NCBI GenBank assembly: GCA_019192545.1
Contig: JAHCMI010000040.1
Coordinates: 1-64,000, forward strand
From: Rivularia sp. MS3
Lineage (GTDB): Bacteria > Cyanobacteriota > Cyanobacteriia > Cyanobacteriales > Nostocaceae
Length of the DNA stretch: 64,000 bases
Direction: 5' to 3'
The notes under the pieces are model-generated. The model ran no database searches, was not told the DNA's origin, and worked only from the letters and a program-made list of their open reading frames with translations. Both the position numbers and the translations under genes were made by a program. Shown piece by piece: positions 1 through 64,000 of this stretch; within the stretch, counting starts at the first letter, position 1, and every line of letters starts with the position of its first letter.

Positions 1-417
1 TCTTTAGTCTGAAATGTATGCTGCATCACATTTTCGTATTTATTCAGCAAACCCTTATTAATAATCTATGCTATCTACGATAGCTCGTGTGATAAAAAAT
101 TAATAATAAAAAAAACACCAACTATTATAGTAGAAGGTGTAATCATAATTAGCGGTCATTTAATTTTAAAATTTAGATATAATTTCCAAAAGATTTGAAA
201 ATATCTATCCAAAGTTTTTAATTATAATTAAGTATCGAGTCGAGATATATAAAATCTGCGGCAAGCGTTCAAAACAATTCACTTTTGTTGTGAGTAATAG
301 TTTGCTGTTTGAAGCATCATTTTTATAACCCTACAATATTAGCTTTATTAGACTATATTGTAGGGAATTATAATCATCTCGACTCAGTACTTTTCTATTT
401 GTCAACTTACCAAATTA
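1..417. other. AT-rich noncoding left edge
   Basis: No convincing gene was seen on either strand. A weak hairpin with ACACC/GGTGT arms at 115-119 and 136-140 encloses the short palindrome ACTATTATAGT. It could be a terminator of a gene beyond the left edge, but there is no clean T-run. The only longer open frame (309-491, plus strand) has unremarkable composition and overlaps the better-supported gene on the other strand. Confidence 0.4.
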
Positions 418-750
418 TTAGACAAACCATTTACCAGACATTTCGCCTCCTACGCCTATATCTAAACGGTACTCTTCTCCACCATAATTAAAAGTTTTTC
501 TATATATATCACCATTGCCATTATAGCTAGAACCGGAGCCTCTGAGACTTCTAATCCAAGCTATTATGCTATCAACAGCAGAATCAAAATCATCATGAGA
601 TTTGCGATTCAAAGCATCCTTTCCTTTGCTTCTAATTCCTTCCACTACACCAATAGCTTCACTATTTGATGGGGGACTTGTAAAATTTTGTGATGATGTC
701 TCTAGGTTATCTCTACATTTTTGTAACTGTGTATAGAATCTATAAGTCAT
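418..750 (-). CDS. hypothetical protein, 110 aa
   Basis: The family is not recognised. The start at 750 is supported by an AAGGAAAAA ribosome-binding site a few bases upstream on the minus strand. The product is soluble, with a helical, charged N-terminal half (residues 1-70) and a Gly/Tyr-rich C-terminal part containing EEYRLDIGVGGEMSG. No signal peptide, membrane segment or enzymatic motif is visible. It stands alone, with a noncoding gap on both sides. It is judged real from the RBS and protein-like composition; function unknown. Confidence 0.55.
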   Translation of the reverse strand: MTYRFYTQLQKCRDNLETSSQNFTSPPSNSEAIGVVEGIRSKGKDALNRKSHDDFDSAVDSIIAWIRSLRGSGSSYNGNGDIYRKTFNYGGEEYRLDIGVGGEMSGKWFV

Positions 751-897
751 GGGTTTTTCCTTTTATTGATTGAATCCATTGATTCTTATAGTACTGGCAA
801 AATTATTTGTGTAAACTAGGCAATTTTTAGGTTTTGACTATCATTTCAAAAACTATTTTTATTTTGTTGTGCCAAACAAGAACTAGGCAAATACTTG

Positions 898-1251
898 TTA
901 TTTGCGTTGTTGTTTTCTCCAAACATGAGGAGTTGTACTATGATGTCTACGAAATTGTCTAAAAAAATAATCGGTAGATTGATAGCCAACCTCGTTAGCA
1001 ATTATTTCAATCAACTTGTCTGTTTCTAAAAGTTCTTTACACGCAACAGCTATGCGATATTCATTAATCCAACTATTTATCGTTTTACCCGTGTGTTTTT
1101 TTAATTCTGTTGTTAAATAAGCAGGAGAATAACTTAGCTTCTCTGCTATATATTTCAGGCTAATTGATTGATGATAATTAGATTTGATTATCTCGAAAAC
1201 ACTTTGAAATTTTGAATTTGATGGAAAAATTAAATCTGGATTTTTTGACAT
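898..1251 (-). CDS. stand-alone AraC-type HTH regulator
   Basis: A 117-residue protein consisting almost entirely of an AraC/XylS DNA-binding domain. The first helix-turn-helix is around SLKYIAEKLSYSPAYLTTEL (residues 29-50). The second is around residues 80-105, with the family signature of a GYQSTDYFFRQFRRH recognition segment followed by TP near the C-terminus. Full AraC regulators (about 280 aa) carry an N-terminal ligand domain that is absent here. It is therefore a minimal DNA-binding form, like MarA/SoxS in organisation, and no effector can be inferred. The target is unknown; neighbours are small unknown genes. Confidence 0.85.
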   Translation of the reverse strand: MSKNPDLIFPSNSKFQSVFEIIKSNYHQSISLKYIAEKLSYSPAYLTTELKKHTGKTINSWINEYRIAVACKELLETDKLIEIIANEVGYQSTDYFFRQFRRHHSTTPHVWRKQQRK

Positions 1252-1291
1252 TGAAGAGGTTTTTCCGATTTATACTTGCACAATTAAAAAA

Positions 1292-1492
1292 TCAGGAGAA
1301 GTAAAGCAAGTTTACCTCCGCCGAAAACAGCACCATCACTTGATATAAACTGCCGTCGTGATAGATGAAAATGGTATATTGATTGCCAATTTCGCAGACT
1401 ATATCGTAAACCCAACCCGTAACACCGTTAACGTTCATTTCTTGAGCATTGCTCGGTAGTTTCTGGGCTACTACCAGCCGGTCAAATATCAT
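1292..1492 (-). CDS. small hypothetical protein coupled to upstream gene
   Basis: A 66-residue product of no recognised family. Its ATG overlaps the TGA of the upstream small gene in an ATGA arrangement (1489-1492), so it is probably translated by coupling. The sequence is mixed beta-strand-like with aromatic residues (GWVYDIVCEIGNQYTIFIYH) and ends in a hydrophobic tail. There are no catalytic or metal motifs. Together with the 1489-1680 gene it forms a two-gene unit. Confidence 0.55.
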   Translation of the reverse strand: MIFDRLVVAQKLPSNAQEMNVNGVTGWVYDIVCEIGNQYTIFIYHDGSLYQVMVLFSAEVNLLYFS

Positions 1493-1680
1493 ATGACAGC
1501 AAAGACTTTTTGAGGAACTTGGGAAAGCTGGCGTTGTTCACTAGCTTGAGGTTGAGTAACGATATTACCTTCACGATCTGCATAAACAGCACGATTTTGG
1601 GAAGAAGGTAGGTCAATATCGCTTTGACGGTTGCGAATAAAGCGGTTACGGACTTCGTTAAGATCGACTTGACGACTCAT
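1489..1680 (-). CDS. small hypothetical protein, 63 aa
   Basis: The start was set at 1680 (MSRQVDLNEVR...) because AGAGGT lies 4 bases upstream. The reading frame stays open to 1722, but that extension has no better signal. The product is very polar, rich in Arg, Gln and Asn, probably partly disordered, with no membrane segment. It overlaps the next gene by 4 bases. Function unknown. Confidence 0.6.
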   Translation of the reverse strand: MSRQVDLNEVRNRFIRNRQSDIDLPSSQNRAVYADREGNIVTQPQASEQRQLSQVPQKVFAVI

Positions 1681-2043
1681 AATTACCTCTAAATTTGTAT
1701 TTATGATTGAGTCGAGCAGCATTGGCAGTTATCTTTTATTTTTTTTGCTTTTGCTTGCTCGTTACCGTCTAATCGCTAAAAGGTATTTAATTTATGCAAA
1801 AATATTATTTTTTTTTGCGATGGGAAATTATATAGAGGGGAAATAGAGCGATCGCCTTTGGTGGTTAGATGTTGGGTTTTGAAAAGTTAATGCCTGAACA
1901 TCTTGTTCCACAAGGGTTTGCGGTCAATTTCCAAAAATTTTTATAAATTTAGCATAAACCTACCTGCAAAACTCGACACTATATCAGGAATATTAGAAAG
2001 GTAAGTAAAGGCAACATACTGGTATGACCGCAGTAATCACTCT

Positions 2044-2172
2044 CTATTGAACATGTCCTAACGATAGCCAATGTTTGATAAATCCCTCAGCAGTGAAGGT
2101 TTGCTGCCAATAAGATTTGCTTACCATAAATTCAGATATTTCGGCAGCTGGTATTTGTATTGAGGGAATGAG
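2044..2172 (-). pseudogene. C-terminal gene remnant in the 1.68-2.21 kb gap
   Basis: On the minus strand an open stretch of about 42 codons ends at a TAG (2044-2046) and reads like real protein (for example SKSYWQQTFTAEGFIKHWL). It has no start codon near its beginning and is preceded by an in-frame TAA, which suggests the 3' end of a decayed gene. The rest of the 1681-2212 gap contains one HIP1 octamer (near 1851) and no other supported gene. Confidence 0.3.
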
Positions 2173-2212
2173 TATAAAGGATTAGCACAAATCAGTTTTA
2201 ACCTAAGCATCT

Positions 2213-2962
2213 ATGGGTAATCAAGAGCAACTGGATCAAAAAGTAAAGGACTTAATTCAACAAGCACTCCAATATACACCTGATAGTTTAGAACGAAAAA
2301 AAAGAATCAAAGCCCTACTTGATTTAATTGATTATCTACCCGAAGCTTTCAGTAAAGAACGATTGGGTAAATTCAAAGGTATGCGTTCATATTATGATGA
2401 TGCCTTAAATACTACAGCAGATGATATTACAAAAAACCTTGAAAGGTATATCAAAAATTATGGTTTTGATATTGTTAAAGCAGAACCCGAAAATATCAGG
2501 AGATGTTTTGTCAAATGTCACAAAATGATAATAATAGGTGATTTACAAGACAAATGGAAAAATCGTAACAGTAAATATCAACCAAAATTTGTTAATGATG
2601 AACTATTTGGACAACATAGAAGCATTACTAGGGGAGAGATGATTCGTGATACAGAAAGACTTTCTCCAATAGAACAGGCAATTTTTGATGACAATAAACA
2701 TCAGCAAAAACTTTTATGGGATTATGTCAGACAAGATCCAGAAGAAATATTACGCAATTGCTATTCTAAAAAATATCCTAATTGTACTTGTTGGGAATTG
2801 TGTAAAAGGCGATTTTTAAATGAGCCGAAAGGAGAAACTTTGAAAGAAATTGCCCAAGCATTAGGAATTGAAAGTTTACGAACTGTGAAGTCACATTTCG
2901 ATAGAAGATGTAAACCTTTATTAAAAGAAATCGGTAAAAAATTTGGATTTGAAGGAGAGTAA
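2213..2962 (+). CDS. sigma-70-like protein of a CHAT/DUF1822 cluster
   Basis: A 249-residue protein with a helical N-terminal region (residues 1-130) and a C-terminal region resembling sigma-70 region 4: about residues 190-245 contain GETLKEIAQALGIESLRTVKSHFDRRCKPLL, a helix-turn-helix preceded by a Cys-containing CTCWELCKRR segment. Sigma-like proteins of this kind often sit beside DUF1822 and CHAT genes in cyanobacteria, and here the next gene starts 5 bases after the stop. A role in transcribing or sensing for this cluster is inference. No canonical region 2 could be read by eye, so it may be a divergent ECF-type factor or only a DNA-binding relative. Confidence 0.6.
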   Translation: MGNQEQLDQKVKDLIQQALQYTPDSLERKKRIKALLDLIDYLPEAFSKERLGKFKGMRSYYDDALNTTADDITKNLERYIKNYGFDIVKAEPENIRRCFVKCHKMIIIGDLQDKWKNRNSKYQPKFVNDELFGQHRSITRGEMIRDTERLSPIEQAIFDDNKHQQKLLWDYVRQDPEEILRNCYSKKYPNCTCWELCKRRFLNEPKGETLKEIAQALGIESLRTVKSHFDRRCKPLLKEIGKKFGFEGE

Positions 2963-2967
2963 ATATT

Positions 2968-3783
2968 ATGAATAACACCATTAATTATTACTGGACTATA
3001 ACCTTAAGCGAAACAGCCTATGAATATGCAAATAAATTTGCAAGGCAACAAGCATCTGAGGAAAAAGCACGGCAAGTTTACCGCAATACTTTGGCTATAT
3101 GTGCTGTCAAAGAGTTTGTGCAAGAAGAATTGGGTTATACAACTGATTTAAAAGCTGGAGATTGTTGGAATCCTGTGGTGCGGATGGTTCATGATATAGC
3201 TGATTTGATTATTCCTGAGTTGGGAATATTAGAATGCCGGAGTATAAAAGCTGAAGATGAGGTAGTTTATTTACCTAATGAGGTAAGAGAAAATCGTATT
3301 GCTTATGTGGCTGTTCAGTTTGAAGAACAATCAGAACAGATAAAATTAAGAGGGTTTATCGCAGCTAGTGAGTTGGGTGATTTGCCTGAAGAAATAAAAG
3401 TTAATCAGTTGCAAGAAATTGAAGAAATGATTGATTATTTATTTCAATTAGAGATGAAAAGTTCAGCAATTGAAGAAATTGCACAACAAGAATTAGAAGC
3501 AGCAAAAGAAAGTGTGCGAGAAATACTTAAAGATAGATCAATTGCAGAAATTGTAGCGCAGTTAGAGGAAGTTTATCGGAATTATGATCCTAGCGATTGG
3601 TGGGATAAGGGAGGAAAGGCATTGGCTGTTAGTTTTGCTGGTGCTGGAGGAAATGTCGGTGAGGCAAGTTTAAAGGCAAATGTGAGAGAATCTGGAGATA
3701 CTGAAGAAGTAGAGATAGGATTGAGAGATTTTGCTGAAGACTTGTTGGAGAAGTTAGCAGAAATTTGGGATGGTGCGGCATAA
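2968..3783 (+). CDS. DUF1822 family protein
   Basis: A 271-residue protein recognised by the family hallmark of a conserved LPxxVRENRIAYVAVQF stretch around residues 100-117, preceded by an acidic strand-rich region. DUF1822 proteins are cyanobacterial, of unknown biochemical role, and usually adjacent to sigma-like and CHAT genes. The RBS GGAGAG overlaps the end of the upstream gene, so the two are an operon. The C-terminal third is Glu-rich and helical. There is no signal peptide or membrane segment. Confidence 0.85.
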   Translation: MNNTINYYWTITLSETAYEYANKFARQQASEEKARQVYRNTLAICAVKEFVQEELGYTTDLKAGDCWNPVVRMVHDIADLIIPELGILECRSIKAEDEVVYLPNEVRENRIAYVAVQFEEQSEQIKLRGFIAASELGDLPEEIKVNQLQEIEEMIDYLFQLEMKSSAIEEIAQQELEAAKESVREILKDRSIAEIVAQLEEVYRNYDPSDWWDKGGKALAVSFAGAGGNVGEASLKANVRESGDTEEVEIGLRDFAEDLLEKLAEIWDGAA

Positions 3784-3841
3784 CTTGAATAGGGAAAATC
3801 GACTCATTTTTAGAAGTAATATTTAACACAGAATACAAAAA

Positions 3842-6800
3842 ATGGAAGAGGAGAGCCAACCAGATATTTACACAACACAAGATTATCTTTTCTTCTTAAT
3901 GCAGATACTTGAAGTAACCGCAAACAGTCAAGGTAATTCCCAACTTGTATATCCCTTACTACAAGATAATTTAGATAAACTCGATGATAAATTTGCCCAA
4001 ACTTTACAAACATGGGCAACAGAAAATCTATCAAAAGTAGATAATGTAACAGCGCAAACTATTGCATTATCTATTGCTTACTTATGCGATTTAATTCAGG
4101 AATTTCCTCTAGGGATAAAGGCGATAAATATAGAAATTGCCATCACTGGTTACCAAGCAGCTTTGTTAGTTTACACCCGCGATGCTTTACCAAAAAAATG
4201 GGCAGCAGCTCAAAATAATCTTGGGAATGCTTACTATCAGAGAATACGGGGAAGCAAAGCGATAAATATAGAAATTGCCATCACAGGTTATCAAAAAGCT
4301 TTATTAGTTCACGCTCGTAATTTTTTTCCCGATAGTTGGGCACAGAATCAAAATAATCTTGGAAATGCTTACCGTGATAGAATATGGGGAAACAAGGCAG
4401 GTAATTTAGAACAAGCGATCACTTTCTATAAGAATTCATTATCAGCTCACACCCATGATGCTTTTCCTGTTGATTGGGCAAATGCTCAAAATAATCTGGG
4501 AACCGCTTACTTTCAGAGAATACATGGAGATAAGGCAAGTAATTTAGAACTAGCTATTGCTTGTTATGAAAATGCACTATTGGTTCATACCAAGGATACT
4601 TTTCCCTATGATTGGGCACAGACTCAATCTAATCTGGGAAGTGCTTACTGTGAAAGAATACATGGAGATAAAGCGGATAATTTAGAATTAGCTATCACTT
4701 TTTGTGAAAATGCACTATTGGTTCGTACCCAGGATGCTTTTCCCTATGATTGGGCACAGACTCAAAATAATCTGGGAGCCGCGTACCTTCAGAGAATACA
4801 CGGAGGCAAAGCCGATAATTTAGAACTAGCTATCACTTATTATCAAAATACACTGTTAGTCTTCACTTACGAGAATTTTCCTGCTTACTGGGCAAAGACT
4901 CAAAATAATCTGGGAGAGGCTTACTATAAAAGAATACGGGGAAACAAAGCAGATAATTTAGAGCAGGCGATCGCTTACTATAAAAATGCACTGTTAGTTC
5001 GTAATCGCAATGCTTTTCCTGTTGATTGGGCAGCAACTCAAAGTGATCTCGGATATATTTACGCAAAAAGAATACGGGGAGACAAAGCAGATAATTTAGA
5101 ACTGGCGATCGCTTATTGTGAAAATTCGTTATTAGTTCGCACTTATGATGCTTTTCCTGTTGATTGGGCAGTAACTCAAATAAATCTGGGAGTTGTTTAC
5201 GCAGAAAGAATACGGGGAGACAAAGCAGATAATTTAGAACTGGCGATAGCTTACTATGAAAATTCGTTATTAGTTCACACTTATGATGTTTTTCCTGTTG
5301 ATTGGGCAAAAACTCAAAATAATCTGGGAGGTGCTTACTGTGAGAGAATACGGGGAAACAAAGCAGATAATTTAGAAATTGCCATCGCTTACTATGAAAA
5401 TTCGTTATTAGTTCGCACTTATGATACTTTTCCTGTTGATTGGGCAGCAACTCAAAATAATCTGGGAGTTATTTACGCTAATAGAATACGGGGAAACAAA
5501 GCAGATAATTTAGAAATTGCCATCGCTTACTATGAAAATTCGTTATTAGTTCGCACTTATGATACTTTTCCTGTTGATTGGGCAGCAACTCAAAATAATC
5601 TGGGAGGTGCTTATTTAGGCAGAATAGATGGAGAGAAAGCGAGTAATTTAGAACAGGCGATAGCTTACCAGAAAAATTCGTTATTAGTTCGCACTTATGA
5701 TGCTTTTCCTGTTGATTGGGCAGCAACTCAAAGTAATCTAGGATATGTTTATACAGAAAGAATACGGGGAGACAAAGCAGATAATTTAGAACAGGCAATC
5801 GCTTACTGTAAAAATTCGCTACTAGTTCGTACTTACAAGGCTTTTCCTATTGATTGGGCAGCAACTCAAAGTAATCTGGCATTGGCTTACAGAAGAAGAA
5901 TAAGAGGAGATCACGCGGATAATTTAGAACTGGCTATTACTTGTTATGAAAACGCACTATTAGTTCGCACTTATGATGATTTTCCTATTGATTGGGCAGC
6001 AACTCAACATAATCTGGGAGCCGCTTACAGTCAAAGAATGCAGGGAAACAAAGCGGATAATTTAGAACTAGCTATTACTTGTTATGAAAACACACTATTA
6101 GTTCGTAACCGTGATGATTTTCCTGTTGATTGGGCACTTACTCAACATAATCTGGGAGCCGCTTACTATCACAGAATACGAGAAAACAAAGCGGATAATT
6201 TAGAACTAGCGATTGCTTTTTTTGAGAATGCATTATTAGTTTGCACCCGCGACGCTTTTCCTGTTGATTGGGCAATGAATCAACATAATTTGGGCAATGC
6301 TTACAGTCAAAGAATGAAGGGAAGCAAGGCTGAGAATTTAGAAAGGGCAATCACTTTTTATAAAAATGCACTAGAAATCTATACTCCAACGACTCTACCT
6401 TTAGATTGTTTACACGCAGCAGTACATTTAGCCGATCTAGCCTTTAAAGAAGGATTATGGGAAACGGCAATAGAAGAATATCAAACAGCAGTAATGGCTA
6501 TAGAACTCAGCCGCAGTTGGACAAGTTCTGACAATCGTCGCCAAGAGATTTTAGCAGAATCTATTACAGTTTATCAAAATCTAGTGCAAGCTTTGATTAA
6601 CACTGGAAAATTAAGGAAAGCAATTGAATATATAGAAAGTTCTCGTTCTCGCATGTTGGTAGACTTAATAGCAAGTAATGACCTCTATAGTCAAGGGGAA
6701 ATATCAACAGATGTCCAAGAATATTTACAGCACTTTGAAAGCTTACAACAGCAAATTGACCGAGAAAGAGAATACTTCCGCAATCAATCCAATAATACTA

Positions 6801-8344
6801 ATAAGAAAAATCAAGCGATATTAGGAACTGACAATTCCTATAGTCGCGCTGTATTTGACGCAGAAACAGAAAAAATTAAAGATTTAGAAGCAGAGAAACA
6901 GCAAATTTGGGAGAATATTCGTAGCTCAGATGATGTGCTTGCAGGACAAATTCAAGTCGATACTCTTGACTTTGCAGCCATGCAGCAACTTATTGACACC
7001 CCAACTACAGCTATTCTCAGTTTTTATACTACCGACAATCACACCTATATCTTTATTCTTCGCCAGAATGAAGAACCTCGTTTACACACTTGTACTGGAC
7101 AAGGTTTAAACACATTACATCGAGAATATATTTTTAATAATTGGTCATTGCCATACATTCAGGATAAAACCCAATGGGAGAACCAAATAGGTGATTTTCT
7201 TCAAGAATTGGCAGAACGTTTAAATATCCAAGATTTGATTGCTCAACACCTTGAAGGCATTAAAGAAATTATCCTTATTCCTCATCTTTACTTACATCAA
7301 ATACCCTTTGCTGCTTTACCTATAAACTCCCCCCAAGGAGAGCTTCTCGGAGACAGATTTTTGATACGTTACGCTCCCAGTTGTCAAATATTAAAATTCT
7401 GCGATGAGAGAAAACCTATAGAGATGTTTTATGAAACTTCTCCATATGGCATAGTCGAAAATGCTACCGATGATCTATGCTTCACCAGCTTCGAGTGTGA
7501 AAAAATCGCCCAAATAGTTGTTAATAGCCAACGCTTGCAAGGTAGCCAACAAGCCATAGTTCGTAACTACCGTCAGTTAGCAAAAACAGTTAACATACTT
7601 CATTCGAGCCACCATGCCCAATCTCGATTGAATAATCCTCTACAGTCAAGATTGTGCTTAGGCGATGGAGACATTACTTTAGGTGAACTTATGTCTCCCG
7701 GTTGGCGACTTCGGCAACTATCGGAAGTGTTTCTTTCCTGTTGTGAAACAAATTTTGGATTAAGTACAATCACTGATGATGTCTTGACCCTCTCCGCAGG
7801 CTTTCTTTGTGCAGGTGCAAGAAGCGTTATTAATACTCTGTGGTCAGTAGATGATTTAGCCACAGCCTTATTTTCCATCTTTTATTATGAATATCGCCAG
7901 TTGGGTTACAACCGTGCGGAAGCAGTAAGGAAAGCACAGGTTAAATTGCGTGGTTTTTCTGGAGAAGAGTTGAAAAATAAATACCAAGCAGAATTAGAAA
8001 GTATGCTGGACGAGAAAAAAAAGCAAGCAGAGAACGATAGAAAAGCGGTTAGGAATCAACGAAAACAGCAAGCAAGGAATCTTGTGAAAATAAGTTGCGT
8101 AACTTTTTTATTGAAGCTTTTGATTTGGCTAGATTTAAGTAACATAGTTTATCAAATTGTTTTTATACAAATCCTAAAAGGTATTGCTGCTTACAAAGAA
8201 TTAGAGGATAAGTATCAGAAAATAGCAAAACTTGTAATAAAAATTAGCACAAGTAAAAAAAGACTTACTGACTCATGTCAGCAGGCTTTACCCTTCAATC
8301 ATCCCATGTATTGGGCAGCACTTACCTGCCAAGGTATGCGGTAA
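3842..8344 (+). CDS. giant TPR-CHAT caspase-like protein
   Basis: A 1500-residue protein. Residues about 85-850 are some 16 tandem 46-residue TPR-type repeats with the consensus WAxTQNNLGxxYxxRIRGxKADNLExAI. Residues 850-1050 are helical. Residues about 1090-1390 form a CHAT domain, with the likely catalytic His at 1258 (LHSSHHA) and Cys at 1301 (FLSCCET), followed by the usual AGARSVINTLWSVDD segment. CHAT domains are clan CD cysteine peptidases used as executioners in bacterial conflict and programmed-death systems. The C-terminal 110 residues include a Lys-rich helix and a hydrophobic stretch (about 1418-1450) that may touch membrane. It is third in the cluster, 58 bases after the DUF1822 gene. 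The TPR array probably senses or scaffolds; the substrate is unknown. Confidence 0.9.
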   Translation: MEEESQPDIYTTQDYLFFLMQILEVTANSQGNSQLVYPLLQDNLDKLDDKFAQTLQTWATENLSKVDNVTAQTIALSIAYLCDLIQEFPLGIKAINIEIAITGYQAALLVYTRDALPKKWAAAQNNLGNAYYQRIRGSKAINIEIAITGYQKALLVHARNFFPDSWAQNQNNLGNAYRDRIWGNKAGNLEQAITFYKNSLSAHTHDAFPVDWANAQNNLGTAYFQRIHGDKASNLELAIACYENALLVHTKDTFPYDWAQTQSNLGSAYCERIHGDKADNLELAITFCENALLVRTQDAFPYDWAQTQNNLGAAYLQRIHGGKADNLELAITYYQNTLLVFTYENFPAYWAKTQNNLGEAYYKRIRGNKADNLEQAIAYYKNALLVRNRNAFPVDWAATQSDLGYIYAKRIRGDKADNLELAIAYCENSLLVRTYDAFPVDWAVTQINLGVVYAERIRGDKADNLELAIAYYENSLLVHTYDVFPVDWAKTQNNLGGAYCERIRGNKADNLEIAIAYYENSLLVRTYDTFPVDWAATQNNLGVIYANRIRGNKADNLEIAIAYYENSLLVRTYDTFPVDWAATQNNLGGAYLGRIDGEKASNLEQAIAYQKNSLLVRTYDAFPVDWAATQSNLGYVYTERIRGDKADNLEQAIAYCKNSLLVRTYKAFPIDWAATQSNLALAYRRRIRGDHADNLELAITCYENALLVRTYDDFPIDWAATQHNLGAAYSQRMQGNKADNLELAITCYENTLLVRNRDDFPVDWALTQHNLGAAYYHRIRENKADNLELAIAFFENALLVCTRDAFPVDWAMNQHNLGNAYSQRMKGSKAENLERAITFYKNALEIYTPTTLPLDCLHAAVHLADLAFKEGLWETAIEEYQTAVMAIELSRSWTSSDNRRQEILAESITVYQNLVQALINTGKLRKAIEYIESSRSRMLVDLIASNDLYSQGEISTDVQEYLQHFESLQQQIDREREYFRNQSNNTNKKNQAILGTDNSYSRAVFDAETEKIKDLEAEKQQIWENIRSSDDVLAGQIQVDTLDFAAMQQLIDTPTTAILSFYTTDNHTYIFILRQNEEPRLHTCTGQGLNTLHREYIFNNWSLPYIQDKTQWENQIGDFLQELAERLNIQDLIAQHLEGIKEIILIPHLYLHQIPFAALPINSPQGELLGDRFLIRYAPSCQILKFCDERKPIEMFYETSPYGIVENATDDLCFTSFECEKIAQIVVNSQRLQGSQQAIVRNYRQLAKTVNILHSSHHAQSRLNNPLQSRLCLGDGDITLGELMSPGWRLRQLSEVFLSCCETNFGLSTITDDVLTLSAGFLCAGARSVINTLWSVDDLATALFSIFYYEYRQLGYNRAEAVRKAQVKLRGFSGEELKNKYQAELESMLDEKKKQAENDRKAVRNQRKQQARNLVKISCVTFLLKLLIWLDLSNIVYQIVFIQILKGIAAYKELEDKYQKIAKLVIKISTSKKRLTDSCQQALPFNHPMYWAALTCQGMR
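4110..6390 (+). repeat. 138-bp tandem coding repeats (TPR array)
   Basis: The TPR portion of the CHAT gene is built from 138-bp units (46 codons). Adjacent units near 5350-5490 and 5490-5625 are virtually identical over about 120 bp at the nucleotide level, while outer units are diverged. This points to recent expansion by unequal crossing-over or slippage. Confidence 0.85.
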
Positions 8345-8547
8345 AAACAGATTTAACGACGAAAAATCAAGTTTATTGAAGTTAATCGACTTATGAGAGC
8401 ATTTTCATAAGCCTAATCAAAGGTTTTTCAGCATCTAATATGAATAAAGCCCAAATTTTCCCAAAAAATTTTCTAGAACAATTTGCATAAACCACTACCC
8501 CATTTTCGATAAGTACATGGAAGCGATAAATACAGGAAAGTATCAAG

Positions 8548-9294
8548 ATGGGAAGACGGTATCGTCCACAGGTAGATCATAGCCACAACAGGCAAGCAAA
8601 TACACCTCAAATACAATCTTTTTGGAAATCTCCGGCTACATTGGTGACTGGCTTTATTGGAATAATTTTATTAACATTACCACTTTTATTTGATAGCACT
8701 ATTCAAAGAGTCATCAGTATTCAAGCCAGTGATGTTTCCCTATCAGCCCAAGAATTTCCATTCTTAAAACAACAACATTGTGAAGCACAAGCCCGCCATT
8801 TAAAACAAGATGACACACTTGTAGAGATTCAATTCGCCGACAAACCAGAAGTTATTCGTGACACCAAAATAAATAACACTCTCTTTCTTTTAGGTCAATG
8901 CCAGCAAAGCAAATTTGACAGTAAAAAACCTAAATCAGGAATTGGTAAATATCCAGGAACTTCAATAGTATCATTACTAGAACGCATTCAAATTATTATC
9001 GTTGAAAAACGAACCAAAGGTTTCAAAAACCCTATTGTGGTGACAATTACACTACACGAAGCAGAACCGGGAGCAGGACAGCCAAAGTTAAATTTTGAAC
9101 GGATTCAAACTTTAGTCGAAAAAATTACATCTGACCGAGCGTTAGTAACAATTATGGGAACTAACGGAGATTTGCAGAGTAAATTATCTAGCTCACTCCA
9201 GAACAATAATAATACCAAGATTTGTGCGATTAACGATATTGCACACTGTGTTGAATGGTCTTTTGAAACAGGACGTAGTATGTCAAATAGATAG
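8548..9294 (+). CDS. hypothetical single-pass membrane protein
   Basis: A 248-residue protein with a good RBS (AGGAAAG). There is one hydrophobic segment at residues about 31-50 (LVTGFIGIILLTLPLLF), then an exported or soluble domain. Its C-terminal half alternates strand and helix (IVVTITLHEAEPG, ALVTIMGTNGDL), with a loose resemblance to a Rossmann or von Willebrand A fold; this is only a visual impression. It lies 204 bases after the CHAT gene in the same direction and may be a membrane component of that cluster. The family is not recognised. Confidence 0.6.
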   Translation: MGRRYRPQVDHSHNRQANTPQIQSFWKSPATLVTGFIGIILLTLPLLFDSTIQRVISIQASDVSLSAQEFPFLKQQHCEAQARHLKQDDTLVEIQFADKPEVIRDTKINNTLFLLGQCQQSKFDSKKPKSGIGKYPGTSIVSLLERIQIIIVEKRTKGFKNPIVVTITLHEAEPGAGQPKLNFERIQTLVEKITSDRALVTIMGTNGDLQSKLSSSLQNNNNTKICAINDIAHCVEWSFETGRSMSNR

Positions 9295-9498
9295 AAATAG
9301 ATAAATTAAGGGTATATTTGCCTCGTTCTTACATTAATAGTGGAATGACACTTTTTGGCATCTCCCTTCTATAAAAAGAGAGATATCCAAAAGGCTGGCT
9401 TTACTTCTAAGTCAATAAGTAAAAAATCAGAATAGCGTTGCATAAATACGTATTTTTTTTCGATAGAGAATTACAACAAGAATAAAATTTACTTAGTC

Positions 9499-10731
9499 AT
9501 GATACTACAACCAAAAATTACACTACCAGAACATACTTCTCGGCAAGAATTATCACAAACTTGTAACAGTTTCTTGAATTATCAACCCGAACAAGTTGAA
9601 CGCTTAGCCCACTCAGATAAGGTTGACATAAAAAAAATATTAACCCAAACAGCCGATGCAGAATTAGCCGAAGCTCGCATTAATGATTTGTCCCCTAAAG
9701 CCAAACAATGCAATCCGTTTCAAAAGAAGCTTATCAAAATGATTTTAACCTTTGTGGGTGCTGTCACCTTCAGCGTAGCACCACAATTATTAGCCTCTGG
9801 AACAGCTCGTGGTCCTTTAGCTTTTTCTGCTGGTATCCTGGGTGGTGCTGCTGCAACATATTTTGTCGATGACTTAGGAGTTAAAGCTATTACTAAAAAA
9901 CGCCGCCGTCACAACTCTCAACAAGCTTGGGAATCTTTAGAAGAGCAATATACCAGCCATCATTCCCAGAGTGAATTAGTAGGTTTTTTCTACAACGAAC
10001 AAAAAATACGTTTTTTACAAATTGAAGGGGAAAACCTCAGAACCGAATTCAAGGCTGACCTTATTGTTTCAGTATTACTCAGCATTGTAGAGGGTGGAAC
10101 AGCCTTCTGGCTTATCCTTCCTGGGGGTGTAGTTTTGGCATTATTAGCTGCTTGCTTCCCCGTAGCTCTAACTTGGGCAGCAGTTTTGTATCAAAGCGAA
10201 TATTTCGACTTTCCCGAAGACTGCGCTAACATACTTGAAAAATACGAGCCATTATTACTTTCTGCGGAAGTCACAGAAACAGAAGTACGACAAATTCAAA
10301 GTTTAGATTATTCCTTCAAATATGTTGCAGAAGGTGATGTGACAGGTCGAATCAAAAACCTCAGCATGGCACGGGCGTATTTTGAGATAAATTATGCAAA
10401 TAAAAAATTACAGCAACTCCCCAAGCTTTATATTGACGAAATTAACCAGCGTCAATTAGAACTGCGCCAACAAATTCTGAAATTAGAAGAACAATGGGTT
10501 AAACCAAAAATGAATATCGCGGGTCATGCACCTACCGAAGAAGAGTATCACCAGGACAAGCAAGAAAAACAAAAAAATGCATGGATAGCAATTAGAACTA
10601 GGGAACTAGAAGCTGCGTATCAGGAAGACATCGAAATGATTAAACTGAAATTTAAACAGCAGTATATGGAGTGGCAACAAGAGAAAACCCATGCAGAGGA
10701 AATCTTTGAAAGCGGATTTGGTTGGCGGTAA
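9499..10731 (+). CDS. hypothetical membrane protein with coiled coils
   Basis: A 410-residue protein. The N-terminal region (1-75) is helical and soluble. Residues about 77-120 hold hydrophobic helices (LIKMILTFVGAVTFSV, AGILGGAAATYFV). A Lys/Arg-rich loop follows at 128-136. Residues about 190-235 carry two more membrane helices (VSVLLSIVEGGTAFWLILPG, LALLAACFPVALTWAAVLY). The C-terminal 130 residues are highly charged and coiled-coil-like. It is co-oriented with the CHAT cluster. A pore or anchor role is conceivable but not shown by the sequence, and no named family is recognised. Confidence 0.6.
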   Translation: MILQPKITLPEHTSRQELSQTCNSFLNYQPEQVERLAHSDKVDIKKILTQTADAELAEARINDLSPKAKQCNPFQKKLIKMILTFVGAVTFSVAPQLLASGTARGPLAFSAGILGGAAATYFVDDLGVKAITKKRRRHNSQQAWESLEEQYTSHHSQSELVGFFYNEQKIRFLQIEGENLRTEFKADLIVSVLLSIVEGGTAFWLILPGGVVLALLAACFPVALTWAAVLYQSEYFDFPEDCANILEKYEPLLLSAEVTETEVRQIQSLDYSFKYVAEGDVTGRIKNLSMARAYFEINYANKKLQQLPKLYIDEINQRQLELRQQILKLEEQWVKPKMNIAGHAPTEEEYHQDKQEKQKNAWIAIRTRELEAAYQEDIEMIKLKFKQQYMEWQQEKTHAEEIFESGFGWR

Positions 10732-10903
10732 AATTAGTACCCGTAAGATATTTGTTAAATGCTTGTTTGGCAGCGTTTCGGTTTATAGTTTAAAAGTACT
10801 ATTAACTAGATATTTAGCATACAAAAACTCTAGGGAGGGAAACATTGTTGCTATAACCTAGCGCTTGAGTTAAAGGCTTTTAGAAAATCAATAAAAATCT
10901 TCC

Positions 10904-10938
10904 AACTGCTGGTATTTGTTATCAGCAGTTATCGTTTT
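10904..10938 (+). terminator. possible terminator hairpin
   Basis: AACTGCTG at 10904-10911 pairs perfectly with CAGCAGTT at 10923-10930 and is followed by ATCGTTTT. The U-run is short, so termination is only possible. It lies between the membrane-protein gene and the DUF6876-like gene. Confidence 0.4.
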
Positions 10939-10987
10939 ACGGCTCACGCCGATGAATTTGTGAAGTTCGTAAAATGATTTTGAAATA

Positions 10988-11350
10988 ATGAAAACTTCAC
11001 AAGAAATAACTACCGAATTAAAGAAATTTTACGGTTCAGCCACTCTCTACAAACACTGGCTGGGCTTGAGATATACGGAGGGTATTCAATACCTAGCGCA
11101 AGAAGCAAATTGCTACTGGTTATTAGATGCAATCGCTTCACATCAAACCAAACAATTCCTATTAAATCCAAAACTCCGAGAATTTCAAATTTGGCATTTA
11201 CAAGTTCAAGAGAATTCTGGCGTTTTGATATGCGAATGGGATACGAATCAAGAAGTATTACGCCAAGAAATTGAATATACAGATTTTCCTTTAAACCATA
11301 TCAAGCTCTATCTGGTTGAAAAAGTACTCATGCTTCCAAACGAATACTAA
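10988..11350 (+). CDS. DUF6876-like plasmid protein
   Basis: A 120-residue protein resembling the DUF6876 family: a segment with TEGIQYLAQEANCYWLLDAIASHQ (residues 29-52), then a central FQIWHLQV strand and a C-terminal YTDFPLNHIKLYLVEKVLMLP motif. The family is common on plasmids and phages, with no known activity. It is first of three small co-oriented genes ending at the terminator at 12121. The assignment is from remembered family features and was not checked by search. Confidence 0.7.
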   Translation: MKTSQEITTELKKFYGSATLYKHWLGLRYTEGIQYLAQEANCYWLLDAIASHQTKQFLLNPKLREFQIWHLQVQENSGVLICEWDTNQEVLRQEIEYTDFPLNHIKLYLVEKVLMLPNEY

Positions 11351-11380
11351 ATCGCTTCAAATATTTCATAGGAGAAAATC

Positions 11381-11626
11381 ATGATTCAAGCAATTGATAC
11401 AGAACAGTGTTTCGTTACAAATCTAGAACAATTCATGAGCAAAGCTGACAAGTTCATCAAAATCTACTACTCAGGTGTCAGCGATGAAAATCATCTGAGA
11501 GAGATAGTGCAAGAACTTAAAAACTTAGTTTTAGATACAGACTTGCAACAGTTAGAAATTGACTATCAGCACAACTGCGAAATCAAGGATTTAATGGCAG
11601 ATTATCACGATTCCTCTTGGTGCTGA
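11381..11626 (+). CDS. small acidic hypothetical protein
   Basis: An 81-residue acidic, helical protein with an excellent RBS (AGGAGA, 7 bases before ATG). No motif was recognised. It lies 30 bases after the DUF6876-like gene, so it is probably cotranscribed. Acidic small plasmid proteins sometimes act as antitoxins or DNA mimics, but nothing specific supports that here. Confidence 0.65.
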   Translation: MIQAIDTEQCFVTNLEQFMSKADKFIKIYYSGVSDENHLREIVQELKNLVLDTDLQQLEIDYQHNCEIKDLMADYHDSSWC

Positions 11627-11713
11627 TTACCGAAACTTAACCAACTGCAACACTCAAAAATAGGAGAGCTTACGCTCCTTAGAAAAATGAATTAATTAGG
11701 AGATATCTGTATT

Positions 11714-12091
11714 ATGGCTTCACGTAAATCCTCAACATCTGAATTTCAAGCAATTGATGATTCCGTTTTAGGTGAATACGCAGTTAGCGATTACTCTGAA
11801 AGGCTTTATTCCAAAGTCTACTATTCCATACGCTCTTTATGCGGACTTCTTGCCAAAAACAGTTTCCAAGATTTTAATTGGGACGTATTTAAAGAACGTT
11901 TTGCAACTGATTTTGGAAAAGTAGAAGAAAAGCGCTATTCCCTTGAACAATTGCTTGAATTCGCTAACCGTAAATTTGGCAAAACTAAGGAAGATTTAGT
12001 AGTACTAAACGAATTATCTTGGCAGCGAAGACGAGAATATGCTGCACAAGTAAATGCAAGTGTTAATCCTCGAATGAAAGCCGAGAATTAA
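11714..12091 (+). CDS. hypothetical protein, 125 aa
   Basis: A soluble, mostly helical protein of unknown family. AGGAG sits 12 bases upstream of the ATG, slightly long spacing. The C-terminal part (residues 75-105) has a QLLEFANRKFGKTKEDLVVL helix pair. It is last gene before a strong terminator and so closes the small-gene unit that begins at 10988. Confidence 0.6.
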   Translation: MASRKSSTSEFQAIDDSVLGEYAVSDYSERLYSKVYYSIRSLCGLLAKNSFQDFNWDVFKERFATDFGKVEEKRYSLEQLLEFANRKFGKTKEDLVVLNELSWQRRREYAAQVNASVNPRMKAEN

Positions 12092-12120
12092 TACTAGAAT
12101 TATATACAAACAAAATTAAA

Positions 12121-12151
12121 GGGGAATAAAGCAGATTTTATTCCCCTTTTT
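12121..12151 (+). terminator. strong Rho-independent terminator
   Basis: GGGGAATAAA (12121-12130) pairs perfectly with TTTATTCCCC (12137-12146) around a 6-base loop, followed by TTTTT. It lies 30 bases after the stop of the 11714-12091 gene. Confidence 0.9.
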
Positions 12152-12233
12152 GGTGTCAGAAATTATTTCAAATACATCATCACTTCAAACACTTTTCGCT
12201 TCATAAATATCAAAATAATTTTCCGTTATTAGT

Positions 12234-12965
12234 ATGCTGAAAAATAGTTACATCGTTTGGGAAGGAGCATCTTTGATTGACGGTTCTCCTATAGTTCTGA
12301 TATTAACGGGATTCGTCAACCACACGTCTAATCGCAAGACAGGTTACTTATTACAGTCTTGGATTATTAAACAAAATATTTTACCAACGGAAGCTGCAAA
12401 GAAGGGTTTCGATAAAGCAATTTGTGGAGACTGCCCTATGAAATTAAGTCGGTTAGGTAGTTGCTATGTTAATCTCGCTGTGACCAATAATATTTACCGA
12501 AAGTACGAAACTGGAGCTTACCCCTATTTTAGCAAAAACGAAATAGAAGTTTTGAAAAGATATCGTTATCCAATCAGAATTGGTTCCTATGGCGACCCTA
12601 CAGCAGTACCATTTGATGTATGGAAACCGATTATTTTAGCATCAGGAAGTCATACAGGTTACACCCATAATTGGTTATTTTGTGATAACTCGTGGAAACA
12701 ATATTTAATGGCTTCAGTCCAAAGCTTGGGAGAAGCTCGTATTGCTCAAAATAGAGGTTGGAGAACCTTTAGAATTATTGCTCCTGATGCTCCTTTAACT
12801 CAAAATGAAATACTTTGTCGTAACACTGAAGATGATAGGAATAAATGTGACAACTGTTTTCTTTGCGATGGTAAATCTTCAAAACCAAATGTTGCTGATA
12901 GAGTTCATGGATTAAAATGGAAAATCTCAAATTTCGTGAAATATTCCGAGTCTTTATCTAATTAA
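12234..12965 (+). CDS. Cys-rich phage/plasmid protein, possibly metal-binding
   Basis: A 243-residue protein with two cysteine clusters: CGDCP...C around residues 64-77 and C...C..C..C around residues 200-217 (NKCDNCFLCDGK). The core contains RIGSYGDPTAVPFDVW and SHTGYTHNW, which look like a conserved enzyme-like fold. Spacing of the Cys pairs suggests a structural metal or Fe-S site. It may belong to a phage family of unknown function (DUF7227-like, weak recollection). No recognisable RBS was seen. It stands between the terminator at 12121 and the truncated gene before the intron. Confidence 0.6.
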   Translation: MLKNSYIVWEGASLIDGSPIVLILTGFVNHTSNRKTGYLLQSWIIKQNILPTEAAKKGFDKAICGDCPMKLSRLGSCYVNLAVTNNIYRKYETGAYPYFSKNEIEVLKRYRYPIRIGSYGDPTAVPFDVWKPIILASGSHTGYTHNWLFCDNSWKQYLMASVQSLGEARIAQNRGWRTFRIIAPDAPLTQNEILCRNTEDDRNKCDNCFLCDGKSSKPNVADRVHGLKWKISNFVKYSESLSN

Positions 12966-13052
12966 TTTAAATGAAAGCTTGTGATAAATCATCTCAATTT
13001 ATCTATCACAAGCTTTCAATATAATTCAAAGTATTTTCGCGGTGTAATACCA

Positions 13053-13228
13053 ATGGCAGAAGTTTTAAGTAAACCACAATTTCAAATATTAACTCATCCA
13101 AAAACAGGAGTAAAAACTGGAAGAATTTATTTTCCTGCATTGTTCTTAGCTGATTATCATGAAAGTATTTCTCAATGGCTACAAAAACAAGAAATTCTGT
13201 TCAATGAACAAGATATAAAACATTACCT
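13053..13228 (+). pseudogene. gene truncated at intron-fragment junction
   Basis: The start at 13053 (MAEVLSKPQFQ...) was chosen because the upstream extension to 12981 is not protein-like. About 58 codons read as a normal small plasmid protein. At about 13228 the sequence changes to the antisense of the group II intron ORF, and the frame ends soon after with intron-derived residues (RMPSPRPCS). The gene has therefore lost its 3' end. The family is not recognised. Confidence 0.6.
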
Positions 13229-14534
13229 TGCTTTTCTTAGGATGCCTTCTCCACGCCCATGCTCTTAGTTTTTCATAAACCATATATCCTAGTTTTTGAA
13301 AAATCTTTGAACTTACCCCTGTTGAGTAGTAGTTAGCCCACCCGTTTATGATTGGATTTAATTTTTTTATTAAAGCCAACTGGGGTGCTGCTTTGTGAGA
13401 TTTGATAACCGCTTCAATGTCACTTAAGTGAGATTTGCAGCTTTCTCTACTAGGTGAGGTTATGGTTTTGAAACCGTTTTTTGAGTGGGTTTTTCCAACA
13501 AAATGCTGTGTTATGTTGAAGCCTAAGAAGTTGAAACCTGGGTTCTTTCCGTTATATGGATTCAGTGTGTGGACTATGCTTGTTTTCTCTTGTTTGAGTT
13601 CAAGACCCAATTTTTTTAACCATTCGGAGATAATAATTTTTGCATTTTTTACCACTTCTTCCCTTTCGTGTAAAATCACGAAGTCATCGGCGTAACGAAT
13701 TAACGATATAGCAGAGCGTTTGTTTTTTCTACTTAGCTGTCTTCCATTTGAACGTTTAATGTCCAATGTTTCAGCATATTGCTTGATTCGTTCTTCCATG
13801 CCGTGCAGGGCGATGTTGGCGAGGAGAGGACTTAAACCCCCGCCTTGTGGTGTGCCAGTCTCCGTTGTAGTGAAGCTTTCTTTATCTACAACTCCTACTT
13901 TCAACCATGCCCGGATTTGACGACGTAGTTGTGGGAAGGTGTTTATTTTTGATAGAAGGGCTTCGTGGTTAATCTTGTCAAAACATTTAGCTATGTCTGC
14001 ATCTAAAGCGTATTTAGGCTTCCGTCTTATGGATAAAAAGATTGCTTCTATTGCATCATGACATGACCTACCGCTTCTGAATCCGTATGAATTTGGCTCG
14101 AATCTGGCTTCCCATTCTGGCTCTAGAGCCATTTTTACAAGAGTTTGTAGGGCGCGGTCTCTTATCGTAGGTATTCCTAGTGGTCTCTTCTCCTTTTTTC
14201 CGGGCTTGGGAATCCAAACTCGTCGGATAGAGTCCGCTTTGTTTTTCAAGGAAAGGCTCAAAGTTAATCTGAGTCTTTGAGGAGGGGTAAGTGATTTAAC
14301 ACCGTCCACTCCTGCCGTTTTTTTCCCTTTGTTATCCTGCGATATTCGTCGCACTGCTAGTGCTTTTGAGTACCATGATTTTAGGAGGAGCTTTTGTAGC
14401 CTGCGATATGTTTTAATATCTCCACGTTGCGCGGCTTGATAAATTCTATTTTGAAGCTTATACACACGACGTTCTAGCTTTCGCCAGTTTATCTTGTGCC
14501 ATTCTACCGTAGTCTTTAAACTCGTTTTAGACAT
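13179..14534 (-). CDS. ltrA: group II intron reverse transcriptase/maturase, C-terminally truncated
   Basis: A 451-residue reading frame. Reverse transcriptase motifs are clear: GIPTIRDRALQ (about 120-130), YGFRSGRSCHDAI (150-162), the first catalytic Asp region, GTPQGGGLSP (227-236) and the YADD box (281-284). Maturase domain X follows (INGWANYYS..., about 398-425). The DNA-binding/HNH endonuclease part is absent. The last 16 or so codons after RRHPKKSK are encoded by flanking non-intron DNA. It is probably inactive for retrohoming. Confidence 0.9.
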   Translation of the reverse strand: MSKTSLKTTVEWHKINWRKLERRVYKLQNRIYQAAQRGDIKTYRRLQKLLLKSWYSKALAVRRISQDNKGKKTAGVDGVKSLTPPQRLRLTLSLSLKNKADSIRRVWIPKPGKKEKRPLGIPTIRDRALQTLVKMALEPEWEARFEPNSYGFRSGRSCHDAIEAIFLSIRRKPKYALDADIAKCFDKINHEALLSKINTFPQLRRQIRAWLKVGVVDKESFTTTETGTPQGGGLSPLLANIALHGMEERIKQYAETLDIKRSNGRQLSRKNKRSAISLIRYADDFVILHEREEVVKNAKIIISEWLKKLGLELKQEKTSIVHTLNPYNGKNPGFNFLGFNITQHFVGKTHSKNGFKTITSPSRESCKSHLSDIEAVIKSHKAAPQLALIKKLNPIINGWANYYSTGVSSKIFQKLGYMVYEKLRAWAWRRHPKKSKVMFYILFIEQNFLFL

Positions 14535-15108
14535 TTTTCCTCTACTTTAAACTTTATCTTCCAAATCATCGTGAATCCGTCAGCATATCTTAGACATTAC
14601 TCCAAGCTTTCGCTTCTGATTCAATCTTTCCTATTGGAGGCTTGCGGTTGGTACCTACTCAGAATCGACCTCTGAGAACCTTCGACAGGTTATTTCGTTC
14701 CGAATGATAATTCTATATGTCTTTAGAGCGATGCTTTTCGCCGGGTTTATCGGAGGTGCATATTGGTCAGGATTTAAACTGCCAACTCCATTATCCTTTA
14801 ACCTTTTGGTTCTAGCGTATCAGCCTTTTCGCTAGTTCAGTGTAACGACGATTCAGACGCATCTTCAAGAAATCTTTACTCATGGACACCTTGCTTGGCG
14901 TTCCCCAGATATGGCTTCCAGTGGATTTCACCTTTCATCCCCGCTTCAGGCATTGATGACCAGTCTCAAACCTGGGGGATGTGCTTTCACCGTTGCACTT
15001 ACGGGATAGGATTCTCACCTATATTATCATTCAGTTATCAAGGTTTTCACCTAGCGACTAATCCCCCTTGACCCTTGTGGGTCTTGGTTTCTAGCCAACG
15101 AATCACAC
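13229..15108 (-). mobile_element. 3'-truncated group II intron
   Basis: Minus-strand intron. The 5' end is placed at 15108, where the minus strand reads GTGTG (GUGYG consensus), followed by about 570 nt of structured 5' domains and then the maturase gene. The 3' side stops abruptly near 13229, just after the maturase thumb/X region: the rest of the ORF and domains V and VI expected downstream are missing, and unrelated sequence begins. Without domain V it should not self-splice. The exact truncation point is uncertain by a few bases. Confidence 0.75.
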
Positions 15109-15207
15109 TAAATCATCACTATCCAACACCCCTTCAGCAACTAAATCTCCTAAATTATCCGTATCCCACACATTCGGTTGTAAAACTACCTTTTTCGCAC
15201 TATCCAT
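15103..15207 (-). CDS. 34-residue acidic ORF at the intron insertion point
   Basis: The minus-strand ATG at 15207 has AAGGAT 7 bases upstream. It encodes a short acidic peptide ending DNLGDLVAEGVLDSDDLV, in which the final Val and stop are formed by the intron's own GTGTGA. Either the intron interrupted a longer gene whose downstream exon was lost in the truncation, or it inserted near a stop codon. The coding look (acidic, RBS) supports a real gene start. It is divergently transcribed from the polymerase-like gene. Confidence 0.5.
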   Translation of the reverse strand: MDSAKKVVLQPNVWDTDNLGDLVAEGVLDSDDLV

Positions 15208-15286
15208 AACTCAATATCCTTAAAGAATGCTTGTTACTTAATCCCCATAATAAATAAAAATTCGGCATTGAAGAACAAAAATACTA

Positions 15287-15316
15287 CTTTAGTGATAGAA
15301 ATATTGTTCACTAAAG
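15287..15316. promoter_or_regulatory. inverted repeat between divergent genes
   Basis: CTTTAGTGA (15287-15295) and TCACTAAAG (15308-15316) are perfect inverted copies with a 12-base spacer. They lie in the 177-bp divergent region between the 34-residue ORF and the polymerase-like gene, about 70 bases before the latter's start. This is a plausible operator for a dimeric regulator. Confidence 0.45.
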
Positions 15317-15384
15317 AACTACTATGCATCAATCTATAAAAACTAGATTTAAAAGTGAAATGATGAATCAATATATAGAAGCTT

Positions 15385-18300
15385 ATGGCTATTACCCTAC
15401 AACACTTCTGTACAAAAACGGGTAAACCAATTATCGCTGAAGGCGAACCAATCACAGAAGCTATCGAACACTGCTTGGCAGAATACTTTGCTCCAAGTTC
15501 TACCTTCAAGTTGGGAATAGTATATCAGGGATTATCAACAGAAGAAGACCTCAAGCAATTTACAACAGAAGGATTAACACTGCAATTTGCAGCCGATAAT
15601 CGCTTCTACTTTATGGATGAGGAATTGCGAGAAAAGATTTTTGACGAACCCCACTTCGGTGCTGCATATGGCTCAAATATGTTCACACCCTGTCAAAGTT
15701 TTTCTGAAAGAGAAAATTTGCGAGTTTTAGTAGTGGATGCTGACACTGGTGAGAATGGTGGGGTGATGCCAAATTCTGAAGCAATTAAGTTAGTTGGTGA
15801 TGGCGATGGAAAAATAGATGCTGGATTACATAAGTCTTTAGGTAATGAGCCAGCAACACCATTTCAAACTCGTTTTGGTATTAAAGAAAGAAGTGCTGGA
15901 CTTGACCAAAATAATGATGTTAATAAAACTTGGCAGTTAGGAAAAGGTACATTTGCACCAAGGGATTTAAGTCAGGTAGGGAATGGGTATGATTTGGTAA
16001 TTTCTAACGAACAACTTAAAGGACGAGTACAGAAAGAGGAGTGGGGGAGTGGGAGAGCGGGAGAGAGGGGGAAAGAGCGAGAGAGTGAGGGAGGGAGAGA
16101 GAGAGGGAATGAACGAGAGTATACAACAGGTACAGAAAGAACGAATATTGTTGTAGAGCAATCCCTCACTTCCACCTCCCTCACTCCCTCACTCTCCCAT
16201 TCCCCCACTCCCCCCATCACCCCCTCCCCCACTCCTCTAAAACCTGGGGAGTATTTAATGAAAATAGGAATTGGAAACAAGACCAATGCTTACCACGGTA
16301 TAACTTCCACGGGCGCTCAATTCTGGAATTCTTTTCCTAAAGGGGTTGAAGATGATGTTCTTCCACGATTACAAAGACGTTTGGAAGAACTCAAAGATAT
16401 GGCTAATGACCCCAGAAAAATTGCTCAAGACTATATTGATTCAATTGATGCTAAATGTTTTCACCAAATACAAGCCCAGACAGAATCGGAAGATTTGATT
16501 GATTTTGAAAGCTTTGATTTAGGAGATATTGAGAATCTAATCGATGATATGTTTTTGTCAAATGATTGCGAGCAAAACTTGATATATCGTCTTCTCAAAG
16601 CGGATTTGAAAGAACACTGTCAATTATTAGAGCATCCTAAAATCATAGATAAACTTCAAGAACACTTGAAACAACAGTATATGGATTGCGCTACGGGAAG
16701 ATTTATCAAATTTGACTCAGCAATGGCGCAAACCTGTCATGATTTGACTGACAATGAAGTTTGTTATCCCAAATTCCCAGACGGTGCAGAATTGATTGTT
16801 TATCGTGGTCCCACTGCTAATTCCAACACGGTGGACGTTTACATAAATCGCCATTTACCAAATGAACCACACGATATTGGCACGATAAAGATGTCACCCC
16901 AAGGATTAAAGCATTCGCTATCCGATTGTGACGGAGATAGAATGGCGATATCTCCGATAAGCTCCGCTAACGCACTTTCATCGGACTTTCCCCACACAGC
17001 AGAAGAGATTAAACAGAAGCAATTAAAAGAAAATCGCTACTATGAAATAGTCAAACCCGATAAAAAAGCATACAAGGGTTCTTTTGAGCAAATAGCGTTA
17101 GATGCGATGGAGAATAAAATTGGTATAGTTGCCAATTTATGCATGAAAGGAATTGCTCTTGAAAACGAGTGTACTTCGATTCCACTAAAAGAAGCTCAGA
17201 AGTTTATTCAAGATATTTCTTGCGCTGCCATAGAAATGCTCAAAGCTGAAAACCATCATACTCATACAATTCAATATCCAGAAAATCTCCGAACGCAAAT
17301 AGTTGACTTAACAAAATTGTGTCAACCAGAAACTCAAAATAAAACTCAAATATATAAATTTAATAAACTGCCAGAAAATAATAAAAGTCTACCTAGAATC
17401 CCCGAATCAAAGATTGAAAAGGTTTTAGAAAAAATTGGTAAGTTTTATCATGATGTTGTTGGGATATTAGGGGGACAGCTACAAATAGAAGTCGATAGAG
17501 GTAAAAGTGCTAATCGCTCCGACCCAAAAATAGTAAATGCCTGTAATACCATTATCAAAAGCTTTGACGTTGCTCCGTGGGTTGAAGATAGAAATAACAA
17601 CGAAATTTATACTAAAAAGACGATGAATGTCAAAGGTCACTCCGCTATTGATAAAATGGCAAGCCGGACTAATGAAGCATTTTCACAAAGCGCAATCGTA
17701 CCGCGTTCAACCCAACAGTTTCAAACCTTTTTTAAGGGAGTTGAATTCACACCTGCACAAAAACAAAAAGCAGTTAATATTAAGAAAATATACGATTCAT
17801 TGATTCGTCGTGCAATTCAAATTAGTAAAGAAGTTAAACAAGCACCAGGTTTAAAAATTGTTGCAACTAGTCCTAAAGGTTTTCAAATAGATATTGTTGG
17901 TTTAGCTCAGAGAAAACATCCAAATATTTTTGATAATCGAAAACTTAATATTTCATTAATAGAAAATAAAAATAACTTTAATAAAGCTGACAACAAATGG
18001 ATAGCGATAGCACCTGTATTTGATGAACATGGAAAACCGAAGTTTAAAAGCAACGGTCAACAACAGCTTAAGCACCTGGGGTATATTTCAGAAACTTCTT
18101 TAAAGCAATTTCAAGGTAGTATTAAGCCATTTACCGAATTCAATAATTTAACTAAAAAAATTGAACCTGGATTAACATCAAGTCAAGTTCGAGCAGCATT
18201 CAAACAAGTAAAAGAGTTCGCAACTGCAACTCGTGAAAGTATCCCCGATTCAGAAAAAGAAGCAATTGCAGCTGCAATGTGGCAGATTTCAACAACGAGC

Positions 18301-19839
18301 AAAGATGATGCAAGATATGAATTTAGTAAAACATCAGCTGCATTCGCTGTATTTGGAGAAGAAATAATTGGAAGACTAGAACAACTGCAATTTACCGAAT
18401 TCGCTGTTGTGGGAACCCACAAACCCTGTAACGAACATTTGGGACGTAAATGGATAGGAGAAAAAGTTAAATGTACTATCGAACAAGCACCCGACCCTGC
18501 TAATCCGACACAGAATAAACGGTGGTTAGTAGCTGAAGATAAAAAATTGGGGGTATTTCGTAGCGAATCAGCACAGTTACCTATCGGTACTTCTTTTAGT
18601 GCAGAAATTACTTCTCCACCAAGTGCATCGGTTGTTATCACAAGTAGCAAAGGCAATCAATTAAAAGTAGGAAAATTGAAAAAGTATGAAGCAGTTCCAA
18701 GAGAATGGAACCAAGAAGAAGGAACGATAACAATTAAACTATCTAACGTTGGTTCTTTCGTTAAACCCATTGCTTTAGTTGATGATAAACCTTTGGGGGT
18801 AATTGATAAAGAATCATTTAAAGTATTAAGCAAGAAATTGAATTCAAGAGGTATTCAAATCGAAGGGTTTAAGTTTGAAGGTAAACTTGAATCATCACCT
18901 GCTACTATTGCTCATATCAAAGTTGACTCCCAAACAATTCAATATCCTCAAACTTGGATTAAAGAAGAACCTTTAGTTACAGAGAATAAAAAAAGTTTAT
19001 TATACGAATTAAAACCAATTCTTAAAGAAAAATATCAGGAAAAACAAAACAAAGGTTTATTACATGACTCGGAAGCATCTTTAGGTGTATTACCTATAAA
19101 AAATGAATATTTTGAATCTTTTTTGAAAGAAAAAAATATAGAACCAGAAGTTTTTCAGAAACTATCTGAGGAGATTGATAAAAAATTTGGTGTTGAAAGC
19201 TTGATTGGTATCGCTAACAAGGACAATATTGAAGAACTTTATTTTTGTGTTACTGTTCCTACAGAGATTTCTGAACAGAAGACAGCAGCTAGAATCAACG
19301 ATACATTAAATTTCCCTCTAGAATACGACCAGTTACAAAATGGACAAAGAACTAAATTTATCGCAATTGAGTTGAATGAATTACAAGAATTAATTAACCA
19401 AACTGAAAGTCAAACAAAACACTCGACCACGCAACCGACTGAAGTTAAAGCAACTGACGAAAAAGATGTAAGCGCAGCAGTTCCTATACAAGATAATTCA
19501 AATTCGACTCAGAAATCTACTAGAGAAGTTTCTATGAAAGTGAAACGCGAAGAATGGGAAAAACAAATGTTAAAACAGGCTCTTGCGAGTTTAAAAGAAA
19601 ATCCCGCGAATGCTGGTGAGGAAATACAAACAGCTACGTTCTCAGATGGTCAATATCGAGTTATTCACCATGTACCTTCAGAAATGCTGCGGATTGTTGA
19701 TGAGAAGGAAAATCATCGCGGGACTTTGTATAAAGCGCAGAGAGGGAAACCCTTTGAGGTATGCAAGTTTACTGAGGATGAGAAAAGAAGCTTTGAGCGT
19801 AATCCGATACAGGAACAAAAAGCTTTGCAACAGGAGTAG
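15385..19839 (+). CDS. putative single-chain RNA polymerase (double-psi barrel) protein
   Basis: A 1484-residue protein. Residues about 472-523 match the catalytic double-psi barrel of RNA polymerase beta': YRGPT (cf. RAPT) near 473-477, an IKMSP stretch (cf. HPLVC), then SDCDGDRMAIS at 513-523 (cf. ADFDGDQMAVH), where D514, D516 and D518 would bind the catalytic Mg. Upstream, KGTFAPRDLSQ (187-197), YDLVISNEQLKG (202-213) and LMKIGIGNK (291-299) resemble the beta-type barrel, with K293 and K299 as candidate catalytic lysines. This suggests a two-barrel single-chain polymerase like Bacillus phage YonO or QDE-1, rather than a multisubunit enzyme. About 70 repeat-encoded residues (217-285) interrupt the first barrel region. 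The C-terminal 700 residues are unassigned. RBS is weak (AGAAG). Polymerase activity is inference. Confidence 0.65.
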   Translation: MAITLQHFCTKTGKPIIAEGEPITEAIEHCLAEYFAPSSTFKLGIVYQGLSTEEDLKQFTTEGLTLQFAADNRFYFMDEELREKIFDEPHFGAAYGSNMFTPCQSFSERENLRVLVVDADTGENGGVMPNSEAIKLVGDGDGKIDAGLHKSLGNEPATPFQTRFGIKERSAGLDQNNDVNKTWQLGKGTFAPRDLSQVGNGYDLVISNEQLKGRVQKEEWGSGRAGERGKERESEGGRERGNEREYTTGTERTNIVVEQSLTSTSLTPSLSHSPTPPITPSPTPLKPGEYLMKIGIGNKTNAYHGITSTGAQFWNSFPKGVEDDVLPRLQRRLEELKDMANDPRKIAQDYIDSIDAKCFHQIQAQTESEDLIDFESFDLGDIENLIDDMFLSNDCEQNLIYRLLKADLKEHCQLLEHPKIIDKLQEHLKQQYMDCATGRFIKFDSAMAQTCHDLTDNEVCYPKFPDGAELIVYRGPTANSNTVDVYINRHLPNEPHDIGTIKMSPQGLKHSLSDCDGDRMAISPISSANALSSDFPHTAEEIKQKQLKENRYYEIVKPDKKAYKGSFEQIALDAMENKIGIVANLCMKGIALENECTSIPLKEAQKFIQDISCAAIEMLKAENHHTHTIQYPENLRTQIVDLTKLCQPETQNKTQIYKFNKLPENNKSLPRIPESKIEKVLEKIGKFYHDVVGILGGQLQIEVDRGKSANRSDPKIVNACNTIIKSFDVAPWVEDRNNNEIYTKKTMNVKGHSAIDKMASRTNEAFSQSAIVPRSTQQFQTFFKGVEFTPAQKQKAVNIKKIYDSLIRRAIQISKEVKQAPGLKIVATSPKGFQIDIVGLAQRKHPNIFDNRKLNISLIENKNNFNKADNKWIAIAPVFDEHGKPKFKSNGQQQLKHLGYISETSLKQFQGSIKPFTEFNNLTKKIEPGLTSSQVRAAFKQVKEFATATRESIPDSEKEAIAAAMWQISTTSKDDARYEFSKTSAAFAVFGEEIIGRLEQLQFTEFAVVGTHKPCNEHLGRKWIGEKVKCTIEQAPDPANPTQNKRWLVAEDKKLGVFRSESAQLPIGTSFSAEITSPPSASVVITSSKGNQLKVGKLKKYEAVPREWNQEEGTITIKLSNVGSFVKPIALVDDKPLGVIDKESFKVLSKKLNSRGIQIEGFKFEGKLESSPATIAHIKVDSQTIQYPQTWIKEEPLVTENKKSLLYELKPILKEKYQEKQNKGLLHDSEASLGVLPIKNEYFESFLKEKNIEPEVFQKLSEEIDKKFGVESLIGIANKDNIEELYFCVTVPTEISEQKTAARINDTLNFPLEYDQLQNGQRTKFIAIELNELQELINQTESQTKHSTTQPTEVKATDEKDVSAAVPIQDNSNSTQKSTREVSMKVKREEWEKQMLKQALASLKENPANAGEEIQTATFSDGQYRVIHHVPSEMLRIVDEKENHRGTLYKAQRGKPFEVCKFTEDEKRSFERNPIQEQKALQQE
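16032..16240. repeat. purine/pyrimidine inverted repeat inside the polymerase-like gene
   Basis: A G/A-rich run (about 16032-16110) and its C/T-rich counterpart (about 16161-16240) form an imperfect inverted pair, each made of GTGGGAGA-like or CTCCCAC-like units. It is in frame and encodes a low-complexity Arg/Gly/Glu-rich segment followed by a Ser/Thr/Pro-rich one. The same repeat type recurs at 25.2, 32.2, 42.7, 44.5, 46.4 and 50.8 kb. Confidence 0.85.
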
Positions 19840-19896
19840 AACAAAATTGCTACACACATCACTATCCCAACGGGCATCTTTAAAGCCTGATGAATA

Positions 19897-20691
19897 CTAG
19901 TTCATCAGTTCCAATACTGACGGGAACCAGCGCAACTGCTGGACTGTTTTATTATTTCCAGCTGCTTCTTGCAAAATAACTTTAGCATGAGGTTCACCTA
20001 ACTCTGTTGGCATCCACGCTGGTTCTTTATTGGGATTCTGATATTGCAAGCCTAACTCCTTGAGTCGCTGGTTCATTTTTCTCGCACTCAGTTTTGTACC
20101 AGTGCGATTACTATACAATTCGCTCAGTTTGGTAACACTAAGCAAGCGGTCTTCAACTGGCAGCGGTAAAAGTTTCTTTGCTTCCTCCATCGTTCCTATT
20201 AACTCTGGATGATGCTTACCAATTTCATTCGCAACCACACCAGCAATCAAATTAGGGTGAATGCTAGCAATTGATAGCACTGTAACGGTAGCTTCCTTGA
20301 TTTTTTCAATAGCAGGTGTTAAAGGTGCAGTCTCAGCAATTACTTTGGCACGGACAATTTTTTCGCACTCTAAAAAGTAGCGGCGAATAATTTTCCCTTG
20401 TTCGGTACCTGCCATCATTCCAAAAGATTTCAGACATTCTACTGTTATCTTGATTACTTCTTTGGGACGACCGCTCGGAGGCTGAGAGGCTTGCTGCGTA
20501 GAGTTTACACTCATTTGGGTGAAAACCTCAAAATCTAATCCCTTTTCAAAATTTCTAACCAATTTTTCTTTCGCTTGCTGCTTTTTGTTGTAACGAAGCC
20601 ACACCCAAGCCTCATCAAAATCAATCGGGAACTGTTCATCGGAATTGTACAGAGCCATTGCTAACTCTTGAGAAAATGTTAAGTTTGTCAT
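19897..20691 (-). CDS. phage-type antirepressor (AntA/AntB-like)
   Basis: The start was moved to 20691 (MTNLTFSQEL) because GGAGT precedes it; the longer frame to 20766 merely translates the 7-bp repeats. It encodes 264 residues. Residues about 25-110 carry an AntA/AntB-type antirepressor domain (FDEAWVWLRYNKKQQAKEKL, GLDFEVFTQM, GRPKEVIKITVECLKSFGMMAGTEQGKIIRRYFLECE). The C-terminal region ends in NNKTVQQLRWFPSVLELM, a module also present in the KilA-N protein at 61663. Such proteins counter phage repressors or act as DNA-binding regulators. Confidence 0.8.
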   Translation of the reverse strand: MTNLTFSQELAMALYNSDEQFPIDFDEAWVWLRYNKKQQAKEKLVRNFEKGLDFEVFTQMSVNSTQQASQPPSGRPKEVIKITVECLKSFGMMAGTEQGKIIRRYFLECEKIVRAKVIAETAPLTPAIEKIKEATVTVLSIASIHPNLIAGVVANEIGKHHPELIGTMEEAKKLLPLPVEDRLLSVTKLSELYSNRTGTKLSARKMNQRLKELGLQYQNPNKEPAWMPTELGEPHAKVILQEAAGNNKTVQQLRWFPSVLELMN

Positions 20692-20710
20692 TGCTGTGAC
20701 TCCTATACTC

Positions 20711-20848
20711 CAATTCGCAATTCGCAATTCGCAATTCGCAATTGATAATATTAACTGCCGTCGCAAATTGCTCGGGATTGCCTAACTCCGCAGGTTCCAA
20801 GCCCCCACTGATTATAATTGCGAATTGCGAATTGTTAATTGCGAATTG
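20711..20848. repeat. 7-bp tandem repeats in inverted orientation (STRR)
   Basis: CAATTCG repeated four to five times at 20711-20744, and the reverse complement (CGAATTG units, slightly degenerate) at 20816-20848. Heptamer tandem repeats are typical of heterocystous cyanobacterial genomes. The pair could form a long hairpin in the region upstream of the antirepressor gene. Confidence 0.9.
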
Positions 20849-21137
20849 TATTGACAATTTCATTCATACCCTTCCCGATTGTGAGCTTATTGCCCAAAAG
20901 TACGGACTCGAACGCTGTTTAGTTGCCTGTAAAGACTTTTGTGATGCCTTGGATAGCGACAGAGAAGAAATTTTTAGTCGTGATGACGAATGCTTGTGGG
21001 AAATTATTCGCTTGGCTGCGGCGAAGTTTGGAGCAAGAAATTTGTATGCTGCATTCCTACATATATCAGGTAATGTGGAAGCCTTACTACCTGCATCTCC
21101 AAGCTCATCGGTTTATTGTCGAGCAGCAGATTGCTAA
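20742..21137 (+). CDS. hypothetical protein with repeat-derived N-terminus
   Basis: Frame of 131 codons. Residues 1-37 translate the 7-bp repeats (IIIANCELLIANC). Residues 40-125 look like genuine protein (DCELIAQKYGLERCLVAC, DDECLWEIIRLAAAKFGARNLY). The true start is unclear: either the repeat replaced the 5' end of an older gene or a repeat-internal ATG is used. The family is not recognised. Cys-rich helical composition, no membrane segment. Confidence 0.4.
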   Translation: MIILTAVANCSGLPNSAGSKPPLIIIANCELLIANCIDNFIHTLPDCELIAQKYGLERCLVACKDFCDALDSDREEIFSRDDECLWEIIRLAAAKFGARNLYAAFLHISGNVEALLPASPSSSVYCRAADC

Positions 21138-21316
21138 TTGGAATTAATATCATTTCTTCGCTGGCGAAGGGCGATTGCTGTCTTATTATTTTTGAAGAAG
21201 GCAGGAGGCAGGAGGCTTTTATAAACAAATTAGTGGAGGATTAAGACCTGGCACTAATTGTAAGCCACCAAACTATGGGGTAGAAATTAGCTAACAGTTA
21301 CTCCCCCAAGAAATTT

Positions 21317-22276
21317 TTAATCTACCAAACCGTAACGCAAAGCATGAACTGCTGCTTGAGTGCGGTCTTCTGCGCCGATTTTGTTGAGAATATTGCGAAC
21401 GTGGCTTTTTACGGTTCCGATTGTGATATGAAGTTGATTGGCGATCGCTGCATTAGTATTACCATTCACAATCAGGTCTAATATCTGCAATTCCCTACCT
21501 GTCAGGGTATACAGGTCAAGCATTTCTTCATCTAAATCGTCATAACTTTTGGAGCCATCCCGGTTGAAACATATGGGATTTTTCTGAGCTTGCTGGAGTA
21601 CAAAATGGGTAACAGCCGGGTCTATCCAGTTGTAGCCAAGACAGGTGAGATATATCGCTTCAATTAATTTTGCAAATTTAATATCTTTCATGCAATAAGA
21701 AGTAGCACCCGCAGCAAATGCTTTTAGAACAGTCTCTCTATCTGAGTGCGAAGTTAAGATTATGACTTTCACCCCTGGATGTTTTCTTCTTATTTCTCTG
21801 GTTAGTTGAATCCCATCACAGTCCGGTAAACAAATATCAATAATGGCAATTTTAGGTTTTAACTTATTTAATAGCGTCAAACCGTGTTTTGCATTAAAAG
21901 CATCTCCAATAATTTCTATATTTTCATATTGTTCTAATGCTTTCTTTATACCAATAACTATCAGTTCTTGGTCTTCAACAACTACTGCACGAATTTTATC
22001 GATGTTTTGAAAATTACTGTTTGCATAAATTAGTGGCGAATTAGTATGTAATTGTGAAGAAGGCAGATGGCAGTTGGCAGGAGGCAGAAGGGGTAACTCC
22101 TGAAAAGGAACAGACTTTCCTTGCATTACCTTTTGGTTGTTAGAAGTACCTCCTTTTTCTACCTTATCCTTCTGCCCTCTGCCTTCTCCTGTCGGAGACG
22201 TTTCACGAACATTCTTCTGCCTTTTTGATTGACAATATTCTTGTTGATTATAGTAACAAGTTAATTCTTCCATCAT
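21317..22276 (-). CDS. NarL/FixJ-family response regulator
   Basis: A 319-residue two-component regulator. The receiver domain spans about 95-215, with the acidic pair ED at 101-102, phosphoacceptor D147 (IIDICLPDCDG), T175-equivalent ILTSHSD and the conserved Lys in SYCMKD. The LuxR-type HTH spans about 255-318 (LTGRELQILDLIVNGNTNAAIANQL...TVKSHVRNIL). GGAGG lies just before two ATGs (22276, 22273). Residues about 17-78 before the receiver are low-complexity and encoded by GGCAGGAG-type repeats, so the N-terminal extension is repeat-derived. No histidine kinase gene is in the window. Confidence 0.93.
   Translation of the reverse strand: MMEELTCYYNQQEYCQSKRQKNVRETSPTGEGRGQKDKVEKGGTSNNQKVMQGKSVPFQELPLLPPANCHLPSSQLHTNSPLIYANSNFQNIDKIRAVVVEDQELIVIGIKKALEQYENIEIIGDAFNAKHGLTLLNKLKPKIAIIDICLPDCDGIQLTREIRRKHPGVKVIILTSHSDRETVLKAFAAGATSYCMKDIKFAKLIEAIYLTCLGYNWIDPAVTHFVLQQAQKNPICFNRDGSKSYDDLDEEMLDLYTLTGRELQILDLIVNGNTNAAIANQLHITIGTVKSHVRNILNKIGAEDRTQAAVHALRYGLVD
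22059..22235. repeat. GGCAGGAG-type inverted repeat inside regulator gene
   Basis: GAAGGCAGATGGCAG...GGCAGGAGGCAGAAG at about 22059-22101 and the complementary CTTCTGCCCTCTGCCTTCT at about 22159-22190, with a further TTCTGCC near 22215. It is in frame with the response regulator. Related copies are at 21197, 24000, 26705-26902 and 50318-50478. Confidence 0.8.
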
Positions 22277-22317
22277 TTCCTCCGAAATACATTGATTAAA
22301 AACAGAATTTTATTGAA

Positions 22318-22983
22318 TTAAGGTGATTTAACCCGCAATAAACAATAATCACTTTTACGAGCAATATGTTTACTTTTAGCATTATTAACTACAGCCCTTT
22401 GCTCCGGATTATTAGTACAATTTAAATTGCTCAAACTTTCAGAATTCCAAGTAACAATATTCCTTGCTAACCGACCTTGAGGACTTTTTAACCACCGTAA
22501 ACTTTCAACTTGTTCAACTGTTAGTAACTTTGGTTTTCCAGATGCATATCCACCACCCAGCCAAACCGGAACAGATAACCCAGTTAAAACACCAAACCCA
22601 ATTGCTGCTATTATTAGCCCTATCGCTGGTAACATTACAACTAAACGGCTTCGCTCTTTCGACTCACAATGCTTAATAAGTCGGTTTACCATCGAACGGA
22701 TTTCCACTTCCTGACCACTTACAGCAGTACGCTTTGCTTTCTCCAAATGTTCGTAAATTGCTTCCGACCAACGTTTAAATAATTGGTCTAATTCTGACGG
22801 CTTATCTTCCAACAAAACTTGAAGTTGACCAGTAGAAAGCATTATTAGAAATAAAGGGTCACTTGTAGATAATCCATGTTCAACAGCTACTGCTAAAACT
22901 CTTCTTTGAAAATCTGCATCTTTTCCTTCAAGTAACTTATTCAGATAACTTTCATTTTTCGCTTTTCGTAAACTATGAATCAT
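22318..22983 (-). CDS. DUF6753-like plasmid protein with membrane segment
   Basis: A 221-residue protein. The N-terminal half contains GKDADFQRRVLAVAVEHGL and DPLFLIMLSTGQLQVLLEDKP (residues 20-62), which recall the DUF6753 family seen on cyanobacterial plasmids. One strong hydrophobic segment lies at about 114-140 (MLPAIGLIIAAIGFGVLTGL). The C-terminal part is basic. The start overlaps the end of the upstream gene by 11 bases, so translation is probably coupled. It belongs to the leftward partition operon; role unknown. Confidence 0.7.
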   Translation of the reverse strand: MIHSLRKAKNESYLNKLLEGKDADFQRRVLAVAVEHGLSTSDPLFLIMLSTGQLQVLLEDKPSELDQLFKRWSEAIYEHLEKAKRTAVSGQEVEIRSMVNRLIKHCESKERSRLVVMLPAIGLIIAAIGFGVLTGLSVPVWLGGGYASGKPKLLTVEQVESLRWLKSPQGRLARNIVTWNSESLSNLNCTNNPEQRAVVNNAKSKHIARKSDYCLLRVKSP

Positions 22984-23971
22984 AATCTATTCCTGCATTT
23001 CGGTTTAGTTGGGAACCGTTATCTTGATGAATTAACTTTTCTTCTTGAAGCATACTTCTCGCTCGTCGAAAATCTTCTCTATCAAACTGATGTAAAATCA
23101 TTTCAATTTTAAGAGCATCAGTATCGTTTAATCCGTGGATAATATCAGCATCAAAAGTCGCAGTAAATATAGTGTGACCATCTTCTGAATCTTTTAAACT
23201 ACAACAACTTTCTTCGGCATTTATTGTGACAATTCCTAAAGGTGTAAAGACAAACTCATCTTTCCCTTGTTTCTCATATTCATCCATAATTCTTTCGGTT
23301 AAATCTATCTGAGCATGAAATAATTCCTTTTCATCTAATAAAGGAGCAGATTCTCGTTGAAAGTGGTTCATAATTTCATTTATGTTTGTGCTTTTTACTG
23401 CTGATTCTTGCTCGTTGTATACAGAGATAATCTCGGTTTCTAAATCTTGCTCTAAAGCAACCAATTCCGAATCATTTGAATGCATAATTAAACCCTGTAA
23501 TATATTCAAATTCTCTGTAGTAATGTTTAGTTGTCCTGGCATAATACCTAAATATTTTCTATTCATTCCATTTGAATTATTATCATCACTACCATTAAAG
23601 CTGTCAGGAATACTTGCTTTTTGAGATATACTTATAATATTTTCCTCACGAAAATGCATTAATTTCCAAACATATTCAGGACTAAACACTTGGTCAAAGA
23701 TTTTGTTACGAGTTGTATATTCAAAACTTGGTTCTAAATTTCTCCAGGTTGATAAACTCCATTTACCTTCACTATTAATATGTCCGCTTACTAATACATC
23801 AGCTTCTTCGTGGGCAAGATACCATTCTTCTTTAATTCCCAAAGTTTTCAAGGTGTTATCATCCGTAGTAAGAATATATAGTCTTCCCATATATTTCTCT
23901 TCATCAGCAGTGATTACATCGCAGTTAAAAGCTTCATCTGTTTCGTATAAAATTTGAAGGTCGTAATTCAT
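22973..23971 (-). CDS. hypothetical acidic protein, 332 aa
   Basis: An acidic soluble protein of unrecognised family. The N-terminal 110 residues alternate strands and helices (LYILTTDDNTLKTLGIKEEW). The middle is Asn/Ser-rich and probably flexible (about 128-140). The C-terminal region includes VFTPLGIVTINAEESCCSL and a helical end. It lies between the ParA-like gene (27 bases upstream) and the DUF6753-like gene (overlapping), so it is part of the same operon and may act in partition or mobilisation. Confidence 0.6.
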   Translation of the reverse strand: MNYDLQILYETDEAFNCDVITADEEKYMGRLYILTTDDNTLKTLGIKEEWYLAHEEADVLVSGHINSEGKWSLSTWRNLEPSFEYTTRNKIFDQVFSPEYVWKLMHFREENIISISQKASIPDSFNGSDDNNSNGMNRKYLGIMPGQLNITTENLNILQGLIMHSNDSELVALEQDLETEIISVYNEQESAVKSTNINEIMNHFQRESAPLLDEKELFHAQIDLTERIMDEYEKQGKDEFVFTPLGIVTINAEESCCSLKDSEDGHTIFTATFDADIIHGLNDTDALKIEMILHQFDREDFRRARSMLQEEKLIHQDNGSQLNRNAGIDYDS

Positions 23972-23998
23972 ATTACTTACCTCATGTATGAGTAATTT

Positions 23999-24718
23999 TT
24001 ATTTACCTTCTGCCTTCTGCTTTCTTTTCCACATTTGAGTCCTTTCAATAGCTTGATTTGATTCACTTAAAAAAGTAGATAATCTTTGCTGCGACATTAT
24101 AGGCATTGTTTTTTCAATTTCTTTTGCATCAAACCGAAATTTATTAGAGTCAATAAAATATCTATCTCCCGGATACAGAAGCGGAAATTCAATTATTTTT
24201 AAAGTCTTTTCGTGCTTTTTGCACAACTCTTTAAAGGACGGATTATCCTTCAAAAAACTCCAATCATCTGTTTTACCTAAATTCTTGACAAACACATGAG
24301 GCATTTTATCTTTGTACAATTTTATGGATTGTTTGAATAAATCTATAGATTCAAAACCACCATCACAGACAAACCACTTACAGATATCTACACCGTATTT
24401 ATCTGCTACCTCTAGTAAACGTCCGTTTTTTATCCAATTATTAACTTTTGGAAACACGTTCGCTGGAAGATTGACTATAACGGGTTTTCCCCTAGCTAAT
24501 TCAAAAATTATGTCGGCTTTATCCCCTTTGTTTACAGCTTCACTAAATTCAGCATCAACAGCATAATCATAGAAACGCTTCACATCTTGATTCGTTATAT
24601 CTGCATCTACCAAGGTGTGTTCCAATTTATTGTCAATTGCATACTGAACCATAACGCGAGTAAACAGCGACTTCCCAACTCCTCCTTTTTCACCATCAAT
24701 CAAATGTATTCTTGCCAT
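23999..24718 (-). CDS. ParA/TraL-like P-loop ATPase
   Basis: The start was set at the ATG at 24718 (MARIHLIDGEKGG); the frame runs two codons further up to a TTG. It encodes 239 residues. The deviant Walker A GEKGGVGKS spans residues 9-17, followed by DADITNQDV (switch I-like) and later VCDGGFES. It resembles the MobD/TraL branch of ParA/MinD ATPases that work beside relaxases, rather than classical ParA with an N-terminal HTH. Its C-terminal KRKQKAEGK is encoded by a GGCAGAAG-type repeat (24000-24025). It lies directly downstream of the ParR candidate. Confidence 0.8.
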   Translation of the reverse strand: MARIHLIDGEKGGVGKSLFTRVMVQYAIDNKLEHTLVDADITNQDVKRFYDYAVDAEFSEAVNKGDKADIIFELARGKPVIVNLPANVFPKVNNWIKNGRLLEVADKYGVDICKWFVCDGGFESIDLFKQSIKLYKDKMPHVFVKNLGKTDDWSFLKDNPSFKELCKKHEKTLKIIEFPLLYPGDRYFIDSNKFRFDAKEIEKTMPIMSQQRLSTFLSESNQAIERTQMWKRKQKAEGK

Positions 24719-24728
24719 AACCAATTTG

Positions 24729-25187
24729 CTAGTTAAAAGTTTCGCTATCTGTTGTCATTCCTGCTAAATTCCATGCTTGCAAATTAGAATCAGATGATTC
24801 TTCATTTCGGTCTGGTGGTGATAACTCAGTACTATAATTTGATGTTGCATCTTTTTGAATGTTTGTTTTTTCCAAACCTCCAAATACGGTACATAAAACA
24901 TCTGTAACTGCGTGTTCATCTACTTTTATTGCAATGCTGACGAATTGAAGATGATTTGCGATCGCCTTTACCGAATCCAAAAATATCAATTCCAAAGTTT
25001 CGCGAGAATAACTACCTTCACTGTAAAGTGCTAACGCTATATAGTATGCGTTTAGAGCAGTCATTATCATTACGGTTTTATTTTGAAATGGATGCAGGCT
25101 TTCATTCTGGATGTAACTAAGCATTTTTGCTCTGTCTGAATCGAAAGCTGTCTGATAGCGCCATGTGAAGTCTTTCTTTTTGTTCAT
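24729..25187 (-). CDS. ParR-like partition adaptor candidate
   Basis: A 152-residue protein. The N-terminal WRYQTAFDSDRAKMLSYIQN segment and following helices, with an acidic, Ser/Asn-rich C-terminus, recall ParR-type adaptors that bind centromere repeats through a ribbon-helix-helix and contact ParM through the C-terminus. Position immediately downstream of the parM-like gene is the classical parMR order. The sequence similarity alone is weak, so the call rests mostly on context. Confidence 0.45.
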   Translation of the reverse strand: MNKKKDFTWRYQTAFDSDRAKMLSYIQNESLHPFQNKTVMIMTALNAYYIALALYSEGSYSRETLELIFLDSVKAIANHLQFVSIAIKVDEHAVTDVLCTVFGGLEKTNIQKDATSNYSTELSPPDRNEESSDSNLQAWNLAGMTTDSETFN

Positions 25188-25199
25188 ATTCCTGAAGTT

Positions 25200-25345
25200 T
25201 AAGGAGTGGGGGAGAGGGAGAGTGGGAGAGTGGGGGAATGTCGGAATAAGTAATAGTTTCCTAGAGACAAATACTTCTCTTAGAAGCCACTTTCCTCGGC
25301 TCCCCCACTCCCCTGCTCCTCCACTCCCCCACTCCTCCCCCCTCT
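25200..25345. repeat. purine/pyrimidine inverted repeat at the parM 3' end
   Basis: G/A-rich GAGTGGGGGAGAGGGAG units at about 25204-25237 and C/T-rich CTCCCCCACTCC units at about 25299-25345. The second half lies inside the parM-like gene and encodes its last 18 residues. Confidence 0.85.
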
Positions 25346-26446
25346 AATGACTGCTTTAACTTTAATACCGTGATAAACCGACAGCGCCCATACGTCGGCT
25401 AGACGATTTCCCAACCATTGTTCGTTAAGTGTTTGCGGAATTTTCACATCACCATGCCAGACTATAGGTATTGTCGGAAAAACTGCATCTAACTCCTCTC
25501 GCAAATAATCAGCCGTACCACCACAGATAATTAATTCATCCAATTCATTGTTATTCGGCAGTACTTCTTTTAACCAATTCACAAGCGCAATCGCATATTC
25601 CGCTCTAGAAGAATTTAAAACAGATATAATCTTTTCAATTTCAGCATCCTGAAGATTACCAGAACTACATAGATGGTAAAAATGTTGTGTTTTCGGTTCA
25701 TCACCAGCAGCGACAATCGCTTCAATTAACTCTCCAGCTTCTAAGCCTGATGTACCTTCGATAACTTTTTCTACCATTTTCGCCATACCCAATTTCGCAG
25801 TTTTACCCCGATTCAAAATACCGCGCCGAGATATGATTGCAGAAGCATTTCGATATCCCAACATCACTAAACCGATGACTTTACGTCTTATTGCTTCACC
25901 AGTATTTTTGCAATACATCGCATAAATTCCACCACTTTCAGGAAAACACTCGTAACCAATTAAATTGGCATTGACCTTTCCTGTTGGCGTATCGAATTGA
26001 GCTAAAGCTTCCTTGAGCATAGGTTTTAGTAATGCCGAATCTTCAAACTCCCCTGGTGGTAAAAGCAATGCTAATGAAACGTCAAAGGATTCAGATAACT
26101 TAAATTTCTGCTTTATTACCCACACCGCAGCTAGAGTTTTGAATAAGGCAAGTTCGTATTTACGAGGTTTTAATCTTGGTGTTGCACCATAGGCACTTCT
26201 TGCCAAATAACCGATTGCTCGATAATCTTCACCAATTCCAACCCAAGCCGCGTTTTCGGGATAAGCATTGTTTAAATTACGAGTCTGAAAAACTAGAGAC
26301 TCATAGTTCGCTTTGATTACACTTGGCTCCATCCAGATTGCCTTTGCCTTACCACCACGAATCTGCACTACTACTTTGGTGCCGCTTCCACCAAAATCTA
26401 TCGATATAGTAACTAACGGGTATGCTTGTTTGTTTAATCTGCCCAT
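25280..26446 (-). CDS. parM: ParM/StbA-like actin-type segregation ATPase
   Basis: A 388-residue actin/Hsp70-fold protein. The phosphate-1 loop IDFGGSGTKV spans 16-25, phosphate-2-like VMLGYRNASAI lies at about 213-223, and the adenosine motif ICGGTADYL at about 329-337. ParM polymerises with ATP to push plasmid copies apart. The leftward operon continues with the ParR candidate and ParA-like genes. The last 18 residues (GGRSGGVEEQGSGGAEE...) are encoded by a mobile-type repeat and have no counterpart in typical ParM. An inverted repeat lies 37 bases upstream of the start. Confidence 0.85.
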   Translation of the reverse strand: MGRLNKQAYPLVTISIDFGGSGTKVVVQIRGGKAKAIWMEPSVIKANYESLVFQTRNLNNAYPENAAWVGIGEDYRAIGYLARSAYGATPRLKPRKYELALFKTLAAVWVIKQKFKLSESFDVSLALLLPPGEFEDSALLKPMLKEALAQFDTPTGKVNANLIGYECFPESGGIYAMYCKNTGEAIRRKVIGLVMLGYRNASAIISRRGILNRGKTAKLGMAKMVEKVIEGTSGLEAGELIEAIVAAGDEPKTQHFYHLCSSGNLQDAEIEKIISVLNSSRAEYAIALVNWLKEVLPNNNELDELIICGGTADYLREELDAVFPTIPIVWHGDVKIPQTLNEQWLGNRLADVWALSVYHGIKVKAVIRGGRSGGVEEQGSGGAEESGF

Positions 26447-26482
26447 AAGTTATCGCGCTCCTCGGTGCATCTCTATTAAAGT

Positions 26483-26529
26483 AGCAAATAACAATATTTC
26501 TCAAGTTATAACTAAAGTAGTTATTTGCT
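26483..26529. promoter_or_regulatory. inverted repeat upstream of parM, operator or centromere candidate
   Basis: AGCAAATAAC (26483-26492) and GTTATTTGCT (26520-26529) are perfect inverted copies, spacer 27. An AAAGTAG direct repeat (26478, 26514) overlaps them. In type II partition loci the parC site and promoter lie upstream of parM, which fits this position. Confidence 0.45.
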
Positions 26530-26704
26530 CTATCACTATTGATGTAAAGTTTAAGCTTTGGTATTTGGTATGGTAAAAGTGTCTGCTATCAAGCTGTTTG
26601 ACAAGTCTTTCCTTCTTCATCACTACTACTCCACAACGATGCAGTTTCTCTTCTTCAGACTGCTGGCTGGGGGAGCAAGCAGTGGTGTTATACGTATTTA
26701 TTGA

Positions 26705-26902
26705 GAAGGCAGGAGTAAGAAGGCAGAGGGCAGAAGGTTTTTATTTAATTCTTATACAAAAAAGGAATAAAGGTTTAAGATTCCTACCGCACTATTGCTT
26801 GCCTCATCTTTCGAGCAGTACTCTAATTCGGTGCCTAGCCGAGAAGAGTCTATTGGCTATTCCCTTCTGCCTCCTGCCCTCTGCCTCCTGCCTTTTTTTG
26901 TT
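26705..26902. repeat. GGCAGGAG-type inverted repeat
   Basis: GAAGGCAGGAGTAAGAAGGC at about 26705-26740 and the complementary CTTCTGCCTCCTGCCCTCTG at about 26862-26902 flank about 120 bp in the parM-mobC divergent gap. Rightward frames across it (26598-26951) translate the repeat and are not considered genes. Confidence 0.85.
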
Positions 26903-26919
26903 ATCAATTAGAATATTGA

Positions 26920-26933
26920 AGAAAGTACTTTCT
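26920..26933. promoter_or_regulatory. 14-bp palindrome upstream of mobC
   Basis: AGAAAGTACTTTCT is a perfect palindrome 56 bases before the mobC start. The gap between divergent partition and mobilisation genes is where an oriT or relaxosome operator is expected. No nic consensus could be identified by eye. Confidence 0.4.
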
Positions 26934-26988
26934 CCTTATTCGTTTTCTTAATTCAGATAGTTCACTAAAAAAATAATTCACAATCATA

Positions 26989-27375
26989 ATGTCACCGAAA
27001 TACAAAAAACATACAGTTCGATTTGAAATGGTGCTGACAAAGGAGCAGAATGACCATTGGCAAGCACTAGCGAAATCCTGCGGTATCAGTAAAGCAGAAT
27101 TGATTAGACGTAGAATGTCTGGATGTCACATAAAAAGTATCCCCGAAGTCAATTGGAAATGTTACTGGCAACTATCGAAAATTAGTAAGGATATTAGTCA
27201 ACTAGCTTCTTGTCACAATATTGCGATTACAAATGGTTTAATTCCATCACCTGTTGAATCTATTCCTTTTGAAGATTTACTCAAAGAGATTTCTTCCTTA
27301 CGCTTGTGTTTGGTTTTGGAAAACAATGATGAAATAGATGATGAACTAGAAATTAGCAATGATTGGCAAGATTAA
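26989..27375 (+). CDS. mobC: MobC-like relaxosome accessory protein
   Basis: A 128-residue protein beginning with a basic strand (KKHTVRFEMVLTKEQNDHW) and a helix pair with ISKAELIRRRMSG, the pattern of ribbon-helix-helix MobC/NikA proteins that help the relaxase open oriT. The C-terminal half is helical and acidic. It overlaps the relaxase gene by 17 bases, the usual mobC-mobA arrangement. No clear RBS precedes the ATG. Confidence 0.8.
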   Translation: MSPKYKKHTVRFEMVLTKEQNDHWQALAKSCGISKAELIRRRMSGCHIKSIPEVNWKCYWQLSKISKDISQLASCHNIAITNGLIPSPVESIPFEDLLKEISSLRLCLVLENNDEIDDELEISNDWQD

Positions 27376-28276
27376 AAAAGGTAAAAGCTTTACGGGATTA
27401 ACTAAATACATTCTTGAGAAGGAAGGAGCAGAATTAATTTGCACAAACCTTGCAGGAGAGACACCACAAGAATTTTATAGACAACTAGCAGCTACAAAAC
27501 AACTGAATTGTAAAGTGCGATCGCCAGTCAGTCACATTAGTATCAGCTTCCCATTTCACGAAAAACCAATTGATGAAGAATTGGAAGAAATTGCAGAAGA
27601 AACACTCAAAGGTATGGGGTTTGGGAAAAACCTCTATTTCGCAGCATCCCATAATGACTGTAATCATTTCCATCTCCATATCGCGGCAAGTCGCATCAAT
27701 ATCGATGGTGAGTGCGTATCTGACTGGTACGATAAACGACGCTTAGAAAAGGTTTTGAGAAATTTAGAATCCCGTTTCAATTTGACCTCCGTACCGAATT
27801 CATGGGAAGTAAACCGCACAGCACCGTCTACCGGACAAAAGCGACGTATGTTTCGAGAAAATCAAGAATTTGAATTAGGATTGCGCTCGGAGCCAGCAGA
27901 CAAAAGCGCGGTTGAAAAAATTCAAGATGTAATAGAAGACACTATTCAACCAGGAATGAAGTTTGCTCAATTTGTTGAACATTTGAAAGTGAATGGTGTA
28001 GAAACATCGTTAAAGTTAAGCTCGGAAGGTATAATTCAAGGTATTTCATATTCTACAGATGGTGTTACATTTGCTGGAAGTAAGTTAGGTAGAAATAAAC
28101 AAGCTTGTACTCTCAAAGGGTTAGCAATGCGAGGTATTAAATTTGATTTAGAATATGATGAAAATGCATTAACAAGATGCATTGGTAAAGATGACAAAGA
28201 ACAAGATGATGTTGCATCTTTATCGAAAATTAATAAGACTACACGTTCCAAAAATTCCCAAATAGAATTTGATTGA
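27359..28276 (+). CDS. mobA: conjugative relaxase, MobA/VirD2-like
   Basis: A 305-residue relaxase. The catalytic Tyr candidate is Y17 (GLTKYILEKEGA). The metal-binding histidine motif is H98-NDCN-H103-F-H105-L-H107, and motif II-like SHISISFPFHE lies upstream. It nicks oriT and stays covalently bound to the transferred strand, which the coupling protein (33423-35246) delivers to the secretion channel. A C-terminal region (190-260) resembles the extension of other plasmid relaxases. It is shorter than relaxase-helicase types, consistent with a MOBP-like class, though the class was not tested. Confidence 0.9.
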   Translation: MIGKIKKGKSFTGLTKYILEKEGAELICTNLAGETPQEFYRQLAATKQLNCKVRSPVSHISISFPFHEKPIDEELEEIAEETLKGMGFGKNLYFAASHNDCNHFHLHIAASRINIDGECVSDWYDKRRLEKVLRNLESRFNLTSVPNSWEVNRTAPSTGQKRRMFRENQEFELGLRSEPADKSAVEKIQDVIEDTIQPGMKFAQFVEHLKVNGVETSLKLSSEGIIQGISYSTDGVTFAGSKLGRNKQACTLKGLAMRGIKFDLEYDENALTRCIGKDDKEQDDVASLSKINKTTRSKNSQIEFD

Positions 28277-28384
28277 AAGAAAAAGGTATCTAAGGCGAAA
28301 ATCATAGTGATTAAACTATGTATTTAGCAAAGACGATTAAAGAAGACGGAATCTTTAAGTAGCTTAGATTTGGAAACAGTCGTA

Positions 28385-29833
28385 TTAACAATTTATTCTT
28401 AACACCCTTAATATTTCTTTTACAGGTGCTTTCTCTACCTCCATCCGCTGTACCTTGGATAAAGTTCCCTTGGGAATGTACCTTGATGACTTAATTAGGC
28501 GATCGCCCATTACCCAGATTTCGTATTGATAATATGCCTCACAATATTCTTTACCTTTCTTGGTAACAGTGCGGTAATAAATGCAGCCGCTGCCATCACC
28601 CTTATGTCGGCGCGTTTTCCTAGAGGATATCTTATCTGCTGGCTTATCTAAGGGGAATTCTTCATCCTCATAGACTTTCCTAGAGGATATTTTATCTGTT
28701 GGCTTATCCTCTAGGAACTTTTCGCTATCACTTGTTTTCCTAAAGGATATATTCTCATCTGACTTATCTAAGGGGAATTCTTCATCTTCACATACTTTCC
28801 TAGAGGATATCTTATCTGTTGGCTTATCCTCTAGGAACTTTTCGCTATCACTCGTTTTCCTAGAGGATATCTTATCTGCTGACTTATCTAAGGGGAATTC
28901 TTCATCCTCATAGACTTTCCTAGAGGATATTTTATCTGCTGGCTTATCTAAGAGGAACTTTTCGCTATCACTCGTTTTCCTAGAGGATATATTCTCATCT
29001 GACTTATCTAAGGAGAATTCTTCATCTTCACGTACTTTCCTAGAGGATATCTTATCTGTTAGCTTATCCTCTAGGAAATGGCTTGGTAAAGACACAAAAC
29101 CATGCGGTTCAAACACCTCCCTAAACCACTCGCTTCTTAACCCCCAGTAAACCAATACATGAGATTGCCGTGCAGAATTTCTAGGTTGATAATCTTCACT
29201 TAAAAATTTAATCCGTCCCGTCCAGAAACAAACGGGTTGAGATTTCAATACTGGAGACAACCATTTAGTGTCTGTGGCAGCCGGGACAAGTGCAATAGCT
29301 TCGGTAACTCGTTTCGATTTAATTTCAGCTTGCAGTTTCTCCATCCATACACTCGGTTGGGAATAAGGAGGATTCATAAATACACGTCCTTCCCATTCTC
29401 TAATCAATCCGTCATCGCAAGCAGTGTAATGTCCTTTGCAAGAGATGTGTTTACCATCATCTGCACAAGGGTCTAGGTCTATTTCTCCAAGCACCTGGAC
29501 TACTAGTTCAACTATATAGGGCGGTGTGTACCAGCGGTCGGAAGATTTTTTCTTACGTGCGGGGTTTGAGGAGTGTGAGGAGGTATGTTGAGGTATTTCT
29601 TCTCTTTCTTGAAAATTAGGCAGTCGAGAAGAGGTAAAATCATTCTTGGTTATAGAATTCTCCTGTAATTGACTTTCTTGTAAAACTTCCACAACTGTGG
29701 AAACTTCTTTGCACTCAAGAGGAATATTATCGGGTTCGTCCCAGGCGGGGTCATATCTAACACTATTCCAATCGCCTGTATAACTTTGTTTTTTGGGTTG
29801 CTCATATTGTTCTACATCAAAAAGCATCGCCAT
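28385..29833 (-). CDS. phage-type Dam adenine methyltransferase with repeat linker
   Basis: 482 residues in three parts. Residues about 98-260 form a DNA N6-adenine methyltransferase of the phage Dam type, with DPCADD at 121-126 (AdoMet pocket) and the catalytic NPPY at 154-157. Residues about 252-405 consist of 20-residue repeats alternating DKISSRKVxEDEEFPL and DKxSSRKTSDSEKFL. The C-terminal part (about 408-482) is a small basic domain (GSGCIYYRTVTKKGKEY, RYIPKGTL) also found in other cyanobacterial proteins. It probably methylates element DNA and may protect it from host restriction. Target sequence unknown. Confidence 0.85.
   Translation of the reverse strand: MAMLFDVEQYEQPKKQSYTGDWNSVRYDPAWDEPDNIPLECKEVSTVVEVLQESQLQENSITKNDFTSSRLPNFQEREEIPQHTSSHSSNPARKKKSSDRWYTPPYIVELVVQVLGEIDLDPCADDGKHISCKGHYTACDDGLIREWEGRVFMNPPYSQPSVWMEKLQAEIKSKRVTEAIALVPAATDTKWLSPVLKSQPVCFWTGRIKFLSEDYQPRNSARQSHVLVYWGLRSEWFREVFEPHGFVSLPSHFLEDKLTDKISSRKVREDEEFSLDKSDENISSRKTSDSEKFLLDKPADKISSRKVYEDEEFPLDKSADKISSRKTSDSEKFLEDKPTDKISSRKVCEDEEFPLDKSDENISFRKTSDSEKFLEDKPTDKISSRKVYEDEEFPLDKPADKISSRKTRRHKGDGSGCIYYRTVTKKGKEYCEAYYQYEIWVMGDRLIKSSRYIPKGTLSKVQRMEVEKAPVKEILRVLRINC
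28617..29077. repeat. 60-bp tandem coding repeats
   Basis: About eight 60-bp units with the common core TAGAGGATAT...TTATCT begin near every 60th base from 28621. Two variants alternate, giving a 120-bp higher-order period. They encode the charged linker of the Dam-type protein. Confidence 0.95.
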
Positions 29834-29844
29834 TTTTCACTTCC

Positions 29845-31191
29845 TCAAGTCAAATTTTTAAAACAAGTAAATTGTGCGTCAAATAGCAGTTTTATAGTTC
29901 CCGTTGGCCCACCCCTATTTTTGGCAATAATTACTTCTGCAATACCTCTATCAACCGTATCGGGGTGATAATATTCATCACGGTAAAGGAGTAATACTAA
30001 ATCCGAATCTTCTTCAATTCGCCCAGATTCTCTCAAGTCTGACATCATAGGACGTTTGATATTTCGACTTTCTACACCGCGATTTAACTGTGACAATATG
30101 ACAACAGTAGTGTTACATTCGCGTGCTAATTGTTTTAATCCTCGGGTAATTTTTCCTATTTGAAAAGCCAAATTATAATTATCACCATCCGTGCCTTCCA
30201 TTAATTGCAAATAGTCAATTCCAACCATACCAATGCGATTATGTTTAGCAATAAGTTGTTTAACTTTTGAACGAATCAAATTAACTGTTAATACAGGCGA
30301 ATCGTCAATGTAAATAGGCAGTTCGCTTAACTTGCTAATCGATTTTGCTAAAGGATGCCATTGGGATTTGCTAATAGAACCGTTTTGCAGATGAATCGAT
30401 TCAATAGAAACATCTTGAGATAAAAATCTATCACCCCATTCTTCCCTACCCATCTCAAGGCTAAAAATTACGGTTGGCAGTGATTCTAGCGATGAAATGT
30501 TAAAAGCTAAATTGCCTAAAAATGATGATTTACCCATAGCAGGACGACCAGCGATTGTTATAAGTTTTTCTGGTTTGAATCCTCCTAGCATTGCATTCAG
30601 GTTACAAAATCCAGTTGTTATCCCGAATGACCTTGTACCCATATTTCTTTCTTCAATACGTTCAAAGGCATCCATCAGGATAGACGACAATGAGGTTGGC
30701 TCCGATTGTGACGCGATAGCGCTGTTATTTACCTCTAAAACCTTTGAAAATGCTGTTTCTAACTGTTTACCTATCTCTTGAGTTTGGTCGTGCGCCAACT
30801 CGAAAATTTCGCCGCTTACATGAATCAATTGCCTTCGGTAGTATTTATCCATCACCAACTGGGCTAAGGCATCAATGTTAACTGCGGATACAGTCCGGTC
30901 TACAAGCGAAGCTAATTTATTCCTACCACCACAGAATGAAAGTTGATTATGGTCAGATAGCCAATTAATAACTGCGATTAAATCCGTGGGATTGCCTTTG
31001 TCATGAAGTTCTAGGGCAGCGATATAAATATCGCGATGGGCGCTGATGTAGAAAGCTTTTGCAACAAGAATGTCTTTGACTCTAGCAATCGCGGAAGGGT
31101 CAAGCAATATACCACCCAAAATTGCTTCTTCTGCTTCGATATTTTGAGGAGGTATTTTGTCACTTCTAACAAAACTTAAGTTTTCAGCCAT
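29845..31191 (-). CDS. dnaB: DnaB-type replicative helicase
   Basis: 448 residues, the length of chromosomal DnaB (about 450-470). The N-terminal helical domain includes PQNIEAEEAILGGILLDP (15-32) and the C-terminal RecA-like domain has Walker A GRPAMGKS (215-222), Walker B-like GMVGIDYLQLM and a late SDLRESGRIEEDSDLVLLLYR segment. The hexamer unwinds the replication fork. Its start overlaps the end of the initiator gene by 8 bases. This placement suggests the initiator loads this helicase at the iteron cluster. Confidence 0.95.
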   Translation of the reverse strand: MAENLSFVRSDKIPPQNIEAEEAILGGILLDPSAIARVKDILVAKAFYISAHRDIYIAALELHDKGNPTDLIAVINWLSDHNQLSFCGGRNKLASLVDRTVSAVNIDALAQLVMDKYYRRQLIHVSGEIFELAHDQTQEIGKQLETAFSKVLEVNNSAIASQSEPTSLSSILMDAFERIEERNMGTRSFGITTGFCNLNAMLGGFKPEKLITIAGRPAMGKSSFLGNLAFNISSLESLPTVIFSLEMGREEWGDRFLSQDVSIESIHLQNGSISKSQWHPLAKSISKLSELPIYIDDSPVLTVNLIRSKVKQLIAKHNRIGMVGIDYLQLMEGTDGDNYNLAFQIGKITRGLKQLARECNTTVVILSQLNRGVESRNIKRPMMSDLRESGRIEEDSDLVLLLYRDEYYHPDTVDRGIAEVIIAKNRGGPTGTIKLLFDAQFTCFKNLT

Positions 31192-32107
31192 AATTCTTCT
31201 GTTGCAATATTGGACTATTTGCTAAAAGTTCGCGGACATCTGCACGACTAGACTTTGCCCAATTGAACCAGCACTTGTAAAAATCGTCTTTGAAAAATAG
31301 CTGTAAATTCTTATCATCACCGAGCTTAATTGCTCCTTCCACAACAACTTGCAGTTGTCCGTACCACATTTGGTGTTGCGATTCGCTGTAAGCCTCGAAG
31401 TTATATTTACAATTTTGCTTCTTCGTGTCGAGCCACTCACAGCGCAATTCTTCAAAGTTGGCTTCAATCCACTTGATAGTTAGTTGCGGAGGTTTTGGTA
31501 ATGAAGCTGCTTTCTTTTTTGAAAATTCCAAAAAATTTTCTCTCTCGCCTTCTGAGAGAGTCTGTATAAAGTCTGAATAAGTCTGAGGGGATTTGGAGCC
31601 ATTGCTAGGCAAGGGTTCTGGCTCTCGATTTGGACAATTCTGTCCATTTTTTGACAAATCTGTCATAACTTGGACAAATCTGTCATCATTTGGACAGGAT
31701 TGTCCAGAGTCGGACAAATCTGTCATTTTAATTTTTTCAGAGGATTTATTTATTCTTTTCTGGTGACAAAGTTCTTTCGCTTTCTTACCAGCTAAATTCT
31801 GACCACGAACTAAAATCGGTTCCCAAACATAAAGTTCTAGTTCTTCCAAGCGCGAAAGAGAGCGTTTGATTTGTCGCGAGCTGATTCCTATTGCTGAAGA
31901 TATTTCGGGAATTTTCGGTAATTCAATCATCTTATCTCCAAAAGGGTCTATCATTTGTAAATAAGACCATAAAGCCCAATCAGCAGCAGTCAGTTTTCCA
32001 CGAATAGCTTTGATAGCCATTGAATTAGGTGTTTGATAAAAACCGTTTGTTTCCACACTCTTATGAATGCCATCGGAGACAGCATTTGCCCTTTCTTGAA
32101 GTGTCAT
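31184..32107 (-). CDS. winged-helix replication initiator candidate (lambda O-like organisation)
   Basis: 307 residues. Residues about 25-95 form a winged helix-turn-helix (LTAADWALWSYLQM, ISSAIGISSRQIKRSLSRLEELELYVW). Residues about 125-165 are encoded by the iteron DNA and contain repeated MTDLS and CPN motifs. The C-terminal 130 residues are helical, Trp-rich, and may contact the helicase. Phage lambda O has the same order: N-terminal DNA-binding domain, origin inside the gene, C-terminal helicase-recruiting part. No named Rep family is recognised, so the role rests on the iterons and the overlap with dnaB. Confidence 0.65.
   Translation of the reverse strand: MTLQERANAVSDGIHKSVETNGFYQTPNSMAIKAIRGKLTAADWALWSYLQMIDPFGDKMIELPKIPEISSAIGISSRQIKRSLSRLEELELYVWEPILVRGQNLAGKKAKELCHQKRINKSSEKIKMTDLSDSGQSCPNDDRFVQVMTDLSKNGQNCPNREPEPLPSNGSKSPQTYSDFIQTLSEGERENFLEFSKKKAASLPKPPQLTIKWIEANFEELRCEWLDTKKQNCKYNFEAYSESQHQMWYGQLQVVVEGAIKLGDDKNLQLFFKDDFYKCWFNWAKSSRADVRELLANSPILQQKNYG
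31631..31765. other. origin candidate: five 20-bp iterons plus AT-rich stretch
   Basis: Five copies of GGACAAATCTGTCA-like dyads start at 31632, 31652, 31672, 31692 and 31712, an exact 20-bp period. Each has GACA and TGTC half-sites. An AT-rich stretch (31726-31765) adjoins. Because 20 is not divisible by 3, the copies fall in three different reading frames, so conservation must act on DNA and not on protein. Confidence 0.75.
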
Positions 32108-32151
32108 ACATTTAAAATCCTTTAATTTACTTGAGGTAAGAAGTATTAATT

Positions 32152-32236
32152 ATTCCCCCACTCCCCCACTCTCCCACTCTCCCACTCCTTCCCTCCCTCT
32201 CTCACTCCCTCCCTCCTACTCCCCCACTCCTCTCTA
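32152..32236. repeat. pyrimidine-rich repeat between rep and 126-aa gene
   Basis: Tandem CCCACTC and CTCCCAC units over about 80 bp, matching the C/T half of the inverted repeats at 25.3, 42.8 and 50.9 kb. No G/A partner was found close by. It ends at the stop of the next gene upstream. Confidence 0.8.
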
Positions 32237-32614
32237 ACTAACTTCGGATTCGGTTAAATATTTGTCCAAATATTTTTGACCTATTTTGGTAAGTGGATTT
32301 CCCTCACCCTCTTCGTTAAGATGTTTCCAAAAAGCCATGACAATTGAAATGGGAATCATATCTGTCACCGAGCGATTGGGCATTTGAACCCGAACTGGCT
32401 CAACTCCCATCTTCCGCATAAATTGACGAGCTGTATAAGATGGCTTTTTAACAGAAACTGCCATTTGTCGAGTTGTAATAGCAGTTTCACCAGTCGCTAA
32501 TTTATAAGCAATGACTCTAAATAATTTGTGCTTTATTTTTATGCGCTCAATAGCTACCAAATAATCCCCATCTTGAAGATATTTTTTAGAGAATAGTTGA
32601 CTCGAATTTGTCAT
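32234..32614 (-). CDS. hypothetical protein, 126 aa
   Basis: A basic soluble protein of unrecognised family. It contains YKLATGETAITTRQMAVSV followed by a helical region (PSYTARQFMRKMGVEPVRVQ). A phage-like regulator or DNA-binding protein is possible: a KilA/P63C-like resemblance is weak. It is first gene of the leftward replication unit, upstream of the initiator gene. Confidence 0.55.
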   Translation of the reverse strand: MTNSSQLFSKKYLQDGDYLVAIERIKIKHKLFRVIAYKLATGETAITTRQMAVSVKKPSYTARQFMRKMGVEPVRVQMPNRSVTDMIPISIVMAFWKHLNEEGEGNPLTKIGQKYLDKYLTESEVS

Positions 32615-33422
32615 TTTTATTCACGCGAACATTCCACCATAAATCATAGTGATGAAAAACGCGCCCTCCATATAATTGTTTAATCTTGCAGCAACCTAAC
32701 ATATCACCACCGCTATATATTTTGGTTGTAATTAGTTATAAACACAAAGCGGATTTAGGAGAGCAACATCGAACTTTTATCCAGACAAATTTCTTGATTA
32801 ACTGATGATTATGGATGCACTTTGATGAATAAATAATTCTTATTCCGACTCGAAAACTTTACGTTTTTACGAAACTCCAATTTGTCCGGATTTCGATGTT
32901 CTTACCCATCATAAGTGATACAAAAAAATACGACAAAAATTAATCAATCAAATTATTTTAAAATTGTGTAGTCTTATCGTTTTTATTGATACAAAGAAAA
33001 TACTATTTGGATGTATTATTTGATATACAAACTATATTGAAAATCTTCAAATTCTATGCAAGTAGAAAAATAAGATAAGTGACTGCTATAACTCGTCAAA
33101 TCTGTAACAAAACAAGAATAATTAAGAGATAAGTAATTTACTATGCGATTTTTTCTTTAACTGGATAAAAACAAGGTATATACTGAGAATTATTCCTTGC
33201 AAGAGGAAACTTTATAACTATGCTTATATAATTCTGGATGCAAGATAATAGTAATACAAAATACTTCGGTGACAGTTAATAAAGTTGCACAATAGTTATA
33301 AATACTGTGAAAATAAGTCAATATTTGGCTTTTTACGGCGTTTTTGGCAATATCAAGTATCTAGCTAACTGCTATATATTAACTGTATTCGACTTCTAAA
33401 TGATAAAAATAGAGTTTTTTCT
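32615..33422. other. 808-bp AT-rich noncoding region with long inverted repeat
   Basis: No gene is supported. A long imperfect inverted repeat has arms at 32765-32792 (AACATCGAA...CCAGACAAATT) and 32879-32900 (AATTTGTCCGGATTTCGATG) separated by 86 bases. Its GACAAAT core resembles the iterons 1.1 kb away. The region should contain the promoter of the replication genes and the 3' end of the coupling-protein transcript. Confidence 0.5.
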
Positions 33423-35246
33423 CTACCAAACCTCATTGCTATGAGGGCTAACTAATTCTATTTCTTTGCTATCTAGTTGATTGAGTGTAGATACTGAATG
33501 TTCCCCGGTAGTTAAAAGTTGCTGTGCAATCCGCTCTCTCAAATCTATAGCTTCATCTAATTGATTAATATCGCCAATGGGGGAGCGCATAAGTAATCTT
33601 GGATAAACTTGCTCCGACCAAAGTTGTTCGCTTTTGTTTATTCTTTCTATATCCAATTTAGGAATGGGGATAGTTAAAGGGTAGGGAATTGAACCTTCGC
33701 TTTCAGACTTATAACCGGGATTGGTAATCACGCATTTTCCTTGCGGGAAGCGCATAATTTCGTCTGGAGTGAGAATCGGCATTGTTTGTAAATTATCTGT
33801 CCAAGTTACCGTTCGTCCTTCTTTGGAATCACTGATAGATTTATTTTTGACAATGAATTCCTTATGCCCAAATGATTGAGAAAACTTGTCCGCAGTTGAG
33901 TAATTCGCAGGGTTGTAGAGAACTTTTGTACTGCAAGCACTAGTGATAGCAGCGGCTAAATTTTCACCGTATGTATTAGCTAGTTGTTCTAAAGATTGAA
34001 CACCTAGAACAAAGCAAGCTCCGTTACTTCTGTACTCGTTAATCCATTGAGGTAATGCTTTTAGATACAGCGATGGCAATTCGTCGATAAATATTCCTAT
34101 TGGGTCTTTCCTTGGAGTACATAGATTGCTGACAATTGTCATATGAAGCGCTGCCGCAAGCAATGGTCCTACCACATCGCGTCTGGGGTCATCTAATTTG
34201 AAAATCAGGATTTGTTTGCCTGATAATTTAGTAGAAATTGTGCTTTTACCAATGAAAGAAGAAAGAAGCGAACGCTGGATAAAAGCGGAAAATATTCCGA
34301 CTGTAGTTGTGTCAATGCTTGCAATAGTTTTCTCGCTATCTTTTGCTTTTAAGTACTGTTGAAACGAAGCTGCAACCCAGCGAGAAACTGTACCTGCTTG
34401 TACTGCTGCGTGTAATTTATTAATAAAGTCATCAACTGATTGGATGCAGTAAACGGTGGCTAAATCCGGACAATCGCTAGCTTTAGCTAATTGGATTAGT
34501 GCTTTAGCTAATAAATCAGCAGCTTTTGAAAAAAACTCATCACCTTTACCGCTACCACCAGCATTTGCATTTATGACTTGAGCAATTTGTCCTGCACTCA
34601 CCGCATCTTCCTGGTTCTCCATGAAATCAAGCGGGTTGATTACTTCACTGTACGGTTCACCAGGAGCAAATATTCGCACATCGTAACCATAGCAGGCTGC
34701 GAGTGGTGCGAGTAATTTCATTTGGTCGCCTTTCTTGTCATAGACAATTAAGGGAAAACCTTGCATCATACAACTTTCTGCCATGCGGTCAATAGTGCCG
34801 AAAGTTTTACCAGAACCAGGAGCGCCAAGAACAAGAGTAGAACGTTCTGCATGGGGAATCCAAACAGTCGGTGATGCTCCAAGGAAGGTTTGAAGTGATG
34901 CACCAAATTTTCTGAATCTACCAGAAAACCAATAGCGAGGCGAACCACACCAAAAAGTCACCTTATTGTGCTTGCGTTCTTCAATTTGTTTAAGAGCGAG
35001 GTTTGTTGCAGCTAATTTTTCACTTATTCCTACTACTCTTCCCGTAGAAATCTTTCCTTTTTTACCATTAGAAAATTGACTTAATATGAATAAGAATACT
35101 AAAATTCCTATCATTGCCAAACCTTCGGGATTAGCGAAAGTTTTTATAAGTCCGTTAATATCAAGGCTTGATTTTATTCCATCTGATTTTTGCTCAATGA
35201 CAGTTTTATTAGTAATATTTTCAGATAATAAAAAATCTTGCTTCAT
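33423..35246 (-). CDS. virD4: type IV coupling protein, TraG/VirD4 family
   Basis: 607 residues. There is an N-terminal membrane segment at about 42-58 (LAMIGILVFLFILSQF), Walker A GAPGSGKT at 141-148, and Walker B IGIFIDELPSLY in the 385-400 region. The protein links the relaxosome to the secretion channel and drives DNA transfer. It is the last gene of the leftward transfer region, 20 bases downstream of a small membrane-protein gene. Length and motifs are normal for the family. Confidence 0.93.
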   Translation of the reverse strand: MKQDFLLSENITNKTVIEQKSDGIKSSLDINGLIKTFANPEGLAMIGILVFLFILSQFSNGKKGKISTGRVVGISEKLAATNLALKQIEERKHNKVTFWCGSPRYWFSGRFRKFGASLQTFLGASPTVWIPHAERSTLVLGAPGSGKTFGTIDRMAESCMMQGFPLIVYDKKGDQMKLLAPLAACYGYDVRIFAPGEPYSEVINPLDFMENQEDAVSAGQIAQVINANAGGSGKGDEFFSKAADLLAKALIQLAKASDCPDLATVYCIQSVDDFINKLHAAVQAGTVSRWVAASFQQYLKAKDSEKTIASIDTTTVGIFSAFIQRSLLSSFIGKSTISTKLSGKQILIFKLDDPRRDVVGPLLAAALHMTIVSNLCTPRKDPIGIFIDELPSLYLKALPQWINEYRSNGACFVLGVQSLEQLANTYGENLAAAITSACSTKVLYNPANYSTADKFSQSFGHKEFIVKNKSISDSKEGRTVTWTDNLQTMPILTPDEIMRFPQGKCVITNPGYKSESEGSIPYPLTIPIPKLDIERINKSEQLWSEQVYPRLLMRSPIGDINQLDEAIDLRERIAQQLLTTGEHSVSTLNQLDSKEIELVSPHSNEVW

Positions 35247-35266
35247 CTAGAATATTTTTCTTTTGA

Positions 35267-35383
35267 TTAAAAATGCTTATTCCAATCTTTTAAAAATAAG
35301 GTCGCTATTAGTAATAAAACTCCAAAACTAAAATTAAAATAGATAAGAAAGCGTACAATTTTAGAAGAAAAACTACTATTCAT
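35267..35383 (-). CDS. 38-residue single-pass membrane protein
   Basis: A short gene with a strong RBS (AGGAG, 9 bases before the ATG at 35383) and a stop at 35267. The peptide is one hydrophobic helix (IVRFLIYFNFSFGVLLLIATLFL) with polar ends and a C-terminal DWNKHF. It sits just upstream of the coupling protein, which itself has only one visible membrane segment. A small partner of the coupling protein or channel is likely from context only. Confidence 0.65.
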   Translation of the reverse strand: MNSSFSSKIVRFLIYFNFSFGVLLLIATLFLKDWNKHF

Positions 35384-35441
35384 GTCCTGCTCCTGGTTGC
35401 TATAAAAATTTATCCCTCACCAATAAAATATTTATGGGCGC

Positions 35442-35469
35442 TAATTACGAATTACGAATTACGAATTAT
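35442..35469. repeat. 7-bp tandem repeat (STRR)
   Basis: AATTACG repeated almost four times, next to a short pyrimidine-rich tract (35470-35495) at the 3' end of the secreted-protein gene. Confidence 0.9.
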
Positions 35470-35493
35470 ATTCTCTCCCTCACTCCTCCGTCT

Positions 35494-36654
35494 TCAGTCT
35501 CCGATAAAAATAGGCGCATTAACTTCGTAATTTAAAAACGGAACTGGACCAATAAAATATGGTGTTGCTCCGCAGGCATTTTTGAAGCGAAAGAATAAAG
35601 CTGTATTAACTGTATCAGTCGTTTCCGACGGCTCCATAACTACTACTTTAAAAGCGCTTCCATAAGGCAATCTTCCAGTGGGTTCCTTTCCTGCATTTAC
35701 CGATTTTAAACAACCCCAACCACCTTCTACTTTTTGGTATTTTCCGCTAATCCAAGAACGTCCTTCAAATTTGCTTCTAATGTTACGTCCTGAATTTTCT
35801 AAATCATCAAGTTCAATATATGGACAATCTTCCCCTTCACATGGCACAGAAAAGCCTGCTACATCCGAACCAGATACCGTGCGTTGACGACGTTTTTCTG
35901 CACGACCCCAAATAAAATCAATTCTGGCAACTCTATTACCTACTTCTGTTAAGGGAAGGGGGAAAGAAGCTAAAGGTACAGCGTTTAATCCCGGAACATC
36001 TTCAATTAAAGTATTTTCCCAAGCATTGAAATTGGATAACTGTACTGCATCAAGATTAGGGATATCAGAAATTGTATATGTTGATAAGTCAATTTGATTA
36101 AGTTTTAACTTTTCTAAAGTCGGATTTTGGGATAAAAGGTTTGATAGAGTTGTATTAGTATTAGTTTGAGGAGATTCGGCTTTTAATAGCGTATTGATGG
36201 GTGGGATTTCCGAAGTATTAGTTTGCCCTAAATTGGGTACTACTTCTGCTAAATGTTGAATTGTTTGTTCTCCTAATAATGGAAAATCTTCTAAGTTAGA
36301 AGTGTTTAAATTGGAATCATTAGAAACACTTGTAATATTACTAAGGCTAAATAATTGGGGTTTTAAGGCTTCATCAATATCGCCTAATGTCAGGTATCTG
36401 TCTGGAGTATCCCCCACATTCCATTCACGAGATAATCCGTTAGCTTTTATTGAACCACTTTCTTGTATTGGTGGCATATTATTAAATGAAATCCTCTGCC
36501 AATCAGGTATTAATACTTGTTGACCTCCCTCTGAAGAAATCATACGGGTAGGTAAATTAGTTGGGCTTTGTGCAAAAGTTGAACTTGAGTAGATACTAAT
36601 GGAAGCGGCGAGAATAGGGATAGCTTTTAAAGTTATAAATTGAGCAATTTTCAT
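35494..36654 (-). CDS. secreted protein of the transfer region
   Basis: 386 residues with a typical signal peptide (residues 1-28, ending STFAQ). The middle (about 90-230) is Leu/Asn-rich with repeated LSxxPNLxxV and LSxYxISDIPNL-type segments. The C-terminal 150 residues contain four cysteines (VPCEGEDCP, WGCLKS, KNACGA) that could form disulphides in the periplasm. It lies between the coupling-protein and AAA genes in the transfer region. It is a candidate periplasmic channel or mating-pair component; the family is not recognised. Confidence 0.6.
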   Translation of the reverse strand: MKIAQFITLKAIPILAASISIYSSSTFAQSPTNLPTRMISSEGGQQVLIPDWQRISFNNMPPIQESGSIKANGLSREWNVGDTPDRYLTLGDIDEALKPQLFSLSNITSVSNDSNLNTSNLEDFPLLGEQTIQHLAEVVPNLGQTNTSEIPPINTLLKAESPQTNTNTTLSNLLSQNPTLEKLKLNQIDLSTYTISDIPNLDAVQLSNFNAWENTLIEDVPGLNAVPLASFPLPLTEVGNRVARIDFIWGRAEKRRQRTVSGSDVAGFSVPCEGEDCPYIELDDLENSGRNIRSKFEGRSWISGKYQKVEGGWGCLKSVNAGKEPTGRLPYGSAFKVVVMEPSETTDTVNTALFFRFKNACGATPYFIGPVPFLNYEVNAPIFIGD

Positions 36655-36849
36655 TCATCTGTGTTGATATATTATTTCTTATTTTTAGTTAATTATCAGC
36701 ATGGAAGTAATTCCCTATTGACGTAAAAGTATTTATCACAAAAGTCATATTTTCATGTACTCGCAGGTAAACTACCGCAACACAACGGCTTTTAACCTCA
36801 TTAAAATAAAGATGATACAAAAAATATTATTGCTAAGAACGGTAAAAGC

Positions 36850-37482
36850 ATGTCAAAACCTAAAATTCTTCAAGAAAATAAAGATTATACATTTCGCTCG
36901 TACTTTGAAATGACTTACGAGCCAGAAGAGATTTTAGCTGAATTTGGGTATAACTTGGTCAGGTCTAAATTATCCCTACCAAAGACTCAAAAACCGCTTG
37001 ATAGAATTGCGGATTTAAAAGACCGTATTGAACGAACTTTACCCCGTGTTAGTCTAACAAGTGAAACTGCTCGTCGCGAAACCCTTGTTGCACCATTATT
37101 ATTAGAAGTTGCTACTTATTATTGTGACTGTCAGTTGCGTATTGAATATCCCTTAGCAGTAACTAAATGGTTAAAAGGAAACTTGGATTATTTGCTGCGT
37201 GCAAATCAAAGTCTTTTGGTAGTTGAAGCAAAAAAGGATGATATCACCAGAGGATTTACGCAAATGGCTGTAGAATTAATTGCTTTGTCTCAAATAGAAG
37301 AACAGCCATTTCAGTATGGGGCTGTAACAATTGGAGATGTTTGGCGTTTTGGTTTACTAGATGTCGAAGCTAAACGGATTACCGAAGATATTAAAATTTA
37401 TTCGCTACCCGATGATTTAGAAGCGTTAATGCTTGTTTTGGTAGGGATTGTTGAGCGAAATTCTTTTAATAATATTGTCTGA
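36850..37482 (+). CDS. PD-(D/E)XK nuclease-like protein
   Basis: 210 residues. The core GNLDYLL...LLVVEAKKDD (about 110-133) fits the D...ExK active site of restriction-like nucleases and resembles the nuclease part of type I restriction R subunits. A preceding TARRETLVAPLLLEVATYY helix is typical of that group. It lacks helicase motifs, so it is a stand-alone nuclease-fold protein. A GGTAAAAG sequence precedes the ATG. It is oriented opposite to the transfer genes and followed by a xisI remnant, which marks a small accessory insertion. Confidence 0.75.
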   Translation: MSKPKILQENKDYTFRSYFEMTYEPEEILAEFGYNLVRSKLSLPKTQKPLDRIADLKDRIERTLPRVSLTSETARRETLVAPLLLEVATYYCDCQLRIEYPLAVTKWLKGNLDYLLRANQSLLVVEAKKDDITRGFTQMAVELIALSQIEEQPFQYGAVTIGDVWRFGLLDVEAKRITEDIKIYSLPDDLEALMLVLVGIVERNSFNNIV

Positions 37483-37509
37483 AGTACCTTTTTTTAATGC
37501 TTTATAACT

Positions 37510-37622
37510 GTCAAACAAAATGGTACTGAAGTTAGAATTGCTAATCAATTGGTTGAAATGGGAGTACCCAAGCAGGATATTCCTTAGCTTTTCATGAGCC
37601 ATATATACGTCAGTTTAGCGAG
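37510..37622 (+). pseudogene. xisI: xisI remnant with frameshift
   Basis: The frame beginning at 37510 reads VKQNGTEVRIANQLVEMGVP then KQDIP and a stop. After a one-base shift it continues AFHEPYIRQFSE. This is the recognisable C-terminal part of XisI, the cyanobacterial protein usually paired with XisH. The N-terminal half and xisH are absent. A single-base deletion near 37584 explains the break. Confidence 0.75.
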
Positions 37623-37652
37623 GCAGGGGACTTGAATATTAGCTTATTATTT

Positions 37653-39236
37653 TCAACAGTCAAATAAGCAAGAAGGTTCTTTAGCCCACCTACTTGTATC
37701 TGGTGATGCAGCCGGACGAGCGTAAGCAGCTTTATTGCGAATCTCTACAATTTTATCTTCTTCCCGAATCATACTGGGTGTGAATTGCGATCGCACTTTC
37801 AAAAAGTCTCCCACACTTACATTCAAAGGTTGTTTCCCAAGTTCATGGGCTGGAAACTTCTTAGTATTCCGATAAAATACTTCCTCGGCAGTTTTTCTCA
37901 CCACCAGCGCGATTTCTGCCGGAGTAAGTAGCTTCGTCTCTCTTAACAAGCGCAACCAATCTTTTTCGCAAAAATCTAATCCTGGGAAATATTTAGCTAG
38001 GTGCAATTTGAATATCTCATACCTCGCTCCAGCATGAGGAAGGTCTACGAAAATAATCTCATCAAAACGGCGTATCAATTCCGGAGGTAGGAATTCTAAC
38101 CTGTTAACGGTAGCCATAACTAAAACCTGAGAAGTTCGTTCTTGCATCCACGTCAATAACTTCCCGGCTAATTGACGCGATACACCACCGTCCGAATCGG
38201 AATCGAAACCAGCAAATCCCTTCTCGAAGTCATCAAAATATAGAACTAAACCATGTTCTCCATTCGCATCACAAAATTGTAAAAACTCTCGTAAATTCTT
38301 CCTTGATTCGTATGCAGTAGCACCCCGTAATCCAGCCCAGTCAGCAGCAACCATTGGAACACCCATTTTCTTGGCTGCTAATTTAGCACTCAAAGATTTA
38401 CCCGTTCCCGGTGGTCCCCAAAGAATCATACCTTTTGGGAAGCTAAGGTTATGTTGTTGTGCTTCTGGTTTTAGTAGTATTGCAGCACGTTCTAAAATTT
38501 CTTCTAATAAGTCTAAACCAGCAGCGTTCGGTACATCTGGTTCATTTATAAATTCCACACCCTGTCCTTTTAATTTGGTCTTCTTATAATCCAATACTCC
38601 ACCAATTAATTCTTCTAAGGTATAAGTAAATTCAGATAAACGTTTCAATAACATTTCTAATTCACCAAGCGGTAAACCTAAACAAGTGCGGACTAAAGTT
38701 TCATACTCCAAAATGTTGACATTAGTTGTAGAAAATTTATCATTACAAAAGTTTTGAACAATGGTTTTAATATCTGACGGACTAGGTAATGGATTAATTA
38801 ATATTGGAATTAAAGGTGCTAGCGAGTGAGGAAGTTCAACATAACTTTCCATACATATGAGAAACCTTGGCACCGAATTTGCAGCTAAGTAATAAACTAA
38901 GTTACTCAGCATCATCTCCGTTTGCACAGACAATTTACCTGTCATATTATCGGGTGAAATTGTACCTTCAAAAACAAATATTCCTGGTATATCAGGATGT
39001 TGTAATAACCAATTTAATCCTGAAATGCATTGATGTTGAGTAGATATAAGTTGTTGATTATTATTGAACAGTTGTAACTGAGAATAGCCCTCATTCCAAA
39101 AATATAAAGGTAAACAAAGTTTTTGGGCTAATTCATGAATAAATTCTAGTATTTTAAATCTTTCAGTAATAGGGCTTTCTATTGCAACAACATTTTGTTT
39201 ACTGTCAAATAGTAATGGTAAATCATTTAAATTCAT
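37653..39236 (-). CDS. AAA+ ATPase, Ycf46-like
   Basis: 527 residues. The N-terminal half (1-220) is a degenerate P-loop-like domain. The C-terminal half is a canonical AAA+ module: Walker A GPPGTGKS (274-281), Walker B VLYFDDFEKGF, sensor 1 MATVNRLEF and an arginine finger context LPPELIRRFDEIIF. This is the architecture of cyanobacterial and plastid Ycf46. Cellular role is unknown (remodelling). Location in the transfer region suggests help in assembly or regulation of conjugation, by inference. Confidence 0.88.
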   Translation of the reverse strand: MNLNDLPLLFDSKQNVVAIESPITERFKILEFIHELAQKLCLPLYFWNEGYSQLQLFNNNQQLISTQHQCISGLNWLLQHPDIPGIFVFEGTISPDNMTGKLSVQTEMMLSNLVYYLAANSVPRFLICMESYVELPHSLAPLIPILINPLPSPSDIKTIVQNFCNDKFSTTNVNILEYETLVRTCLGLPLGELEMLLKRLSEFTYTLEELIGGVLDYKKTKLKGQGVEFINEPDVPNAAGLDLLEEILERAAILLKPEAQQHNLSFPKGMILWGPPGTGKSLSAKLAAKKMGVPMVAADWAGLRGATAYESRKNLREFLQFCDANGEHGLVLYFDDFEKGFAGFDSDSDGGVSRQLAGKLLTWMQERTSQVLVMATVNRLEFLPPELIRRFDEIIFVDLPHAGARYEIFKLHLAKYFPGLDFCEKDWLRLLRETKLLTPAEIALVVRKTAEEVFYRNTKKFPAHELGKQPLNVSVGDFLKVRSQFTPSMIREEDKIVEIRNKAAYARPAASPDTSRWAKEPSCLFDC

Positions 39237-39290
39237 AATTAGTGTATGCTCCTAACAAGAGAAAATACGGTTTCAATCTAATAGGTAATA

Positions 39291-39674
39291 ATGAGCAAAA
39301 ATACCGAAGGTTTAGAACAGATTTTAGGTACAACAATCACGGAATATACTCCCAACGCAATTAAATTTAGTAATTTATCTTTAGATGTATTAGAACAATT
39401 ACTTAATAAAGGTTATACAAGAGAGGATAAATATTTCAATGGTTCACCCACCATAGGTAAATTTATTGAGTTTGGTAAACGTTGTGTTGAAATGAGAGCA
39501 GTGGCAACATTTGACGGAGTAGGTTTTAAAAACCAAACTTCAGATGTAGTTATTGACGCGATAAAAGTTATTGGAGTTAAAGATTTAGATTTTGCAGGGG
39601 AATTTATAAAATTTGTACAAGGATGTGATGAAATAGAAGTATCCTCAGAATATTTATTTGCTTGGTGGGATTAG
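39291..39674 (+). CDS. hypothetical protein, 127 aa
   Basis: A soluble protein divergently transcribed from the AAA gene, with AGGTAA before the ATG. It is predicted alpha/beta, with NLSLDVLEQLLNKGYTREDKYFNG and a C-terminal acidic strand-rich half. No known motif. It ends just before the left copy of the 56-bp direct repeat that bounds the cassette. Confidence 0.55.
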   Translation: MSKNTEGLEQILGTTITEYTPNAIKFSNLSLDVLEQLLNKGYTREDKYFNGSPTIGKFIEFGKRCVEMRAVATFDGVGFKNQTSDVVIDAIKVIGVKDLDFAGEFIKFVQGCDEIEVSSEYLFAWWD

Positions 39675-39824
39675 GATTCTATTTCATGTTAAAAAAAAAT
39701 TTTCTCGTATTTATTGTAAATAAGTTTTTCGGTAATTAAAACTCTGCTTGTAAGCTTTAGATGTGATTTTTTCGGGGAATAGGGAATGTATAGTAATATT
39801 TGTCAAAATCCTAAGATTCTAAGT

Positions 39825-40172
39825 TTAGTTTCCAATAGCTTGCCTGCGAGAATAAATCTCTTCTAGAAGTAAATCTCGTAGTTCATTGGCAATATCCGAG
39901 GGCGGATAACCCGCGAGTGCACGTCCTATTAGCCTTTCTGCTTCTCGTAATTCTGAACATTCTACAGCAAGCATTGCAGCACTTCGATGAAGAACGGATC
40001 TAGTAGGTTCAAGGTCTAATAAGTTCGCCACTAGGTTTGCGGCAGCTTGTTCTTGAGCAAAGGCAGCTTTGGTTAACTCCTTGGCAATGTTAGTATCACC
40101 CCGTTGACGCGCATTCGCTGCTTGGTCAACAAGTTCCATTGCTTCTCTATGTAAAATTTCTACGTCTTGCAT
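39825..40172 (-). CDS. small helical protein of the cassette, 115 aa
   Basis: A fully helical protein with TPR-like helix pairs: HREAMELVDQAANARQRGD and AKELTKAAFAQEQAAANLV, then REAERLIGRALAGYPPSD. It overlaps the 188-residue gene by 13 bases, so the two are translationally coupled. GC is higher than in flanking genes, consistent with transfer. Its role is unknown; small TPR-like adaptors of this sort occur beside effector proteins in cyanobacterial conflict islands. Confidence 0.65.
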   Translation of the reverse strand: MQDVEILHREAMELVDQAANARQRGDTNIAKELTKAAFAQEQAAANLVANLLDLEPTRSVLHRSAAMLAVECSELREAERLIGRALAGYPPSDIANELRDLLLEEIYSRRQAIGN

Positions 40173-40726
40173 TTTTCAATTATGCGGGTGCCTGGTGTAC
40201 CAAATTCAACGACGCAGACGTAGCCAGGTGACAAAGTATCCGAAGGGCTAATCTGTTCTAGCTTCATTTTAACTCTTGATTCAACAATGCTTTTGGAGCC
40301 TCTACGAATACCGGAGACTTCGAGACGAGCCTTTCTTTGAAACAAAGTGCTTGGGTTGTCAATAGAACCTAACCAAAAATCAAAGCCAAAATTTTTTCCT
40401 TTGATAGAGCGCTCAATTACGGTCAGACCTGTAAGATATGGCATAATAAGTGCGGCAATTCCATAGGCTCCGTACTCCGTGGCAACTTCTTGATCGGCAT
40501 TAAAGCGACGTATAGTGTCATTAATCGGATTCCATTGCAGTTCGACCTCAGTGTCTTGTATACCATTGATTTGAAGGTTGACACGAAAAGGATGATTTTG
40601 GTCGTCCAAACAAACTGCCGCAGCGTCTCGGCAGGTAGCTCCAAAGGTCAGCGACCATCCAGGTCGTTCTGGCTTGGATCGACAAAGGTCATCTAGCTGC
40701 AAAAGCTCTGGTATATTATTTATCAT
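40160..40726 (-). CDS. hypothetical cassette protein, 188 aa
   Basis: A soluble, beta-rich protein (RPGWSLTFGATCRDAAAVCL, IKGKNFGFDFWLGS, YVCVVEFGTPGTRIIEK). No enzymatic motif was recognised. Its ATG overlaps the end of an upstream gene remnant (stop at 40716-40718), so the original operon had at least three genes. The composition is less AT-rich than its neighbours. Confidence 0.6.
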   Translation of the reverse strand: MINNIPELLQLDDLCRSKPERPGWSLTFGATCRDAAAVCLDDQNHPFRVNLQINGIQDTEVELQWNPINDTIRRFNADQEVATEYGAYGIAALIMPYLTGLTVIERSIKGKNFGFDFWLGSIDNPSTLFQRKARLEVSGIRRGSKSIVESRVKMKLEQISPSDTLSPGYVCVVEFGTPGTRIIEKCKT

Positions 40727-40826
40727 TAATAATTAAAACTATTGCAGTTTTCCATATAGCAATTTCTTCAATATCAATACCATATTTGAGAGCAAGGGCT
40801 GCAACTGTTGCTTGAAAATGTGGGAG
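40716..40826 (-). pseudogene. 5'-truncated gene fragment upstream of cassette genes
   Basis: Minus-strand codons from 40826 encode LPHFQATVAALALKYGIDIE and end in AIWKTAIVLIINDK at the stop. The preceding codons are interrupted by a stop and by a GC-rich repeat-like stretch (about 40827-40920, with ACGCGG and CCGTAGG elements). It reads as the C-terminal third of a gene whose 5' part was lost. Overlap with the next start shows it once belonged to the operon. Confidence 0.5.
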
Positions 40827-40986
40827 CGTTCACGCGGCTAGGGTCGCTACCGTAGGTATTGCGTGGGTCTGTGCGTGGTGCAAATACTCTTGTACCCGCT
40901 TGTCCGCAGGGCAGGTTAATGACAATAAAATGAGTTAATTTTGGGTAATAAATTCTATTTCATATAAGAATAAAATTTTCTCGTAT

Positions 40987-41901
40987 TTATTGTAAATAAG
41001 TTTTTCGATAATTGTCCTTTGCCCACTTCTTCGCTTGCTTAATAGTCCACATGGGTTCGGGTGGTAATGATGGTACATTATTTAACTGACTCAAGAAAGT
41101 AAAATCACCTGAAACTCTAGCAATAACTTGAGCTATCAATTTGCAACAACTATAAGGATATTTAACAGCTTGCTTCTCACTAAAACGAATAACCACCCAA
41201 TTATTGTTATTAAAAAATTGATTTCTAATCTTGTCTTTTCCTTGGTCAATACAATGATGTGGTGCTTTGGTATTACCTACATATGGTTCGTCAATTTCTA
41301 TATCGATGCTTAAACCGCTTGTATGTACTATTAAAAAATCTGCTGAGTAAGGGTGGGGGAATTTTGGGTTATGAAATGCTACTCCTTGAACAATATTTGG
41401 AAAGATGCGCTTAGTAATTTGATAAAAAGTTTTTTCAGAAACACCATTCTGAGCATCACTTTCACCTACTGGTTGTAATACTTTTCCATTCAGCCAAAGA
41501 TTTAGTTTTGCTTCACGCTTCGGTAAACGCATTACTACTTTATTCTCTTTCTTAGTTTTTAGTTGAATAGAACTAGGAATATTTTTCTTGCTTGATTGTT
41601 TATGTAAGTTGGATATAAAACATGAGCAGCCTAAATTGATAGAAGCCCATACAGCAACAATTAGCCAGAACGGATATAAACCAAAGAAATAAAAACAAAT
41701 AGAGATAAATAAATTGATATAAATCAATATATAAAATATTTTGTTTAAAACATAGTTACTGTCATTTGTTTCTTTGTTTGGTAAATTGGTTTGATTACTA
41801 TCAATTCGATGAAAATCTTGCTTAAAATTTGCTGTCGGATTCTCTGCAATAAATTTAAGTATTAAACGGGGATAAAATATTGCAGGATAATACTGGTTCA
41901 C
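40987..41901 (-). CDS. membrane protein with restriction-like nuclease domain
   Basis: 304 residues with a GTG start at 41901. Two membrane helices lie at about 53-100 (IFYILIYINLFISICFYFF, LYPFWLIVAVWASINLGC). The C-terminal domain (about 160-265) has ADFLIVHTSGLSIDIEIDEP and a later NQFFNNNNWVVIRFSEKQA, which matches the D...ExD pattern and strand of VSR/DUF559-like PD-(D/E)XK nucleases. The end of the gene lies inside the right direct repeat of the cassette. It may be a membrane-tethered nuclease working in transfer or entry exclusion; that is inference. Confidence 0.55.
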   Translation of the reverse strand: MNQYYPAIFYPRLILKFIAENPTANFKQDFHRIDSNQTNLPNKETNDSNYVLNKIFYILIYINLFISICFYFFGLYPFWLIVAVWASINLGCSCFISNLHKQSSKKNIPSSIQLKTKKENKVVMRLPKREAKLNLWLNGKVLQPVGESDAQNGVSEKTFYQITKRIFPNIVQGVAFHNPKFPHPYSADFLIVHTSGLSIDIEIDEPYVGNTKAPHHCIDQGKDKIRNQFFNNNNWVVIRFSEKQAVKYPYSCCKLIAQVIARVSGDFTFLSQLNNVPSLPPEPMWTIKQAKKWAKDNYRKTYLQ

Positions 41902-41929
41902 TTAATTGCCATTGATTTCAAAATTGGTA

Positions 41930-42673
41930 TTAATTATTTGATTGAGGTTGTTTGGGTAAAGGTTGTTTTAAACTATCTTCAATTCCTAATAATCCTAATT
42001 CAGTTAATAAAGGTAAACTAACTTTTGTATTTTGAGCAATTTCAACCAAAGATTTATCTGAGGTATTTCGAGCCAACGTAATAAATTCTCTCACTTTAGT
42101 AACAACTGGGTCGGATGGTGGAGTATAACCCTTACGAATAGCAGAAACCAAACCACGTTCAATATCGCTAATCGTCGCTCTCCTGAAAGAACCTACCCGT
42201 AAAGTCGGCTCCCTCCTCGACGGATTTGGAGTTTGATTGGATATATTTAAGCCACTATAAGCAGGTGAGCTATTACTATGAAGTAAGTTAAAAGTGTATA
42301 AATGAAATTTACCGTCACTAGCTCTAGTTTTTACAAATAAATTTGTAACATTCGTTGTTGTCAAATTAGGAAATTTTAAAGGCTTTATTTTACGTAGAAA
42401 AATAGTTGTGGCTTGTCCGTTATCTAAAGGTGTATCAGTAGCATAAGTAAAGTGAGTCGGGTCTGCTAGAAAAATTTGAGTAATACGTTCGTTAACTTTT
42501 GAAAAATCAATCGCAGTTGCTCGACCAGTCCAAACTTTTACGTCAATAGCTTTTGAGTCTAAACCTCTAGCTTGGTTCGCATTGACTGTTAGGATAGCGG
42601 ATTGAGCATAGCTTGGAGATGCTAGGAGTATAGTTGTAGATATTCCAAGAGAGAAGATGGTTAGTTTTTTCAT
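41930..42673 (-). CDS. virB9: VirB9/TraK-like secretion protein
   Basis: 247 residues with a signal peptide (1-23, ending PSYAQ). The N-terminal domain (IDVKVWTGRATAIDFSKVNERITQIFLADP..., residues 42-75) and the TNVTNLFVKTRASDGKFHLYTFNL segment (about 107-131) match the beta-rich N-terminal domain of VirB9/TraK, which forms the outer part of the core complex with VirB10. The C-terminal part is unlike VirB9 and helical. It lies directly downstream of the VirB10 gene. Confidence 0.75.
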   Translation of the reverse strand: MKKLTIFSLGISTTILLASPSYAQSAILTVNANQARGLDSKAIDVKVWTGRATAIDFSKVNERITQIFLADPTHFTYATDTPLDNGQATTIFLRKIKPLKFPNLTTTNVTNLFVKTRASDGKFHLYTFNLLHSNSSPAYSGLNISNQTPNPSRREPTLRVGSFRRATISDIERGLVSAIRKGYTPPSDPVVTKVREFITLARNTSDKSLVEIAQNTKVSLPLLTELGLLGIEDSLKQPLPKQPQSNN

Positions 42674-42687
42674 ATCCGTTTTAAAAA

Positions 42688-42825
42688 GGAGTGGAGGAGG
42701 GGGAGAGGGGGAGAGTGGGGGAAAGGAGGGAGTTACAGAAGTAAAGAATTAGAAGGTAGAAGAATCGTTTACTGATTCATCCCCCGCTCCCCCACTCCCC
42801 CACTCCTCCCCTCCTCCTCTCTGAC
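42688..42825. repeat. purine/pyrimidine inverted repeat between VirB9 and VirB10 genes
   Basis: GGAGTGGAGGAGGGGGAG at about 42690-42735 and CTCCCCCACTCCCCCACTCC at about 42780-42825. The C/T half lies in the VirB10 gene and encodes its last 14 residues. Confidence 0.85.
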
Positions 42826-44457
42826 CTCAAAGAAGTTACTAAAAACAACCGAAACCTTCGTCCCCACTGGTACAACCGCAACATCGGGACGATTCATAAT
42901 TTCGTTAGAAGCTTTATTCGCACGTTGGCTTAATCGTTGTGACATGGGTTTGAAAAATCCTTCTACAGCTGCGGCTAAAAGATTTGGTTTTCTAGCTTTA
43001 GTGTTAAATGTCTGACTACTAAAACTATTATTAGAAATGACCGTCGAAGATTGACTTTGATTTTGGTTAAAGACTTCTCCAGCACGACCTGCTGCTCCTA
43101 ACAATCCAATCAAAATATCTTGTTGAGCAATTGCTTTACCTTTATCAGCAATAGATTTTGCAAGTAAAGGTTTGTTTTTTTCTCCTCGAATTAAAATCGT
43201 ATTTTTCGGTATCGTTTTTTGTTGAATTCTACCAGCAGAATCTTTATAAACAACTGCAACAACACTTTGTTTAACAAGTTTATTTATTTTAGAAACTGAA
43301 TGTATTTCTGCAATTAAAATAGTTCCCTTTGCTAATGCTACACGTTTATCCATAGATAAAACGTCTTCTTGTAGTTCAACAGCAAAGCGTTCCTGATTGT
43401 TATCTTCCTCATTCCAAATTATTGGTACTAAAACAGATGCTTCTGCACTTGTTCCTATTTGAACTTGAATTGGAGAATTGGAAGCAGTAATAGTTTCTTG
43501 CTGCAAATTAGGAGGAGTTCGATTTAAAATCCCCCATTCTCCAGGTGTTTGATTCTCATAAGACTTTCTGTTTAAATTATTACTGCCATTGGTTGTTACT
43601 GTTGACAGAGTAGATGTTCGGGGTTCTTTCACTCTATTGGAAGCGTTAGCAAAAATAACTTCAGATGAATTACTTTCGGTATTTGCACTCGTGTAATTGC
43701 TTTTTGATTCAGATTTATCTGGTAACGATTGTGCTTGTTCAAATGATTGATTATTGTTTGAAAAATTATTATTGAGTGATGTTGTTTGTTGTCCTAATGT
43801 AGCTAGTTTATTCCAACGCTCAAAGGGGTCTATTTTTTCAATTTTAGTTGGAGAGGGAGCGGGAGAAGTTTTGGCAACTGTACTCTTTGGTTGAAACTGA
43901 TTTGGTACTGTTTCTCGGATTATTCTTGGTGGTGATGGTACTGTTTCTCGAATGATTCTTGGTGGTGATGGGACTTTTTCTCGGATGATTCTAGGTTTCG
44001 GGGGTTTTGGTTTGCGAGCGGTTCTTACGGGTTTACTGGGCTTTGGTTTTGGTGGTGGTACTTCTTTTTCTGGTTGTTCAAGATTCCGACTGGCTTGGTT
44101 CCGTAGCGCTAATTCAGCTTTAAGGCGTGCTGCTTCATCATTTTCCTCATTAAAAACTTTTGATGTTGGCTTTGGTGTCGGAACTTTTACAACTGGTTTA
44201 GGAGAGAAGAAAATTGACCAAATCATCCAACCAAAGCCCATAACACCACCGACTACCGCAGAGGCGATCGCAAATCTAATTAAAGGATTTTCGCTTCCCA
44301 ATTGCGGCTCTGCTTGTTCGTTATCTTGCTCAATTAAAAATTCCTCGTCAATCAAAGCTACTTGTTCGGGTTGATATCCCGATATCTCCAATTCCTCTTC
44401 CGGAGTTAGTTCATCATCAACAAGTGAAGAATGATGGTTTTCTTGATTAGTGTTCAT
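42769..44457 (-). CDS. virB10: VirB10/TrbI/TraB family core protein
   Basis: 562 residues. Cytoplasmic acidic N-terminus, one membrane helix at about 62-82 (FAIASAVVGGVMGFGWMIW), then a long Pro/Lys-rich linker with three RIIRETVPS-type repeats (about 155-190). The C-terminal beta-barrel domain (about 340-545) contains VALAKGTILIAEIHSVSK and the VPVGTKVSVVFSNFFEV end typical of TrbI/VirB10. It spans both membranes and senses ATP use by the motor. The last residues (EEEGRSGGVGERGMNQ) are repeat-encoded. Confidence 0.9.
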   Translation of the reverse strand: MNTNQENHHSSLVDDELTPEEELEISGYQPEQVALIDEEFLIEQDNEQAEPQLGSENPLIRFAIASAVVGGVMGFGWMIWSIFFSPKPVVKVPTPKPTSKVFNEENDEAARLKAELALRNQASRNLEQPEKEVPPPKPKPSKPVRTARKPKPPKPRIIREKVPSPPRIIRETVPSPPRIIRETVPNQFQPKSTVAKTSPAPSPTKIEKIDPFERWNKLATLGQQTTSLNNNFSNNNQSFEQAQSLPDKSESKSNYTSANTESNSSEVIFANASNRVKEPRTSTLSTVTTNGSNNLNRKSYENQTPGEWGILNRTPPNLQQETITASNSPIQVQIGTSAEASVLVPIIWNEEDNNQERFAVELQEDVLSMDKRVALAKGTILIAEIHSVSKINKLVKQSVVAVVYKDSAGRIQQKTIPKNTILIRGEKNKPLLAKSIADKGKAIAQQDILIGLLGAAGRAGEVFNQNQSQSSTVISNNSFSSQTFNTKARKPNLLAAAVEGFFKPMSQRLSQRANKASNEIMNRPDVAVVPVGTKVSVVFSNFFEVREEEGRSGGVGERGMNQ

Positions 44458-44514
44458 ATAAAATTACTATTTAATAGTTTTAAAAAGCAGAAAGAATTAA
44501 AAAATACATAAATT

Positions 44515-44580
44515 CCTCCCTCCCTCACTCTCTCCCTCTCTCACTCCCTCACTCCATCATTCCCCCTCTCCCCCTCCTCT
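44515..44580. repeat. pyrimidine-rich repeat at the virB8 3' end
   Basis: CTCCCTCACTC-type units over about 65 bp. The end of the run supplies the final codons (KRGGGEGE) of the VirB8-like gene. Confidence 0.8.
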
Positions 44581-45309
44581 TTTCCCCGTAAACTCAGAAA
44601 TCTTAGTAATCTCCAAACCCGCACTTCTTATCTCGTATAATTGCTGCTCTAATGCCGAATTATCATTTAATTGTGGAGAAGGAATATCAACGGCTTGTAA
44701 TCTAAAAGTGCGATTGAAATTAATTTCCTCATCCGTACCACCAGGTAAGTTTACTAACACCCTTGTTGCCACCATATTTACTTCCCATTCACCCATTTTT
44801 ACCTGTCTAGGAGCAGATAAATAAGAAATAATTATTTTTGAACGAACTTGACCGTTGAATACGCGAGCAGGTGTAATAGAAGCAAGTTCTTTTAATACAG
44901 CATTACGAAATCCTTGTTTACCTGATTGAATTAAAAACGAAGCAATATAAGCATTTGTGGTAACACGTTTACCTTTACCTAAATTTCTTCCTTTATCTAA
45001 CTCTTTGGTTCCAGGAATAACACCATCCCAATTAAAAGTTAAATTAGCCCATTCTCTAACAGTATTCTTGATTACTTCTGGATGACGATATAAATAATGC
45101 TGTTCCGAAATAACTAAAGCACGACCGTTAACTAATTGCACAAACGTTGTTTTTCTAGCAGCTAGTTGGTTAACTTTAGAACTTAAGAATAAGAGAAACA
45201 AAAAACTTATCAAGCTAAATGTTGTTAGCCCGACAAAGCATAAGGGAAGTATATCTTTAGAATCGATTAATAATTTTGGTCGTCGAACTTGCTTTAAAGA
45301 TTTGAGCAT
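44557..45309 (-). CDS. virB8: VirB8/TraE-like assembly protein
   Basis: 250 residues with an N-terminal membrane helix (about 22-46, ILPLCFVGLTTFSLISFLFLLFL) followed by a periplasmic domain of about 200 residues with the alpha/beta make-up of VirB8 (VREWANLTFNWDG, MGEWEVNMVATRVLVNLPGG). Gene order between VirB6-like and VirB10-like genes fits. The start is 3 bases after the VirB6 stop. The C-terminal GGGEGE is repeat-derived. Confidence 0.8.
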   Translation of the reverse strand: MLKSLKQVRRPKLLIDSKDILPLCFVGLTTFSLISFLFLLFLSSKVNQLAARKTTFVQLVNGRALVISEQHYLYRHPEVIKNTVREWANLTFNWDGVIPGTKELDKGRNLGKGKRVTTNAYIASFLIQSGKQGFRNAVLKELASITPARVFNGQVRSKIIISYLSAPRQVKMGEWEVNMVATRVLVNLPGGTDEEINFNRTFRLQAVDIPSPQLNDNSALEQQLYEIRSAGLEITKISEFTGKRGGGEGE

Positions 45310-45312
45310 CAG

Positions 45313-46494
45313 TTACATCTTCCCTACAAAACCAGTAGCTACGGCAACCACACCATCAAAAGCAGCATTTACAAGTGCTGGAACTCTACTATTAATACCT
45401 GTATAAAGTGCAATTCCTCCACCACCTGCTATCAACAGAGCAAGCGCAGGAGCAAAGATACTGATAAATGCTAGAAATGCTAAATCGGAAGCGCTTTGTG
45501 CCCCAGCAGAAACAATCACAGTTGCAGCTAAACCCACCACAATGTTGTATCCCAATTGAACACCAAACAAAGATACAAAACCACTAGCCCAAGCCCATAT
45601 TGGTTTTGAACCTAAAGGTAATAAACTTAATCCCAAAGCAATTGGTGCAAATGTTGCAGTCATCATTAATGCAGCTTCTAAAATATTGACAAAAGCCCAT
45701 TGGAGAGCATATAAAAAGGTAACTAGTATAAGGGAAATAGAAGCATTAAAAACTGTCCCAGGATTTTGTACAAAATCTTTTAATTCAGCAACAGCTTGTC
45801 GTGCTTGCTCCAATGGTGCATTGTTTTGTTGTTCTGCTGTTTCGAGAATTTCTTCTATTATCGGTCTTTTTTCTTGGAGACAATCTGTAAGAGGTTTACC
45901 AGTTTTTCCTTGACATTCAGCATAAATTGTAGACACTTGAGTTTTTACATTTTGGGTTAAAGTCACGTTAGATATTGCACTTTTAAAAGTTGTATCGGCT
46001 AGTTGAATATCCAGAACGCTAACAACTTGTTGATGACCAATATTTCTGATGATAAGTACGGTTTGGGAAAGTAAATAACCGTTACTTCCGAGAAAAAGAG
46101 CAATTACCAAAGGGTAAATAACAGATGCAGCTAATTCCGACCATAAAAACCGCTTTTCTTGATAATCAGCAGCCATTTTTATGGCAAGGATGATGATACT
46201 TAATGCTGCAAGTGTCGTACCTAAATTACATAAACCCGCCCATAATGCTCCAGACGGGTTAACTACGTCTCCCCAAACTTTATTCCAAGATTCAACGGTT
46301 TGTTGACTCAGTTCGATACTGCTTCTGACTAAACTGATGCCAACAGCCGAGTCGGAATAGTTATCCGCTTGGGCAAGGAGTGAGGGAGGCAGAGAGTGAG
46401 TGAGTGAGAGAAAGTGTGAGGAAAGGAGAGAAGTGAAATGGGAATAAGCTGACGTGCAATAGTGAGATGGTACTATAAAATTACTAATTTGCAT
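45313..46494 (-). CDS. virB6: VirB6/TrbL-like polytopic channel protein
   Basis: The start was set at 46494 (MQISNFIVP) because GAGGAAG precedes it; the frame is open to 46527. 393 residues. There is a cleavable-looking N-terminus (to about LLAQA), a 40-residue spacer and at least five membrane helices (e.g. WAGLCNLGTTLAALSIIILAI, LLIAGGGGIALYTGI). The loop around 180-240 holds paired cysteines (ECQGKTGKPLTDC). VirB6-type proteins form the inner-membrane pore. Part of the signal peptide (LSLTHSLPPSLL) is encoded by a G/A-rich repeat. Confidence 0.85.
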   Translation of the reverse strand: MQISNFIVPSHYCTSAYSHFTSLLSSHFLSLTHSLPPSLLAQADNYSDSAVGISLVRSSIELSQQTVESWNKVWGDVVNPSGALWAGLCNLGTTLAALSIIILAIKMAADYQEKRFLWSELAASVIYPLVIALFLGSNGYLLSQTVLIIRNIGHQQVVSVLDIQLADTTFKSAISNVTLTQNVKTQVSTIYAECQGKTGKPLTDCLQEKRPIIEEILETAEQQNNAPLEQARQAVAELKDFVQNPGTVFNASISLILVTFLYALQWAFVNILEAALMMTATFAPIALGLSLLPLGSKPIWAWASGFVSLFGVQLGYNIVVGLAATVIVSAGAQSASDLAFLAFISIFAPALALLIAGGGGIALYTGINSRVPALVNAAFDGVVAVATGFVGKM

Positions 46495-46577
46495 GATGAA
46501 TACTTCCTCAAAATGGATTATTATCAATCACAATTAATTGATTCCCTCACTCCCTCCACCTCTCACTCCCTCACTCT
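46375..46577. repeat. purine/pyrimidine inverted repeat around the virB6 5' end
   Basis: GAGTGAGGGAGGCAGAGAGTG at about 46378-46430 (plus strand) and CCCTCACTCCCTCCACCTC at about 46544-46577. The left half is coding for the VirB6-like signal peptide; the right half lies at the end of the VirB5-like gene. Confidence 0.8.
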
Positions 46578-47489
46578 TCCTAAGACGGCTCCTCCCGGCA
46601 TCATCAGTAAAGAACCCTGCGATACAGCACGATTACCAGTTGCAATTTGAGATTGGCGATCGCCAATATTAGCAGCATTAAGTTCTTGTGCAACTTGAGC
46701 AGTCAAATTTAGCCCCAAAGCCCTGTCTTGTCTGGCTTGTGAAGCCTCTCGATATTGAAGATTGCCAATGGTAGCATTATTTTTTAGCTGTTGAGAGATG
46801 TTCTGAAGAATTTGCTGCGAAGTATCAGAATTTTGAGAATCATCTGACATTTGACTTGATTCAATTTCCTCAAAAGCACTTAATTCAAGAGTTTCAAAAG
46901 ATTGTTGTTGAGCATTTTTAGAAAGAGTTTTACTCTGTGAAACTTCAACTGCTCCTACTCTTTCGCTTTGATTAGCTAAATCTTGGCGAATCGCATAGGA
47001 GTTAGGAAGGTTGTTTTCTAATTTATTAGATGTAATTCCATCTTCGGGGAGCGAACCTTTCATGATTTCGCTTACGACTTCGCCCAAATCGGGGATATCA
47101 ACCGAACCGATTGAATTTTGAACGAGCTGCTTGATGTTACCGAAAAAATCACCGCGAACAAAGGAACGTACATCATCAATAAATCCTTGAATTTCATTTG
47201 ATGAGTTTTCATTAAATGTCGCACCTTGAGTTTGAGCAACAGCATTATTGTCAGATATATCTGAAGTTGCTGCCAATGATGAACTGACCCTAATCACATT
47301 CAAACCTGCAACTGTTATTCCAATGATTGAAATACTTCTAACAAGAAGGTAGAAGTAAGAGAGTGCAAAACTATCTGAATTAGTTGTTTTGTTCGTGGCT
47401 TTTGCTTTATGTCTCCTACCTTCTCTACTCTTACCTGGAAATCTACGTATATGTTTCCTTGTCTTCAACTTTATCTTTTTCTGATACAT
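46563..47489 (-). CDS. secreted transfer protein, VirB5/TrbJ position
   Basis: The start at 47489 (MYQKKIKLK) was chosen for its GGAGAAGG RBS; it overlaps the VirB4 gene by 47 bases. About 308 residues: a long basic N-region, a hydrophobic signal (about 48-72, FALSYFYLLVRSISIIGITVAG) and an SLAA cleavage-like site. The remainder is Gln/Asn/Ser-rich and helical, with DVRSFVRGDFFGNIKQLV. The place between VirB4- and VirB6-like genes is that of VirB5/TrbJ, but primary sequence similarity is not obvious. Confidence 0.6.
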   Translation of the reverse strand: MYQKKIKLKTRKHIRRFPGKSREGRRHKAKATNKTTNSDSFALSYFYLLVRSISIIGITVAGLNVIRVSSSLAATSDISDNNAVAQTQGATFNENSSNEIQGFIDDVRSFVRGDFFGNIKQLVQNSIGSVDIPDLGEVVSEIMKGSLPEDGITSNKLENNLPNSYAIRQDLANQSERVGAVEVSQSKTLSKNAQQQSFETLELSAFEEIESSQMSDDSQNSDTSQQILQNISQQLKNNATIGNLQYREASQARQDRALGLNLTAQVAQELNAANIGDRQSQIATGNRAVSQGSLLMMPGGAVLGRVRE

Positions 47490-50310
47490 TTTTACCTTCT
47501 CCATTGACATTGGATAAACTTTTATTCTGTTTAATGGATGAAACATAAATCCTGGTAAATTCAGCTAACCCCTGTAATTGTCCTTTAGTAGTATTAGGAT
47601 ATTGAGACAAAATTGCTCGACGAGTACTGCGTTCTTCTTGATTTGTGGCTATTGCTGCTAAAGCCATTTCTCCGGGATAAAATCTGGTTTGCCAAAACCG
47701 TCCCCCTTTCTCGATTAACCAGCATGAATACAAATCAGAACGACGAGGAAAAAATGATTCCGAAGCATTATGAGCGATTATTTCAACTGGATATGACAAA
47801 TACTTCTCAAATGAAGCAACGGCATTTGAAGTGATACAGCCAGTTATTCTGTAACTTATATTCTGCATAATCATCGCCGCTGCTGAGGATTGACAGATTG
47901 TATCTGGGTCTTGACTGGATAAAACTATACTTAATCCATCCTTCCTCGCTGTAGCGCAAAGTTCTCCCACCATTGAACTAAAACCATCTTTACGGAACAA
48001 TACAGAAAGCTCGTCGCCGATGAAAAGGCTTTTAAGATGGGAAAGCGCTACCCTCAAACACGCAGCCTTTGCAGCAACAGCCATTGTGTAAGAATCCTGG
48101 TCGTTACTTAAGCCTGTTAAAGCATAAAATTTAACCATTGGTTCTGGTGAAAAGCTGCTGGGTTTACCTATAGCTGTACCTAAAGGACTAACCAACAGTG
48201 CGGTAATTTGGCTGGTGATTTGGTTAATTGCTTGATGGTCAATTGCTTCTGGTTTTTGAATATTTAGTCGAGCAATAGAACAAAACCGAGAGAAATCTTT
48301 TAATGTTGGTATATCCTGCCATTCGGATGATTTCCAACCTTTAGAAAACGCTAGATTATAACGTTCGATAATATCGGGGTTGCTCAAAAATACATCCAGT
48401 GCTTGCATCAAGATTGCATCTACTCGTTGTGCCAAGTGGGGAGCATCTAAGCGTCCCATAACTATCACGCTCAAAGCATTTCTTATAAAAGAACGCCACG
48501 ATTTCATCCTAGAAGCCCGTTCTGGAGCATCAAAGTCCCGTAAATCTGGGGGTTCCATTAGGTTATTAGAAGCGCGGGATAAATCGAAGTAAGCTCCAGC
48601 ATCTCCTAATAATTCAATAGCTGTCTTAAAAGAACTTTCCCCATCAGCTGCGGGGATATCCATTCCAACCACTGGTATTCCTTGGGATAAAGCATCGAGC
48701 ATAAATCGCCACAATAATACTGATTTACCAGAACCAGTTTTACCCGTGATTAATGCGTGTTGGGTATGAGTGAATAAATCTACGCAAACGGGTTTACCAC
48801 CTCGATTGGTTAGAAATTCTACACCCTGATTATCAAGTTTTTTAGGTAGAGTCAGTGGTAAAATACCTGCGATGGTTTCACTTTCTAATACCAGCCGTCG
48901 TTCGCTAAGAATGGAACTAGAATGTAAAATTCTCCGCCAAGTTATTGGTAAAGTTTCTAACCAGATTTGAGCAGCAATGTTTCTTTCTCGCACTACTTTA
49001 GCAGTACCGAAACTGTTACAGAGTAAGTTACAAGCAAGGTCTAAACTTTCTGCATTCTCGCGGTACACTAAAAATACTACCGCACAGTTAAGAGGAACAG
49101 CACCCTTGTATAGTTTCTTTTGTGCATCAAAACTTTCCTCCTGCTTAATTTCAGCACCTACATCTCTACCAGTTCCTTTAAATAAAGCTCGTTCTCTAGC
49201 AGCTTTAGTTTGCTTGGCTTGACGATGAAGATTATCTTGGGTTAGATATCGGTTCGCTGCTGAAATTTCTACCCAAGCTTCGGTATCGCGGACATGATTT
49301 TCACTCAGAACTTTCCACATCCATGCAAGTTGTTCTTTTGCATCAATCCATGCGATAACGGTATCAGTCATCGTCAAGACACCACAAACTTTATCCTTTA
49401 CATAAACACGATTCGTACATTGACGGTGTTCCGGACATGAGCTTCTACCTTTTTCTCCAGAAATCAAGATAGTTGTGGAATGTTTGAGAGAATTTTGGGT
49501 TTCCGTTAATTTAATACCGCTATCTTTATCTTCTGAAATAACTAGTAACTGAGGAGTCGGTGGTGCTTCGTATTTATTAAATTTTTTCCATAACCACGAC
49601 CATAATTGTGTATCGTTGAGCGGAGAAACTTCTAACCCAGCTTTAGTATTGAAAAGCATTTCCCACTGAATAAATCCTTGGGTGTACGCTTTCATCAATA
49701 AGATATTGAGAAGTTGCTCTTGTCTTTGTGAAATACGTCCGGTAACGTTATCCAAGAAAAAACGTCCTGCTTTCCCCGAATAGTATATTAGCTTGGACAA
49801 AGGGTCATTTTTATTGTTTCCAAAAGTACCCGCAGTCCAAGTACAGAATACAATTTGTTGCCAAGTTGACCTTGCTCCTCTACGAGTTAATTCTTGTACT
49901 CTTGCTTGTTCGTTACGAGTTAGGATAGCTGGTAGTTTTAACGAACAATTTTGAGCAAGATTATTAAGATGTTCTTGTCTTACAGAGTCATCCGAATAAC
50001 GTCCTAGAAGAAAAGTACATTTTTCTCCTGGGAGAATAGATTTCATTGCTTCGGAAATAGAAGCTGATATCGATGTTACTTCTTCTGGGTATAGTTGATT
50101 GTGAACACCTTTGATTTGGAAAGCGAAAACTACTTGAAATTGGTTTTCATCTTTGATATCACCTTGATTTAATAAAAATGCTCCTACTTTACGATTATCC
50201 CTTTCGATGCGAACCATACAGCAGAGGTCGAGTTCATTTTCAAAGGGAATGTACTGTGACTTCTCATTATTTTGGTTGATAGAATTTATCGTTTGAATAT
50301 GAGTTTTCAT
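47443..50310 (-). CDS. virB4: VirB4/TraC secretion ATPase
   Basis: 955 residues. The N-terminal half is the divergent VirB4 domain; it contains a cluster of cysteines (SSCPEHRQCTN, 290-299, and VCGV) that is unusual. The motor domain has Walker A GKTGSGKS (523-530) preceded by THTQHALI, Walker B-like FIGDELSVLFRKDGF (about 760) and SSQDPDTICQSSAAA. It powers pilus assembly and transfer. It is the signature gene of a conjugative type IV system. Length is normal to slightly long. Confidence 0.93.
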   Translation of the reverse strand: MKTHIQTINSINQNNEKSQYIPFENELDLCCMVRIERDNRKVGAFLLNQGDIKDENQFQVVFAFQIKGVHNQLYPEEVTSISASISEAMKSILPGEKCTFLLGRYSDDSVRQEHLNNLAQNCSLKLPAILTRNEQARVQELTRRGARSTWQQIVFCTWTAGTFGNNKNDPLSKLIYYSGKAGRFFLDNVTGRISQRQEQLLNILLMKAYTQGFIQWEMLFNTKAGLEVSPLNDTQLWSWLWKKFNKYEAPPTPQLLVISEDKDSGIKLTETQNSLKHSTTILISGEKGRSSCPEHRQCTNRVYVKDKVCGVLTMTDTVIAWIDAKEQLAWMWKVLSENHVRDTEAWVEISAANRYLTQDNLHRQAKQTKAARERALFKGTGRDVGAEIKQEESFDAQKKLYKGAVPLNCAVVFLVYRENAESLDLACNLLCNSFGTAKVVRERNIAAQIWLETLPITWRRILHSSSILSERRLVLESETIAGILPLTLPKKLDNQGVEFLTNRGGKPVCVDLFTHTQHALITGKTGSGKSVLLWRFMLDALSQGIPVVGMDIPAADGESSFKTAIELLGDAGAYFDLSRASNNLMEPPDLRDFDAPERASRMKSWRSFIRNALSVIVMGRLDAPHLAQRVDAILMQALDVFLSNPDIIERYNLAFSKGWKSSEWQDIPTLKDFSRFCSIARLNIQKPEAIDHQAINQITSQITALLVSPLGTAIGKPSSFSPEPMVKFYALTGLSNDQDSYTMAVAAKAACLRVALSHLKSLFIGDELSVLFRKDGFSSMVGELCATARKDGLSIVLSSQDPDTICQSSAAAMIMQNISYRITGCITSNAVASFEKYLSYPVEIIAHNASESFFPRRSDLYSCWLIEKGGRFWQTRFYPGEMALAAIATNQEERSTRRAILSQYPNTTKGQLQGLAEFTRIYVSSIKQNKSLSNVNGEGKNVSEKDKVEDKETYT

Positions 50311-50317
50311 TTTAATA

Positions 50318-50478
50318 AGGCAGGAGTAAAAGGGCAGAAGGCAGAAGGTTTTTTATTAGTATTACTTAGGACTAGAGATAGGAGATTTAAATTATTCATT
50401 ACTTCTTTATGCTTATATGACTTTTAACTTTATTACTTTATTCCTTCTGCCTCCTGCCTCCTGCCCTCTGCCTTTTTA
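50318..50478. repeat. GGCAGGAG-type inverted repeat at VirB4/VirB3 junction
   Basis: AAGGCAGGAGTAAAAGGGCAG at about 50318-50352 and CTTCTGCCTCCTGCCTCCTG at about 50443-50478. The second half encodes the C-terminal RAGGRRQKE of the VirB3-like protein. Confidence 0.85.
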
Positions 50479-50797
50479 ATTGCTTTCTGATATTCCTAGA
50501 AAGTAAAGGAGATATATAAATTGCACCACCGATAATCCAGTTGCTACCTTTGGGTTTACGAAAAAGATTAATGTATTTATCGGGGTCTTTTCCTGTCACG
50601 AACCACCAACTTAGAATTAACCAAAAACTGATAACTGCGACTTTGGGTATTCCCCAACTAAGTAATCCATCAAAAATAAAATAAGTTATGGTAATAATCG
50701 CGAACCAAGGCAGAATTTGATTCGCTGGAATTGGACCAAACCCTGCTTGTTTACCTAATATCTTATTTACTTTAATTGGCTCTTTTTTCCAATCCAT
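50438..50797 (-). CDS. virB3: VirB3/TraL-like small membrane protein
   Basis: The start at 50797 (MDWKKEPIKV) has GGAAGGGAG immediately upstream, while longer frames run into repeat DNA. 119 residues. Two close membrane helices lie at about 33-66 (LPWFAIITITYFIFDGLL, VAVISFWLILSWWFV), as in VirB3/TraL, and its position before VirB4 is the conserved one. The basic C-terminal tail is repeat-encoded. Confidence 0.78.
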   Translation of the reverse strand: MDWKKEPIKVNKILGKQAGFGPIPANQILPWFAIITITYFIFDGLLSWGIPKVAVISFWLILSWWFVTGKDPDKYINLFRKPKGSNWIIGGAIYISPLLSRNIRKQLKRQRAGGRRQKE

Positions 50798-50828
50798 TAC
50801 TCCCTTCCCGCGCTTACGATTACCTTTC

Positions 50829-50965
50829 ATGTTTGAGGGAGCGGGGGAGCGGGACAGGGGGGGAGAGGGGGAATTGTTCTGATATTGTTGCACAATTTCC
50901 TGACGAGGAGGAAAATCTACGCCCCCACTCTCCCACTCCCCCACTCTCCCACTCCCCCACTCCTA
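50829..50965. repeat. purine/pyrimidine inverted repeat between virB2- and virB3-like genes
   Basis: GAGGGAGCGGGGGAGCGGGA at about 50833-50873 and CCCCCACTCTCCCACTCCCC at about 50921-50965, the clearest pair of this family. It ends two bases inside the 3' end of the pilin-like gene. Confidence 0.9.
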
Positions 50966-51619
50966 TCCCCCAGCAGTTCCGGTTCCGTCGCCAATAAATA
51001 GGAAAGTAATTACATCAATCGTAAGAATAATCCCAATCGCTAAACCTGCTTGAGTTGCAATTGGTCGCCAGTCATTCCCTTGTTGTGCTTGGTTGTAAGC
51101 AAATAGTGCTGCGACTCCAACTAGTAGCAGAAAGACTCCACGAATTGCGTTAAATACTAAAGTTATTGCTTCTGGTGATATTGTGCTTGCTCCTCCTGTA
51201 GAACTTTCTTCAGCAATTCCTGCTAAGAATTCTTCTAATCCGCTTAAGAAGATTGCCTGTGCTGGTAATTCAAATACTGTTAGAGTCGCAGTTAAGGCAA
51301 TGATTAACCCTGCGATATGCCAAAAACTAATTTTGGCGTTAACTATTTTATGAAGCCAAGGTATTAGTTTAATTACCCTATTTAAACAGTAGAAGAATAA
51401 GCTGATAGATAAAATAATTGAAATTAGGAGCGGTTCTTTTACAGTTAAATAAATTAACCCAAATCTTAAAACTAAACTTAATCTAATATCTGCTTTCGTC
51501 CATAAAAAGTTTGTGAATAATCTCAGAACACCAGAATAATAAATATTAGCAGCAGCAGTTTTTAATGTTTGCTCTTCGTACAACTCATTTCTCGAATCAA
51601 ATTTATGTTTGCTATACAT
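50963..51619 (-). CDS. virB2: VirB2/TrbC-like pilin candidate
   Basis: 218 residues. The N-terminal half has two hydrophobic segments. A second signal-like segment ends in FELPAQAIF (about 120), followed by a Gly/Ser-rich loop and two helices (LVFNAIRGVFLLLVGVAALFAYNQAQ, IATQAGLAIGIILTIDVITFLFIG), the pattern of mature conjugative pilins. It precedes VirB3- and VirB4-like genes, the conserved order. The mature pilin would be about 95 residues after cleavage; the long pro-region is unusual. Confidence 0.65.
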   Translation of the reverse strand: MYSKHKFDSRNELYEEQTLKTAAANIYYSGVLRLFTNFLWTKADIRLSLVLRFGLIYLTVKEPLLISIILSISLFFYCLNRVIKLIPWLHKIVNAKISFWHIAGLIIALTATLTVFELPAQAIFLSGLEEFLAGIAEESSTGGASTISPEAITLVFNAIRGVFLLLVGVAALFAYNQAQQGNDWRPIATQAGLAIGIILTIDVITFLFIGDGTGTAGG

Positions 51620-51645
51620 AGTTAATGAGTAAGAGATTAAAAATT

Positions 51646-52662
51646 TTACATTTCATAAGAAAAATCACCAACCGCATCCAATGACACGGTTGAATGATTG
51701 GGGAGTGTGGATTGTGATGCTTTCTTTAAAGATTGAATCTGATTTTTATTGAAATCACATTGCTCAATACTCCAACGGTTATATTTAGAATCTACTAGAG
51801 TCGCAGCAAATACTTGTTGTTTAGTTTCTACAGATTTTGTCTCAAATCCTTTCAAAGAAGCAGGAATTACAACATTTCCATCTAAATCAGTTTTAGCCGC
51901 TTCAAAACAAAAGTGATATTGCTTGTTTGACTTGGGGTCTTTCCAATTAAAAGCTTTGGGAGCTTCACCTGCTTTTAGCTCGATAAATTCTTGCGGTAGA
52001 ACTTGCTCGAAGCGTCTAAGTATTGTTAATCCAGCAGTTTGAATATCTGGTTTTTCCTCTTGTTGTAAAGTACCTTTCAAATTAATACTTGATTTAAGAG
52101 GTAATCCAGTTAATAACAATCCATTAATTTCTTGTTGATTCGCTAATTGATTGGCAATATTTATTAAGTCAGGATTGATATTTCCTTTAACTGATAATGA
52201 CGATTTGAGAATTGTTTGGTTCTCCGGTTGTTCCGGATTGATAATGTGTTGGTCTTCTACTCGTAACCCCGGTGTAATAGTTATCTTTTGAGATGATGGA
52301 GAAGAAACTGTTATGTTATTTTCTGGTTGTGTCACAACAGAAGAAATAGTTTGTTTACCAGAAATAATATCTCCCTTTTCTGAAGAGATATTGCTTTGCT
52401 GCTCCTTGAAAGGAATAGTAGCTGTCGTTTTACTAGAGTCGTTGGTAAAAGAAAAGTTGAATCCACTCAGTTGATTTTCTTCAAAGACTAGATTCATTTG
52501 TATTTCTTGACCATGCTTTAAACTAACTTCCTTTAAAGCTCTTTGTAAATCTTTTATATCAGCTAAATGGTGTTTCGATTCTAATACTTGGTTTACGACA
52601 TGGGAAATGTAATTCAAGTCTAAAGGGTCTGTAATAAAACAGTTATCGATTGAATCGCTCAT
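51646..52662 (-). CDS. hypothetical transfer-region protein, 338 aa
   Basis: First gene of the leftward transfer block. The N-terminal region (1-75) is helical with a short alpha/beta segment (DIKDLQRALKEVSLKHGQEIQMNLVF). The middle is Ser/Thr/Gln-rich and probably disordered, with repeated LLLTGLPLKSSINLKG- and LSVKGNINPD-like segments. The C-terminal 120 residues look folded (YHFCFEAAKTDLDGNVVIPASL). There is no signal peptide, so it is probably cytoplasmic. The family is not recognised. Confidence 0.6.
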   Translation of the reverse strand: MSDSIDNCFITDPLDLNYISHVVNQVLESKHHLADIKDLQRALKEVSLKHGQEIQMNLVFEENQLSGFNFSFTNDSSKTTATIPFKEQQSNISSEKGDIISGKQTISSVVTQPENNITVSSPSSQKITITPGLRVEDQHIINPEQPENQTILKSSLSVKGNINPDLINIANQLANQQEINGLLLTGLPLKSSINLKGTLQQEEKPDIQTAGLTILRRFEQVLPQEFIELKAGEAPKAFNWKDPKSNKQYHFCFEAAKTDLDGNVVIPASLKGFETKSVETKQQVFAATLVDSKYNRWSIEQCDFNKNQIQSLKKASQSTLPNHSTVSLDAVGDFSYEM

Positions 52663-52917
52663 GATGATTTGTATTCATAGCTCAAGTATTTGTGTTTATG
52701 TTGTACTTAGTTTATGGATATACAAGCAATTAAAATTATTTTCTATTAAAACACTACAAGTAATACTTTCCCTGTGACGTAAACCAATTTATTACCATAG
52801 TCATAAAAACTCGTATCACTATAGTGATATATAAATAAAAATTAAAGTTCTCAGTATATTATCTACTTATGCTTTGGTTATAAGAAAACAAAGAATATGT
52901 TTTTAGGGGAGTAATAA

Positions 52918-53202
52918 ATGGCATTTCAGTTTGTGACAAAGCAGCAAGCATCAGAGATTCTAAATATGAGCTTTTCGACACTAAAAAAATATCGTTTAGA
53001 TGGCACATGGATTGAAGGAACCCATTGGGTGAAATTAAATAGCCGTTGTATTCGATATAATTTAGAACTTATTCAAGATTGGTTTCATAATCGTCAAGAC
53101 CCAATTGCTCACCATCGAGCTATTGAAAAATATCATGCAAGTTTAATGAGTAATCAAAAACATACAAGGCAAAAATCTAGTATTAACTTAAATCGGCGCT
53201 AA
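52918..53202 (+). CDS. excisionase/AlpA-type winged-helix DNA-binding protein
   Basis: 94 residues. QFVTKQQASEILNMSFSTLKKYR (3-25) is a MerR/excisionase-type helix-turn-helix, followed by a W-containing wing (WIEGTHWVKLNSRCIRYNLELI). Such proteins direct recombinase excision or regulate element genes. AGGGGAG precedes the ATG. It lies divergent to the transfer block and 6 kb from the integrase, so a regulatory role for transfer genes is as likely as excision. Confidence 0.8.
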   Translation: MAFQFVTKQQASEILNMSFSTLKKYRLDGTWIEGTHWVKLNSRCIRYNLELIQDWFHNRQDPIAHHRAIEKYHASLMSNQKHTRQKSSINLNRR

Positions 53203-53697
53203 TATCGAATAATTACATTCTGCACAAAATGATAAAGATGTCATTAGTAAACAATCAATTACTATCAAAGAGCCGATTTACCTCACCACCGGGGTTTGAA
53301 AACCCCCGTCTAATAGCGAAAGTTGTCTAAAGACGACTAATTAATAAGTCCTATTTATAGGACTTCTGCTATTAGACTGGGACTTGCAGTCCCAGGCAGG
53401 CTATGCTTTTAAATACTTCTGTGTACACCATGGCGGATACTGCTACCACACTCTTAATATACAAGGTTGGGATATATGGGAAGTTGTAGATAATGAAGTG
53501 AGCGAGGTAGCGGAAAAATTCGTGATGCCTAATTGCTATGACCCTAAAATTGCTGCTCAGTTTTTCGATAATGCTTGATAAAAAAAAGGTTTGTGCTGTG
53601 CTAGGTGTCGGATTGCTGAAATGTTAATTTATTCGTTCGTAGAAACACTGGCTGTAATAAATATTTATTATTCTCTGAAAGCCTTATATGTTGTACT
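53203..53697. repeat. stacked-hairpin element (MITE-like) in a 495-bp gap
   Basis: Between 53289 and 53396 lie: a CCGGGGTTT/AACCCCCG hairpin, an outer pair GTCTAATAGC (53308-53317) and GCTATTAGAC (53368-53377), AAGTCCTAT/ATAGGACTT (53346-53365) and CTGGGACT/AGTCCCAG (53377-53395). This multi-hairpin type is dispersed in cyanobacterial genomes. The rest of the gap holds only the gene fragment at 53384-53578. Confidence 0.8.
53384..53578 (+). pseudogene. 5'-truncated gene fragment next to hairpin element
   Basis: Open from a TTG inside the hairpin element. It reads as protein only after the element: YFCVHHGGYCYHTLNIQGW and EVVDNEVSEVAEKFVMPN. No ATG start or RBS is in place. Most likely the 3' end of a small gene whose beginning was replaced by the element. 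Confidence 0.4.
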
Positions 53698-56600
53698 TCA
53701 CAATTCACAGCGAGAGAAGAGAATTAACCACAATTCTACTACCTTAAATTTTCTTACCCTTATGTAATTCATCCCCACAACGCTGCCGTCAGTATACATA
53801 TTTCTATATGCTATAACCAATGGGGAAGGTAATCTCCCCCTCAGCCGAGGGTTGAAAGGGTCTTTACTTATACTTTGTAAATCAGGTCTTGGATATCCGG
53901 AATTGGTATCGTACCCTATTGTGCTAGCGAAACGGGAATAATTTAGTCTATCGTTTCTATTCCACTGCAAATTCGTTAGTTTAATATCCAGTCTATCTCC
54001 TGTCTTACCCCAAATTTCCTTCTGGACGCTGAAACCAAAGTTGCTACGTGAATTTTTTACCCATAGCTTATCCATTCTTTTCAAGTCAGGACAAAATTTC
54101 TCAAGCTGTGAGGTTTTGAGGAGATATCGTTCTCCTTCTATTTGTCTATGAGTAATCAACGCTATTTCTTCTTGTTCTCTATCAGCAATAAACTCCATAA
54201 GGTCACTGGTGTGGCTGTCGGCTGCTCCCCAATTTTTTAATCTCAAAGAGTTTTCTAATCTGGCATAAAAGTGTTCTTTGAGGGATTGCCAAACTTGTTG
54301 ATTGCGATTTGGCTGCAAGTTAAGTAGTTCTCGATAAACTGATTCAACATCTTCATCTGTCAAAATTTGATTCTTTTGAAAAGGGTTAGTTTCATTGGGA
54401 TGATTTTTGAGAATTTTATATGCTTCTTTATAAGCATTTATTGCTTGTTGTTTTGATTTATCAGCAAGTAATTCTCCTTCATTAGCTTTGACTAAAACTT
54501 TTATTTGTAATCCTTTAGCAGAGCTAATTTTTTTCCCTTTATTGTTTAAATATTTCAGACTTTCATTCATCTTAGCTTCGGCTTCTTTTGGCTGTTTTAG
54601 ATTTTGATAAGCTTGTGACATAGCAGCCAATAACATAGCTTGTTTAAGGTGATGTTCATTCACTCTAAAGGATAAACCAGCTTGTCTTAAAGCTTTATCT
54701 GAATAAAATGTGTCTTTATTACGTAACTCTCCGGCTAATTTAGATAATGCTTGGACATTTTCAATATCTTTCTTTGCTGAAGCAAGTTGATTTTGTAAAT
54801 TTTCTGCTTTTCGGATAGCTTCATCAGCTTTTTTTTGTGCTTGTTTAGCTTGTTGTTTTGCAGTTTCAGCTTTTTGTTGTTCGGCTTTAGCTTGCTCTCC
54901 AGCTTCTATAGCTTTTCGATTAGCATCGTTAGCTTTTTTTTGCGCTTGTTGAGCTTTTTGCTGTTCGGTTTCAGTTTGTTTTCTAGCTTCTGTGACTTTT
55001 TGGTTAGCATCATCAGCATTTTTTTGCGCTTGTTGGGCTTTTTCTATTGCTGCTATAGCTTTTTGATTGGCATTATTAGCTTTTTCCTGTTCAACTTTAG
55101 CTTTTTCTATTGCTGCTACAGCTTTTTGGTTGGCATTATTAGCTTTTGCTTCTGCTTCTTGCGCTTCCTTTCGAGCATTATTAGCATCTGTTTGTAATTC
55201 TTTAGTTTGCTGTTGCAAAGCTACAACATTCTTCCGCTCTTCTTCAGTTTTTTGATTAGCTTTCTCGGCTTTTTTATTAGCTTCTTTAAACATTTCTTGT
55301 GCTTGAAATGCTTTATTCCCTTCTATTGCTGCAAATACTCCTAAACCCACTGTTCCCAATAAAGCTAAAATTAAAACAACAGTCCCATTCCGAATCCGTC
55401 GTTTAGCTTTAACATTCGCTTCACTCAACACCTGGTTTCTCTGTTCTGCTGCTTCCTTATTCTTCTTCTCCCTCTCCAATTGTGCTTCTTTTTCCTCGGC
55501 AGCAATTTTCTCCTGAATTTCTTTTTCCCTGCTAGCTGCTAAAAACTGTTTATCCTGAAAACTTAAATCTTTATCTTTAGCCCATTCTTCTGCATCTTCT
55601 AAAGCCTTTCCTTGTAAAAGTCGAGATTTATCACTATATTCAGAAGCAACCCAAACACGAAAAGCTTCTGAATAAGGACGTAAATTATTTAATTGAATTT
55701 CTACCCAATTCTGGTTAAAAACTTCTTGATAAATTTGATTATAAGTTATTAATTTACCTTCTCTTTGAACAACCAAACCAGATAATTTTAATTCACTCTT
55801 ATCAAGACTATTACTAGCAGCAACTTCTCCCTGTTGTTGAATCTGCTGGTACAATTCTAATAGATAACCCGCTCGTTGCTCCGACGCAAGAATTCTATTC
55901 CTAATAGTTCTTAAATGCTCCGGATCGTCCTGGGATTCCCAATTTTCAATAATCCGTGATTTTATCACCTCCTCCACAGAACGGGGATAGTCTTTCTGGG
56001 ACTCTTCCACCATAAACTTACACAGCTTTTGAGTAAGAAATGGTTGTCCTCCCGTCCAATCCAAGATTTCAGTCATAACCTCTTGGGGATGATTAAATCT
56101 TCCTTCTAACCCCCTAATTAATGGCTCCACCTCATCAATTGTAAAACCATGTAATTCTATTGCCTCACCAATATTAAAAGGAGTTTGGCTCTTATTCTTA
56201 ATTAAGTCTCCAGGAGTTGCTACCCCCAGTAAAGCAAAAGTTAAGCGTTCAAAAATGGGATTATCAACCCGTTGGTTTTGAAAAAAGCGAATCAACGCAA
56301 AAAAATCATCTAAAGAGAAATCTTGACTAAGTACCTTATCAATCTCATCCACAAAAATGACTATTGGTGACTGAATTTTTTCTAATAAAACCTTTTCAAT
56401 AAATAAACCCAAACATTGTACGGGAGAAAGAATTACTTGATGTTTTCCCCACCATTCCTGCCAATCAAAATCAAAATTATCCTCTAATTGACAGCTTTCC
56501 GATAAATTGTAAACAATTCCCGCATACCACTGTTCTTGAGTTACCTTCCCAATTCCCGTCAAATCAATGGCTGCACAAACATTACCCTGTGCTTGTAACT

Positions 56601-56781
56601 GCTGCATAGTCTGTACCCGCAAACTAGACTTACCCATCTGTCGCGAGTTGAGGACATAACAAAACTTTCCAGCTTGCAATTTCTGGTAAAACTCCTCATC
56701 TGCTTGTCGTCGCACGTAACTGGGAGCATTAACCTGGAGACTTGCTCCGACTTGATAGAAATTAGAATTGCTTGCTGTCAT
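53698..56781 (-). CDS. AAA-like NTPase with transmembrane and coiled-coil effector region
   Basis: 1027 residues. Residues about 10-330 form an AAA-like (AAA_35) STAND-type NTPase: YVRRQADEEFYQ, the P-loop NSRQMGKSSL (45-54), Walker B IVIFVDEIDK and a GGQPFLTQKLC segment. Residues about 405-455 are charged helix and 462-487 one membrane helix (VVLILALLGTVGLGVFAAI). A coiled coil of about 180 residues follows with AQQAQKKADDANQKA-type repeats, then a helical TPR-like domain and a final strand-rich domain (FGFSVQKEIWG). It probably acts with the CHAT-AAA gene 193 bp upstream on the same strand. Confidence 0.85.
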   Translation of the reverse strand: MTASNSNFYQVGASLQVNAPSYVRRQADEEFYQKLQAGKFCYVLNSRQMGKSSLRVQTMQQLQAQGNVCAAIDLTGIGKVTQEQWYAGIVYNLSESCQLEDNFDFDWQEWWGKHQVILSPVQCLGLFIEKVLLEKIQSPIVIFVDEIDKVLSQDFSLDDFFALIRFFQNQRVDNPIFERLTFALLGVATPGDLIKNKSQTPFNIGEAIELHGFTIDEVEPLIRGLEGRFNHPQEVMTEILDWTGGQPFLTQKLCKFMVEESQKDYPRSVEEVIKSRIIENWESQDDPEHLRTIRNRILASEQRAGYLLELYQQIQQQGEVAASNSLDKSELKLSGLVVQREGKLITYNQIYQEVFNQNWVEIQLNNLRPYSEAFRVWVASEYSDKSRLLQGKALEDAEEWAKDKDLSFQDKQFLAASREKEIQEKIAAEEKEAQLEREKKNKEAAEQRNQVLSEANVKAKRRIRNGTVVLILALLGTVGLGVFAAIEGNKAFQAQEMFKEANKKAEKANQKTEEERKNVVALQQQTKELQTDANNARKEAQEAEAKANNANQKAVAAIEKAKVEQEKANNANQKAIAAIEKAQQAQKNADDANQKVTEARKQTETEQQKAQQAQKKANDANRKAIEAGEQAKAEQQKAETAKQQAKQAQKKADEAIRKAENLQNQLASAKKDIENVQALSKLAGELRNKDTFYSDKALRQAGLSFRVNEHHLKQAMLLAAMSQAYQNLKQPKEAEAKMNESLKYLNNKGKKISSAKGLQIKVLVKANEGELLADKSKQQAINAYKEAYKILKNHPNETNPFQKNQILTDEDVESVYRELLNLQPNRNQQVWQSLKEHFYARLENSLRLKNWGAADSHTSDLMEFIADREQEEIALITHRQIEGERYLLKTSQLEKFCPDLKRMDKLWVKNSRSNFGFSVQKEIWGKTGDRLDIKLTNLQWNRNDRLNYSRFASTIGYDTNSGYPRPDLQSISKDPFNPRLRGRLPSPLVIAYRNMYTDGSVVGMNYIRVRKFKVVELWLILFSRCEL

Positions 56782-56803
56782 ACAGAACTTACCCCACCAA
56801 AAT

Positions 56804-56925
56804 TGTCATTGCGAGCATAATGTTAGCGAAGCGTGTCCAAAGGACATAATGGAGCGAAGCAATCGCAGTATTTTCGTTATTTTCGCATTCTTGCGATTGC
56901 TTTGTCGTACCTCCTCGCAATGACA
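56804..56925. repeat. 122-bp MITE-like palindromic element
   Basis: Perfect 12-bp terminal inverted repeats TGTCATTGCGAG (56804-56815) and CTCGCAATGACA (56914-56925). Internal GAAGCAATCGC and GCGATTGCTT arms allow a long hairpin. It sits between the two conflict genes without touching either frame. Repeats with a CATTGCGAG core are widespread in bacteria. Confidence 0.85.
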
Positions 56926-56974
56926 AATGTAGATTTAATTTTGTACAAGCATTGACTATCATAATGACAATTCC

Positions 56975-58639
56975 TTACAAAACTCGACGAAAATAATCAC
57001 GATATAACTGACACCTTGGTGTAACGTGATTATTTTCCCGCTGTACCAGTCCTAAGCTGTGTAATTTATAAATTTGCATTGAATCTAATTCAACACCCAT
57101 AGATGAATTAACTACCCGTTTCAAACCTGGTAATAAATCCGGTGCGGAATGTAAAATCTCCAGTAGAGAACGTAGATGATTGTTATAAATTCCGGCTTCT
57201 GTAGCAGCAGATTCTAATAAGTCTTGAAAGCTTATTTTTCCCATCGCTATATTATACATTGCTAATCTTAGTAGATAGGGGTGTCCTCCTACCATTGTCC
57301 TTAATTCTGCTAACAGATTATCTTGGGAATTGACACCATGTCTGGTAGCTAAATTTTCTATTTGCTGCTGATTAAACTCCTTTAATTCTACTGGTATACC
57401 CGCATTAAAGGGTGATTGATTCAAATCCAGAGGGATATAAACTTCCGTCGAATGGGCTAATACTAAGCGTAGTTGCTTCCAAATCTCGGAAGTCTTTCCT
57501 TTTTCATGCCAAGAACGCAGCATCCCAAAGAAATCTTCCAACACTTCACTATAAGGAAATAATCTATCTACTTCATCTAATATTAAGATTAAAGGAGAAT
57601 TTAGTTGTTTTAATATATGCTTTCTAAAATAAGCCGTGCAGTTATCATTACTGCCTAAAAATGAGTTATTCCAAGCCTCATCTACTTGATTATCCAGGTC
57701 AAGTTCCAAAGAAACTTTGCTGCACAACCAGCGTAAAAACTTATCCAGATTGGTAATTACTTCCTTGTTGATACCACCAAAATCTAAATATACCCCTTGA
57801 TATTTCTGCTTGACTCCCTCCGCCAAAATTCGCCTTACTAGAGAAGTTTTACCCATTAAATTTGGTGCTTTAATCCGAATTAAGGCAGCAGGCTTTTCTA
57901 TTGTTTGATAACAAATAGATTCAATCTCGTCCCGTTCTAAGTAAAAAGGAGAATCAAGGGGCACAGAACCATTAGGATATTCCAATAACTGTATCAAAAT
58001 TGGATTTATTTGAGGTTCCTTTTTCTGTAAATGTGGTTCTAAAACTTTATTTTTTAAAACTGGTATGGATTCTTGAGAAACATCTTCCAATGCAATTGCG
58101 ACTAAACCTTCATTAAAAGCTTTTGTAAATACATCTTGATTACCTTCTGACTCATACCCCAGACCATCATAAAATCCCTGAGCAAATGCGATCGCAGCTT
58201 TGTCAGCTATTTCCTGATTCATGCCAATGCAATAATTAATATGCTCGCTGATAGCATCAGCAGTTTTAATTGAATGGCAGGCATTAAATAAAACGCAACT
58301 AACATAATCACCATGCTGTTTAAACAGCGTTGCTAACCCTTGGGGTGGAACAGGTTTATTATTACCCCCATCATCCTCTAACAGTAAACTACCATCCTGC
58401 AAACCATGACCGCAGAAATGGACAATGTGGGGTTTTTCTTCTGCGATCGCTCTGCGAATATCTTGGGGACGCACAGCGGTTCTAGTTCTAATATCAAATA
58501 AATTTCGCCTGGTTGCTCTGCGGATAGCATCTTCAATCTCCCGTATTTCTTTATCCAAGCGCAAACTATGGGGGATTGCAGTCAAAATGAGGATTTTTTG
58601 TAGCTGAATACTTTGTTTTGTTGGAGCGCTAAGATTCAT
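56975..58639 (-). CDS. CHAT-AAA fusion (caspase-like protease with NTPase)
   Basis: 554 residues. The N-terminal CHAT domain (about 12-170) has the catalytic His at 78 (HIVHFCGHG) and Cys at 121 (VLFNACHS). An AAA-like NTPase follows (about 215-520) with a P-loop-type PNLMGKTSLV (about 262-271), Walker B LILILDEVDRLF and GGHPYLLRLAMYN. The C-terminal end is a winged-helix-like LHSLGLVQRENNHVTPRCQLYRDYF. The architecture matches NTP-dependent caspase-like conflict proteins: sensing would switch the NTPase and release the protease. Likely partner or substrate is the AAA/coiled-coil protein downstream. Confidence 0.88.
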   Translation of the reverse strand: MNLSAPTKQSIQLQKILILTAIPHSLRLDKEIREIEDAIRRATRRNLFDIRTRTAVRPQDIRRAIAEEKPHIVHFCGHGLQDGSLLLEDDGGNNKPVPPQGLATLFKQHGDYVSCVLFNACHSIKTADAISEHINYCIGMNQEIADKAAIAFAQGFYDGLGYESEGNQDVFTKAFNEGLVAIALEDVSQESIPVLKNKVLEPHLQKKEPQINPILIQLLEYPNGSVPLDSPFYLERDEIESICYQTIEKPAALIRIKAPNLMGKTSLVRRILAEGVKQKYQGVYLDFGGINKEVITNLDKFLRWLCSKVSLELDLDNQVDEAWNNSFLGSNDNCTAYFRKHILKQLNSPLILILDEVDRLFPYSEVLEDFFGMLRSWHEKGKTSEIWKQLRLVLAHSTEVYIPLDLNQSPFNAGIPVELKEFNQQQIENLATRHGVNSQDNLLAELRTMVGGHPYLLRLAMYNIAMGKISFQDLLESAATEAGIYNNHLRSLLEILHSAPDLLPGLKRVVNSSMGVELDSMQIYKLHSLGLVQRENNHVTPRCQLYRDYFRRVL

Positions 58640-59004
58640 ATTTTTACATATAAGCTTTTTTATATTGACGAGTTGGACTAAGTGAAAAATCGCTATGAAA
58701 GAAGTTGGAGATTAGGGATTAGGAGTTAGGGAACCCCATAATTAAAATTAGGAGCTTGTATCCATTTACTTCGGGTTCCACCCCAAAAAGAACCTATCCC
58801 CTAATCCTAGACCAGGACTGTTCCAGTTCGCGGGAGAATACGGATACTGAATTGCGGTACTCTCATATAGATAATCAGATAAGTTCACACTTAAGTGTAG
58901 CAGTATACTTTTTTGCTAGACATGAAGTACAAGTAAACAAAACGACATAAAATATGATTTTTCAAAAGAAGCAACTCAACTCTTAAGTATTTTTTCCCCA
59001 ACTC
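58640..59004. promoter_or_regulatory. 365-bp gap with palindrome upstream of CHAT-AAA gene
   Basis: No gene is supported. ACACTTAAGTGT (58887-58898) is a perfect 12-bp palindrome about 250 bases before the CHAT-AAA start, a possible operator. GGATTAGGAGTTAGGG (about 58714-58733) and the complementary CCCCTAATCC (58799-58808) form a degenerate inverted repeat of another dispersed family. Confidence 0.4.
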
Positions 59005-60183
59005 CTAAAACTCCGGTAAGAAAAGCTCTCGACTTTGCCCAGCGTAATGCCGATAAATAATTTCTGGCGAATTACCTACCATTTTGGCTAAATCTTTCAC
59101 ATCTACCCTATTCTTCAAAGCCATCGTAATAAACGTATGTCGAGTTTGGTAAAGCTTCCGATACTCTACATCATCAAGCGTTTCTAAAATACCCTTCCAA
59201 GCTCGTCTACCCAGGTTTTGCACGTCTATCCATTTACCTTCTGGTGAAGGAAAAACTTTTGCTTCACCTGACTTTTCAACTGGTTGAATTGATTTTAAAA
59301 AATTAGCCAAGCGATTATTAATTGGAAAAACTCGCTTCTTCTGAGTTTTCAAACCTGGTTTACAAGTTAACCCTGATTCAGAAATCACCACAGCTTGCTC
59401 AAACCGAATGTAGGTAAAGTCTTTACTTATGTGCTTCCACTGCAAACCTACAGCTTCAGATGGTCTACAACCCGTGATAAAAAGAAATTCTATTAGTGGC
59501 GCGTAGTGGGCATAATAGCGATTTTCCTTGAATGCTTTTATTATGCGATCGCGCTCTTCAGAACTGAAAGGATTAATATCCGTTTCCTGAGAATCTCCCT
59601 TGGGTAGCTTAATATCGCTCGCCATACCTTCAAACGGATTGTCATCAATCAATTGAGACTTCACAGCCCAATTACAGCAAGCACAAAACTGAGTCATGAT
59701 TTTTTTAGCAGATAACGGGCTTCTATTCGCAATTAACCAATCGCGAATCGCCACAGCTTTATCCAAAGTCTTCACGGGGAGATGCACGTTAATACAGCGA
59801 TAAATTTTCTTGTAATCCTTCGCCAAAGTACTGGGGGATAAACTTGACTTTTTATATTCGGTATAGCTGTCCCACAAGTCAGCTAAAGAAACATAACTTT
59901 CTGGGGAAGTCTCCTTGTCAGAAGCCGATGGTGTAAAAATATCTTGCTGAGACTGCGGCTTGTACCTTTCCAAAGTGATATCGAAGTTATTGCACAGAAT
60001 ATCCAACTCAATCTGCTTGGCTTTCATCTCCGCCAGCTTGCGGTTGGCTTGGGTATCGGTAAAACCCGTTGATAAATAATGACGTTTACCCCCAAAACTA
60101 AAAACTAGCTGTAAACGTTGATTAGAAGTTTTGATTTGGACAGTACCCTTGCTTGCTTTCTTGTTAGATTTTTGGGAACCCAC
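59005..60183 (-). CDS. int: tyrosine recombinase/integrase
   Basis: 392 residues with a GTG start and AGGAG RBS. N-terminal arm-binding domain (about 10-60), SAM-like core-binding domain (about 95-190) and catalytic domain (about 205-392). Catalytic residues: R240 (TGCRPSEA), Lys near 279-283, R348-H349 (YQTRHT; the first His of HxxR is replaced by Tyr345), H379 and nucleophile Y380 (YRHYAG). It should integrate and excise the element at the tRNA-Phe fragment 250 bp upstream of its start. Confidence 0.93.
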   Translation of the reverse strand: MGSQKSNKKASKGTVQIKTSNQRLQLVFSFGGKRHYLSTGFTDTQANRKLAEMKAKQIELDILCNNFDITLERYKPQSQQDIFTPSASDKETSPESYVSLADLWDSYTEYKKSSLSPSTLAKDYKKIYRCINVHLPVKTLDKAVAIRDWLIANRSPLSAKKIMTQFCACCNWAVKSQLIDDNPFEGMASDIKLPKGDSQETDINPFSSEERDRIIKAFKENRYYAHYAPLIEFLFITGCRPSEAVGLQWKHISKDFTYIRFEQAVVISESGLTCKPGLKTQKKRVFPINNRLANFLKSIQPVEKSGEAKVFPSPEGKWIDVQNLGRRAWKGILETLDDVEYRKLYQTRHTFITMALKNRVDVKDLAKMVGNSPEIIYRHYAGQSRELFLPEF

Positions 60184-60390
60184 AATTGACTCCTGGACTT
60201 AGAAACGAAGACAAAGAGAAATTGCTAGCTTATTTCTCCATTGCCTTGCTGGACTTGGAATCAGCGCGCTCTGATTTACCCCAACTTTACCCCAATAAAT
60301 TGTCCAAACCCGTCCAAAAATGTCCAACGTAGGGGTAAATTTACACCCAATTCACACCCCTTGAATCGCTGAAACGGGGTTTTTACGACA

Positions 60391-60426
60391 TTAAAAAACC
60401 CCCAGAAGCGTTGGCTGCTGGGGGTT
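60391..60426 (-). terminator. Rho-independent terminator of the tRNA-Phe fragment
   Basis: Read on the minus strand: AACCCCCAG, 12-base loop, CTGGGGGTT, then TTTTTT (60393-60398). Its placement 10 bases after the tRNA 3' end shows that a tRNA-plus-terminator unit was captured in the element, so integration would leave the host tRNA gene functional. Confidence 0.88.
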
Positions 60427-60436
60427 CCGTATTATA

Positions 60437-60480
60437 TGCCAGGAACGAGACTTGAACTCGTGACACGAGGATTTTCAGTC
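60437..60480 (-). tRNA. 3' fragment of tRNA-Phe(GAA), recombination core
   Basis: On the minus strand the segment starts GACTGAAAATCC (anticodon loop with GAA) and runs through the variable loop and T arm (GTTCAAGTC) to CCTGGCA at the acceptor end. Upstream of 60480 the sequence no longer matches a tRNA (GCAGAG expected). So 44 nt, the 3' part only, are present: a non-functional att core rather than a tRNA gene. Confidence 0.85.
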
Positions 60481-60563
60481 TGACTTCAACCACATAAACA
60501 CAGTACTTTCACCCTTTTCATACTCTCTTACCCCCAATTTACCCCCAATTCTACTGACACCGA

Positions 60564-60629
60564 GACTAACTATAAAATCAGTCCTCTTTTTAGGTTTGTG
60601 TGACAGGAGGACTAACTATAAAGGCAGTC
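60564..60629. repeat. 20-bp direct repeats beside the att site
   Basis: GACTAACTATAAAATCAGTC (60564-60583) and GACTAACTATAAAGGCAGTC (60610-60629) differ at two positions, centre spacing 46 bp. They lie between the att core and the toxin gene and could bind the integrase, an excisionase or a regulator. Confidence 0.75.
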
Positions 60630-60700
60630 ACCCCTCTGGATGCTTTTATAAATTCAAAACAATTTGATATTTACTTGAAATAAGTGCGAAATTAAAAGTG

Positions 60701-61210
60701 TTAATCTCTGAAGTTTTCAGCTATTGATTTGGTGGGTAAATAGAGTTTAGTGGGGTACTGTTTAAACTGCTCAAAACCATATTGTTGGTAAAATCTGACT
60801 GCATTCTCATCTATTGCTTCTACTACAACAGCTATCGATGCAACCTGCGAGGTAGCATCAAAAACCCTTTTAAGAGCATCAATTAAAACCAACTCACCTA
60901 TACCTTTACCTTGATGACTCTGCGAGACAGCAAGACGACCTAGTAAAGTAGCCGGAAGTAAAGGATAACGCGGTACAGTTTTTGCAAAGTCCTCATTTAA
61001 ATTAGAAGCATCTATTGTATAGGAAGAAAGCGTGTAGTAAGCAATAATATCAATGTTCGGGGAATCAATTAATACAAAAACGGTAGAAACTTTTTTCTTA
61101 AGCTCCTGGGATGCGCCTTTACGAATATAGTTGTCTAAACTATCATTTCCGCTAATAAACGCCGAACGGTTATGCCTCTTTTTATCAAGCAATTCAATCG
61201 TTAATGCCAT
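60701..61210 (-). CDS. tacT: GNAT toxin, TacT-like
   Basis: 169 residues. GNAT acetyltransferase fold with the acetyl-CoA loop QGKGIG (about 100-105) after LLGRLAVSQSHQ, and AVRFYQQYGFEQF near the end. Toxins of this family acetylate charged tRNA and stop translation. Paired with a DUF1778-type antitoxin gene that overlaps its start by 17 bases, as is usual. It would stabilise the element by killing cells that lose it. Confidence 0.92.
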   Translation of the reverse strand: MALTIELLDKKRHNRSAFISGNDSLDNYIRKGASQELKKKVSTVFVLIDSPNIDIIAYYTLSSYTIDASNLNEDFAKTVPRYPLLPATLLGRLAVSQSHQGKGIGELVLIDALKRVFDATSQVASIAVVVEAIDENAVRFYQQYGFEQFKQYPTKLYLPTKSIAENFRD

Positions 61211-61496
61211 TGTTTTCCATTACTTGCTTGTAACGCAAAGTTGCTTCTCGCAAAGCATCCGAGGGCTTGGGTGGATTTAAAATTGCTTCAACAAAAGCTT
61301 CTGCATCCTCTGTACTTAATTTTAAAGTTTGTTGCTGTTCGATAACTTTACACGCAGCTGCTTGAACGCTGGCTATGACGAAATCCGTTAAGGTTACTCC
61401 TTGTAAATCAGCAGCTTTCTGCCATAAAGCTTTGATTTCTGGATTCACGCGAGCTTCTAAACGAGCCATTGATTTCGGAACGTTAGTGTTGCTCAT
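61194..61496 (-). CDS. tacA: DUF1778 antitoxin, TacA-like
   Basis: 100 residues. An N-terminal ribbon-helix-helix (RLEARVNPEIKALWQKAADLQG, then TLTDFVIASVQAAA) binds DNA. The C-terminal tail (STEDAEAFVEAILNPPKPSDALREA) matches the toxin-wrapping segment of TacA antitoxins. A 19-bp palindrome lies 34 bases upstream of its start and probably mediates autorepression. Confidence 0.92.
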   Translation of the reverse strand: MSNTNVPKSMARLEARVNPEIKALWQKAADLQGVTLTDFVIASVQAAACKVIEQQQTLKLSTEDAEAFVEAILNPPKPSDALREATLRYKQVMENNGIND

Positions 61497-61529
61497 AGAT
61501 TATATGTAAATAACTAACTTTTATATTAT

Positions 61530-61548
61530 ATACGGCAAATTGCCGTAT
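61530..61548. promoter_or_regulatory. 19-bp palindromic operator of the toxin-antitoxin operon
   Basis: ATACGGCAA-A-TTGCCGTAT is perfect except for its central base. It directly follows TTATATTATA, a possible -10-type element, and precedes the antitoxin gene. It fits a ribbon-helix-helix antitoxin binding site. Confidence 0.75.
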
Positions 61549-61662
61549 TTGTAAAAGTAGATTTTTATCTGTTACGAGCATAACCGTCTAGCTCGCGGTG
61601 ATAGTGGTTTTATGAATGTTATCTTGCCACATTATCATTTCAAATAATGTGAGTTTAATAAT

Positions 61663-62523
61663 TCATTTGCCTACCTCCACATTATTAAAATATTTAGCAA
61701 TTTCTTGTAATACCGAAGCCTTCCATCGCAGATGCTGTACTGTCTTGTTGCTTCCGGCTTTGTCTAATATGAATATGCTGTAGTCATTCCCCCTTTCGGT
61801 TGGTGAGTAGCATTTGGTGCGCTTGAGTTTACCAGTTTTGGTGCTAATTCGCTCAGAGTAATAACTCGTCTGTAATCCCACTCCCTCTAATGCATTGTTG
61901 ATTTGATAGGCTTTGATGTTTGTCCCGTGGCGGTTATTCCAGATTTGCGCGAGTTTGGTTGGCGATACGTATTCTTCATCGGACTTTGGTTGAATACTTG
62001 GGAGTATTTTTTGAACAGAAGGAGATATTTCTGGAAATTGAGCCTCAATAGCTCGCAGAAGATAGGTTGCTTTAAGTTCCTCAGATAAGGATGTAGGGGC
62101 AAGAATATTCCCATAAATTCTTATCAGTTCTTCGGGAGATATTTGGAGTTTAGTCGAGCTTGCTTCAGTTTCGATTACTTTTCTTAGGCTACGGTTTGCC
62201 CAGATGCGGAACTCGACGCTAACCCATTGCGCTAAATCAATGGCGATTTCTGGATGTCCCCAGGTTCCTTGCGGTATTTTGTCGCCACGTCCTCTTATGG
62301 TGATAACCAATTTAGATGCCGGGATTCCGGTATCTAACGAAAGCCCTTCCCAGTAAGCTTTTGTGGAATTAAGAGATGCATAATGGTTAAACTTTTTCTC
62401 GCAAGCCTTACACATTTGAGTCAAGTTAACGTAACCACTCGGTACATCATATTTTGCAATCTTTGTGGCTTCGCTTAATTGAGCGATTACACTTCCATTC
62501 CAATCATGAGTTATTAGATTCAT
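61663..62523 (-). CDS. KilA-N domain protein
   Basis: 286 residues. Residues about 20-120 form a KilA-N domain (YVNLTQMCKACEKKFNHY, TKAYWEGLS, VITIRGRGDKIPQGTWGHPEIAIDLAQWVSVEFRIWANR). A linker is followed by a second domain (about 180-286) with SPTKLAQIWNNRHGTNIKAYQINNAL, ending in NKTVQHLRWKASVLQEI, which is shared with the antirepressor-like protein at 19897. KilA-N proteins are DNA-binding regulators of phages and plasmids. Confidence 0.88.
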   Translation of the reverse strand: MNLITHDWNGSVIAQLSEATKIAKYDVPSGYVNLTQMCKACEKKFNHYASLNSTKAYWEGLSLDTGIPASKLVITIRGRGDKIPQGTWGHPEIAIDLAQWVSVEFRIWANRSLRKVIETEASSTKLQISPEELIRIYGNILAPTSLSEELKATYLLRAIEAQFPEISPSVQKILPSIQPKSDEEYVSPTKLAQIWNNRHGTNIKAYQINNALEGVGLQTSYYSERISTKTGKLKRTKCYSPTERGNDYSIFILDKAGSNKTVQHLRWKASVLQEIAKYFNNVEVGK

Positions 62524-62669
62524 AACAAAAATTGATTGATACAGGGAAGAGGCGAATGTATCGCCTCGTCTTCGATTAAACTAATTTCTTATTCAGATAG
62601 CTTTCAATGATTTTTATCTGAGCTAATTGCGGGACTGTCGCAAGATATAAGCTTTAGGAAGATCCAAAA

Positions 62670-62847
62670 AATAAATTGTCCCACCGTTTTACAAAATTTC
62701 CGGACAAAACCTAGACGTGTGGCGATGTGGCTCTACCGAGCGACACCAACGGTGATGAAGCAGCACGCAGAGCGGGGGGTTTCCCCCATGTGAGCCGGAG
62801 GCAATCTCTGTGAGTGCGGTTGCAAAACCCGAAGGGGACAATTTATT
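62670..62847. mobile_element. 178-bp element with 13-bp terminal inverted repeats
   Basis: AATAAATTGTCCC (62670-62682) and GGGACAATTTATT (62835-62847) are perfect inverted copies enclosing GC-rich structured DNA (GGGGGGTTTCCCCC at about 62778). It lies in the 62524-62950 gap, where no gene is supported; frames crossing it look noncoding. MITE-like, family unknown. Confidence 0.55.
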
Positions 62848-62950
62848 ACTTGCAAGTCCCTTATTGAATCAACAGGCTGTGCTTTCGGGTTATCGCTGGT
62901 AAATGATTCATAGAAAGTGCCAAGCAATTTAACCTGCTTTCCCTTCCTCG

Positions 62951-63130
62951 CTATAAATCCCCGAAGTCTCCATCTGGAGCCGAATATATTTTTATTTCTA
63001 ATTCTGTTATTGAGTCTTTTACCAGAAATTGGTCAACTTCCGCACAAGAAACAAACAACATTTTTTGACCAGATTTATTGTTTGAATCCATGCAAGACTC
63101 TTCTTGCGCTTCAAACTTGGTTTGAGGCAT
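62951..63130 (-). CDS. small hypothetical protein, 59 aa
   Basis: The start was set at 63130 (MPQTKFEAQEES). A small acidic protein with a plausible alpha/beta core (KMLFVSCAEVDQFLVKDSIT, ELEIKIYSAPDGDFGDL). RBS weak. It is divergent from the XRE regulator gene, which may control it. Real-gene status is moderate. Confidence 0.4.
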   Translation of the reverse strand: MPQTKFEAQEESCMDSNNKSGQKMLFVSCAEVDQFLVKDSITELEIKIYSAPDGDFGDL

Positions 63131-63276
63131 AATTAACAAAGACCTTTACTAATGGGTTAGTATAAGCGGTTGTTTCCAGTTGCAAGCAGGGATGACCGCT
63201 TATGCTCTAGGTAAATACTACTTGTCCCTTGAGTCAAATGTCAATCAGTTAGTCCAACCAGTTAATAGTTTTTGAC

Positions 63277-63498
63277 ATGAATTTAAAAGAGATGCGTAAA
63301 AATTCAGGATTGCGGGTAGAAGAGGTAGCTGCCGTAGTCGGCGTGTCTCACTCAACTGTGCATAATTGGGAGAATGGTAGAACTGTTCCAAAAATGAGAA
63401 TAGACCAATTTGAGAAAATTCTTGAACTTTATGGCTGTAATTTTGGGGAATTGGTAAAAGCTTTTCAGGAATCAACAAAACAAAAGACTTCGTGCTAG
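63277..63498 (+). CDS. XRE-family HTH regulator
   Basis: 73 residues forming a single Cro/CI-type helix-turn-helix: MNLKEMRKNSGLRVEEVAAV, VSHSTVHNWENGRTVPKMRIDQFEKILELYG. Such minimal regulators commonly control element gene expression. No RBS stands out before the ATG. Followed by a noncoding stretch. Confidence 0.88.
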   Translation: MNLKEMRKNSGLRVEEVAAVVGVSHSTVHNWENGRTVPKMRIDQFEKILELYGCNFGELVKAFQESTKQKTSC

Positions 63499-63712
63499 TA
63501 CCGCTACGGAAAAGTAAAAGTTAAAAGTCAAAAGTATTTTTTATCAAATATTCAATCATTTGATATGGGTGTGCTATTTACGTCCCCGCTGTACTAGTTT
63601 TTTATGATTAAGAAGCTACCAACCAATTATTAAGGGTATCTGTTACTTAAAATCTACCCATAAATAGACAAATAGACACTTCATGTCCAGATATAGTCTG
63701 TTGAGAAGATAA

Positions 63713-63847
63713 ATAGAACAACCGAACATCTTCCTTCATATCGGTCACTGGGAAGGTGATGATCTAGAAGAATGTTTGTAAGAAGTAATTTTCAGTCGCC
63801 GAACAGCTAAATTTGATTACGAATTTAATGATGAATTAATACGTTAA
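63713..63847 (+). pseudogene. gene fragment with in-frame stop
   Basis: Codons from 63713 read IEQPNIFLHIGHWEGDDLEE then CL, a TAA at 63779-63781, and EVIFSRRTAKFDYEFNDELI to a second stop. An in-frame TAA precedes it. This looks like a small gene broken by a CAA-to-TAA change and lacking its start. The 63499-63712 stretch shows nothing else. Confidence 0.5.
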
Positions 63848-63849
63848 CC

Positions 63850-64000
63850 ATGAAAGTTACAGTAGAAGATGCCCAAATCATCAAAAATATAGAACCACTA
63901 CAACTGAGGGATTATTTGCAATCTCACGGTTGGCATGAAGATGGACAATTTCTTGATAATGCTACCATTTGGCACAAGCAAGTAATAGAAGAAGGTGTTC
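63850..64000 (+). CDS. hypothetical protein, cut by the window end
   Basis: ATG at 63850, open to the edge (50 codons). It begins MKVTVEDAQIIKNIEPLQLR and contains LQSHGWHEDGQFLDNATIWH, a helical, aromatic composition typical of a small cyanobacterial gene. It directly follows the broken fragment, which may have been its operon partner. Family not recognised. Confidence 0.5.
   Translation, partial: MKVTVEDAQIIKNIEPLQLRDYLQSHGWHEDGQFLDNATIWHKQVIEEGV

Follow-up and report, generated by a model that had tools for sequence, protein, structure and literature searches.

Plasmids are generally assumed to depend on the RNA polymerase of their host. A stretch of 64,000 nucleotides from the cyanobacterium Rivularia sp. 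MS3 (here called the window) raises the question of whether some cyanobacterial plasmids encode an RNA polymerase of their own and, if so, what that enzyme does for them. The question turns on a single open frame without a stop, 1484 aa long, which a preliminary description had proposed to be a YonO/QDE-1-like polymerase with both barrels (DPBB1 and DPBB2) in one chain, carried by a conjugative element and used either to transcribe element genes or to make RNA in defence. As judged from its sequence, the product of the frame is almost certainly a single-chain DPBB RNA polymerase, and it is very probably a distant relative of the polymerases that serve gene silencing in plants and fungi.

Single-sequence searches of Pfam, the PDB and PHROGs gave no significant match to the window polymerase. 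An AF2 model of residues 1-1200, built from 13 close rows that are few and alike, reached a pLDDT of 33, too low to be of use; YonO was also modelled with AF2. Judging by its substitution pattern, the frame is a real gene on which purifying selection acts, with a whole-chain dN/dS of 0.17 and 0.18 against two close homologues. Against the same homologues, dN/dS is 0.09-0.16 for residues 1-213, 285-800 and 801-1210 and is relaxed in the C-terminal extension (see Table), and it is 0.59 in the one pair computed for the repeat-derived linker (residues 214-284). The preliminary description had noted a long unexplained C-terminal half; the chain is mostly family core to about residue 1200, and variability and fast evolution are confined to about residues 1211-1484. 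The linker between the barrels coincides with inverted repeat I1 (arms 16035-16097 and 16176-16238) and is shorter in the close relative L001. Palindromic repeats of an 8-nt period (GGAGTGGG / TCCCCCAC) are scattered in the element, at 16035-16238, 25201-25345 and 32146-32233.

The catalytic residues were followed through an alignment of 37 family members, consisting of 33 earlier members and four relatives that match the Pfam RdRP family PF05183; the N-terminus is missing from one row and, because several rows are close kin, not all of them are independent. In the window protein the DPBB1 motifs (residues 118-213) precede the DPBB2 motifs (474-518), and the latter contain the series noticed at the outset, namely R474-G-P476-T, IKMSP and S-D514-C-D516-G517-D518, in that order. 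The series is far more than a chance resemblance. The claim of an intact DxDGD triad is borne out by the homologues, since 36 of the 37 members keep it: D514 and D516 are present in 36/37, and G517 and D518 in 37/37. Nearby in DPBB2, P476 and N488 are found in every member and R474 in 30/37. Of the DPBB1 residues, Q161, G188 and G213 are present in all 36 rows and R163, K187 and K212 in 35 of the 36. The sole member with a broken triad (NFGGD) is L024 of Leptolyngbya boryana (6001-8772), in which R163, K187 and K212 are altered as well. Such a joint loss would be expected of residues that function as a set, and L024 is apparently a dead paralogue. The lysine of GIGNK (residues 295-299) had been offered as the beta-type lysine, but position 299 is variable in the family, where 15 of 36 members have Lys, 11 have Arg and 7 have Val. 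This variability rules it out as the source of the catalytic lysine; conservation points instead to K187 and K212.

A study of QDE-1 (PMC1750930) gives three invariant DPBB1 residues, Q736, K743 and K767, together with a triad D1007/D1009/D1011. By order and spacing, Q161, K187 and K212 can be paired with the three DPBB1 residues, the two lysines being 24 residues apart in QDE-1 and 25 in the window protein; across the family, 22 of 36 members have a spacing of 23-26 and the remaining 14 one of 27-43. QDE-1 and the PF05183 RdRPs share the DPBB1 Gln-Lys-Lys set and the DPBB2 Asp triad with the window protein, although the latter has no PF05183 match (Pfam, up to E 1) and lies in a bacterial plasmid setting.

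Profile-profile comparison with YonO of Bacillus phage SPbeta, the check proposed at the outset, aligned both barrels. The family profile and a YonO profile of 35 sequences match over 493 columns (window protein residues 39-758) with an hhalign score of 103.6 and P 1e-10, against a maximum of 22.8 for 22 decoys (the YonO and family profiles in reverse, and 20 YonO profiles with shuffled columns). When four subclades, which together hold 34 of the 37 members (L024, L045 and L046 were excluded), were compared with YonO on their own, they scored 48.0 (the window clade, 9 members), 46.5, 42.9 and 28.8, each above the best of 31 decoys (24.4); the support of the short clade is thin, because its score lies near that best decoy. 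Residues identical in the YonO alignment are D514, D516, D518, G517, R474, P476, N488, R163, K212 (on Lys316), K560, D704 and K707. However, K187 falls on Ser288 and Q161 on Met264, so that the DPBB1 match is incomplete. Like the window protein, YonO is a single chain with DPBB1 followed by DPBB2 and a DxDGD triad; it differs in length (839 aa versus 1484 aa), in its C-terminus, and in lying in a phage late region rather than in a plasmid backbone.

The comparison with eukaryotic and cellular enzymes extends this picture. Four relatives of the window protein (L136-L139, E 6e-16 to 1e-19 to it) exceed the PF05183 cut-off, a search in which 0 of 14 control genomes were positive, and with the conserved catalytic residue set they uphold the proposed YonO/QDE-1 likeness. 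The best PDB matches of two family profiles were Pol IV NRPD1 (E 0.4) and RDR2 (E 0.06); both lie at the triad and are weak, yet they point in the same direction. Host RpoC1 (beta') scores 42.0 with the family by hhalign over the barrel region, where the YonO profile scores only 24.1, but an RpoC1-type enzyme differs in that the window polymerase has no separate beta subunit. The best score of host RpoB with the family, 19.5, is at the level of noise.

Table. Features of the window discussed in the text, with the basis for each assignment (fractions are counts of neighbourhoods among 17 clustered loci)
Feature	Position	Strand	Basis and remarks
Predicted single-chain two-barrel (DPBB) RNA polymerase, 1484 aa	15385..19839	+	ORF, family alignments, hhalign to YonO
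DPBB1 (beta-type) motifs, residues 118-213: D118, G138-D139, Q161, R163, K187-G188-T189, K212-G213	15736..16023	+	Conservation; QDE-1 invariants; barrel limits inferred
Palindromic low-complexity repeat, in-frame linker between barrels (about residues 217-285)	16035..16238	.	Inverted repeat I1, alignment
DPBB2 (beta'-type) motifs, residues 448-560: R474-x-P476, N488, D514-x-D516-G517-D518, P536, K560	16726..17064	+	Conservation, YonO triad alignment; barrel limits inferred
Conserved motif QIEVDRGKS, residues 700-708 (D704, K707)	17482..17508	+	Aligned to YonO TIDFAKT region
Variable C-terminal extension, residues 1211-1484	19015..19836	+	No significant family match; relaxed dN/dS 0.37-0.38 (two close homologues)
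Antirepressor gene beside polymerase	19897-20766	-	phrog_5817 9e-9; Pfam ANT 0.011, under cut-off
DUF6753 protein, backbone neighbour	22318..22983	-	PF20538 1.8e-72; 10/17
ParA/TraL-like ATPase	23999..24724	-	NF010461 3.3e-7, far under model cut-off; 10/17
ParR-like small partner	24729..25187	-	Name inferred from position beside ParM; 13/17
ParM/StbA-type partition protein	25280..26446	-	phrog_691 1.9e-8, homologues annotated ParM/StbA; 12/17
Relaxase	27359-28276		
DnaB helicase	29845-31191		
Lambda-O-like replication initiator	31184-32107	-	phrog_345, E 1e-3, weak
T4SS coupling protein	33423-35246		
TrbI-like protein	42769-44457		Under Pfam cut-off

The genes around the polymerase are those of a plasmid (Table). 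Relaxase and coupling-protein genes are present together with weaker T4SS matches, in keeping with the proposed conjugative element. The lambda-O-like gene contains four iterons (TTTGGACAAATCTGTC-like) spaced by 20 nt (31628-31726) and adjoins the DnaB gene, an arrangement that is probably a plasmid origin. When the final 2,070 bases of the contig (C108, 81,969 bp) were compared with its initial 3,000, no overlap was found, so that it cannot be taken as circular. A scan for an element promoter, made in the window only and of low power, compared the k-mers (lengths 7 to 12) in front of 31 of its genes with shuffles and found none in excess. Just upstream of the polymerase gene, an ORF at 13179-14534 (-) resembles a group II intron-type reverse transcriptase on reading its sequence, and 60/120-nt tandem repeats (28613-29077) lie within a Dam methylase ORF (28385-29833). 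Further along the contig, at 67.4-76.1 kb (L147 5419-14080), genes for CHAT-STAND NTPase, WD40 and TIR-AAA proteins follow one another, and their products are likely conflict-system proteins.

Neighbourhoods were compared at 17 clustered loci, the window included, which were selected from the loci retrieved and have unequal flanks; three of them (the window, L001 and L002) are closely related to one another. Judged by these recurring neighbours, the family is part of the backbone of many cyanobacterial plasmids. The antirepressor gene does adjoin the polymerase gene, as had been stated, but in only 4 of the 17 neighbourhoods.

Ten loci were found in genome contigs (top identity about 90%), and a plasmid search returned 89 records with 104 places. 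Among the plasmid matches listed (60 of the 89 rows in each of two overlapping listings), all organisms are cyanobacteria by genus name, and the annotation is mostly 'hypothetical protein', with two 'ribonuclease H' and a few blank. In 60 of the 89 rows, 47 plasmids have one place and 13 have two, and some of the two-place plasmids (Pseudanabaena) carry two diverged copies. The family occurred in 37 of 148 genomes in an order-level scan and, with a profile built from other clades, in 31 of 292 genomes in a phylum-level scan. The Rivularia sp. MS3 genome has four copies, on C108 (the window) and on contigs C131, C157 and C103. Non-plasmid copies are L002, in an 8.95-Mb record, and a short-clade copy on a 5.8-Mb contig (G195 C1). 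No phage member was found by tblastn among 50,697 phage records, SPbeta included, and five scans of viral_contigs with short patterns, which reach mainly close kin, gave no confirmed relative.

Other clades have conserved neighbours of their own. The short clade comprises 11 loci (L162, L163, L165-L173), of which 10 are distinct, L165 and L170 being on the same 76,597-bp plasmid. An unnamed gene of 304-549 aa is present in 10/11 of these loci, and in 9/11 (8/10 distinct loci) it immediately precedes the polymerase gene and shares its strand; in L172 it lies 1.4 kb upstream on the opposite strand. An HU-like gene is near 9/11 of the short-clade polymerases, once 18 kb away, and either neighbour may be a subunit of the polymerase or a factor for it. 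Six of the 8 mid-clade loci (L174, L176-L180) have another unnamed gene, of 571-761 aa, within 5 kb downstream, and in four it is adjacent. Searches of Pfam and the PDB gave no name for these short- and mid-clade genes.

Taken together, the window protein is probably a competent single-chain polymerase of the YonO/eukaryotic-RdRP branch that copies DNA for its own element, mainly in transcription. YonO is described as a strict DNA-dependent RNA polymerase that requires its triad and serves phage late genes (PMC5467207), and because of this strict activity DNA-dependent RNA synthesis is most likely the reaction of the window polymerase as well; that it works for its element we infer from the gene setting. 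In the proposed mechanism, the polymerase would copy DNA into RNA in a YonO-like step, with Mg2+ bound by D514/D516/D518, and would do so on its own element and apart from the host RNA polymerase. The likeliest output would be transcripts of particular element genes. The C-terminus, RNase HI (see below) and the neighbours found in other clades would help to choose the template, to initiate or to clear RNA-DNA hybrids.

The strongest competitor, though an unlikely one, is that the product of the polymerase is not mRNA but RNA that serves replication or origin activation of its plasmid (primers, R-loops). The position of the gene in a partition and maintenance backbone fits this model, as does the existence of co-resident plasmids that each carry a copy (Nostoc sp. 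C052 has five and Nostoc sp. ATCC 53789 three). Two Gloeothece members also carry an RNase HI domain, at residues 2188-2319 of 2805 aa and 2017-2149 of 2448 aa (genes L022 5908-14322 and L164 8908-16254), and an ssb gene lies 1.1 and 2.1 kb upstream of these two genes. The D, E, D and D residues, which we take to be the catalytic residues of RNase HI, are present in the alignments of both. However, only these two fusions were observed, and the O-like gene (a weak match) with its iterons beside DnaB is another candidate for initiation, which weakens the case for the polymerase as replication initiator. Since this candidate initiator and a helicase are encoded on the element itself, we favour transcription over priming.

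Less probable again, and a long shot, is that the polymerase uses the single strand of plasmid DNA that enters during conjugation and makes the first transcripts in the recipient. Relaxase-type neighbours at 12 of the 17 loci (two clusters of 6) would suit such a role, and mobility typing called 38 of the 89 plasmid records conjugative and 16 mobilizable, but the remaining 35 are non-mobilizable, as are 14 of 27 records found with a short-clade query.

An RNA-dependent RNA polymerase for silencing or defence, like QDE-1 and RDR2, is more improbable still. Among solved structures those nearest to the branch are RdRPs, some family relatives carry the Pfam RdRP name, and STAND and TIR genes are on the contig. 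Those genes are only elsewhere on the contig, however, and PADLOC gave no match, up to E 0.1, for the polymerase or three other proteins, so that the suggested defence role did not find support at the gene itself. What recurs beside the polymerase in the window clade is genes for partition and transfer, and YonO, which belongs to the same branch, has a strong preference for DNA templates (PMC5467207). Finally, a catalytically dead descendant with a DNA-binding or structural role, of which L024 could be an example, is scarcely credible, as all other members keep the triad, the window copy included, and the core of the window protein has a dN/dS of 0.09-0.16.

Transcription of its own element is thus the preferred role for the window polymerase. 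'YonO-like' proteins of cyanobacteria have already been mentioned in print; one source refers to likely mobile elements in some Firmicutes and Cyanobacteria (PMC7598289), and a second names mobile-element relatives of YonO and RdRPs that include NCgl1702-like polymerases, likened here by description only (PMC7824862). A full-text literature search found no account of the plasmid-backbone setting, the RNase HI fusions or the conserved neighbours, although older papers may list some of the proteins.

The family is large, little studied and widespread on cyanobacterial plasmids, and the present assignment provides a function for a large gene that is mostly annotated 'hypothetical protein' among the plasmid matches listed. 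It is tempting, if still somewhat doubtful, to suppose that a private polymerase, specific to its replicon, is a backbone module of many large cyanobacterial plasmids, next to their partition and transfer genes; it would transcribe or prime apart from the host and would sometimes clear its own hybrids with a built-in RNase HI. Plasmid-encoded single-chain two-barrel polymerases that are widespread in cyanobacteria would be an exception to dependence on the host polymerase, and the family, which is amenable to direct assay, would offer living kin of the single-chain enzyme supposed to be ancestral to cellular RNA polymerases and eukaryotic RNAi polymerases.
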